The position numbers were made by a program, and so were the translations under genes. Positions 1 to 36,573 of a DNA stretch of 36,573 nucleotides are shown piece by piece. How positions within the stretch are numbered: the stretch's first letter is position 1; every line of letters begins with the position of its first letter. Below the pieces are notes generated by a model. The model saw only the letters and a program-made list of their open reading frames with translations, did not search any database and was not told the origin of the DNA. Source of the DNA: an uncultured Opitutales bacterium (lineage in GTDB: Bacteria > Verrucomicrobiota > Verrucomicrobiia > Opitutales > Intestinicryptomonadaceae). The DNA is taken from the NCBI GenBank assembly GCA_900545715.1, contig URAJ01000023.1:1-36573 (forward strand), read 5' to 3'.

Positions 1-1
1 G

Positions 2-871
2 AGCAGGTACGGCTTGGCGGCGTTTGCGTCGTCGCTCGACCAAATCGGGCCTTTCGCGCGCTGCGTGAAGGACGCGGCTATTTTGCTCGAAGCTGTCGCG
101 GGGCACGACCCGAAAGATTCCACGAGCGTAGATTGCGAAATTCCCGATTATGCGTTGAACATTTCTTTGGAGGCTTTCAAGGGCGCAAAAATCGGCATTC
201 CAAAAGAATATTTTGGCGCGGGCATAGACCCCGAAGTTAAGGCGATTGTTGAAAAGGCGATAGCCGATTGCGCATCCCAAGGGGCGGAAATAGTGGAAAT
301 ATCCCTTCCGCATACGGACTTGGCGATACCTGTATATTATATAATAGCCACTGCCGAGGCGTCCTCAAACCTCGCGCGCTACGACGGAGTGCGCTACACG
401 CGCCGCAGCCCGGATACGACCGACGCTATCGACATATATTACAAAAGCCGCGCGGAGGGCTTTGGCGAGGAGGTGAAGCGCCGCATAATTCTCGGCAGCT
501 ACGTCCTAAGCTCCGGCTACTACGACGCCTACTATCTGCGCGCACAAAAAGTTAGAACCCTCATCCGCCGCGACTTCGAGGCCGCATTTGAAAAAGTCGA
601 CGTTATCATGACGCCGACCTCCCCGACAACCGCTTTTAAAATAGGCGAAAAAACCTCCGACCCCCTATCGATGTACCTGAGCGACATTTGCACGATTAAC
701 GTAAACCTCGCGGGGCTTCCCGGCATATCCGTGCCGTGCGGATTCTCGGATGCGGGGCTTCCCGTCGGGCTGCAAATGATAGGAAAGGCATTCGACGAGC
801 GCAACTTACTTTCTTTCGCCGCATCGTACGAGGCAGCCCACGAATGGGCATCGCGCCGTCCAACACTCTAA
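2..871 (+). CDS. gatA: Glutamyl-tRNA(Gln)/aspartyl-tRNA(Asn) amidotransferase subunit A, 5'-truncated by window edge
   Basis: This is the C-terminal part of the amidase subunit of the GatCAB complex, which releases ammonia from glutamine to amidate Glu-tRNA(Gln) or Asp-tRNA(Asn) in the cytoplasm. The reading frame is open from base 2 and begins [18 protein letters not shown], a conserved stretch just after the amidase-signature serine region, so the true start and the catalytic Ser/Lys lie before the window. The C-terminal half keeps typical GatA blocks, including [11 protein letters not shown] near the middle and [13 protein letters not shown] followed by [14 protein letters not shown]. It stops 10 bp before gatB, with which it is surely co-transcribed. 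An internal TTG at base 14 could be mistaken for a start and is not one. Identity is secure; only the 5' boundary is unknown. Confidence 0.95.
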
Positions 872-881
872 AAGGAATTTT

Positions 882-2402
882 ATGGAATACGAAGCCGTAA
901 TAGGACTCGAAGTACACGTCCAGATTAAGACAAAAAGCAAAATGTTCGCGTCTGTCGGATACAGTTTCGGCGAACCTCCGAACACGCTTACCGACCCCGT
1001 CGTGTGGGCGCTTCCCGGAGTGCTGCCGGTGATAAACCGCGACGCTGTCAAAAAGACCATAATGGTGGGATTGATGCTTGGCTGCAAAATTCCCGAGATA
1101 ACAAAGTGGGACAGAAAAAACTACTTTTATCCCGACAGCCCCAAAAACTACCAGCTCTCGCAATACGACGAGCCTCTGTGTCTCGGCGGAGGCGTCGAGA
1201 TTGAGCTCCCGGGCGCAAACGCATCGGAAATGGGCGAGCACAGAGTCGTGAAACTCACCCGCATACATTTGGAGGAAGACGTCGGAAAGCTAACACACTA
1301 CGCGAAAGACTCGCTAGTCGACTACAACAGGGCGGGGACCCCCCTTATGGAAATTGTATCCGAGCCCGATTTGCATTCCGGAGACGAAGTTTTTGCCTAC
1401 TTAAATTCCTTGAAAAACACAATATCGTTTGCCGGAATCTCCGACTGCGATATGGAAAAGGGGCAGATGAGGTGCGACGTTAATATTTCCGTGCGTCCGA
1501 AGGGTTCCGACAAGCTCGGAATGAAAATCGAGATGAAGAATATGAACTCCCCCTCAAATGCGCGCGAGTGCGTGGAGTACGAAATAAAGCGCCAAATATC
1601 GTGCCTGAAGAAGGGCATATCCCTCGTGCAGGAGACGCGCCGGTGGGACGCAGAATTGAAAGTCACCCAGCCAATGCGCTCAAAGGAGGACGCGCACGAC
1701 TACCGCTACTTCCCCGATCCCGACTTGATGCCGGTAAAGATTTCGCGCGAGTATCTCGAATCTGTGCGCGCGGAATTGCCCGAGGTTCCATTCGACCGCC
1801 AGCGCAGGTATATGTCGGAATTCGGTTTGCCGTATTCGGCGACGTCCGTAATGTGCCACGTCCCGGAAATATGCGAATATTTTGAGCGTGCAGTAAAAGC
1901 GTATCCTAAGAACCCGAAGGCGATAGCAAACCTCATAGTAAACGATTTGAGGCGCGAGCTCTTGGCTGAGAGGCAGGCTCGGCAAAGCGCGTCGGGCGAA
2001 GCGGAATTTGAGGAAGCTCCCGAGCAGGATGTCCGCGAGCACGAGCTCGGCCTGTTCGACTCGAAAGTGACGCCCGAAAACCTCGCGATGCTCGCCCAGA
2101 TAATCGATAGCGGCGAGATATCAAAGCAAATAGGCAAAGAGGTGTTTGCGGAAATGTTTGCAAGCGGAAAGTCGCCGTCGGACATAGTTTCTGAAAAGGG
2201 CTTGAAGCAAAATAGCGACAGTTCAGAGCTCGAATCGTTCTGTCTGGACGCGATTTCCAAAAACGCAAAGGCTGTCGAACAGTTTAAAGCCGGCAACGAG
2301 AAGGCGATAAACGCGCTGATAGGCCCCGTGATGAAGGCCTCGAAGGGCAAGGCGAATCCGGCGATGGTCCTCGAAATAATGAAAAAGCTGATAAATAAAT
2401 GA
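882..2402 (+). CDS. gatB: Glutamyl-tRNA(Gln)/aspartyl-tRNA(Asn) amidotransferase subunit B
   Basis: GatB (506 aa) binds the misacylated tRNA, phosphorylates the acyl group with ATP and uses ammonia channelled from GatA to complete Gln-tRNA(Gln) or Asn-tRNA(Asn). It opens with the signature YEAVIGLEVHVQ and contains KNYFYPDSPKNYQLSQYD, HLEEDVGKLTH and DYNRAGTPLMEIVSEPD, all diagnostic of the cradle domain, plus RSKEDAHDYRYFPDPDL. The C-terminal about 110 residues form the YqeY-like helical tail, ending in GPVMKASKGKANPAMV. The start is preceded by AAAAGGA at a good distance. The stop codon overlaps the next gene's start (ATGA), so a membrane protease is translationally coupled to it. A gatC gene would be expected outside the window. 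Confidence 0.97.
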   Translation: MEYEAVIGLEVHVQIKTKSKMFASVGYSFGEPPNTLTDPVVWALPGVLPVINRDAVKKTIMVGLMLGCKIPEITKWDRKNYFYPDSPKNYQLSQYDEPLCLGGGVEIELPGANASEMGEHRVVKLTRIHLEEDVGKLTHYAKDSLVDYNRAGTPLMEIVSEPDLHSGDEVFAYLNSLKNTISFAGISDCDMEKGQMRCDVNISVRPKGSDKLGMKIEMKNMNSPSNARECVEYEIKRQISCLKKGISLVQETRRWDAELKVTQPMRSKEDAHDYRYFPDPDLMPVKISREYLESVRAELPEVPFDRQRRYMSEFGLPYSATSVMCHVPEICEYFERAVKAYPKNPKAIANLIVNDLRRELLAERQARQSASGEAEFEEAPEQDVREHELGLFDSKVTPENLAMLAQIIDSGEISKQIGKEVFAEMFASGKSPSDIVSEKGLKQNSDSSELESFCLDAISKNAKAVEQFKAGNEKAINALIGPVMKASKGKANPAMVLEIMKKLINK

Positions 2403-3655
2403 CCCTGCCGGTGATAGTCCTTCTGGCGCTGATTGTTGTCAAGTTTGCGGCGTCCACGTGGCTCGATGTGCTAAATATGCGCTGCGTGCGCGCCCATTCT
2501 GGCGAGGTCCCCGCGCCGTTTAGAAAGTTTACCGATTTGGCGGCGTATAAGAAAGCGGTTGCATACACTATCGACAAAACAAAATTTTCGATAGTAGAGG
2601 ACGCGTGCATGGCGGTGTTTCTCGCGGTGGTGCTTGCGCTATGGATACTGCCCTCGATGTTCGATTTCGGAATGGACGTGTTCGGCGTGTCAATATGGGG
2701 GCAGGCGCTGACGCTGATTTTTATGGCGATAGTCCTCTCTCTGCCAGAGGTGCCGTTTGAGCTGTACTCACAGTTTGTGATAGAGCAGGAGTACGGCTTT
2801 AACAAAAGCACTCTCGGATTGTGGATAAGCGACAAGATAAAGGGCGCGATAATAGGAATAATTTTGGGGGCTCCCATATTGGCGCTGATATTATGGTTTT
2901 CGCAAGAGCTGCCGAATACATGGTGGATATGGGGCTTTGCGGCCGTTGCGCTGTTTCAGGTTTTAATGATAATAGTGTACCCGCGGCTGATACTCCCGAT
3001 ATTCAACAAGGTTCAGGATTTGCCCGAGGGCGAATTAAAAACGAAGCTAATTGAGCTTGCAGACAAGGGAGGTTTTAAGGCGAGCGCAATACAGGTAATA
3101 GACGGCAGCCGCAGGAGCTCGCACTCGAACGCTTTCTTTACGGGGTTTGGGAGGTTTAGGCGGATTATGCTGTACGACACCCTGATAGAGCAGCTCTCGC
3201 CCACCGAGATAGAAGCTGTGCTTGCGCACGAGATAGGCCACTATAAGAAAGGGCACATACTAAAAATGATGGCGATGTCGTTTGCGATGACGTTTCTTAC
3301 TTTCGCGATAATGGGGTGGCTTTCCAAGAGCGAATGGTTTTATCTCGGGTTCGGCTTTTGCGAGGCCTCAGGGTTCGGGCCGGTATTGCTAATGTACTCG
3401 ATGTTCTCGGGGCTTTTCACATTTTGGCTGACGCCGCTTTTAAACGCATTTTCGCGCAAGAATGAATATGAGGCCGACAGGTTTGCCGCAAGCCTGTGCG
3501 GGTCGGGCGAGCCGCTGTGCGCGGCGCTTGAAAAACTCCACAAGGAGAATCTCGGCAATCTGACCCCCCACCCGCTGTATAGCGCATTCCACTATTCCCA
3601 CCCGACGCTCGTCGAGCGCGTGGCTGCGATTTCCGGCGGTTTAAAAAGAAATTGA
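2399..3655 (+). CDS. M48 family (Ste24/CAAX prenyl protease 1-like) membrane zinc metallopeptidase
   Basis: A 418-residue integral membrane protease. The N-terminal half has several hydrophobic segments and the VIEQEYGFNKST block typical of the Ste24 N-terminal domain. The zinc site is VLAHEIGHYKKGH (His277, Glu278, His281), and NEYEADRFAA near residue 357 supplies the third ligand. In bacteria this family is linked to membrane-protein quality control; prenyl substrates are absent, so the substrate here is unknown. The start ATG overlaps the gatB stop by 4 bp. The ORF ends about 15 bp before a possible promoter-like stretch for the next gene. Length and domain order are normal for the bacterial Ste24 branch. 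Confidence 0.92.
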   Translation: MTLPVIVLLALIVVKFAASTWLDVLNMRCVRAHSGEVPAPFRKFTDLAAYKKAVAYTIDKTKFSIVEDACMAVFLAVVLALWILPSMFDFGMDVFGVSIWGQALTLIFMAIVLSLPEVPFELYSQFVIEQEYGFNKSTLGLWISDKIKGAIIGIILGAPILALILWFSQELPNTWWIWGFAAVALFQVLMIIVYPRLILPIFNKVQDLPEGELKTKLIELADKGGFKASAIQVIDGSRRSSHSNAFFTGFGRFRRIMLYDTLIEQLSPTEIEAVLAHEIGHYKKGHILKMMAMSFAMTFLTFAIMGWLSKSEWFYLGFGFCEASGFGPVLLMYSMFSGLFTFWLTPLLNAFSRKNEYEADRFAASLCGSGEPLCAALEKLHKENLGNLTPHPLYSAFHYSHPTLVERVAAISGGLKRN

Positions 3656-3754
3656 TTTTGCTTTCAAATAGGCTTGACCTTTATTTTTTGCGGCGTTTTC
3701 TATATTAAAAAGGCGGTAGCCGAGGGGGCTGTCGTTGGTATTTTTCTTAGTGCC

Positions 3755-3778
3755 AGAGGGAGGGATTTCCCTCTTTTT
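3755..3778 (+). promoter_or_regulatory. Leader hairpin with T-tail (possible attenuator or upstream terminator)
   Basis: A perfect 7-bp stem AGAGGGA/TCCCTCT with a 6-nt loop is followed by five T residues. It sits 36-60 bp before the oxidoreductase start at 3814. Upstream are TTGACC (3674-3679) and TATATT (3701-3706), but their 21-bp spacing is too long for a confident promoter. The hairpin could end transcription of the gatB/protease operon or act as a leader attenuator. No known riboswitch consensus was recognised. Confidence 0.4.
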
Positions 3779-3813
3779 GGCGAAAGCATATTGTACATAA
3801 AAAAAGGAAAATA

Positions 3814-5232
3814 ATGGATAGAAGAAAATTCATAAAGAATATCGGAACCGCTGGAGCGGCGGCGTTCGTATTGCCGAGATTCTCGATAGCCTCGACAAAG
3901 TCTCCCAACAGCAAACTTAACGTCGCTTTCGTCGGCGTAGGGGGAGTTGGCGGAATGGCTATAAACGGCATGAAGAGCGAAAACGCGGTAGCTTTCTGCG
4001 ACGTTGACACCAGAATGAGCGGCTGGCACAAAAAGGAAAATCCGAAATCGAGGTTTTTCCAAGACTACCGCGAAATGCTCGACAAAATGGGCAAGGATAT
4101 CGACGCCGTTTGCGTGTCCACACCCGACCATTCCCACTTTAAAATTACGCTCGACGCAATGCAGTGCGGCAAGCATGTGTGCGTCCAGAAGCCTCTCGTG
4201 CACAATATATGGCAGTGCCGCGAGCTCGAGCGCGCCCGCAAGTACTACAAGGTCCAGACCCAGATGATGAATCAGGGGCACGCTACCGAAGGCATACGCC
4301 TTCTCAAAGAATGGTACGACACCGGAATTGCGGGAGCCGTCAGGGAAGTGCACGTAATGTGCGGCGGTCCAAGCTGGTGGAACGGCAATCCGAAATCCAC
4401 CCCGTATTTCCGCAAGCCGAAGGAAGGGTTCCCGCTCAACAAGGAAAAAGTTCCCGCGACGCTTAACTGGGATATGTGGCTAAATCAGGGAAAATACGCC
4501 GACTACAACAATATCTATACTCCCCTTAGCTGGCGCGGATTCTGGGATTACGGAACCGGCATGCTCGGCGACTGGTTCTGCCATACAGGCGATGCTCCAG
4601 TATGGGCGCTCGACCTCAAAGGCGACTGCACCGTAGAGCTGCTCGAGTCCGACTGCTCATTCGACCAGAAAGTGTTTATACCCAATTCGTCGACAGTCAA
4701 GTGGACATTCCCGAAGACGGACAAGCGCGAAGCCGTAACGATGTATTGGTACGACGGCAACAAGCATCCGCTGACTCGCCCGAAGGATTTGGACGAAGGC
4801 AAGAATACAATGACGAGCGGCATGTACATGATAGGCGACAACCATACGCTCGAACACGGCGCGCGCCCGAATACGCCTCGCTTTACGAACAGCAAGTTCT
4901 TTGCGGAGTTCAAGCGCAGCGGCAAGGCAAAGAACAGGGTAATACCGAGAGTTCGCGAAGGCAGCCTGTATTGCGAGTGGATAGACGCCATAAAGGGAGA
5001 CGGCCCGGAAGCAGGGGCGAGCTTTAAATATGCCTCGCAGCTTACGGAAGTTGCGCTTTTGGGCGTTTTGGCCCAGCGTTTCGGAGGCAAGATAGAATGG
5101 GATTCCGAAAATATGCGCGCCACGAACCGTCCCGAACTTGCAGAGTACATCAAGGAGCCTGAACGCAAGGGTTGGGAGTCGAAAGAAGTCCCGCAGCCTT
5201 CGTTCTGGGAACGCCTTTTTGGCGGAAAATAA
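3814..5232 (+). CDS. Tat-exported Gfo/Idh/MocA family oxidoreductase
   Basis: A 472-residue NAD(P)-dependent oxidoreductase that probably acts on a sugar or sugar derivative outside the cytoplasm. The N-terminus MDRRKFIKNIGTAGAAAFVL has a twin-arginine motif and hydrophobic stretch, so export with bound cofactor is expected. The Rossmann fold follows with VAFVGVGGVGGMA. The usual EKP motif is CVQKPLVHN, with Gln for Glu; that variant is common in the exported subfamily of Planctomycetes and Verrucomicrobia. A conserved WRGFWDYGTGMLGDWFCHT block marks the substrate domain. The start has AAAAAAAGGAAAATA upstream, an acceptable ribosome site. It is monocistronic, lying between a leader hairpin and a strong terminator. 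The substrate cannot be told from sequence alone. Confidence 0.9.
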   Translation: MDRRKFIKNIGTAGAAAFVLPRFSIASTKSPNSKLNVAFVGVGGVGGMAINGMKSENAVAFCDVDTRMSGWHKKENPKSRFFQDYREMLDKMGKDIDAVCVSTPDHSHFKITLDAMQCGKHVCVQKPLVHNIWQCRELERARKYYKVQTQMMNQGHATEGIRLLKEWYDTGIAGAVREVHVMCGGPSWWNGNPKSTPYFRKPKEGFPLNKEKVPATLNWDMWLNQGKYADYNNIYTPLSWRGFWDYGTGMLGDWFCHTGDAPVWALDLKGDCTVELLESDCSFDQKVFIPNSSTVKWTFPKTDKREAVTMYWYDGNKHPLTRPKDLDEGKNTMTSGMYMIGDNHTLEHGARPNTPRFTNSKFFAEFKRSGKAKNRVIPRVREGSLYCEWIDAIKGDGPEAGASFKYASQLTEVALLGVLAQRFGGKIEWDSENMRATNRPELAEYIKEPERKGWESKEVPQPSFWERLFGGK

Positions 5233-5250
5233 TAAAATGATTTAATTTCG

Positions 5251-5284
5251 GCTTTGCCGCTGTATTGCGGCAAAGCTTTTTTTT
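5251..5284 (+). terminator. Rho-independent terminator after the oxidoreductase
   Basis: A 10-bp perfect stem GCTTTGCCGC/GCGGCAAAGC with loop TGTATT is followed by eight T residues. It lies 18 bp after the stop codon at 5232 and is the clearest terminator in this part of the window. Confidence 0.92.
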
Positions 5285-5390
5285 GGTGAGATGGAAGTGG
5301 TAGAGAATAAAAATAGAAAATTTTGATGAATTTCTAATGTATTGGCTGGCGCTGAGGTGTAGATGGCGCAATTTTGGGAAGAATTTTTAA

Positions 5391-5396
5391 TATAAT
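5391..5396 (+). promoter_or_regulatory. Possible -10 element for the tRNA-Thr
   Basis: A consensus TATAAT lies 72 bp before the tRNA. No good -35 hexamer is found at 16-18 bp; TTGGGA is present but only 11 bp upstream. The call rests on the -10 match and the position in the gap between the terminator and the tRNA. Confidence 0.3.
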
Positions 5397-5468
5397 GCGA
5401 AAGAAGAATAGAAAAAGCTTGCCAAGGCGCGTGAATAAAGATTTTATCCAAAAAATAATTTTTAAATC

Positions 5469-5544
<76 letters not shown>

Positions 5545-5553
5545 CTTTAAAAC

Positions 5554-5582
5554 AAAGGCTTTCCACCCGGAAAGCCTTTATT
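5554..5582 (+). terminator. tRNA-Thr terminator, first copy of a repeat
   Basis: An 11-bp stem AAAGGCTTTCC/GGAAAGCCTTT immediately follows the tRNA. The hairpin with its flanks (TAAAACAAAGG... to ...CTTTAT) recurs almost exactly at 5912-5955. Confidence 0.8.
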
Positions 5583-5911
5583 TATGCGGGGTTGCGGCGC
5601 AGCCTTCTTGAACGTTTATGCAAATATAAATAAGCATATTTATTTTTAGAATTTGCTTTTTTTTTGCAACTTTTGCAACCCGCGACAATAAAGGCATTGC
5701 GGGCTTTTTTTGTTCCGCAAAAAATTAACGCGATTAACGCAAGGCGTGCTAAAAAGTGTTAATCTTGTGTTGAAAATTACCCATCATTTACCCACCTTAC
5801 CCATCGTGAATATTATTTCGTAAGGTAATTCGCACGCCCCATTTGAAATATTGTTTGTTGATGGGTAAAAAAACATTTCAAGAACAAATTCGGCGCAAAA
5901 AATTTTCCCGA
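5583..5911. other. Non-coding spacer between the terminator copies, with a TTACCC motif cluster
   Basis: No plausible gene is seen. The stretch holds TTACCC at 5777, 5788 and 5797, each followed by ATC or ACC, and one inverted copy GATGGGTAA at 5860. A weak GC hairpin, CCCGC to GCGGG around 5690-5704, is followed by a T run and may be another terminator. Confidence 0.5.
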
Positions 5912-5955
5912 CTAAAACAAAGGCTTTCCACCCGGAAAGCCTTTATCTGTGCGGA
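5912..5955 (+). repeat. Second copy of the tRNA-Thr terminator segment
   Basis: The segment from TAAAACAAAGGC to CCTTTAT, including both hairpin arms, repeats the sequence at 5548-5582 and continues to a shared TGCGG further on. The two copies are in direct orientation about 366 bp apart. The tRNA 3' end is not part of the repeat. It could be a scar of integration or tandem duplication next to the tRNA. Confidence 0.75.
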
Positions 5956-6040
5956 GCTTTTGCGTTGTTCTTGGAAATTTAAAAGATACTTGATCTTGGA
6001 TTAAAAAAGAGCCGGCTGCTCTATTGGGAAAAACAAAAAG

Positions 6041-6106
6041 AGGCGAAAGTTCCTCCAAGACTCAGCTCCCGCTAATTGGGAGCAGCAAGGAGGAAATCTT
6101 TCGCCT
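6041..6106 (+). promoter_or_regulatory. Long three-tier hairpin containing a Shine-Dalgarno sequence
   Basis: Three nested stems can be drawn: AGGCGAAAG (6041-6049) with CTTTCGCCT (6098-6106); TTCCTCC (6050-6056) with GGAGGAA (6089-6095); GCTCCC (6065-6070) with GGGAGC (6078-6083). The 3' arm of the middle stem contains AAGGAGG, a full Shine-Dalgarno sequence, and the next codon after the hairpin is TTG. If the RNA folds, the ribosome site is hidden. A cruciform or replication/recombination role is equally possible. Confidence 0.6.
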
Positions 6107-6517
6107 TTGATTCAAGAATCGGAAAAAATTTCTGAAAGTCAATGGGAAATTTTAGAAAATTTTGGAAAGAATGAAGCGCAGGATTCCTCAGATGTGCGCG
6201 AGTACAAAAAAACCGAATACCGCGAAGACGTACCGACAGAAGAAACAAGTTCGCCTTCCGAAGGCTGGGCACAATTCGTCTCCGATTTGCTCAACGACGC
6301 AAACGACGCTAAATACAAATGCCCCGTATCATTCGGCGTCCTCGAAAAAGCACTTTTAGACAATCCAAATGTGGCGGGCGTTCTCGAAAACATTCGTCAA
6401 ATGGCGGAACTCAACAGAAACGCCAACGCTTGGGACCGCGTACGTCACCAACATATGCTTTTAGTGTGCCTTCCATTCTCAATATCGTATCGATTTCTCA
6501 TCGTCGATTTTATCTGA
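6107..6517 (+). pseudogene. Unrecognised ORF, probably a truncated accessory gene
   Basis: The frame is open from 6005 and the first usable start is TTG at 6107, 13 bp after AAGGAGG. It encodes about 136 residues: a charged, Ser/Glu-rich N-terminal region, then a more ordered stretch with WAQFVSDLLNDAND and VLEKALLDNPNVAGVLENI. The last 25-30 residues (LLVCLPFSISYRFLIVDFI) differ sharply in character and overlap the 3' end of the opposite-strand gene, so the real protein was probably cut near 6450-6475 and the tail is accidental. No family was recognised. Because the in-frame codons upstream also look coding-like, this may be a remnant of a longer gene. Confidence 0.4.
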
Positions 6518-7084
6518 CAATTCTTCAAATACTCCCGCTAAGTCTGATTTTGTGTATCCTTCGTAGCTGAGCTTGTCTATTTTATTTATTATTTTAGTCA
6601 ATTTATAATGATAGTCGTAATAGTGCTTCACTAGGCTTGAATTGCACATTTCTTCACGCGCCTTAAATATTTCATTCTGTACCTCAATCCAGTTGTTTAT
6701 AAATTCTTTTGTCTCATCTGAACACAAATAATATGAGTCGCCTCTATATTCTTGGTCTTTATCGTCGTGTTCGGCAGAATCGATTGATACATATGTCACT
6801 TCTTTGTCTGATTCGAGCCTGTCTAAAAGGTCTTGGGCTATTTGTGTGCGTTTGCCGCTGCTTTCGATTTGCCAATCTGACGAATCACTGCAAAGCTCTC
6901 TTAGTTTGAGTTTGTCAGCAATGTCTTTTACTGATATTTTGTTTTTTCTTTCGTTTTCCATTTTTGGTGTGCGTTTGCCGCTGCTTTCGATTTGCCAATC
7001 TGACGAATCACTGCAAAACTCTCTTAGTTTGAGTTTATCAGCAATGTCTTTTACTGATATTTTGTTTTTTCTTTCGGGGTCCAT
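6479..7084 (-). CDS. Hypothetical protein with duplicated 41-residue N-terminal module
   Basis: A 201-residue, highly charged protein with no signal peptide or membrane segment. Its N-terminus contains two almost identical 41-residue units, each with ERKNKISVKDIADKLKLRE and SDSSDWQIESSGKRT. ISVKDIADKLKL could be a small helix-turn-helix. The remaining 120 residues are acidic and probably helical (for example FINNWIEVQNEIFKAREEM). The start ATG has AAAGGAATC upstream on the minus strand. It lies in the accessory patch after the tRNA, and its 3' end overlaps the truncated plus-strand ORF by 39 bp. No function can be assigned. Confidence 0.6.
   Translation of the reverse strand: MDPERKNKISVKDIADKLKLREFCSDSSDWQIESSGKRTPKMENERKNKISVKDIADKLKLRELCSDSSDWQIESSGKRTQIAQDLLDRLESDKEVTYVSIDSAEHDDKDQEYRGDSYYLCSDETKEFINNWIEVQNEIFKAREEMCNSSLVKHYYDYHYKLTKIINKIDKLSYEGYTKSDLAGVFEELSDKIDDEKSIRY
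6844..7084 (-). repeat. 123-bp in-frame tandem duplication
   Basis: The segment starting GTGTGCGTTTGCCGCTGC at 6844 recurs at 6967, exactly 123 bp (41 codons) later, with only a few substitutions. Such high identity at DNA level implies a recent duplication. Confidence 0.9.
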
Positions 7085-7381
7085 TTTTGATTCCTTTTTT
7101 TGTTTTTTTCTTATAACAGCTTTATCTTGTATATTATTCCCGCGTAATATCTAACAGTTGTAGAGATACTATTGCCGATAAACTTTGAGGCAAGAAAAAT
7201 ATCGTCCGGGCGCGAGGGCGTTCCCAAATATGCCATTTTGCTTAACCCTCAAAACTTATTTGCGCGCTCAGAGATGTTTTATTCATACGCGCAAAAAGCC
7301 TCTACAATTTTAACTTGCCCAAAATTTTATACTGGATTTAATCGTTTTATTGTAAGTTCGATATTTTATTTGCCTTAATCT
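7085..7381. other. Intergenic region between divergent genes
   Basis: This stretch separates the minus-strand hypothetical gene from the GH32 gene and should hold both promoters. A 68-residue ORF at 7172-7378 lacks a ribosome site and family features and is not called. No clear operator or terminator was seen. Confidence 0.5.
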
Positions 7382-9178
7382 ATGAAGAAAATCCTACACT
7401 TTATTCTCTGCGCGCTCTTTTGCGCCGCAGTCCTGCCCGCGCTCGGAAAAGAAAAAAAACAAACGCCCGGGCAGATGGAGATTGACGTCAAGTCCGACTA
7501 TTTATTCATACCGCTCTCATCGGATTCCAAGTACCGCAAAATCTCCCTCTCAGACCCGAGCACCGGCAAGATTATCGCTTCCTACGACGCGCTGCTTGCG
7601 TTCGGCCCGTCCAACTCCGCTTGGGACGCCGAAATCAACGTTTCACAATACAAAGGTAAAAAACTTCTTTTTAAATTCGACCCCGAGGGCGACTATACCC
7701 CCAATATCCGACAGGGCGATTTCCCCCATAGGCGCGACTATTCGCGCGACCAAGGCCGGCCAATGTTCCACTACACTGCGCCTAACGGCTGGCTAAACGA
7801 CCCAAACGGCCTCGTGTATTTCAAGGGAAAATGGCATTTGTTCCATCAGTTTAACCCGTTTTCGATGAACTGGAAGCACGGTATGCACTGGGCGCATGCG
7901 TCGAGCCGTGATCTGATGCGCTGGGATTATCTGCCCACTGTTCTATATCCAAAATTCTCTCAAAACGGGGGCGCAGACGAAGCGTTTTCGGGCAGCGCAT
8001 ACTACGACAAGGAAAATAAAAGCGGGCTTTTCAAGTCAAAAGACGGCGGCGTGATTTTCGCCTACACGAGCACCGCCCGCGGAGAATGCCTAATGGTCAG
8101 CGAAGACATGGTGAATTTTAGGGAGCTTAAGCAAAATCCGATAATCACAGCCCGCGGCAGGGATCCGCGCATTTTCTTCAATAATGACTCGGGCTTGTGG
8201 ACTATTGTGAGATACGAGGAGTCCGGCAGCGGCGAAAATCTAAAAAAATTCTTTGCCATATACGTATCCAAAGACTTGGAAAAATGGGAGAAAACCGACG
8301 AATTCGCCGAGGGCTTCTACGAATGCCCCGAATTCGTGAAAATGCCCGTATCCGGCAGGAATGAATACAAGTGGGTTGCTATGGACGCCGCGGGCAACTA
8401 TATCGTTGGCGACTTTGACGGGCGCAAGTTCACTCAGACTTCAAAAAAGCCTCTCCGCGTTTTTTACGGGGCCAACTACGCTACGCAATTCTGGAACAAC
8501 GCGCCGGGAAATAGAGTTATTGCGACTTCGTGGATACGCCAGCCCGCCGAGCTGCTTAGGGCCGTGGGACAGAATTTTTCCCAAGGAATGAGCCTGCCGT
8601 GGGAGTTGAGGCTTGTGCGGCTCAGGGACGGACAGTACCAGCTGAGGGCCTCGATTCCGGAGGAAATAGCTTCGCGCATAGAGCCGTCCGGCAGAGACGC
8701 TGTGGGCCTTAACGAAATGAGCTTTGGAGACAATATATTTGAGCTTCCGGACGCGTATGGAAACTGCTATGTTTTGCAGGGCTCCTTCGATGTGTCGATG
8801 TGCGAGACTTTCAGGTTGGAAGTCGGCACAAGCGTCTTTACTATTAAGCCGCACAGCAGGGAATATATTCTCGGTAGGCTCGGAGGCGACGCCGATACTT
8901 ACGACGCGCAATATTTGGACAACAGCGATACGATTTTTCTCACTATTTTTGTAGATAAGTACAGCGTCGAAGTCCTTGTAAATTCCGGCGAGGCCGTGTT
9001 GTTTGCGGGAGACTCCTTCATAAATCCGGAGCAGCGCATTAAAGTCGGGTGCAAGGGCTCGATTGTCATAAACGACTTTTACAGGTATAGGCTCTATAAA
9101 GACTCAGTCTCCGAGCGCAGGCAGCGCAACGAAAAAATTATGGAAAAACTTATTGAGAAAGAAGAGCCAAAGCCGTAA
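7382..9178 (+). CDS. Exported GH32 fructan hydrolase (levanase/inulinase/invertase type)
   Basis: A 598-residue retaining glycoside hydrolase that cleaves beta-fructosyl linkages in sucrose, levan or inulin. A signal peptide spans residues 1-22. After an extra N-terminal region of about 110 residues, the five-blade propeller begins with GWLNDPNG (Asp140, nucleophile), followed by HQFNPF, FSGSAYYD, GRDPRIFF (Arg-Asp-Pro, transition-state stabiliser) and FYECPEF (Glu314, acid/base). All three catalytic carboxylates are present. The C-terminal about 180 residues match a GH32 beta-sandwich and include KYSVEVLVNSGEAVLF. No fructose transporter or fructokinase lies nearby, so the gene is isolated. 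Substrate preference (levan, inulin or sucrose) cannot be read from sequence. The coding sequence ends 10 bp before the hydrolase gene. Confidence 0.94.
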   Translation: MKKILHFILCALFCAAVLPALGKEKKQTPGQMEIDVKSDYLFIPLSSDSKYRKISLSDPSTGKIIASYDALLAFGPSNSAWDAEINVSQYKGKKLLFKFDPEGDYTPNIRQGDFPHRRDYSRDQGRPMFHYTAPNGWLNDPNGLVYFKGKWHLFHQFNPFSMNWKHGMHWAHASSRDLMRWDYLPTVLYPKFSQNGGADEAFSGSAYYDKENKSGLFKSKDGGVIFAYTSTARGECLMVSEDMVNFRELKQNPIITARGRDPRIFFNNDSGLWTIVRYEESGSGENLKKFFAIYVSKDLEKWEKTDEFAEGFYECPEFVKMPVSGRNEYKWVAMDAAGNYIVGDFDGRKFTQTSKKPLRVFYGANYATQFWNNAPGNRVIATSWIRQPAELLRAVGQNFSQGMSLPWELRLVRLRDGQYQLRASIPEEIASRIEPSGRDAVGLNEMSFGDNIFELPDAYGNCYVLQGSFDVSMCETFRLEVGTSVFTIKPHSREYILGRLGGDADTYDAQYLDNSDTIFLTIFVDKYSVEVLVNSGEAVLFAGDSFINPEQRIKVGCKGSIVINDFYRYRLYKDSVSERRQRNEKIMEKLIEKEEPKP

Positions 9179-9188
9179 AAATCGGCGT

Positions 9189-9965
9189 ATGTTTTTCCAG
9201 ATAATAGAAACATCGAGCGCGGGCAACAGCGCTTTTTTAAGCTTTCACGGCAGGAATATCCTAATAGATGCGGGCGTTGGAATACGCAAAATAGATGCGT
9301 ACCTGAAAGGCAGGGGGGCGTCGCGTGCAGACATAGACGCAATATTTGTCACCCACGAGCATATCGACCATTGCAGGGCTTTAAAGAGTTTTAGGGGGTG
9401 CCGCGCCAAAATTTTTGCAAATAGGTGCACGGCGGAAGCCATCCGCTCGTCCGAGCCTTCAACAAAAGCGCTTGACTGGGCGGTATTCGAGAGCGGCGAC
9501 GCTTTTAAATTCGGCGAATTTTGCGTCTCATCGTTCCCGACTCCCCACGATTCCAGCGATTCAGTCGGATACTGTTTCGATTGCTCCAACAAAAGGCTCG
9601 TATGGATGACAGACTTGGGGAAAGTCACGTTTGTGGCTCGCGACTTTGCAAAGAGCGCGAATGTTCTCGTGCTTGAAAGCAATTACTGCCCGAGAATGCT
9701 CGACAATTCTTCGAGGCCCTATTCTTTAAAAACCCGTATCAAGGGCAGCCATGGGCACCTTTCAAATGCCGACGCAATCGAGCTGCTAAAATCTATTGAT
9801 TGCGGAGTGAGCGAGAAAATATACCTTGCCCATATTTCGCGCGAGTGCAACAGTGTCTCCCATATTCGGGATTTGCTGTCGGGAGTCGGCGACATTCTGC
9901 AAAAGATTGAAATAGTTTCTCCATTTTCGCAGAGTAGCACTCCCTACACCTGCGAAGACGATTAG
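9189..9965 (+). CDS. MBL-fold metallo-hydrolase, YycJ/WalJ-like
   Basis: A 258-residue cytoplasmic metallo-beta-lactamase-fold protein. It begins FFQIIETSSAGNSAFLSF, close to the SGSxGN opening of YycJ/WalJ proteins, and has the metal motif VTHEHIDHCRAL. A second block, DLGKVTFVARDFA and VLESNYCPRML, fits the same family, as does GSHGHLSNADAIELL. YycJ-type enzymes are putative single-strand DNA exonucleases linked to mismatch repair in Firmicutes; the role here is inferred. The ATG at 9189 was chosen over an in-frame TTG at 9153 because the latter lies inside the GH32 coding sequence and adds only a basic tail. Ribosome-site evidence is weak for either. Confidence 0.85.
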   Translation: MFFQIIETSSAGNSAFLSFHGRNILIDAGVGIRKIDAYLKGRGASRADIDAIFVTHEHIDHCRALKSFRGCRAKIFANRCTAEAIRSSEPSTKALDWAVFESGDAFKFGEFCVSSFPTPHDSSDSVGYCFDCSNKRLVWMTDLGKVTFVARDFAKSANVLVLESNYCPRMLDNSSRPYSLKTRIKGSHGHLSNADAIELLKSIDCGVSEKIYLAHISRECNSVSHIRDLLSGVGDILQKIEIVSPFSQSSTPYTCEDD

Positions 9966-10287
9966 CGCGGGGCGCCTGACGGAAAAAAATACAGGGCTTT
10001 TTATTTCTACGCTTCAGTTCTTGGCGCAGCTGGATAGGTGTAAACATAACGCCAAGGCAAGACGGCGGTCTCTTTTATATTTCTCACAAAGTCTTATTTA
10101 TCTTCCGATATTTGCTATTGCCTTGCAGGTAAGTTTTACTTTGAAAAATATTTATCTCTCTTATTTCCAATAGATAGAAGCTCTTGCGCTATTCTGCCCG
10201 GGCAAAGGATACCGACTCACAAAACCACACCTCGGAAAATAAAAAATTTTCCGGCGGGGTATTTCGCTAAATTTTTGTTTAAAAAAG
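9966..10287. other. Intergenic region between convergent genes, with a candidate minus-strand terminator
   Basis: No gene is seen. At 10233-10253 CGGAAAAT-AAAAA-ATTTTCCG forms an 8-bp stem 35 bp past the cytochrome stop and may terminate the minus-strand operon, though the T-tract after it is poor. Confidence 0.45.
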
Positions 10288-11271
10288 TTACTGCTTCGAT
10301 ATGGCAAATTGCGGGCATTTGCCGGGAGTGAATTTGTATTTTTCAACGGATGTGTCGTGGCACTTTGCGCACGATTCTGCGGCTGAATTGGAATGCGGGC
10401 TATGGCAAACAACGCACCCCATTCCTTCGTGGGCTCCAACGGGCGTCCTGTCGTCTGAAGTCCGCGCCTGCCGCATCCAGTTTGGCGAGTGGCAGTTGTA
10501 GCAAAGCTTTGAATTCGGGTCTTGCGCCACTTCAACTTCCCTATCTCCGAGATAACGCTTTACTTCCCCAAGTTTGTCCGTTCTGAAATGCGCCTTGTCC
10601 GCGCGCGAATAGAAAGATGTTTTGGGAATCGGACATGAGGGAATGACCGACTTTTCAGAGTTCTCAAATGCCGGAATTTTAGGTTTTTTCGAGTGTATCT
10701 GATGGCATGCCATGCAGGGAATCGCCGGCAAGCCGCGCTGGTTTGGGTCCCTTATTTTCCAGTCGGCGCACTCGCCGCCAAGATCCATCAAGTCGTGGAT
10801 ATTGCCGCCGTAGAACATTCCGTGGCAGCGGAGGCAGTCCCAGTACGGCTTCTCTTGGGCGTTGTGGACTTTGTCCTCAAATATGTTTGCGTAGGTAGTC
10901 GAATGCGCGCCGCTCTTCCACTGGTTGTATTCCGATTCGTGGCACGAGGCGCAGCGCTTCATAATATCAAGGCGCTGGCTTTCCGTGAGTTTTATTTCGG
11001 AATTTTTTACGTCTTTGGCAAAGTGCGACACTACCATTCCAATTTTTTCCTTCAAACTGTGGATACCGTTGGATATTGCGGTTCCGTGGCATTGCACGCA
11101 TGAAACTCCCGCGTGGGCAGAGTCTTTCCACTTCTCGTGGGTCGGCCTAATTTCGTGGCACTGCGCGCATGTGTATTCAGGGTCGGCGGCGTTCCATGAG
11201 GAGTATCCGGCAAATGCGAGGGCGCAAAGGGCGGCTATTGCAATAATGTACGCTAAAAAAATCTTCTTCAT
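10288..11271 (-). CDS. Membrane-anchored octahaem c-type cytochrome of the dehydrogenase operon
   Basis: A 327-residue protein with an N-terminal hydrophobic anchor (residues 4-22) followed by eight CxxCH haem sites: CAQCH, CVQCH, CASCH, CLRCH, CMACH, CYNCH, CVVCH and CAKCH. The start resembles NapC/NirT-type quinol cytochromes, with YTCAQCHEI and WKDSAHAGVSCVQCHG. It is the last gene of a minus-strand operon, 1 bp after the GMC flavoprotein, so it probably takes electrons from that enzyme into the periplasmic or quinone pool. In known gluconate and sorbitol dehydrogenases this position is filled by a three-haem subunit; an eight-haem protein is unusual. A nitrite- or sulfite-reducing role is unlikely from context but not excluded. 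Confidence 0.88.
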   Translation of the reverse strand: MKKIFLAYIIAIAALCALAFAGYSSWNAADPEYTCAQCHEIRPTHEKWKDSAHAGVSCVQCHGTAISNGIHSLKEKIGMVVSHFAKDVKNSEIKLTESQRLDIMKRCASCHESEYNQWKSGAHSTTYANIFEDKVHNAQEKPYWDCLRCHGMFYGGNIHDLMDLGGECADWKIRDPNQRGLPAIPCMACHQIHSKKPKIPAFENSEKSVIPSCPIPKTSFYSRADKAHFRTDKLGEVKRYLGDREVEVAQDPNSKLCYNCHSPNWMRQARTSDDRTPVGAHEGMGCVVCHSPHSNSAAESCAKCHDTSVEKYKFTPGKCPQFAISKQ

Positions 11272-11272
11272 T

Positions 11273-12904
11273 CTAAGCCTTTGAGAAGGTTTTTGCTATG
11301 TGGGAGCCCGTGCGGAAGGCTAGTGCCATTATTGTCAAGACGGGATTGAAGCCGCCGTTGTTTACATGCACGGCGGCGTCGCCTATGAAAACATTTTCGG
11401 TCCCCCAAATTTTGCAGTTTGGATCGACGACTGAATATTTGGGATTATCCCCCATTCTGCATGAGCACGCCTGGTGCTGGCCGCCCGCATTGCACCAGCC
11501 AAGCCCCGGGTCACTGTTGATCTTCCATGTTTGTATGGCACCGGCTTCCTCTAATACAGCCTTGGCAGTGTCAGACATTATATTGGATTGTTTTACGGTT
11601 AGGGGATGTTTCCCGCCTTGTGTCGCGAGCATCGGCATTCCGAAAGCGTCTTTTTTTGTCTTGTGCAGCACTATCCGCGCCTCATACATAGGTATTTCCT
11701 GTACCGGTCCTATCATTCTGAGTATCCGCCTGTAATTTTCGCGCTGAAATTTTTTGTGCTCGGCCCCCCACATTGGGGAATTCGGCGGCCTAATCTGTGT
11801 TTTGGCCCACGGAAGCGAATAAAATTCAGAGCACAAAACCCCGGCAAAAATCTTTTTGTCCGGCATATGGTTTAAATCTGAAAACGCAACTGTTGCTCCA
11901 GGCCCCTGTTCTGACGAAACGTCTCTATCAAATAGCCCAAATGCGCCGGTGTAATGGTGCGAGTTTGCGCACCTTCCAACCATGTCTGAATTGTTCCCAA
12001 GCCCGTCGGGGAACATTTTGGATTTCGACATCAAAAGAAGCTTTGTAGTGCCGGACGAACCCGCTGATGATACGACTATCGAAGCCGGCTGAAAATGTGA
12101 GTTTTGGTCGAGGTCAAAATACCTGACACCTACGGCGCGCCGCCCTTCCATGACAATTTCATAGGCTATCGAGCCTGTTCGTACTTCGCAGTTCCCGCTT
12201 TTTATCGCGACGGGAATCACTGTATTTTGGGTCCCGTTTTTTGCGTCGCAGGGACAAATGTATCCGCAGCAGGTATGGTTGCGAAGGCATGCCGCGCGGC
12301 CATTGTACCTTACCGAATTGCGGAGCATGGGAATGGGGTAGGGGTGGAAGCCCATCCGCTTTATCGCGGGGATTAAAACTTCCCTGTCCTCTTTGTTGTA
12401 TTCAAATGCGGGCATCGGAAAATCTTTTTTCCGCGGGGGTGCAAAGGGATTTTGGCTCTGGTCGCCGGATACGCCTATCTCGTATTCCGCCTGCTCGTAA
12501 AACGCTTCGAGGTCGTCGTAGGTAATGGGCCAGTCGGCGAGCGCGGAGTCCTTTATGTCGGGGTAGAGAGTGTGGAGCTTGAAATCTTGGGGCATAAACC
12601 GCCATGCCATCGCTCCGTACGTCACCGTCCCCGAGCCTACGCATGCTGCATTCAGAAACGAGTCTGTAATCCAGGGCTTTTCGGGATCGACAAACTTGCG
12701 CCTGTCCATGAAGTGTAGGGGGCGTATTGCGTGGGTGCGCTGATTTATGAGCTCGTCGTTTGGGGAATCGTCGTAGTCGGGCCATTGGCCCCTTTCCAAC
12801 AAAACGCATTTGAATCCTGCAACGGCGAGCTGTTTTGCGACAATCCCTCCGCCTGCGCCCGCGCCGACTATAACCGCATCGACTTTATCGTGTTTAATCT
12901 CCAT
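11273..12904 (-). CDS. GMC-family FAD dehydrogenase (gluconate/sorbitol dehydrogenase large-subunit type)
   Basis: A 543-residue flavoprotein that oxidises an alcohol or sugar substrate. The FAD site is VDAVIVGAGAGGGIVAKQLA near the N-terminus, followed by LLERGQWP. A cysteine group THTCCGYICPCDAKNGTQ lies near residue 210; in FAD-dependent glucose dehydrogenases cysteines in a similar place bind a [3Fe-4S] cluster, so this may too. The C-terminal GMC domain includes CSCRMGDNPKYSVVD and VNNGGFNPVLTIMALAFR, with His and Asn near the active site. It has no signal peptide of its own and probably leaves the cell with its Tat-signal partner encoded 12 bp upstream. The substrate (gluconate, 2-ketogluconate, sorbitol or other) is not determinable. 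Confidence 0.92.
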   Translation of the reverse strand: MEIKHDKVDAVIVGAGAGGGIVAKQLAVAGFKCVLLERGQWPDYDDSPNDELINQRTHAIRPLHFMDRRKFVDPEKPWITDSFLNAACVGSGTVTYGAMAWRFMPQDFKLHTLYPDIKDSALADWPITYDDLEAFYEQAEYEIGVSGDQSQNPFAPPRKKDFPMPAFEYNKEDREVLIPAIKRMGFHPYPIPMLRNSVRYNGRAACLRNHTCCGYICPCDAKNGTQNTVIPVAIKSGNCEVRTGSIAYEIVMEGRRAVGVRYFDLDQNSHFQPASIVVSSAGSSGTTKLLLMSKSKMFPDGLGNNSDMVGRCANSHHYTGAFGLFDRDVSSEQGPGATVAFSDLNHMPDKKIFAGVLCSEFYSLPWAKTQIRPPNSPMWGAEHKKFQRENYRRILRMIGPVQEIPMYEARIVLHKTKKDAFGMPMLATQGGKHPLTVKQSNIMSDTAKAVLEEAGAIQTWKINSDPGLGWCNAGGQHQACSCRMGDNPKYSVVDPNCKIWGTENVFIGDAAVHVNNGGFNPVLTIMALAFRTGSHIAKTFSKA

Positions 12905-12916
12905 TTGAATGCGCGT

Positions 12917-13450
12917 TTAATATCTGTTTTGACCGAGTACATGCGGCATTTCCAGCCCGCACATTTTATACGACATATAGTCTTTATTTCCGCCGTGGCG
13001 CGGCGGCCCGTAAAACCCTTGCATGGTTCGCACGCGCATCTCTTTAAAAAATTCGCGCTGGTTAATTTCCTTCCAATCCTGTTTGTCAAGCGCTCCCGAT
13101 TCCATTTTTTTTAGAAAATCGGTTTGAACATCAAATTCGAGCTCCTGAAAGTTTTTAGAGTAGAGCCTTTGCGAGGCGTTTTGGACAGCCGATATGCCCT
13201 TTTTATAAGTAGGCAGCATTTCTGGATAATATTTGCCGACCCAGTTTTCTATGTAGTTTATGACGCCGGCTTCTGTCGCGCCGCCCCACTGCTCGTCTGC
13301 GGGGACTATTTGTTCCGAAATTGCTATTAAACAGTTTCTCTCGGAATCATCGAATATTTTTGCCGTGCTTCCATTACTTGAGCAGCCGCATATTGCAATT
13401 CCCGCCGATGCAGCCAGCGAGACTTTTAAAAATTCCCTTCTATTCCCCAT
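12917..13450 (-). CDS. Tat-exported gluconate 2-dehydrogenase subunit 3 family protein
   Basis: A 177-residue small subunit, first gene of the dehydrogenase operon. The N-terminus MGNRREFLKVSLAASAGIAI has a twin-arginine motif, and CGCSSNG just after suggests a lipoprotein-type Cys, so the complex may be tethered to the membrane. The body matches the family: ISEQIVPADEQWGGATEAGVINYIE and, near the end, MRVRTMQGFYGPPRHGGN. In this enzyme class the small subunit carries the flavoprotein across the membrane by the Tat route. ATG at 13450 was preferred to a TTG two codons earlier because it places the Arg-Arg pair as usual. Confidence 0.9.
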   Translation of the reverse strand: MGNRREFLKVSLAASAGIAICGCSSNGSTAKIFDDSERNCLIAISEQIVPADEQWGGATEAGVINYIENWVGKYYPEMLPTYKKGISAVQNASQRLYSKNFQELEFDVQTDFLKKMESGALDKQDWKEINQREFFKEMRVRTMQGFYGPPRHGGNKDYMSYKMCGLEMPHVLGQNRY

Positions 13451-13705
13451 AGTCAATCGATTGAGTGCTTGTTTTAAGTGTTAACGTAAACTTTATACTT
13501 TTCAAGCAATTTATCCCGGGAAAATTTTATTTTTAGCGCATTTTTATTCTTATTGAAGGCAGCCTATAAGACAAAACTCTGTATTCATTTGATTTCCCAT
13601 CGATATTTGCGTCTCAATTCAAGCGCTAATCCGCATGCATATATTTTGCCGCTATTTTTGCAAAAATCTGTCCTTAGTGTGGCAATCGCCTGCGACTGTA
13701 AAATG
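13451..13705. promoter_or_regulatory. Upstream region of the dehydrogenase operon
   Basis: The gap before subunit 3 must contain the operon's minus-strand promoter, but no hexamer pair stood out. No coding potential was seen. Confidence 0.35.
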
Positions 13706-13730
13706 AAAAAACGCCGGAATTACTCCGACG
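13706..13730 (-). terminator. Terminator of the cupin gene
   Basis: Read on the minus strand, CGTCGGA-gtaat-TCCGGCG forms a 7-bp stem with one G-T pair, followed by TTTTTT. It lies 33 bp after the cupin stop codon. Confidence 0.7.
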
Positions 13731-13762
13731 CCAGTTCCTTTGATTGTTTTAGATGTTTGCCT

Positions 13763-14101
13763 TTATTTTGGAAATACGACAGTGAGAATCCATTTAAAAG
13801 GTTCGACTGCAAATACTGAATGGGGAATTTTTGCGGGCATAACAAGAGTTTCGCCAGCTTTTACGATGTGGGCTTCGCCTCCGACAGTGAAGCTCCCGGC
13901 ACCTTCAAGAACTGTCACCATAGCGTCTCCAGTGGAATCGTGCGTGCCAATCTCCTCGCCCTTGTCGAAGGCAAAAAGCGTAATGCTTACGCAGTCGTTC
14001 TGTGCAAGGGTTTTGCTTACTATTTCACCCGGTCTTACTTCCACTAAGTCTGCGAGTTTGAGAACCTTTTCTTTGGGGATATTTTTTAGAATTTGCCTCA
14101 T
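13763..14101 (-). CDS. Single-domain cupin protein
   Basis: A 112-residue protein with one cupin barrel. Motif 1 is present as GEEIGTHDSTGDAMVTVLEG, with only one clear His, and motif 2 as VKAGETLVMPAKIPHSVFA. A metal site is therefore possible but incomplete compared with HxHx3-4Ex6G. Proteins of this size often bind small molecules or regulate metabolism, and no substrate can be named. The start has GAGAT close upstream. It is transcribed alone, with its own terminator, divergent from the CoA-disulfide-reductase gene. Confidence 0.85.
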   Translation of the reverse strand: MRQILKNIPKEKVLKLADLVEVRPGEIVSKTLAQNDCVSITLFAFDKGEEIGTHDSTGDAMVTVLEGAGSFTVGGEAHIVKAGETLVMPAKIPHSVFAVEPFKWILTVVFPK

Positions 14102-14402
14102 ATTTATCTCTCATCGGAATAACAATTTAAAAATTAACCAAGCATAAAATATTAAGATGCATACGTATTACCCCTGGGATTATAGCCTTTCGCAAGCAAC
14201 GCAAATTGTGCGTCATAAGTTATTATAAATTACGTGAATATTGAAAGGTGGTTCCGATGGTTCGCCCCAAAAATAAAAGAAAAATTCAGTAAAAAAATAA
14301 ATCAGGCACGCGCGCCGGAAGTGATTTTTTTTAAACCGCACGCATAAAAAACTTGTTTTAAGCAAAATTGAAGCTAAGCAATAAAAGCAAATAATAATCA
14401 TT
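14102..14402. other. Divergent intergenic region
   Basis: About 300 bp between the cupin and the disulfide-reductase genes. It is AT-rich and should contain both promoters. No hairpin, operator or gene was supported. Confidence 0.45.
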
Positions 14403-16040
14403 ATGAATAAGGCAAAAATTGTAATTATCGGAGGAGTCGCCGCCGGCGCGAGCGCTGCGGCAAGATTGCGCCGCCTAAACGAAGCTGCGGAAATTTTAAT
14501 TCTCGAGCGCGGCAAATATGTATCATACGCAAACTGCGGGCTGCCTTACCACATTGGCGGCGTCATAGCCGACAGGGACGACTTGATTGTAACGCGCCCG
14601 GAAAAATTCGCGTCATGGTTCAATATCGAAGTCCGCGTTTGCTCTGAGGTCATATCAATAGACAGGGGAAATAGGCGGGTTCTCGTAAAGGGCGGCGAAG
14701 GCGAATACTTTGAGCCGTACGACAAGCTTATAATAGCTACCGGCGCGAGCGCCTTCACTCCAAAGACAGAGGGCGACGACAACCCCAATGTCCGCCACCT
14801 TTGGACAATGTCGGATATGGACAATATAATTTCAGCCCTATCTGGCGCGGGGCCAAACCCGAAAGTCACCATCGTTGGCGGAGGTTTTATAGGCTTGGAG
14901 ACCGCTGAAAATTTGAGGCACAAAGGAGTGGAAGTCTCTCTAATACAGCGCAGCCACCATGTTCTACCCGTATTCGATGAAGAAATGGCGCGCCCGCTCG
15001 CCGACGAATTGCGGGCAATGGGGGTGAATCTGATTTTCGGGCGCACTGTTGAAAAATACGAAAATGCAGAGGGCGGGGTAGTCGCGGTGCTGAGCGGCGG
15101 CGAACGCGTTTTCTCAAACATTGTAATCTCGTCCACCGGCGTAAAGCCCAATTCCGAGCTCGCCGTAAAATCCGGAATAGAATGTTCAAAAGGCGGCTTC
15201 ATAAAAGTTGACGAACATATGAGAACTTCCGACGAAAATATTTATGCGGCTGGAGATGTTGTAGAAATTGCGGAACCGATATTCAATTCAAGGACACATA
15301 TCCCCCTCGCGGGACCCGCCAATAAACAGGGCAGGATTGCCGCCGACAACATAGCGGGAATCGAAAGTGTTTATAAGGGAACTTACGGGGCGTCAGTAGT
15401 GAAAGTCGGCAAGTATGCCGCAGCGAGTGTCGGAATGACTGAAAAACGCCTTAAAGCAGACGGGAAAAAATACCGCAAGATTTATATACATCCGTCGTCG
15501 TCTGCCTCATATTATCCCGGTGCCTCGCGAATGGACATAAAGCTGATTTTCGGCGACGACGGAACAATATACGGCGCGCAGATTATCGGAGAAAAAGGGG
15601 TCGACAAGCGCATAGACGCGATAGCGCAGGCGATGTATGCAGGATTTAAGGCGGACGCGCTCGGGGAGCTCGAATTGGCTTATGCGCCCCCGTTCAGCTC
15701 GGCGAAAGATCCGGTAAACTACGCCGGCTTTGTGGCTTCCAACGTCCTTACCGGGAAGTCAACCCCAGTGTATGCTGAAAATATTCCGGACGGGGCGGTA
15801 GTCCTCGATGTCCGCGAGCCCTCGGAAGTCGCCAACGGCAAAATCCCCAATTCCGTAAATATTCCGCTCGGGCAGCTGAGGGGAAGGCTATCGGAGATAG
15901 ACAAGAGCCGTCTGGTGGTGGCTTCCTGCCAAGTCGGGCTGAGGGGGTATCTCGCGGAGCGCATTTTAAAGCAAAACGGCTTTAACGCCGCCAATCTTTC
16001 CGGCGGATATCTTACTTGGAAAGCTGTAAATTCAAAATAA
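14403..16040 (+). CDS. CoA-disulfide reductase-like flavoprotein fused to rhodanese domain
   Basis: A 545-residue pyridine-nucleotide-disulfide oxidoreductase. The FAD site is KIVIIGGVAAGASAAARLRR, and the single active-site cysteine is SYANCGLPYHIGG (Cys45), as in CoA-disulfide or CoA-persulfide reductases. The NAD(P)H site is VTIVGGGFIGLETAENL and the second FAD motif is IYAAGDVVE. After the dimerisation domain comes a rhodanese domain (about residue 460 on) with VVLDVREPSE and active loop CQVGLRG. Fusions of this type reduce CoA-persulfide or polysulfide with NAD(P)H. The next gene, 7 bp downstream, is another rhodanese, so the pair probably handles sulfane sulfur or thiol stress in the cytoplasm. 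Confidence 0.92.
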   Translation: MNKAKIVIIGGVAAGASAAARLRRLNEAAEILILERGKYVSYANCGLPYHIGGVIADRDDLIVTRPEKFASWFNIEVRVCSEVISIDRGNRRVLVKGGEGEYFEPYDKLIIATGASAFTPKTEGDDNPNVRHLWTMSDMDNIISALSGAGPNPKVTIVGGGFIGLETAENLRHKGVEVSLIQRSHHVLPVFDEEMARPLADELRAMGVNLIFGRTVEKYENAEGGVVAVLSGGERVFSNIVISSTGVKPNSELAVKSGIECSKGGFIKVDEHMRTSDENIYAAGDVVEIAEPIFNSRTHIPLAGPANKQGRIAADNIAGIESVYKGTYGASVVKVGKYAAASVGMTEKRLKADGKKYRKIYIHPSSSASYYPGASRMDIKLIFGDDGTIYGAQIIGEKGVDKRIDAIAQAMYAGFKADALGELELAYAPPFSSAKDPVNYAGFVASNVLTGKSTPVYAENIPDGAVVLDVREPSEVANGKIPNSVNIPLGQLRGRLSEIDKSRLVVASCQVGLRGYLAERILKQNGFNAANLSGGYLTWKAVNSK

Positions 16041-16047
16041 ACGAAAT

Positions 16048-16563
16048 ATGGACGATATGTACAAAAACCAATTAGACTACGCTGAAATACCGGCGGACGC
16101 CGTTATTCTCGACGTTAGAAACGGGAGCGAACACACGGAGATTGCGCTTAGGCGCAAACATTATTTTGTGGAACTCCCGCAATTCGATGCAAAAAGCTTC
16201 ATTAAAGACTACGGGCTAAACAGAGAGAAAATATGCGTTCTCTGCAAAAGCGGTTTCCGCGCGAGCAAAGCTGCCAGAATGCTTGAAGAAGCAGGGTATC
16301 CGAATGTCGCAATAATAAAGGGCGGGATTTCATCGCTTATCGGAAAAAGCGGATTGGTGTACGAAAAAACGGTGATGTCGATGGAAAGGCAAGTCCGCAT
16401 AGTAGCAGGGGCTCTCGTCTTATTGGGGAGCGTTTTGGCGATGTCAATAAATGTGTGGTTTGCGCTTTTGCCGACGTTTGTCGGGTGCGGATTAATGTAC
16501 GCTGGCATTTCAAACACTTGCGCGATGGCGTCACTGTTGGGAAAGCTTCCGTGGAATAAGTAG
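16048..16563 (+). CDS. YgaP-like membrane rhodanese
   Basis: A 171-residue protein with an N-terminal rhodanese domain, ILDVRNGSEHTEIALR and active-site loop CKSGFRA, then two C-terminal membrane helices in a segment starting RQVRIVAGALVLLG and ending LLGKLPWNK. This layout and the GLMYAGISNTC stretch match E. coli YgaP, a membrane-anchored sulfurtransferase. It follows the reductase-rhodanese fusion by 7 bp and is co-transcribed. A terminator follows. An alternative start at the fourth codon (Met) is possible. Confidence 0.92.
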   Translation: MDDMYKNQLDYAEIPADAVILDVRNGSEHTEIALRRKHYFVELPQFDAKSFIKDYGLNREKICVLCKSGFRASKAARMLEEAGYPNVAIIKGGISSLIGKSGLVYEKTVMSMERQVRIVAGALVLLGSVLAMSINVWFALLPTFVGCGLMYAGISNTCAMASLLGKLPWNK

Positions 16564-16595
16564 CGATTTCTTTACACATCCATATAACAAACAAG

Positions 16596-16628
16596 AACGC
16601 CTTGAAATAAATTCGGGCGTTTTTTTTA
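16596..16628 (+). terminator. Terminator after the rhodanese operon
   Basis: AACGCC and GGCGTT form a 6-bp stem with a 14-nt loop, followed by eight T residues, 33 bp after the stop codon. Confidence 0.75.
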
Positions 16629-16736
16629 TAAAATTCTCGACGTTCGGAGGAACAATTATGCGGCAAAATTTATTAGAGTTTTATAGGGTGCAATAAAAGG
16701 CTTTACTGCTTGTTATTTCTTTTATAAAAATTATAT

Positions 16737-17300
16737 ATGAAAAAGATAATAACATTCATTGTAACGGTATTATTGTCACTTTGCGCATTTGCGCAGTCAT
16801 ACGATATAAAAATATATCTATGCAAATCCGGAGAATCCGATTTTTTGAAAGCTTTAAAGGCTCCCTCTAAAGACATTGCGGACAAGTTTGGAAAACTTGT
16901 TTGCTCTTTTAAAATAAGCGGTAATCAAGATGTCAGTATTAACAAAATTCATAAATTTGAAAAATCAAAGAATGCAAATGACCGTCTTGCGGCGAATGAG
17001 GTTGAAAATATATTCAAAAATAAATTTCAAGACGGATTAAAGTTATCCGCGTATTGCCGGGAAATAGAAAAGGGAAGTAAGATTGCGCTAATGCTTGATT
17101 TATATTACGGCGCATTAGAGGGGCTTATAGAGCTCGATAGCAAAAAAATTTATCCGATGACAATAATATCAAGACATTACGGAATGACTTTTCTTAATAT
17201 GGACACACCCATTGCCCTAAACTCATATTTTAGCAGTTCTGAAAATGGAGAGCTCCTGTTTAATTATTTCCTTGTTTTGGCCTCAAAAGCTTCCGAATGA
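16737..17300 (+). CDS. Small exported protein of unknown function
   Basis: A 187-residue protein with a clear signal peptide, MKKIITFIVTVLLSLCAFAQ, and predicted cleavage after AFAQ. The mature part is Lys-rich and probably mixed alpha/beta, with one longer hydrophobic stretch (LMLDLYYGALEGLIEL). No family was recognised. Base composition is more AT-rich than the operons on either side, and no ribosome site is visible before the ATG. It stands alone ahead of the degraded 17.3-19.5 kb region, so it may be recently acquired or under weak constraint. Confidence 0.7.
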   Translation: MKKIITFIVTVLLSLCAFAQSYDIKIYLCKSGESDFLKALKAPSKDIADKFGKLVCSFKISGNQDVSINKIHKFEKSKNANDRLAANEVENIFKNKFQDGLKLSAYCREIEKGSKIALMLDLYYGALEGLIELDSKKIYPMTIISRHYGMTFLNMDTPIALNSYFSSSENGELLFNYFLVLASKASE

Positions 17301-17929
17301 TTTCCGCATTCTTTTTAGCTATTTTCGCAAGGTTTTTGGCTATTTAAAAATCTAATAAAAATTTTATAGATATTGCAAGATTGAGCTTTTTAATAGCTGT
17401 GTGCTGCCTGCCTTTAAGTTGTGCGCACCATTCATAGAAAATAAAATTTGCGCATTGTAAAATTATCGAGCGCAAATTTTGCTTTCCGACAAAATATGCA
17501 CGGTTGTCGAATTAGCCAGCGTTCAATTTGCGGATTTTCCTCTGCTTTTTAGCATTCTGCTCAGCTTTGACGCCAAGTTTAATAGGATTGATTTTATAAG
17601 TCGCGCATCGCGGATTTCTGCATCCATGCCGCTACTTAATATATGTTGTGCAAATGTTCTAAATTATTTCCGTTAATCTCACTATTGTGAAGCATCTTAT
17701 GTATATTCGCTCTTATCGGAAATATGAGATTAGGTATATATAGTTTAGCATTCAAAATATTTATGGCTCAAATTATATGCGCGCATAAGATTTTAATTTT
17801 TAAGCTAAGATCTTAATGCCATATATAAATGAGAAATTGCTTTGGTGGATGCCCAAATATTCGCGTTATATCTTTTAGTTGACATATAAGTTTTATTTCC
17901 TATTTCAATAAAACGGTAGAGGTCTTATT
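17301..17929. other. AT-rich stretch without a supported gene
   Basis: About 630 bp with scattered stops in all frames apart from a 65-residue ORF at 17479-17676 that has no ribosome site or recognisable content. It borders the glycosyltransferase pseudogene and may be eroded coding DNA. Confidence 0.5.
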
Positions 17930-18449
17930 ATGTCTAGTATTTCTAAAGTCGGCGATAACTTTATAGCAACTTGGTTTTATCGGGAGAGTAAAGACGATTA
18001 CAGTGTGTATACGAATGTCGCAATGAGCAGTTATTCGGCGAAATTTTACGAATTATACCTAAAGGCTACCTTAAATTTTTTCACTTCTGCGAGGCTATTT
18101 AACCTGAATGTCCGATTGATTTTTTTACAAATATTCCTGCACCAGAGCTTGAAAAATGGATGGTGGATGGTGTAAATATCTGCAATATATTTAAGAAACT
18201 TGATGTCACGGTGGTAAACATATTGCTTACGAGAAAAACTCCCGCGGATTGGTTTTCTTATTGGCGCAACCAGTTTTATCTATTGGATATACTCGATTAC
18301 TTTAAAGTTAATCTCGGAAGCGCTGACAAATTTATTCTGCTTGATTCAGACTGCGTATTTACCAGCTCGGCTGATCCTATGATGCAATAGAAGATGCCGG
18401 TATTTTGAACCTAAAAATAGGTTATACCGGTAACGAGGAAAATATGTAG
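17930..18449 (+). pseudogene. Glycosyltransferase-like gene broken by two frameshifts and truncated
   Basis: Three consecutive fragments in three frames read as one protein. Fragment 1 (17930 to about 18120) starts MSSISKVGDNFIATWFYRES and includes KATLNFFTSARLFN. It shifts at a T run near 18119-18127 (seven T, eight needed) into NIPAPELEKWMVDGV and LLDILDYFKVNLGSADKFIL. Fragment 2 ends LDSDCVFTSSADPMM, then a second shift at about 18384 restores AIEDAGILNLKIGYTGNEENM. The LDSDCVF segment is a DxD-type motif of nucleotide-sugar transferases. The frame ends at 18449, exactly where a different coding sequence begins, so the 3' half is missing. The family call is by motif and general appearance only. 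Confidence 0.65.
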
Positions 18450-19495
18450 AAAAGGCGACAATAAACATCAATGCTACAGAAGACATCAGCAATATAGGAA
18501 ATTTCGCAACAAATTCTTCCGATGTAAAAGATGATTCGCTTGGCGGTTTTGCTTATGTCGGAGAGTCGGGAAATCTCAACTTCAACGCATCAGACAATGC
18601 AAAAATTACAATAGGCAACGGAATTAACGGATATGATTCCATCGCAAGTGCAGGATTGGGAAATTCAACAATCACTAAAACAGGAGCAGGCGAGCTTGTT
18701 GTTAATTCTTCTATGGAGTATTTTACAGATGTACTCAATGTCAATGATGGAACAATGACCGTAAAAAACAAATTGGGGGCCTCAGTTATAAATGTTGAAA
18801 GCGGTGCGGCACTCGGTCTTAGAATAGACGGAAATAATACTCTCTCAAACTCCAACCTCGCACTCAAAAACAACGGCACAATTGCGCTTTTTGCGAAAGC
18901 GGGTTTGGGGGCCGGTGATTACAATGTCTCGGCGGCAAATATAATAACCTATGGCAACACAAAGCTTTACGGAGGCACACTTTCGGGAAACGTATTTAAA
19001 GTTTCGGAAGGCAAATCCATGAATATAGACTCAGCCGGCGAATCTGTGTCCGTGGCTGATAATGGCAGGGTAATTCTGGCAAAAGACGGTGCTGATACTA
19101 TAGAGATGGCATTTAATTCCGATTCCGCTACTGTAAATGCGGTTAATACAACCACAGATACTCTTACAGCGCAATTAGGGTCGGATTTTTATAAAGTTGC
19201 GGCATACTCGTTTGATGTCACTATGGCTGATACCGACAGTGTAGTTTTTAGTTTCTATATAGGCGATTCTACATTGAAAGACTTGGACTTTACCATATGG
19301 CATAAAGCTACGGGAGAAAATGAATGGAGCAAAGCGGACGTTATAAGCGACCTCTCTTACGATGGAGAGTACCTTTCGTTTGTTGTGTCGCATTTTTCCG
19401 ATTACGGATATACTGTAGTTCCAGAACCGTCGACTTATGCGGCGATAATAGGCGCAATATCTCTTTGCCTTGTTTTTAGCCGAAGGAAAAGATAG
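18434..19495 (+). pseudogene. 5'-truncated PEP-CTERM protein with autotransporter-type repeat
   Basis: The frame is open from 18434, straight out of the glycosyltransferase remnant, with the first ATG only at 18656. The region before that ATG (NINATEDISNIGNFATNSSD and NLNFNASDNAKITIGNG) is clearly coding, so the gene has lost its 5' end including any signal peptide. STITKTGAGELVVNSS resembles the autotransporter-associated beta-strand repeat. The C-terminus is a complete PEP-CTERM signal: VVPEPSTYAAIIGA, a hydrophobic helix, then SRRKR. Such proteins are exported, cut by exosortase and displayed on the surface. The ORF from 18656 alone would encode 279 residues without an export signal, so function is doubtful. 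Confidence 0.75.
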
Positions 19496-19522
19496 GAAAT
19501 CCTTTTCTCACTTATGAAAAAT

Positions 19523-19551
19523 GGCCCGCAAGAAATAGCGGGCCGTTTTTA
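19523..19551 (+). terminator. Terminator after the PEP-CTERM gene
   Basis: GGCCCGC-aagaaata-GCGGGCC, a 7-bp perfect stem, is followed by GTTTTT. It lies 27 bp after the stop codon. Confidence 0.88.
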
Positions 19552-19640
19552 TTTGTTGAAAACCCTTAAAAAATATATTTGCAATAATAGATAGGCGGGA
19601 AGGGGATTAGTGCGTCTAAATATTTTTTGTATTCAATTGA

Positions 19641-19802
19641 AAGCCGAAATTTATAATAACGGAATTTGGCGGATATTGCGGCGTTGTGGGCCAGTTAAAG
19701 CGACGTACTAAAAGCCGGCAACTTAAAGAAATAGACGCTTCCCGGATAAAGGAAATGAAAAATTTTTACACAGCCGCGAAGCAATCGAAGATTTACGATT
19801 AA
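19641..19802 (+). pseudogene. Short coding-like fragment without start codon
   Basis: A frame open from the TGA at 19638 to TAA at 19800-19802 reads like protein, with EFGGYCGVVGQLKRRTK and RIKEMKNFYTAAKQSKIYD. It has no ATG at its start; GTG at about 19689 would give a 38-residue basic peptide. It is probably the 3' remnant of a lost gene. No family was recognised, and the rest of 19552-19921 holds nothing else supported. Confidence 0.3.
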
Positions 19803-19921
19803 TTTTGCGCCTGAAATCGCGAATGACTCTCCGCCTCTTTGCAAGGGATTTAGAAGTACAACTGGTGTCTTAAAAATGTGCCAAAAGCCCGTACGCAGGC
19901 AATTCTTATGACATTGCTTTC

Positions 19922-20887
19922 TTAACTGAAATTTTGCTTAGAGAACTCAATTTTCTCCTCAATTGTAGCGTGGGCATTATCCGGCAAAGACTCTATCAAT
20001 TTCAACCGTTTTAGGAGGCCGCACCCGTTGGCTATTTGTATCGCAAGGCCGGGTCTAGCGTTTAATTCTAAAAGCAGCGGCCCGCGCTTGCTGTCTGTTG
20101 ATATATCGGCTCCAAAATATCCCAATGGAGTCATTGTCGCGCAAAGTGCCGCGAGCCGCAAGTGCTCTTCCCAAAACGGGATTCTCAGTTCAGAAAGGTT
20201 AGCGTTGGTATCCGGGTGGACTTCAACTCTCTTATTATTTTGCGTAGCAAACAACGGAAGCCCAGTTCTTATGCTTATGCCAACACCTATCGCACCTTGA
20301 TGCAAATTGGCTCGCCCGTCGGAAAGTTTTGTGGCAAGCCGTATCATCGACATTATCGGATAGCCTTTAAATACTATTAAACGAACGTCCGGGACGCCCT
20401 GGTAGCTAAAACGACTATATACGTCGGAAAAATCTATGCATCTCTCAAATAGGGCGTAGTCAGGATTGCCGCCCAGACTGTAAAGTCCGCTTAAAATGTT
20501 TGATATATGTTCGTATATAAAGTTGTAGTCGCAGCTTGTGCCGTTTGGTTTATAAAACGTTTTGCCGTCGTGCCGTGTTATTACGAGTATTCCCCGGCCG
20601 CCGCTTCCGTGCCCCGGCTTTATGACGAAATCTGGAACATCTTTGACTATATCAAAAAAGCTTTTTACTTGGAATTGGCAATCAATCGCCCCTACATATT
20701 CGGCGGTCGATACACCGTGCTCTACGGCAAGTTTTTTTGTGCGCAATTTATCGTCAACATCGGGATAGTCCTTGCGGTTGTTGTAGCGCATAATATACGC
20801 GTGGTTGCGCTCATTCATTCCCAAAACCCCATTTTCATGAAGGCTTTTGGGACTGGCAAATTGCGGCAATTTAAAAGAAAACCTCAT
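19922..20887 (-). CDS. RimK-related ATP-grasp ligase (alpha-L-glutamate ligase-like)
   Basis: A 321-residue ATP-grasp enzyme. Family markers are the N-terminal GMNERNHAYIMRYNNRKDYP, the ATP-binding FVIKPGHGSGGRGILVI, and the metal-binding LLLELNARPGLAIQIANGCG. The family is related to RimK, which adds glutamate to ribosomal protein S6, but usually sits with an inactive-transglutaminase membrane protein and a retropepsin-like protease, exactly as here. Its ATG overlaps the stop of the gene before it (ATGA), so translation is coupled. The product, likely an amide bond to a glutamate-type amino acid on an unknown acceptor, is inferred. Confidence 0.9.
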   Translation of the reverse strand: MRFSFKLPQFASPKSLHENGVLGMNERNHAYIMRYNNRKDYPDVDDKLRTKKLAVEHGVSTAEYVGAIDCQFQVKSFFDIVKDVPDFVIKPGHGSGGRGILVITRHDGKTFYKPNGTSCDYNFIYEHISNILSGLYSLGGNPDYALFERCIDFSDVYSRFSYQGVPDVRLIVFKGYPIMSMIRLATKLSDGRANLHQGAIGVGISIRTGLPLFATQNNKRVEVHPDTNANLSELRIPFWEEHLRLAALCATMTPLGYFGADISTDSKRGPLLLELNARPGLAIQIANGCGLLKRLKLIESLPDNAHATIEEKIEFSKQNFS

Positions 20888-22425
20888 TTGTTTACCAAAG
20901 ATTTAAACCTTAACAATTCGGTCAACCTATATCCGGTATAGGTCCCCAAAAGTAGGATTATTCCAAGTATTGCAAGATTCAGCTCTGCAAAAGTGTATAA
21001 CAAGTACTGCAAATAGGAATTTGACAGCACAAGATAGCTAAATACGGCAGTGATAAGGCTTGCCGCAAGCTGCTTTAACGTGTGTCCCGCCCCGTCTTCC
21101 TCCCAAATTGTCGAGGCCCTTTCTATTGTCCAAGCGATAATAATCAGGGGGAAAAACGTAACGCTCATAAAATCCGGGAGCTTCAGAAGATTACCGGCAA
21201 TACTTATAGCCTGCATGATAAGTATAACAACCACAACAACCGCAGATATTCGTGGGACCATCAATAAATTAAGCTTTGAAAGCCAAAATCTTATCGATAA
21301 CCCCACAGTGAGGATAATGCAAAAACAAAGCAGCCCAGAAACAAGATTCATTTCTAAAAAAGCCATTGCAATCAGAACAGGCATAAAAGTTCCCATTGTC
21401 TGTATCCCGATTATATTGCGGGCTATTACTATAAAAAGGATTGCGAGTGGCAAAAGCGTAAGTCGCTTGAAAACGTTTTGCTCTGATGCGGGAAGCGAAA
21501 ACAAAGAGAAATCGGAAAGCTTTTGTTTGCCTATTACGTCGGCTCTGATTCTGTTCAGAGAAGCTGCGCCCTGCGGAACTTTTGTGACTGAAAATCTAAG
21601 GGAAGAATTTGACGCTCCAGATATTTCGTATAGAGATTTACCCGAACGCTGTAAGACCAAAAAGTCCTTGGGCTTTTGTTCTTCGCCTGAGCTGGGTTTA
21701 AACATCACCCAAGAGTCTCCGCACCAAACCTCCAAGAATTGCGCTGCTTGGGAACTGCGAGACTGTTCGTTTAAAAATATTCCCCTTACAATCCTTGCCG
21801 GTATTTTTTTTAGCGACAAAATCAAGTATGCGGCTTCAAGCGTCCCAGAAGAACCGCTCAGCTGTGAAAACATTTTCTTTTGATCCGGAGGCATTGCTGC
21901 AAGCTCCCTAAAAAGAGCCGGCGCAAAATTCCGCGATGTCATATTGCCTTCAGGATCGATTTTTTTTACGAGCTTTGCTGCGGCGAGCTTTATTTCGTCG
22001 GAAACTTGCGGATATTTTTCGTTTTGAGGGGGAAGGTTAAAGTCCGTATTTTCCGTACCTACCGATTTCGGGATTATTTTAAATCTGTACGATATATTTT
22101 GCCATCCGTTGTTTGTGCAGACAAATTCAGCCGCCGCCCTTGCAAGACCGTTTTCCCTTATTATTTTAAATCTTGGATCTCCGGCCGGATCACGTCCAAA
22201 ATAATATAAAGAGGTTTTTTCGGGGAGAGATATACTAAGCTTAACATTAGCCCCTTTTTTTGCCTCAAAAGCGAGAGTTGCATCTGCCTGATAGTAGAAA
22301 GACGCTTTATCGTTAAAGCTGAAATCAAGGTATTTTACCTTTGCAAAGGTGATTGCAATTGCCACGGCGCAAAGGATTGCCGTAAGCCAATATACAGTTC
22401 GGCGGCTATGTTTACTATCTTGCAT
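20884..22425 (-). CDS. Inactive transglutaminase-like domain fused to seven-transmembrane protein
   Basis: A 513-residue membrane protein. One N-terminal helix (TVYWLTAILCAVAIAITFA) leads to a large extracytoplasmic region with a transglutaminase-like core (AAYLILSLKKIPARIVRGIFL) that lacks a clear Cys-His-Asp triad; this family is named for that loss. The C-terminal about 200 residues form seven helices, beginning around VFKRLTLLPLAILFIVIARN. It belongs with the ATP-grasp ligase (4-bp overlap) and the retropepsin-like lipoprotein (4-bp gap) encoded next to it. The three probably form one envelope system whose substrate is unknown from sequence. Confidence 0.88.
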   Translation of the reverse strand: MQDSKHSRRTVYWLTAILCAVAIAITFAKVKYLDFSFNDKASFYYQADATLAFEAKKGANVKLSISLPEKTSLYYFGRDPAGDPRFKIIRENGLARAAAEFVCTNNGWQNISYRFKIIPKSVGTENTDFNLPPQNEKYPQVSDEIKLAAAKLVKKIDPEGNMTSRNFAPALFRELAAMPPDQKKMFSQLSGSSGTLEAAYLILSLKKIPARIVRGIFLNEQSRSSQAAQFLEVWCGDSWVMFKPSSGEEQKPKDFLVLQRSGKSLYEISGASNSSLRFSVTKVPQGAASLNRIRADVIGKQKLSDFSLFSLPASEQNVFKRLTLLPLAILFIVIARNIIGIQTMGTFMPVLIAMAFLEMNLVSGLLCFCIILTVGLSIRFWLSKLNLLMVPRISAVVVVVILIMQAISIAGNLLKLPDFMSVTFFPLIIIAWTIERASTIWEEDGAGHTLKQLAASLITAVFSYLVLSNSYLQYLLYTFAELNLAILGIILLLGTYTGYRLTELLRFKSLVNK

Positions 22426-22429
22426 ATGG

Positions 22430-23041
22430 CTATATTGAATTTTTACGTGTTACGTCAACAACTGCTATCCCGCTTAGGAGATTTCTGCCTAATAAGACTT
22501 GATAGTCAAACGAGCTCCTATCAGTAAGAGTAAATTCGCGTTCGAGCGTCAGATGCCCAATTTTCACAGTTAACATTACAGAAAAGCGCTGCTGATCCGG
22601 CATGCCGTGCCGCTTTATGGGAACAATTCTTACGACCGGAAGCTCAAAACTTTTTTGTTCGCCCGATGTGCGCGATTTTATCTTAAACGAGACCCATTTG
22701 CGCCCGTCGCGCTCAAAATTCTTTATGTCGAAAGCGTCAATGGAGCAAGTTGTGGCGCCCGTGTTCACTCTCGCCTCAAAGCTCGACTTAAAATCGGGCA
22801 GACGCACAGTCTCAACTTCACCTATGATTCCTAATGGATATTTTTCTATTTCATGCGCCATGTCAGATTGCTTTCTAACAAATTCTTCAGACTTCTCCGG
22901 TTTTGGTGCATCCAGCGGCATGTCATCGCTTGAGCGTGAATCAGTATCGCTCGAAGCGCATGAGGATACCGCAAACATCAATAAAAAGGCGGGGATAAAT
23001 TTGTAAATTTTTAGCGAAAAATTATTATCGAAAAATTTCAT
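22430..23041 (-). CDS. Retropepsin-like (RimB/DUF785 family) lipoprotein with altered catalytic motif
   Basis: A roughly 203-residue exported protein. The N-terminus has a hydrophobic stretch ending LLMFAVSSCASSD, a likely lipobox, then a Ser/Asp-rich linker. The aspartic-protease-like domain starts LGIIGEVETVRLPDF and carries the flap-type core FEARVNTGATTCSIDA. The family normally has Asp-Thr-Gly-Ala; here it is Asn-Thr-Gly-Ala (codon AAC), so the catalytic Asp is missing. The C-terminal block FDYQVLLGRNLLSGIAVVDV is otherwise intact. It is the first gene of the minus-strand operon with the 7TM protein and ATP-grasp ligase. ATG at 23041 was chosen over a TTG at 23068 because it gives a compact signal peptide; neither has a good ribosome site. 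Confidence 0.82.
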   Translation of the reverse strand: MKFFDNNFSLKIYKFIPAFLLMFAVSSCASSDTDSRSSDDMPLDAPKPEKSEEFVRKQSDMAHEIEKYPLGIIGEVETVRLPDFKSSFEARVNTGATTCSIDAFDIKNFERDGRKWVSFKIKSRTSGEQKSFELPVVRIVPIKRHGMPDQQRFSVMLTVKIGHLTLEREFTLTDRSSFDYQVLLGRNLLSGIAVVDVTRKNSI

Positions 23042-23801
23042 TATATTTGGAGTATGGTTGTTTTTCAATTTCTTACAATCCGTAGGATAGCGTTTCCCGA
23101 TGGGGTATAGGCAGAATAGCGAAAAACCACAAGATTCTGCAATCGGATTTTCAGATTCTCAATATAGCCGCAAAAGAGTCAAGTCTCTACATAGGCGGAA
23201 GCGAGCCATTTTTCAATATTGCACCAAGATTTGCCTGCCGTATTCATGTCAGTATTGCTGAGTAATTAAAATTTTGTTTAAAATGCTTTATATAATTAGA
23301 CGGATTTTAAAAGAATTTGTTTAAGAGTTTTTTTGCATAGCCAAGAAATATTGTAATTCAAGCCCAGCATGGGACATTTCAGAAAATCTATTTGCGAGAG
23401 GAAGCTGGTCTGCCGAACATCCCCCTGCCGTATTTGGCGATTTAATGGATTCCTTATAGCCAAATTATTGCCTTTTAGCAACGGATTTTAGGGGCTTCAA
23501 TATAATAGAAAAATTAAAGAAACTATAAGTGGCTTTCCGATAGTAAAAGTTCAATATGCCTCCAAGCTGTCCAATTTTTACGATAAGATTCACGTCTTTT
23601 GCCGACTTATAAATGAGTTTGCCATTATCCCACTCTCTACAAAAGTAATTTTCGTACTAATTCTCCTTAGGAGATATAAGCTCATTATCCAAGTAGTTGT
23701 GTAATTTTATCATTATGATAATGGAATAGTCAGAAAATAACGCTTGCTTGGATAGTAAATGGTTATAGCATGTACTTATAAAAATCATTAATTCCACTCA
23801 T
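23042..23801. other. Gene-poor divergent region with two coding-like remnants
   Basis: About 760 bp without an intact gene. A plus-strand frame at 23325-23459 has NSSPAWDISENLFARGSW and AEHPPAVFGDLMDSL before its stop. A minus-strand frame at 23465-23656 includes EWDNGKLIYKSAKDVNLIVK. Neither has a start codon, and both look like 3' ends of lost genes meeting tail to tail. A 15-bp palindrome TTATCATTATGATAA lies at 23707-23721, 80 bp before the next gene. Confidence 0.4.
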
Positions 23802-24773
23802 ATGAAAAGTGCATTTGTTTTATATTATGTATTTCTTTTCATAGGAGCAACATTTGTAAGTTTCGCATCGGCAACAGATCTAAAGCTTGAGTCTCCGGAT
23901 AAAGAAGATTCAACCAAATTGTCGAATAAAATTTCCCGTATAGTGCAAACGGAAGCTTCGTTTAATGTAGTAGAAACAAAAAGCAGAACTTCCCAAAATA
24001 ACATAGCAAGATATATAGTTAGTAAAAACGGCAAGAAGAATATACAGCTTCCATCTAAACTCATCCCGCCATTATATCATACTTCATATAATAACAGGAT
24101 AATTTTTTCAGGACATTCACAGAGTGGAACGATAACAATGGTAATCGATTCAAAGAATTTTCAGATTATCGATATTATTTTACACTTTCCATTAGCAGAT
24201 AAATATTCTATTCTCCAGTCTCCTTCCGGACGATATCTATTATTTAGGAAATTTAGCCCGCGCAATGCTCCTTGCAATATTGCTTCCGATTTTATAATGG
24301 TTTATGATTTAGATAAAACCCCAAAAGAAAACAGAATATGCGGAGATTTTAGCAACACTTTAAGAACCTCCATTAAAAATAGTGAAGTAGGAAATTTCTT
24401 CTATCCCGAAAATCGAGACTTGGTATATTCCGCAGAAGCTCCGTATTTCACTCGGGTAGATTCTAAAGAAAAGCAAATATTTATGTTTTCAACCGGTTGG
24501 GACATAAAAAATAATATCGCTGTCATTAGCGTGAAATCCCGATCCAACGAAAATAAGTTTATCATAGTATCCGAAAGCCCGAAAGGTCTTACAAAGAAAA
24601 TCTATGATTTAAAAGACGCAAAGCTTTATACAAAAAACAACGTAAAAGTAAAGTATCATCAAGACATGAATTTTTTCATGGAGCGATTTGAGGTAATAGA
24701 TGGCGTTTTGTACGTCCACAACGGAGCGGAAAATCCATCATTTCAGACTGCCAGATTAAAAATAGATATTTGA
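23802..24773 (+). CDS. Exported protein of unknown function
   Basis: A 323-residue protein with a signal peptide (hydrophobic residues 4-22, predicted cut near SFASA). The mature part is beta-rich with repeated short blocks such as IIFSGHSQSGTITMVIDSKN, YSILQSPSGRYLLFRKF and NNIAVISVKSRSNEN, which suggests a propeller-like fold; this is inference. No catalytic motif was recognised. It is AT-rich compared with the operons nearby and stands alone. The ATG has no visible Shine-Dalgarno sequence. Confidence 0.7.
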   Translation: MKSAFVLYYVFLFIGATFVSFASATDLKLESPDKEDSTKLSNKISRIVQTEASFNVVETKSRTSQNNIARYIVSKNGKKNIQLPSKLIPPLYHTSYNNRIIFSGHSQSGTITMVIDSKNFQIIDIILHFPLADKYSILQSPSGRYLLFRKFSPRNAPCNIASDFIMVYDLDKTPKENRICGDFSNTLRTSIKNSEVGNFFYPENRDLVYSAEAPYFTRVDSKEKQIFMFSTGWDIKNNIAVISVKSRSNENKFIIVSESPKGLTKKIYDLKDAKLYTKNNVKVKYHQDMNFFMERFEVIDGVLYVHNGAENPSFQTARLKIDI

Positions 24774-25075
24774 CGGATATACTTTAAAATACTTTTTACA
24801 TCTTCTTTAGTCGCTACTCCACGGTAGAGCTTAAAGAGTTATCCGTGCCATTATGGGAGATTCTCAAAGCTGTATCTTAAAACTTACTTTTCCACGCAAC
24901 GCGCTAGCTTGCTAACTATGCCAAAAATCATTACGTGGCGCTATTCACTTTTTGTGGGGAATTTGCTTTATTATAAAATTAATGATTTTTTTGTGCCTTC
25001 AACGCAAATTTGGCAGCATAATAACATCAAAAAATAGTCAAACGATGCTAAAGAGATGTTACCTTTACGCGTGCT
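24774..25075. other. Intergenic region between convergent genes
   Basis: About 300 AT-rich bases between two unrecognised exported-protein genes. No convincing hairpin terminator or gene was found. Confidence 0.45.
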
Positions 25076-26089
25076 TTATCGGGGGGCGTTAATGCTATTT
25101 TTCGGAAGCGTCTCTACTGATAATTTTAATATTTCTTTTACAACGTCTATATCCGCTGTACTATATTGCTTTTTTGTACTGTGGGCGTAAATATCAACAT
25201 CATCTGGAATTTTTATTATACCTTTTTGCAGATTTTCCTTTTCAATTGAAACATTTTTCAATGAAATAACTTCGTAATATTTTAGCTTTTGTTTTCTTAA
25301 TTTTGGAGTTCCGTCATCGTTATTTCCTATCCAACCAGAAGGTATATACTCCCATAGTTCTATTTTCTTTGGTAGAAATACATCTGCATATTTTTCATAG
25401 TCGCTATATAATAATTTAAAATTTCCATCTAATCTTATTGAAGATTTTTCTCTTTCTAAATAATAGTTATGTACAAGTTCTGTTGGCAGCCAATAGGCAT
25501 CTCTTTGTATAAATTTAATGGTATATTCATTAAATATCTTCTGATTCAATGGCTTCATTGCCTGTTTTATAACAAGAGTGCATGTATTTTTATTTAAATT
25601 TTTAATCTCATATGTAGTATTTTCAGCTTCTTTGAGAAGGGATATTATATTAGACAACGCATTGCGATCCTGATAAAAATCAGGAATGAGTGTTAAATAA
25701 TCGGTAAAAAATCTATCTCGAATTGGAACAATTCCGGTATGAGAAATACTTGCACTTTTTAGCTTTGGGAAATATAGAAAATGGTTTTTATCATCTGTAA
25801 TGTATTCGAGCTCAGTACCTAAATTATCTTTGAATTTCTTGAGATAAATATATTTTGGAGATAAAATATTAATAAACGATTTCTTGCTGCTCGATATTTT
25901 TACATTCTTATCAGCATTTTTGATATCGTAATAGTCAACGCCAATATCATAATCAATTTTTAGAGTTTCACTTCTATAATTGTCTTCAGAGAATGTCGAA
26001 GTAAGGTTCAATATATCTTGTCCGGATAAATATATCATGCTACCATAAAATATAATGCCTGGCATGAGAATTTTATTTTTAATATTCAA
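25076..26089 (-). CDS. Exported protein of unknown function, possibly LolA-like fold
   Basis: A 337-residue protein. The N-terminus NIKNKILMPGIIFYGSMIYL is signal-like. The rest is rich in beta-strand segments and Lys/Asp, with stretches such as TCTLVIKQAMKP and YWLPTELVHNYYL, typical of periplasmic LolA/LolB-like or outer-membrane-associated proteins, but this is a fold guess only. The listed start is TTG; an ATG at 26065 would shorten the signal peptide and lose the basic N-end, so TTG is kept with doubt. Strongly AT-rich. It is divergent from the metal regulator, 270 bp away, and may be unrelated to that locus. Confidence 0.65.
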   Translation of the reverse strand: MNIKNKILMPGIIFYGSMIYLSGQDILNLTSTFSEDNYRSETLKIDYDIGVDYYDIKNADKNVKISSSKKSFINILSPKYIYLKKFKDNLGTELEYITDDKNHFLYFPKLKSASISHTGIVPIRDRFFTDYLTLIPDFYQDRNALSNIISLLKEAENTTYEIKNLNKNTCTLVIKQAMKPLNQKIFNEYTIKFIQRDAYWLPTELVHNYYLEREKSSIRLDGNFKLLYSDYEKYADVFLPKKIELWEYIPSGWIGNNDDGTPKLRKQKLKYYEVISLKNVSIEKENLQKGIIKIPDDVDIYAHSTKKQYSTADIDVVKEILKLSVETLPKNSINAPR

Positions 26090-26297
26090 AAAAATATAAA
26101 ATAGTTTTCTTCAAAAGATACATCTCTTATTGTTTGCTTTCGCAATTTGGTGCATTTGCAAACATAAGTAGGTTTAAGAAAGTTTGCTTAGGCTGAATTT
26201 CGCCGAAAAAAACTGTTTAACAAATTTTCTAGTTTTATTCATGGTTTATTAGTTATTATACTGGAATAATTTATAAAATAGAATTATCGCGCAAAAT

Positions 26298-26313
26298 GTT
26301 AGAAGAGTCTAAC
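26298..26313 (+). promoter_or_regulatory. Operator 1 (metalloregulator box) before the regulator gene
   Basis: GTTAGA-AGAG-TCTAAC is a perfect 6-bp inverted repeat with a 4-bp spacer, 46 bp before the regulator's ATG. A degenerate tandem copy (CTTAGAAAAGTGCAAT, 26328-26343) follows 30 bp on and shares the flank TTTTCTTG. The same box occurs twice before the porin gene. TTAG-N6-CTAA has the same geometry as the core of DtxR boxes. Confidence 0.8.
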
Positions 26314-26358
26314 TTTCTTCTTGACATCTTAGAAAAGTGCAATTTTCTTGTTCACAAA

Positions 26359-26856
26359 ATGAAAAAAATTAATTTCAGTTTGACTGAGGCCAGAGAGGAT
26401 TATTTGGAAGCAATTTTAATTCTTTCTTCAAAGTCTTCCCGCGTTCGTCCAATAGATATTGCAAAATTAAAGGGCGTCTCGAAGGCCACTGTCTCTGTCA
26501 CAATCTCCACATTGGTAAAAATGGGTTATGTTCAAGCCGAGAATCCCCGTTCGATTACTCTAACTAAAAAAGGGATTGAAGTAGCGGAAAGTGTCTTGAA
26601 AAAACATGAGCTTTTGCTTGGATTTCTAACGGAACATCTTGGTGTTTCTGCTTCGATTGCGCGTGAGGCGGCCTGCAAGATGGAGCATGCAATAGGCCCT
26701 CTAATAGCCGAGAAACTCGCAAAATTCATTTTAAACTTAAGAGATTTGAAAGTTAGGGGCAAACGCCGCCTTCGATTTTATAATTTGCGCGAACTGGGTT
26801 TGAATACTTGCAATAGACGGAAAAGAAAAATTTTTTTGCGAAAAAAAGTTAGATAA
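26359..26856 (+). CDS. DtxR-family metal-dependent repressor, iron-type metal site
   Basis: A 165-residue regulator with an N-terminal winged helix: SLTEAREDYLEAIL, then IDIAKLKGVSKATVSVTISTL (recognition helix) and wing GYVQAENPRSITLT. The dimer/metal domain has HELLLGFL and ACKMEHAIG. Equivalent metal residues are Asp14, Glu17, His83, Cys106, Glu109 and His110. DtxR/IdeR have Cys-x-x-Glu-His here, whereas MntR has Glu-x-x-Glu-His, so iron sensing is favoured. There is no SH3-like third domain; instead a basic tail (about 35 residues, CNRRKRKIFLRKK) ends inside operator 2. ATG at 26359 was chosen because the upstream in-frame ATG at 26296 would put operator 1 inside the gene. Confidence 0.88.
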   Translation: MKKINFSLTEAREDYLEAILILSSKSSRVRPIDIAKLKGVSKATVSVTISTLVKMGYVQAENPRSITLTKKGIEVAESVLKKHELLLGFLTEHLGVSASIAREAACKMEHAIGPLIAEKLAKFILNLRDLKVRGKRRLRFYNLRELGLNTCNRRKRKIFLRKKVR

Positions 26857-26863
26857 GTCTAAC
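26848..26863 (+). promoter_or_regulatory. Operator 2, overlapping the regulator stop codon
   Basis: GTTAGA-TAAG-TCTAAC, the same inverted repeat as operator 1. The TAA stop of the regulator (26854-26856) lies inside it. It is 75 bp before operator 3, and a possible promoter (TTGAAC 26885-26890, TAAATT 26907-26912, 16-bp spacing) lies between them. Confidence 0.85.
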
Positions 26864-26922
26864 TACCCCTCCCCAACGCTCCGTTTTGAACTTTAATTTT
26901 TAAGGGTAAATTTAGAAAAAAA

Positions 26923-26938
26923 GTTAGATAAGTCTAAC
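26923..26938 (+). promoter_or_regulatory. Operator 3, just upstream of the porin gene
   Basis: GTTAGA-TAAG-TCTAAC, identical to operator 2 including the spacer and the AA before it, 21 bp before the porin ATG. Two identical boxes flank the presumed promoter, suited to strong repression when metal is plentiful. Confidence 0.87.
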
Positions 26939-26959
26939 ATTAAAAAAAGAAAGAGTCAT

Positions 26960-28207
26960 ATGAAACTGATAAAGACAACAAACACCGCTATTAGCGGAAT
27001 TACAATGCTCGCCTCTTGCGTTTTTGCGCAAGAAGCCTCAACACAGCCCGCGCCGGAAAAAATCGAGTCGTGGATGGATAGGGAGAGCCTATTTATTGCC
27101 TCGGCAAGCGACGACGTCTCAAAAAAGACGGGGTTTACCCCCTCTTTGAATTGGACGGGAGAGGTCTGGGGCAATGTTTCGGACGGCAGGAATATTCACA
27201 CATTGGCGGACTCGCTCTTTACTTTGGGCTTCGAGCAGGACTTGTCTGCATTGGCGCACAAAGAGGGCTGGGGCAGAATAGGGCTTAGCGCCTTCTACTA
27301 CACCCAGACAAACGGCGGCGAGCTTGGCGGCTTCGATTCCTCGCAAGGCTCTTTTAGCAACATAGTTGCGGGCGATATGGCCAGGGTTTTTGAAATTTAC
27401 TACGCAAACGACTTTGAGACCAAATTCGGAAACATAGGCTTTAGAATTGGCCAACTTGCGGCCGACGAAGACTTCATGGGTATGGATTACTCCGACGTAT
27501 TTTTGAATTCATCATTCGGCGCCATGCCAAACGTCGCGCCCGGTCAATTGTTCTCGCAGTATAACGTTGCGACATTGGGGGCGGTAATCTACTATTCGCA
27601 AGGGAATTTTGATGCCACCTTCGGCGTTTATAACGGCAACATAGGGCAGGATATTTCATCTAACAACGGCTTCGATTACAGCAATACTTTCGACACCGTC
27701 GCCCTGTGGTACCAGTTCGGCTACAACTACGAAATAGGCGGCCTTGCGGGGCGCGCGATGTTCGGAGGAAATTATCACAGCGACCCGAGTAAAATTAACT
27801 TCGACGCTATTGATGCGGGCAGCTTCTACTCCTTCTACTTCGGCCTACAACAGTCTTTGCTAAACGACGACGAAGGAAACGCGAAGTTTGGCATTTATAC
27901 CCGCATAGGCTGGGTTCCGAGCAGCAAAGCATCTGACAATAACTTTTATGCAGACTTTGGATTTAATTGGTTTGCGCCCATACCATGCAGAGAAAACGAT
28001 ATATTTGCAGTAGGTTTTTCAGTGATAGAAAACGAGCGCGCTGCCCGGACAGAGTATTCGCATTACGAAGGGGCTCTTGAAATTACCTATCGTTTTCAAA
28101 TTACGCCAGCAATTGCGCTTCAACCGGACTTTCAGATTTTTGTGAATCAGGGCAAAGATTCCAAGGCCGCGTATATAACGGGTGCAAGGCTTGAAGTTAA
28201 CTTCTAG
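26960..28207 (+). CDS. OprB-like outer-membrane porin
   Basis: A 415-residue beta-barrel protein, first gene under the twin operators. The signal peptide ends near SCVFAQEAS. The remainder is a run of amphipathic strands, with GWGRIGLSAFYYTQ, GFRIGQLAADEDFMG and NFDATFGVYNGNIG resembling carbohydrate-selective (OprB) porins. The last residue is Phe (ARLEVNF), the usual barrel-assembly signal. OprB members are best known for sugars, but its place under a metal operator, ahead of iron-uptake genes, suggests passage of metal or metal-chelate here; this is inference. The gap to the imelysin gene is 44 bp. Confidence 0.85.
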   Translation: MKLIKTTNTAISGITMLASCVFAQEASTQPAPEKIESWMDRESLFIASASDDVSKKTGFTPSLNWTGEVWGNVSDGRNIHTLADSLFTLGFEQDLSALAHKEGWGRIGLSAFYYTQTNGGELGGFDSSQGSFSNIVAGDMARVFEIYYANDFETKFGNIGFRIGQLAADEDFMGMDYSDVFLNSSFGAMPNVAPGQLFSQYNVATLGAVIYYSQGNFDATFGVYNGNIGQDISSNNGFDYSNTFDTVALWYQFGYNYEIGGLAGRAMFGGNYHSDPSKINFDAIDAGSFYSFYFGLQQSLLNDDEGNAKFGIYTRIGWVPSSKASDNNFYADFGFNWFAPIPCRENDIFAVGFSVIENERAARTEYSHYEGALEITYRFQITPAIALQPDFQIFVNQGKDSKAAYITGARLEVNF

Positions 28208-28251
28208 CCCAAGTCTAAAAAAACTCTTTAAAAAATTGTTTGGGTAAAAAT

Positions 28252-29367
28252 ATGAAAAGAAAATCTACATACAAAGAAATCTGCAAATTAACATTGGCTG
28301 CGGCGGCAATTGGCGTTTTTTCGGCGTCGGCGGCAGAAGCCGTGGAAATAAAGGACGTGTTGGATAGCTACGTCGAAGCCACAGTGCTTCCGACCTATTC
28401 GCAGATGTCCGATTCCGCCATAGAGTTTAACAAGGCTGTCGCCAAGCTCAAAGAGAGCGCAAGCGACGAAAATCTCGCGAAGGCCGCCGCGGCTTGGAGC
28501 AAGGTTCGCACTTCTTGGGAGCGCAGCGAAGCCTTTTTGTTCGGGCCCGCTGCCTTTGCGAGCTTGGATCCGAATCTCGACTCTTGGCCGCTCGACCAAT
28601 CGCAATTGGACAGCCTGATAAAAGCGATAAACGAAGGGCGTATTTCGATAGATGCCGGGTATGTCAGGGGAGGCTTGGGCGCCGCTTTCAGGGGCTTTCA
28701 CGCGGCGGAGTATCTCCTTTTTAGGGAGGGCAAGGTTCGCAAGGCCGCCGAAATGTCAAAGGGCGAGCTTGAGTATCTTGCGGCACTTGCGCAAGTTCTG
28801 ACGGAGGATTGCGTGGCGCTTGAGTCTTGGTGGAAGGGCGCCGACAAGCTTTCGGAGGGCAAGTCGAAAATTCTTGAAGAGGCTGAAATCGAAACAAACG
28901 GTTCATACGCAAGCGAGATGAAAAATGCAGGCAATACCGGAAGCCGCTACGAATCGCAGAAGGAGGCGATAAGCGAGATTTTCGACGGCTGCATAGACAT
29001 TGTCGACGAATTGGTGGAGGCAAAATTGGGCACGCCCGCAAAGACTCAAAATCCGCTTGAGTGCGAATCTCGCCACAGTGGAACAAGCCTAATAGATGCC
29101 GTCGACAACCTAATAAGCGTCCGCAATTCCTACGAAGGTATAAATTCGAAGGGCGCGAGCCTTTCGGCCTTGGTTTCGGAAAAATCCAAGGAGACCGACG
29201 AACGGGTGAAAGCGTCAATAAGCAGTGCTATAAATAGTGTTAAAGCGCTAAAGGCTCCAATGTTTAAAAATCTCAAGGAAAACAAAGAGGGCTTTAAAGT
29301 TGCCATAGCCGCCTGCGAAGAACTTTCGGAGGCTTTGGGCAAGGCAAAGGAAGTTATATGCGAATAA
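28252..29367 (+). CDS. Imelysin (peptidase M75/EfeO-like) iron-uptake lipoprotein or periplasmic protein
   Basis: A 371-residue exported protein of the imelysin family. The signal peptide ends near FSASAAEA. The family motif GxHxxE is present as RGFHAAEYLLF, and VLPTYSQMSDSA plus WSKVRTSWERSEAFLFGP are typical of the N-terminal helical repeat. Imelysins such as IrpA and EfeO act in iron uptake; proteolytic activity is doubtful. Neighbours (di-haem oxidoreductase next, porin before) match the known imelysin/DUF1111-type clusters of Pseudomonas. ATG at 28252 was preferred to a TTG at 28240. A half-site GTCTAA at 28214 between porin and this gene is too poor to call an operator. Confidence 0.9.
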   Translation: MKRKSTYKEICKLTLAAAAIGVFSASAAEAVEIKDVLDSYVEATVLPTYSQMSDSAIEFNKAVAKLKESASDENLAKAAAAWSKVRTSWERSEAFLFGPAAFASLDPNLDSWPLDQSQLDSLIKAINEGRISIDAGYVRGGLGAAFRGFHAAEYLLFREGKVRKAAEMSKGELEYLAALAQVLTEDCVALESWWKGADKLSEGKSKILEEAEIETNGSYASEMKNAGNTGSRYESQKEAISEIFDGCIDIVDELVEAKLGTPAKTQNPLECESRHSGTSLIDAVDNLISVRNSYEGINSKGASLSALVSEKSKETDERVKASISSAINSVKALKAPMFKNLKENKEGFKVAIAACEELSEALGKAKEVICE

Positions 29368-29397
29368 AACTTGGCTAATTTGCCTATCAATTCGAGT

Positions 29398-29452
29398 TTC
29401 CCGCCGATTGATGGATTATTTCCCGGCGGGAAGCTCCCTCTTTTTTGGAGGG
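29398..29452 (+). promoter_or_regulatory. Two hairpins between imelysin and di-haem gene, second masks the ribosome site
   Basis: Hairpin 1: TTCCCGCCG (29398-29406) with CGGCGGGAA (29424-29432), 9 bp, 17-nt loop. Hairpin 2: CCCTC (29436-29440) with GAGGG (29448-29452). The 3' arm is part of GGAGGG, the Shine-Dalgarno sequence of the gene starting at 29461. This could reduce translation of the downstream gene or cause partial termination, since six T residues lie in the loop. Confidence 0.6.
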
Positions 29453-29460
29453 TCTGCTAG

Positions 29461-31104
29461 ATGTTTACTCTATTTAGAAAATCAATTTTACCTCTATTGC
29501 TCTGTCTGTTTTCGCTATGTCTTTCTTGCTGCGGATATAAAGATGATGAGTTTGCCGCAGAGGGATTCGTGCCAAAGAAAGCGCGGGATTTGAAAATAGA
29601 TCACCCAAAAATTCCGCCTGCCGCCCTCAAGTCCAAAATCAACGGGGAGTCTGCCGGATTTGGCGACATTAAACCAGAGTTCATTAGCCTTTCATGCGTT
29701 GCATGCCATGTAAACGCGAGTGTCGACATGCGCCTGCCCGAAACGAGAAACTCGGACGGAAGCAAGGGCCCCGCATATTATCTCGGCGGAGAGGCTGGCA
29801 CGACTTTTACCTCAAACAGCAAGGCTTTTGAGCAGCCCGCGCCCGCCGTTGTGGAGGCGGGTTTGGAATCCGATTTCAAGCAGGGCGAGGCGATTTTTGA
29901 GGGCAACTTTGTAAGCGACAAGGGCGTGCCTTTTGGGGGACTCGGTCCCACCTACATGAAAACTTCGTGTATCGCCTGCCACCCCGGCTATGGCCGCGCG
30001 CACCGCGTTGAAGATTTTTCAAAAGAGTACGGAAACGGTTACATCGCGACCATCCATAGGCCAGACGGAAGCGTTGTGGAGGGCTACACAGAGATGCTCC
30101 AAACAAACGCGGTAAAACCGTATTTGCCCTACGCAAAGGGCGTAAAAATAACTTGGCATAAGTTTGTCGATAAATACGGCAATCGATATCCCGACGGAAG
30201 TTTTTACAATGATGGCAAGCCTAATGAAGGCGAACTTGTCTATCCGAGCGCAGAGATAATAGAGCCGCTTTTGCCGCTTCCCAAAGACTACAAAGTTTCG
30301 ATAGAGTCGACAATAGGGATTTACGGCACGGGGCTTCTCGACGCCATACCCGACGAGGCTATTTTGGCCGAGTACCGCCGCCAGCACGCGCTTGCTGGGC
30401 CCGTCAAGGGCGTTCACGGAAATTGGATTTACGACCAAAAAAGCAGGCGCAAGCGACTTGGCAAATTCACTTGGCACTGTTCGCGCGCCACTCTTGACGA
30501 CGGTCCGGGCTCAAACGGAATTTACAACACTACAAACGTCGCGCGCGCCGACAGGCGTGAACTTTATGGAACGAGACAGTGGCTTGAAAAACACGAGAGT
30601 TTGGGCATAGACGTAAGCGCGTTTAAAAAGGCGCAAGATCCCGAATTTTCGATGGAGGATTTTGAAAAATTCATGGTCTGGCACCGCGGCTTGGCTGTTC
30701 CCGCCGCCAGAAATTTGGACAGGCCCGAGGTTCTTGCGGGGCGCGAAACCTTCTATAAAATCGGCTGCGCAAGCTGCCACAAGCCGGAGTGGACGACGGG
30801 CGAATACGCGCCTTTTAAGCCCTATTCCGGGCAGATTATCCGCCCCTATACGGATTTGCTAATGCACGACATGGGCGAGGAAAACAGGGGGAGATTCCGC
30901 ACCTACCGCACGCCGCCGCTGTGGGGGCGCGGGCTTATGCGCAAGACCGCGGGGCACAGCGATATGTTTCACGACCTTCGCGCCCGCAACTTTGAGGAGG
31001 CCATACTATGGCACTTCGGCGAGGCCGAGTTTGCGCGCGAGCTTTTCAGAAATTTAAATGAGCAAAAGCGCGCGCAGCTCATAAAATTTTTAAAATCACT
31101 TTAA
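29461..31104 (+). CDS. Di-haem oxidoreductase family (DUF1111/DHOR-like) c-type cytochrome
   Basis: A 547-residue exported cytochrome. A hydrophobic signal ends LCLSCCGYKDD; a lipid-attached Cys is possible but the box is not ideal. Three CxxCH haem sites are seen: CVACH (from residue 79), CIACH (170) and CASCH (about 436). GGLGPTYMKTSCIACHPGYG and YRTPPLWGRGL are typical of the di-haem oxidoreductase family. Two sites would be the norm; the first CVACH is extra or replaces another ligand. The family often sits next to imelysin in iron-responsive operons, as here, and may be a periplasmic electron carrier or peroxidase-like enzyme in iron oxidation or release. Confidence 0.88.
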   Translation: MFTLFRKSILPLLLCLFSLCLSCCGYKDDEFAAEGFVPKKARDLKIDHPKIPPAALKSKINGESAGFGDIKPEFISLSCVACHVNASVDMRLPETRNSDGSKGPAYYLGGEAGTTFTSNSKAFEQPAPAVVEAGLESDFKQGEAIFEGNFVSDKGVPFGGLGPTYMKTSCIACHPGYGRAHRVEDFSKEYGNGYIATIHRPDGSVVEGYTEMLQTNAVKPYLPYAKGVKITWHKFVDKYGNRYPDGSFYNDGKPNEGELVYPSAEIIEPLLPLPKDYKVSIESTIGIYGTGLLDAIPDEAILAEYRRQHALAGPVKGVHGNWIYDQKSRRKRLGKFTWHCSRATLDDGPGSNGIYNTTNVARADRRELYGTRQWLEKHESLGIDVSAFKKAQDPEFSMEDFEKFMVWHRGLAVPAARNLDRPEVLAGRETFYKIGCASCHKPEWTTGEYAPFKPYSGQIIRPYTDLLMHDMGEENRGRFRTYRTPPLWGRGLMRKTAGHSDMFHDLRARNFEEAILWHFGEAEFARELFRNLNEQKRAQLIKFLKSL

Positions 31105-31135
31105 AAGCAAATCTATACACAAGGCATTTAAAATT

Positions 31136-32194
31136 ATGGAAAATTTCAGCGCAAAAAAATTGCCTCTTTCGGGAGGAAGGCAAATCTATTTCTTTTCGGC
31201 ATCGGCGGAGGGTTTGGAAGATGCAAAGGCGCATTTTGACGCCCTTAATTCAATTTCCAAAATGCGCCTTGTAGGGCCTGAGCTGTATGCGGCTTGCGAG
31301 TTGCCGCTCTTTCAAAAGAAGTCCTCGGGCGAATTTTTATTTTTGGGGACCGAAGTTGGAGGCGGCTATCGCGGTCTTCAATGTTGTTTGGTTTCGGAGG
31401 ATATTTCAAAAGAGATTGTCTTTGAAGGGCGAAGAGTGGGGCTTTGCTTTGAGGACGATTTTGCGCGCTACGCGTTACTTGGAGGAATTTTTCCCGAGGA
31501 TATTCGGGCGTGCAAAGAGGCTCAAACTTCAAGCGTTTTTGAGAGCATAGAGGCGGCTTTGGGCGGGGTCGGAATGGATTTTTCAAACATTGTGCGCACA
31601 TGGTTTTACAACGACAATATTTTGGATTGGTACGAAACTTTTAACGGGGCTAGAGATTCCTTCTTTGAGTCGCGCAAGGTGTTTTCGGGATTGGTTCCCG
31701 CAAGCACCGGCATAGGCTCCCGCAACGCGCGCGGGGCGGCCTTGGCGGCGCGCGCCTTTGCCGTAAAGCCGAAGTCTGAGCTGGTGAAAATTTGCGAGGT
31801 TGAATCGCCCTTGCAGTGTTCGGCGCGCGATTACAAAAGTTCCTTCAGCAGAGCCGTGGAATTGGCGCACCCGAATTTCAGGCATTTAATTGTTTCCGGA
31901 ACAGCCGGCATAGAGTACGGAGGGAAAAGCGCCTTTGTCGGAGACTTAGACCGGCAGATAAATTTATCGCTTGACGTCGCGGAGGCTATTTTAAAATCGC
32001 GCGGCATGGATTGGGACGACACCCTGCGGGCGGTCGCCTATATCAAGGATTTTTCATGTGCGGGCGAATTTAGAAAAATTCAAAAAAAACGCGGACTTGA
32101 AAAATTGCCATGTGTAGCAATTCAAGCCGACGTGTGCCGAGACGATCTGCTCTTTGAAATCGAGCTTGACGCTGGGATTGCTCTAAAAGTTTAG
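31136..32194 (+). CDS. Chorismatase-like (FkbO/Hyg5-type) tandem RidA-fold protein
   Basis: A 352-residue protein made of two YjgF/RidA-like halves. Blocks RTWFYNDNILDWYETFN and PASTGIGSRNARGAAL, then LIVSGTAGIEYGGKSAFVGD and ADVCRDDLLFEIELD, match the layout of chorismate-converting enzymes FkbO and Hyg5, which cut chorismate to hydroxybenzoates or dihydroxy-cyclohexadiene acids. The Cys-Arg and Glu of the last block are conserved there as well. It follows the di-haem gene by 31 bp and precedes the iron-chelate transporter by 9 bp, so a small aromatic acid that binds or helps mobilise iron is an attractive guess. A simpler RidA-type deaminase remains possible. Confidence 0.62.
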   Translation: MENFSAKKLPLSGGRQIYFFSASAEGLEDAKAHFDALNSISKMRLVGPELYAACELPLFQKKSSGEFLFLGTEVGGGYRGLQCCLVSEDISKEIVFEGRRVGLCFEDDFARYALLGGIFPEDIRACKEAQTSSVFESIEAALGGVGMDFSNIVRTWFYNDNILDWYETFNGARDSFFESRKVFSGLVPASTGIGSRNARGAALAARAFAVKPKSELVKICEVESPLQCSARDYKSSFSRAVELAHPNFRHLIVSGTAGIEYGGKSAFVGDLDRQINLSLDVAEAILKSRGMDWDDTLRAVAYIKDFSCAGEFRKIQKKRGLEKLPCVAIQADVCRDDLLFEIELDAGIALKV

Positions 32195-32203
32195 ATATTT
32201 GCA

Positions 32204-33157
32204 ATGTTCGTGCCGCTATTACAAATTTTGATATTGGCAGCGTGTTCGTTTTGCTCGCTCTTTGTCGGGGTTGCCGACATATCTCCGCTTGATTTGTTTA
32301 ACTTGAGCCGGGAGCAAAGCGGGATCTTTTTTGCCGGCAGAATCCCCCGCCTTTGCAGCATACTTGTTGCAGGCTCCAGCCTGGCGGTTGCGGGGCTTAT
32401 AATGCAAAGAATTATGCAAAATAAATTCGTATCGCCGACGACGGCTGGCACGATGCAGTGGTGTAAATTGGGAGTTATGACAGCCGTGGTTTGCCTGCCG
32501 GGGGCAAGCCCGATTTTGCGTGTGGGAGCGGCTTTTGCGGTGTCGCTATTCGGAACTTTTTTATTCTTGGCGATAGTGAATAAACTGCGCAGCCAAAGCG
32601 CGGTTTTAGTCCCGCTTGTGGGTATAATGCTCGGCTCGGTAGTAGATGCGGGAGCGACATTCTTTGCGTACAAGTTCGACATAATTCAGAATATGGCCTC
32701 ATGGCTTCAGGGTAATTTCTCGCTTGTGATTGCGGGCAAATACGAGCTTTTGTACCTGAGCGTCCCATTAATGTTTTTGGCATATTTTTACGCGGATTAT
32801 TTTACAATAGCCGGAATGGGCAGAAGTACGGCATCTTCACTGGGGTTAAATCACACTCTCATTGTAAACGGGGGGCTTGTTATAATTGCGGTTGTAAGCT
32901 CCGCAAGCGTTGTGGGGGTGGGCAACATACCTTTTGTGGGGCTTATAGTTCCAAACGTTCTGGCAATTTTTAAAGGGGACAACGTAAAAAATATTTTGTG
33001 GGACTGCGCGTGGCTAGGCGCGTTTCTTGTTCTAATTTGCGACATTGCCGGGAGGCTGATAATATTCCCCTATGAAATTCCGATAGGGATAATACTCGGC
33101 GTTGCGGGGGCTGCGGTATTTTTGGTTTTAATAAGAAGCGGGAGGAGCTATGTGTAA
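32204..33157 (+). CDS. Iron-chelate ABC transporter permease (FatD/CeuB-like, FecCD family)
   Basis: A 317-residue inner-membrane permease with about eight or nine helices. The FecCD block FFAGRIPRLCSILVAGSSLAVAG near residue 44 and GLIMQRIMQNKFVSPTTAG are diagnostic; GLIVPNVLAIFKGDNVK near the C-terminus contacts the ATPase. The family forms a heterodimer with the next gene's product. Start ATG at 32204 is 9 bp after the chorismatase-like gene. The 3' end overlaps the second permease by 8 bp, showing tight coupling. The substrate is a ferric siderophore or other chelate; which one is unknown. Confidence 0.92.
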   Translation: MFVPLLQILILAACSFCSLFVGVADISPLDLFNLSREQSGIFFAGRIPRLCSILVAGSSLAVAGLIMQRIMQNKFVSPTTAGTMQWCKLGVMTAVVCLPGASPILRVGAAFAVSLFGTFLFLAIVNKLRSQSAVLVPLVGIMLGSVVDAGATFFAYKFDIIQNMASWLQGNFSLVIAGKYELLYLSVPLMFLAYFYADYFTIAGMGRSTASSLGLNHTLIVNGGLVIIAVVSSASVVGVGNIPFVGLIVPNVLAIFKGDNVKNILWDCAWLGAFLVLICDIAGRLIIFPYEIPIGIILGVAGAAVFLVLIRSGRSYV

Positions 33158-34112
33158 GAGGTCTTTTGCAAAGACTTTTGCGATTCTTGGTATCTTCGCG
33201 CTAGTGCTTGCGTCCTTGTATATCTTCGAAGGGTTGGGCGCGCGCGAAAATTGGGGCTACAATATTTCAAGGAGGGCCGACATACTTGTTGCGATAAGCA
33301 TTGTGGCGTGCGCGGTCGGGGTATCGTCCATAATATTTCAGACCATAACTTCAAACCGTATTCTCACGCCCGGAATAATGGGCTTGGACAACCTGTATCT
33401 TTTCACACAAACTATCATAATCTATTTTTTTAGTTCGGACAACTCCGGGATAATGAGTGGAGGTCTTGATTTTTTCCTGACACTAATTCTGATGTTAGTA
33501 CTTTCGATTGGACTTTACCTTTACATATTCAAGTCAAATTCTGGCGACGTATTTTTTGTGGTTCTGACGGGGCTTGTGTTCGGCATAGGATTTGGGGGGA
33601 TGTCCAATTTTATGCAGGTAATAATAGACCCGAGCGAATTTTCAATATTGGAAGGCAGAATGTTTGCGAGCTTTAACAAGATAAATTTGCCTCTTATGGG
33701 CATAAGCGGATTGATTGTGCTTTTCGCTTTTCTTTGGCTTTTCTCGGACTTTGACAAATTCGACGCCATTACTCTTGGCCGCGACAGTGCTGTAAGTTTG
33801 GGCGTCGAGTACGACAAAGTTGTATTAAAGAGCCTTGCCGCCGTTTCGCTGTTTACCTGCGCATCGACCGTATTGGTGGGGCCCGTAACTTTTCTAGGCA
33901 TAATAATTGCAAGTATTACAAGATTTATATTTCCGACATACAAGCATTCGGTACTGCTTTGGGGGTCGATTTTAGTCGGGATAATAGCGCTTGTTTTCGG
34001 AATGCTTGCGACGGAGCGGGTTTTGCAATTTTCAGTTCCGCTTAGCGTAATAATAAACTTTGTCGGCGGAATTTATTTTATCTATTTGGTGCTAAAAGTT
34101 AAACGCGTATGA
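33150..34112 (+). CDS. Iron-chelate ABC transporter permease (FatC/CeuC-like)
   Basis: A 320-residue second permease subunit with about nine helices. GVSSIIFQTITSNRILTPG and ATERVLQFSVPLSVIINFVGG are FecCD-family landmarks, and VGPVTFLGIIIASITRFIF is the segment facing the ATPase. The start has GGGAGGAGCT just before it, a strong ribosome site inside the previous gene. The stop overlaps the ATPase start (ATGA). Confidence 0.92.
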   Translation: MCKRSFAKTFAILGIFALVLASLYIFEGLGARENWGYNISRRADILVAISIVACAVGVSSIIFQTITSNRILTPGIMGLDNLYLFTQTIIIYFFSSDNSGIMSGGLDFFLTLILMLVLSIGLYLYIFKSNSGDVFFVVLTGLVFGIGFGGMSNFMQVIIDPSEFSILEGRMFASFNKINLPLMGISGLIVLFAFLWLFSDFDKFDAITLGRDSAVSLGVEYDKVVLKSLAAVSLFTCASTVLVGPVTFLGIIIASITRFIFPTYKHSVLLWGSILVGIIALVFGMLATERVLQFSVPLSVIINFVGGIYFIYLVLKVKRV

Positions 34113-34867
34113 TTTCCACTGAAAGTCTCTCAAAAAAATACGGGGAAAAATTCGTGCTGAAAGAAGTTTCCGCGAGTTTGCCCGAAAACAAGATTACAGC
34201 CTTCATAGGCTGCAACGGCGCCGGGAAAAGCACGATGCTAAATATAATAAGCCGCCTCATACCTGCAAGCGAGGGTTGCGCGTTCGTCGACGGCAAAAGA
34301 GTTTCCGAATGGGACAGCCGCAAGCTTGCGCAAAACTTGGCTATACTCGGGCAAAATTCGCATAGATCCGCGCGTATCAGCGTAGAAGAGCTTGTTGCCT
34401 TCGGAAGGTTTCCGCATTCGGGTGGAAGACTGGGGGATCGGGATTTTAAAATGGTTGAGCATGCGCTTAAAATCACTGGCATTGAAGAGTTGCGCGACCG
34501 TTTTATCGACGAGCTTTCCGGGGGGCAGCGGCAGATGGCGCACATAGCAATGTCGATAGCGCAGGACACCAAATACATACTCTTAGACGAACCTCTCAAC
34601 AATCTCGATATGTCGCGTTCTGTAAAGATTATGAAGCTTCTTCGGAAGCTTGCGCGCGAGGAGTCAAAGACGATTCTAATAGTCATACACGACATAAATT
34701 TTGTGTCGTTTTACGCCGACCATATTGTGGCGCTGAAGGACGGCAAAATAAGATACGAGGGGGCGGTAGAGGCCGTAATGAAGCCGGAAATACTGAGCGA
34801 TATCTATGGAATGCGAATCGAGATTGAAGAGTACAAGGGAAAGAAAATTTGCGTGTATTATCAATAG
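34109..34867 (+). CDS. Iron-chelate ABC transporter ATP-binding protein (FatE/CeuD-like)
   Basis: A 252-residue ATPase driving the two permeases. Walker A is GCNGAGKST, the signature is LSGGQRQ, Walker B is YILLDEPLNNLD, and the switch His lies in VIHDINF. All motifs are intact. Four-base overlap with the permease gene and a 16-bp gap to the binding-protein gene show a single transcription unit. Confidence 0.94.
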   Translation: MISTESLSKKYGEKFVLKEVSASLPENKITAFIGCNGAGKSTMLNIISRLIPASEGCAFVDGKRVSEWDSRKLAQNLAILGQNSHRSARISVEELVAFGRFPHSGGRLGDRDFKMVEHALKITGIEELRDRFIDELSGGQRQMAHIAMSIAQDTKYILLDEPLNNLDMSRSVKIMKLLRKLAREESKTILIVIHDINFVSFYADHIVALKDGKIRYEGAVEAVMKPEILSDIYGMRIEIEEYKGKKICVYYQ

Positions 34868-34883
34868 TAAGAAAGGGGATATC

Positions 34884-35810
34884 ATGAAATTGGAAAAGAT
34901 AAAAATAGTAAAAATTACAATAGCGCTAGCACTTGGCATTGCGCTGGTTGCGATGTTTTTTAAGGGCGGCAAAAGTTCCGCAACCATAGGCATAGATGGC
35001 GGATTTAAACAAAGTCCCGCGCGCGTCGTCGTGCTTGACTACGGCACGCTCGATACTTTTGATGCGCTTGGCGTGAAAGCAAAACTTGCCGTACCAAAGA
35101 GCTATATGCCGGCCTACCTTTCCAAGTATAATGCGGACGAATATGAAAATGTCGGTGGCGTAAAGGAGTTTAACTTGGAGACCATAAACTCCTTCAAGCC
35201 CGATCTAATCGTGATTTCTGCGCGCCAACAGGATTACGAAAAGAAACTTTCAGAGATTGCGCCCGTTTATTTTGTAAGAACCGCGATTGCCAAAGACCAA
35301 TTTGCCGAGACAAAAAAGAACATAGAATTTTTCGGAAAGCTATTTGAGCGTGAAGAAGCCGCAGCAAATGCGATTTCCGAGCTCGAGATGGCAGTGCGGA
35401 GAGTGCGAGAAAAAGCTTCTAAAAATCCGCTGCGCACGCTTGTTATGATTGCAAACGACGGGAAGCTTTCGGCTTTCGGGTCGGGGTCGCGCTTCGGTTT
35501 TGTTTACGACGCCTTGGGCTTGCCGCAGGCCGACGCTAATATAAAAGTTGGGCGCCACGGACAGCTTGTGAATTTTGAATACATAGCAAAGGTAAATCCC
35601 GATTTAATATTGGTGGTCGATAGATCTGCCGCGATAGGTTCAGGCGCAGACAACACAAAAATATTCGATAATCCAATTGTAGCGGGCACGAATGCCGCCA
35701 AGAGCGGAAGGATAGTGAGACTCGATCCCGAGTGTTGGTACCTTTCTGGCGGCGGAATAGAATCTATGGGGAAAATGATAGCGGAAGTGGAAAGGGCTAT
35801 TTCAAAGTAA
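34884..35810 (+). CDS. Iron-chelate substrate-binding protein (FatB/CeuE-like), membrane-anchored
   Basis: A 308-residue periplasmic binding protein of the ferric-siderophore type, with DYGTLDTFDALGVKAKLAVP, NLETINSFKPDLIVIS and GHGQLVNFEYIAKVNPDLI-like blocks typical of FatB/CeuE. The N-terminus (IKIVKITIALALGIALVAMFF) is a membrane segment without a lipobox Cys, so it is probably anchored as a signal-anchor or cleaved by signal peptidase I. ATG at 34884 has GAAAGGGG upstream, which decides the start over the upstream in-frame ATG inside the ATPase gene. It is the last transporter gene; no clear terminator follows. Confidence 0.92.
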   Translation: MKLEKIKIVKITIALALGIALVAMFFKGGKSSATIGIDGGFKQSPARVVVLDYGTLDTFDALGVKAKLAVPKSYMPAYLSKYNADEYENVGGVKEFNLETINSFKPDLIVISARQQDYEKKLSEIAPVYFVRTAIAKDQFAETKKNIEFFGKLFEREEAAANAISELEMAVRRVREKASKNPLRTLVMIANDGKLSAFGSGSRFGFVYDALGLPQADANIKVGRHGQLVNFEYIAKVNPDLILVVDRSAAIGSGADNTKIFDNPIVAGTNAAKSGRIVRLDPECWYLSGGGIESMGKMIAEVERAISK

Positions 35811-35862
35811 GAGATCATGGAATCTATCAAGCGCAGCGGACAAAGGTTATCATACGCATCAT

Positions 35863-36141
35863 GTGTATTTTTTAGATTTATTCCTGGTATTTGGAAGATA
35901 TGGAAGGGGAACGCTCAGGTTAAGATGCTCGCAGGAAAAACACCTTGAATTACATAGGATACTTGCAAAGTGCCTTGAAAGCGGAGACTTTGTGCCGTAC
36001 GAAATTGCGATAAAAGCGGAATGCCCCCAAGTCACAGACGCAATCTCAAAAATTTACTCCAAAAGAATCGCAACTATCCCTTCGCCGCTTTATTACAAAA
36101 TAAGAGGCTATTTGAGACGGATTGGCGCCATTTGGCACTGA
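35863..36141 (+). CDS. Small HTH-like protein of unknown function
   Basis: A 92-residue basic ORF. The middle, CLESGDFVPYEIAIKAECPQ followed by VTDAISKIYSKRI, fits a helix-turn-helix of the kind found in small phage or accessory regulators. The first 25 residues (VFGRYGRGTLRLRCSQEK) look less natural, and an overlapping 43-codon ORF at 35817-35948 (MESIKRSGQRLSYAS) is an alternative or part of a frameshifted gene. No ribosome site is clear. Confidence 0.4.
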   Translation: MYFLDLFLVFGRYGRGTLRLRCSQEKHLELHRILAKCLESGDFVPYEIAIKAECPQVTDAISKIYSKRIATIPSPLYYKIRGYLRRIGAIWH

Positions 36142-36276
36142 TAGAGAGTGATTGTATAACACCCATTTAAAAAATGATAGAAAAGGCAGGTAAAAAGCGG
36201 CGTTTTTTTAAGGTACCTTTTAGGCCTATTTTGAGGCTAAAAATGAAGGCTTTTTAAGGTCAAAAATTGCCGAAAA

Positions 36277-36375
36277 TTGTCTAACACATTTTCCCAAAAT
36301 CGGCCTTTTTTAGAGAAAAGCTTGGGTTTAAAATTCAAAAAAATGGGCATTTTTTGCTGCAATGGTGTTAGACAA
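36277..36375. repeat. Inverted repeat TTGTCTAACAC / GTGTTAGACAA
   Basis: Perfect 11-bp arms at 36277-36287 and 36365-36375 flank 77 bp. A third copy (GTCTAACACC) is at 36430-36439. The arms contain the hexamer of the metal operators but not their spacing. Confidence 0.75.
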
Positions 36376-36414
36376 TAAAAAAGCCGCAATCGCCCATTTT
36401 TAGCGCATTGCAGC
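36339..36414. repeat. Two interlocked inverted repeats (pseudoknot-like order)
   Basis: AAAAATGGGC (36339-36348) pairs with GCCCATTTTT (36392-36401), and GCTGCAATG (36356-36364) pairs with CATTGCAGC (36406-36414). The order is A-B-A'-B', so both stems can form together only as a pseudoknot. Confidence 0.7.
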
Positions 36415-36573
36415 TTTCTCATTAAAACCGTCTAACACCCTTGCAGTGTGAAAGTTATAAACGCGGAGAGAGAGGGAATTGGACAAGGTTCGCAAGTCCT
36501 TAAATACCAACAACAGCGCCTTTTCGATGGTATCGATTAGTTGCAGTTTAGTTGCAAGGTTTCACCAAATATT

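Follow-up and report, generated by a model that had tools for sequence, protein, structure and literature searches.

A putative DtxR-type operator joins a porin, an imelysin, a haem protein, a chorismatase-fold protein and an ABC importer in a probable iron-uptake operon of Opitutales

Eight consecutive genes of an uncultured Opitutales bacterium probably form a DtxR-controlled operon that is induced by iron starvation and whose chorismatase-fold protein, RidL, serves iron acquisition. The window (the whole stretch of DNA analysed, 36,573 nt) covers positions 1 to 36,573 of the forward strand of contig URAJ01000023.1 (GCA_900545715.1). All eight ORFs lie on the plus strand between 26960 and 35810, immediately downstream of a DtxR/MntR-family gene that the original coordinates leave out (Table 1), and are separated, in order, by gaps of 44, 93, 31 and 9 nt, overlaps of 8 and 4 nt and a gap of 16 nt. 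The ORF coordinates and Pfam matches bore out the original prediction of a tightly spaced, unidirectional porin, imelysin, haem-protein, chorismatase-like and ABC-transporter run. None of the ten proteins scanned reached the cut-off of an NCBIfam model, Rfam searches of the whole window at gathering thresholds returned one tRNA and nothing else, and promoter and terminator scans stayed at chance level. The largest gap, between the imelysin and DHOR genes, holds a strong predicted RNA stem-loop, which was also predicted in four relatives (z from -3.9 to -6.8 across the five loci, with a weak covariation term).

Table 1. Features of the locus, with coordinates in the window
Feature	Coordinates	Strand	Basis
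Operator 1, GTTAG-N6-CTAAC	26298..26313		exact palindrome, ~46 bp before probable DtxR start
DtxR/MntR-family metal-dependent repressor	26359..26856	+	Pfam Fe_dep_repr_C 9.4e-16, Fe_dep_repress 1e-11 (scores from mechanical ORF 26296-26856; start 26359 probable, by eye)
Operator 2	26848..26863		exact palindrome, starts 112 bp before OprB
Operator 3	26923..26938		exact palindrome, starts 37 bp before OprB
OprB-family porin	26960..28207	+	Pfam OprB 1.8e-30; signal peptide by eye
Imelysin (IrpA-like)	28252..29367	+	Pfam Peptidase_M75 1.2e-58; GFHAAE at residues 148-153
Predicted intra-operon RNA stem-loop, imelysin/DHOR gap	29368..29460	+	z -4.67
DHOR tri-haem cytochrome c, probable lipoprotein	29461..31104	+	Pfam DHOR 5.1e-48; lipobox-like LSCC by eye
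RidL, tandem-Rid protein with predicted chorismatase fold	31136..32194	+	signal peptide absent, by eye
FecCD-family permease 1	32204..33157	+	Pfam FecCD 2.5e-61
FecCD-family permease 2	33150..34112	+	Pfam FecCD 4.2e-45
FecE/FepC-type ATPase	34109..34867	+	ABC_tran 5.2e-28; best NCBIfam FecE 3e-70, below cut-off
CeuE/YclQ-type binding protein	34884..35810	+	Peripla_BP_2 1.2e-36; N-terminal hydrophobic anchor by eye; probable start by eye (mechanical ORF start 34806)

The gene-neighbourhood search proposed with the original prediction found the run conserved, in the same gene order, in four relatives (L001, L002, L045 and L046). Three exact copies of a palindrome stand where metal operators had been predicted; when up to one mismatch was allowed, the window contained four matches, a number reached in none of 100 shuffles, and paired sites were found before OprB in the same four relatives. 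Across five related genomes, 20 of 21 exact sites preceded OprB, imelysin, DHOR-RidL or FeoB at a distance of no more than about 0.55 kb, while the reversed control pattern gave seven sites in all across these genomes. The identity of FeoB was upheld by Pfam in each of the seven proteins submitted. Where the locus is split (G038), each part retains the operator. The conserved neighbourhood and operator, the latter also preceding FeoB, speak for the single iron-uptake unit that had been proposed.

The best PDB match of the imelysin was 4ecg, a "putative iron-regulated protein A" (3.5e-36), and the GxHxxE motif was present in seven of nine imelysins checked (missing from L049 and L050). The adjoining DHOR gene encodes three CxxCH motifs (residues 79, 170 and 436); a PDB sequence search with its product gave no match at E 0.01, and the structure predicted from ten sequences was of unusable quality (pLDDT 43). 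DHOR proteins seem to have a long-standing link to iron but no clear function. The same is said of imelysins (PMC3143127). An iron-regulated imelysin beside a periplasmic haem protein is likewise described for P. aeruginosa PA4370-PA4373 and for EfeUOB (PMC3143127). The window run differs from these systems by its additional OprB porin, chorismatase-fold enzyme and FecCD/CeuE importer, as well as by a DtxR-type regulator with its palindrome instead of Fur, and the EfeU permease family was not found among the operon genes. Imelysin-DHOR pairs also occur without RidL in Opitutales (G009, G024, G034, G050, G066 and a second pair in G073).

The chorismatase fold of RidL is predicted with high confidence. 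A two-domain Rid-type fold extends over its full length, and the full-length matches of the model are chorismatases, whereas the match to single Rid proteins is confined to the C-terminal half. The resemblance to the chorismatases FkbO and Hyg5 comprises this whole fold and the Hyg5-type Gly/Cys/Glu catalytic set, in which Gly240, Cys327 and Glu334 correspond to G255, C334 and E341 of RidL. XanB2 is a further chorismatase. In contrast to FkbO and Hyg5, RidL has only about 20% identity to them, carries fixed substitutions at Hyg5-type invariant positions and is found in an iron-uptake gene context. At 61 near-invariant chorismatase columns, it shared 24 residues, differed at 29 and was gapped at eight. 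The match to TIGR04444 (48.5 bits; 34.8-58.3 in ten relatives) was far below the cut-off of 325, and in Pfam the N-terminal domain resembled FkbO_Hyg5 below threshold (21.7 bits, cut-off 27), with Ribonuc_L-PSP detected at 7.9e-14.

RidL could instead be a Rid-type housekeeping or iron-sparing enzyme, which, when iron runs short, removes a toxic imine or enamine or stands in for an iron-requiring step and never meets chorismate. We regard this as possible but doubtful. The Pfam Rid domain, the fixed departures from the chorismatases at many invariant columns and the occurrence of Planctomycetota and Verrucomicrobiota relatives in other gene contexts agree with it; the full-length fold match speaks for a chorismatase-type protein, and the C-terminal half carries a Cys aligned to an Arg of the RidA-family protein PH0854, which we take to be Arg105, the catalytic residue of RidA. 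Because this Arg is missing from the C-terminal half, as aligned to PH0854, a canonical RidA-type enamine deaminase was considered less probable; the N-terminal half was compared by eye only. In the distant loci scanned, from Planctomycetota and others, RidL neighbours were HZS_alpha-like, TPR or PSCyt2/PSD1 proteins, with no constant partner seen. None of nine more distant loci (L003-L011) matched any of the other eight locus proteins, DtxR included; the scan covered the proteins of this locus, to which FeoB does not belong, and Pfam was run on some of the neighbours only.

Closer to the window, the association of RidL with iron genes was recurrent. In the window, as in five relatives (the four above and L047), its gene stands directly before the importer genes. 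RidL-type proteins were encoded at most five ORFs from DtxR in seven of 14 paralogue loci, three of these having FeoB in the same run; at the other seven, neither DtxR nor FeoB was matched in the surrounding DNA that was examined. RidL adjoins imelysin-DHOR in two separate parts of its tree, from which the weakest matches (L040-L042) and duplicate loci (L012, L013) were omitted and in which Hyg5 forms a very long branch whose joining point is not firmly placed.

The porin scored 107 bits against the OprB cut-off of 22.9. OprB alone, and no SLH domain, was found in its Pfam scan, and a PDB sequence search gave no match at E 0.01. The OprB family is named for carbohydrate-selective porins, so this one might have no more than a sugar-porin role despite its place in the operon, with iron entering through a TonB-dependent receptor, one or two of which were found in each of six relatives. 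This reading is improbable given the operator data. Among 14 OprB genes (at least 47% identity or within the locus itself, weaker matches being outside the count), all 13 that were testable carried the operator with at most one mismatch, and six of the 14 were followed by FeoB; no exact copy of the operator was found in the six TonB receptor regions read, a set that excludes the two of G073. This context favours the proposed uptake through the porin. The statement that the window lacks a TonB receptor was not contradicted within it; the porin need not be the sole iron route, since such receptors exist in relatives. The cyanobacterial SLH/OprB porin Slr1908 of Synechocystis, an OprB-domain protein reported to support iron uptake, also argues against a mere sugar porin (PMC8707739). 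The window porin differs from it in the SLH domain and in its linkage to imelysin or FeoB.

The binding protein was closest to YclQ (3gfv, 6.6e-68) and CeuE, and the CeuE-type pair that completes Fe(III) coordination, His225 and Tyr286, was retained in all six sequences. In contrast to known CeuE/YclQ-FecCD importers, this one is joined to a porin, imelysin, DHOR and RidL in a locus without a TonB receptor. The original prediction had a small, possibly chorismate-derived acid as the imported iron ligand; RidL would then make from chorismate an acid that leaves the cell, chelates Fe(III) and is taken back via OprB to CeuE/FecCD. Although the fold, the Hyg5-type residues and the position of the gene directly upstream of the importer agree with this, the claim was not supported, and we consider it rather unlikely. 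RidL-type proteins occur with FeoB and DtxR, no FecCD permease match being found in the surrounding DNA examined, and neither IucA/IucC nor an NRPS condensation domain above the cut-off turned up in six relatives. A good Fe(III) ligand has an ortho-diol or a salicylate group, which the known chorismatase products, among them 4-hydroxybenzoate and a cyclohexadiene diol, do not offer. 3-Hydroxybenzoate is another such product (PMC7170507). The His/Tyr pair fits two catechols and is reported to serve tetradentate catecholates (PMC10394670). The imported complex is probably scavenged, because a siderophore assembly line was not found in the relatives.

The linkage to FeoB suggests that the metal sensed at the operator is iron. 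That the operon instead serves manganese or mixed-metal uptake and answers to an MntR-like regulator, to which the closest NCBIfam model points (MntR, 78.1 bits, below the cut-off of 153), is very unlikely, as the same operator lies ahead of imelysin, of the CeuE-importer operon and, in four of the five genomes scanned, of FeoB.

The locus may accordingly be pictured as follows. When iron is scarce, a DtxR-family repressor would leave the observed palindrome and the operon would be made, in relatives along with FeoB encoded elsewhere in the genome. Judging from gene linkage, OprB would pass iron or small iron complexes across the outer membrane. Imelysin and tri-haem DHOR may, judging from their families and from known imelysin/DHOR operons, capture and redox-process periplasmic iron, and the CeuE-like protein and FecCD importer would move a ferric complex inward, of bis-catecholate type according to the His/Tyr pair. 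RidL would act as a cytosolic chorismatase-fold enzyme serving iron acquisition in general, with chorismate or a close analogue as its most likely substrate and, as putative product, a small aromatic compound or dienoate that aids iron mobilisation or reduction. More speculatively, and with a modest chance of being right, RidL would be a new type of chorismatase-fold enzyme, by which iron-starved Opitutales make a small chorismate-derived compound that mobilises or reduces extracellular iron; entry would follow via a dedicated OprB-type porin and then FeoB or imelysin/DHOR/CeuE, independently of a classical siderophore or TonB receptor.

Among the literature titles surveyed, none linked a chorismatase or a Rid protein to uptake involving imelysin, DHOR or FeoB, and a narrow title-level search found no paper on iron passage across the outer membrane of Verrucomicrobiota. 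The operon and its regulon provide a concrete, testable set: a shared operator, a single porin whose partner is FeoB in some loci and an ABC importer in others, and a chorismatase-fold enzyme that recurs next to iron importers of different kinds. Should RidL act on chorismate, aromatic metabolism would be tied to iron uptake outside siderophore assembly.

Eight ORFs on the + strand occupy positions 26960-35810, in agreement with the original prediction of a same-direction locus with tiny gaps, which was borne out by the ORF map and by Pfam. The family of each gene was backed by Pfam, with the chorismatase N domain of RidL, the tandem-Rid protein, matching only below the cut-off. The first four gaps measure 44, 93, 31 and 9 nt; the next two junctions overlap by 8 and 4 nt, and the last gap is 16 nt. 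The haem protein belongs to the DHOR family and carries three CxxCH motifs, and the upstream DtxR/MntR-family regulator likely starts at ATG 26359 (judged by eye). Strong genomic evidence indicates that the locus is real, conserved and, as its predicted operators suggest, iron-regulated; the probable functions of its genes are read from their families and context. Two other runs were observed in the window, one of ATP-grasp, 7TM-transglutaminase-like and putative zinc-protease genes, and one encoding a multihaem cytochrome c, a GMC oxidoreductase and gluconate-2-dehydrogenase subunit 3.

Coordinates of the features in the window and in related loci
Feature	Source	Coordinates	Remark
DtxR/MntR-family regulator	window	26296-26856	ORF immediately upstream of the eight genes
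Exact operator, GTTAG-N6-CTAAC	window	26298, 26848, 26923	predicted sites
Long RNA stem-loop	window	29368-29460	imelysin-DHOR gap, 93 nt; folding prediction
DtxR-FeoA fusion, operator, FeoB, RidL paralogue	L099	3931-8026	run
DtxR-FeoA fusion, operator, FeoB, RidL paralogue	L115	5356-9417	run
DtxR-FeoA fusion, operator, FeoB, RidL paralogue	L120	3269-9328	run
ATP-grasp run	window	19922-23068	
Multihaem cytochrome c run	window	10288-13456	
Exact operator without assigned iron gene	G001 contig 1	234628	L078 4629
Protein immediately after the iron operon	L045	1622-5734	
Protein immediately after the iron operon	L046	13537-17688	
RidL-type protein beside HZS_alpha-like proteins	L003	9887-13430	
RidL-type protein beside HZS_alpha-like proteins	L004	4265-7369	
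RidL-type protein beside PSCyt2/PSD1 (DUF1549/DUF1553)	L053	7669-10661	

The metal operators predicted ahead of the locus comprise three exact palindromes, and the four window matches at no more than one mismatch were not equalled in any of 100 shuffles. Among the first-examined RidL-bearing loci, such sites were present only in the window, in L001, L002, L045 and L046 (two sites each upstream of OprB) and in L047 (a single site upstream of DHOR). An exact operator also lies just upstream of FeoB in the RidL-paralogue loci L099, L115 and L120, and upstream of OprB in L103 and L115. Scanning five genomes of relatives yielded 21 exact sites (G001, 4; G002, 1; G138, 4; G157, 5; G038, 7) versus seven for the reversed control pattern. 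When sites were assigned to the nearest such gene up to about 0.55 kb downstream, 20 of the 21 fell to OprB (including the second OprB of G001), imelysin, DHOR-RidL or FeoB, the farthest being a G138 site with a short intervening ORF. All seven FeoB proteins scanned with Pfam were confirmed as such. The sole remaining site, in G001, adjoins an ORF resembling RecN (by eye). In G038 the cluster is split, and separate operators precede imelysin (L074), OprB (L077), DHOR-RidL-importer (L047) and both FeoB genes (L075, L076). Operators common to the locus genes and FeoB, and kept in this split cluster, are the strongest evidence that the genes probably work together with iron as the regulatory signal.

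The gene neighbourhood proved to be conserved. When RidL (31136-32194) was searched, the nearest two loci, at 96% and 60% identity, came from uncultured Opitutales MAGs. The full order OprB, imelysin, DHOR, RidL, FecCD, FecCD, ATPase, binding protein was complete in L001 and L002, with DtxR adjoining, and in L045 and L046, without an adjacent DtxR. In the latter two, a protein of 1370-1383 aa follows the operon, the L045 copy ending in a PEP-CTERM motif. L047 (G038) retains only DHOR through the binding protein, with imelysin elsewhere, and L048 (G073) only imelysin-DHOR-RidL; L049, L050 and L051, from more distant genomes, carry DHOR, a distant RidL and two imelysins, and in L049 and L050 DHOR is present twice. 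Across 177 genomes from the order (E <= 0.001), RidL was matched in 37, DHOR in 33, OprB in 32 and imelysin in 15, and all eight of these in which the imelysin match was strong (E < 1e-30) also had DHOR adjoining RidL. Weaker imelysin and DHOR matches lie close together, none with a RidL match at the site, in G009, G024, G034, G050 and G066 and at another position in G073; this speaks against an obligate bond of RidL to imelysin-DHOR. The original prediction did not know the combination as one already described. Imelysin-DHOR and FecCD/CeuE are each of already known kinds; what appears new in the literature searched is that they stand together with OprB and, most of all, with a chorismatase-fold enzyme.

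The strong stem-loop predicted for the 93-nt gap has predicted counterparts in L001, L002, L045 and L046, with z -3.9 to -6.8 over the five loci. Of 18 consensus pairs, nine have both partners altered in one or more sequences; several pairs do not form in some of the sequences, and the covariation term was small (-0.2 kcal/mol). The element may separate porin and imelysin expression from the rest of the operon, possibly as a partial terminator or mRNA stabiliser.

Among 14 OprB genes (those of the locus plus genome matches at >= 47% identity), an operator with at most one mismatch preceded all 13 with readable upstream DNA (window, L001, L002, L045, L046, L077, L103, L115, L121-L125); the DNA of the 14th, L126, ends too early to judge. 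In L103, L115, L122, L124, L125 and L126, FeoB comes after OprB in the same orientation; these runs, with operators upstream where readable, are candidates for a porin-FeoB iron operon in Opitutales. Because it occurs both with FeoB and with the FecCD locus, this porin subfamily pairs with two different inner-membrane importers, as a general iron port would be expected to do. Synechocystis is known to have an OprB-domain porin that takes part in iron uptake (PMC8707739). Each of six relatives also has one or two TonB-dependent receptors and TonB matches, so a TonB route exists; the exact operator was absent from the six receptor regions read (G001, G002, G138, G157 and two of G038).

B. subtilis YclQ (3gfv, E 6.6e-68) and relatives of CeuE are the nearest matches to the binding protein. 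CeuE uses His and Tyr to bind Fe(III) with tetradentate catecholates (PMC10394670); the equivalents, His225 and Tyr286, are kept in all six sequences. No NRPS condensation domain exceeded the cut-off in six relatives (G073 had one sub-threshold match) and none contained IucA/IucC, which makes a scavenged ligand likelier than a home-made one.

In a midpoint-rooted tree of 40 RidL rows and Hyg5, a known chorismatase, the six FecCD-linked RidLs grouped in a single clade (94/83), to which L017, representing the RidL of L048, attaches (100/99). The RidLs of L049-L051 (rows L037-L039) fell in a separate starred clade, which puts the origin of the imelysin-DHOR link at two places on the tree. The paralogue set comprised 11 tree rows (100/100) plus L118, L119 and L120, placed by 43-45% identity. 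DtxR lies within five ORFs in seven of these 14 loci (L043, L099, L101, L102, L103, L115, L120), three of which show the FeoB run, with a 541-residue ORF separating FeoB from RidL in L120. Neither DtxR nor FeoB was matched in the DNA retrieved for L044, L100, L114 and L116-L119, and the nine distant loci L003-L011 had no match to any of the other eight locus proteins. Some RidL-type proteins stand beside HZS_alpha-like or PSCyt2/PSD1 proteins. The proposal that RidL makes an imported chorismate-derived ligand was not upheld, as RidL recurs with different importers and scavenging is likelier. This recurrence places RidL as a putative general iron-uptake helper rather than a ligand maker for one transporter, and the members that stand outside iron contexts elsewhere show that the family overall has a broader range of uses.
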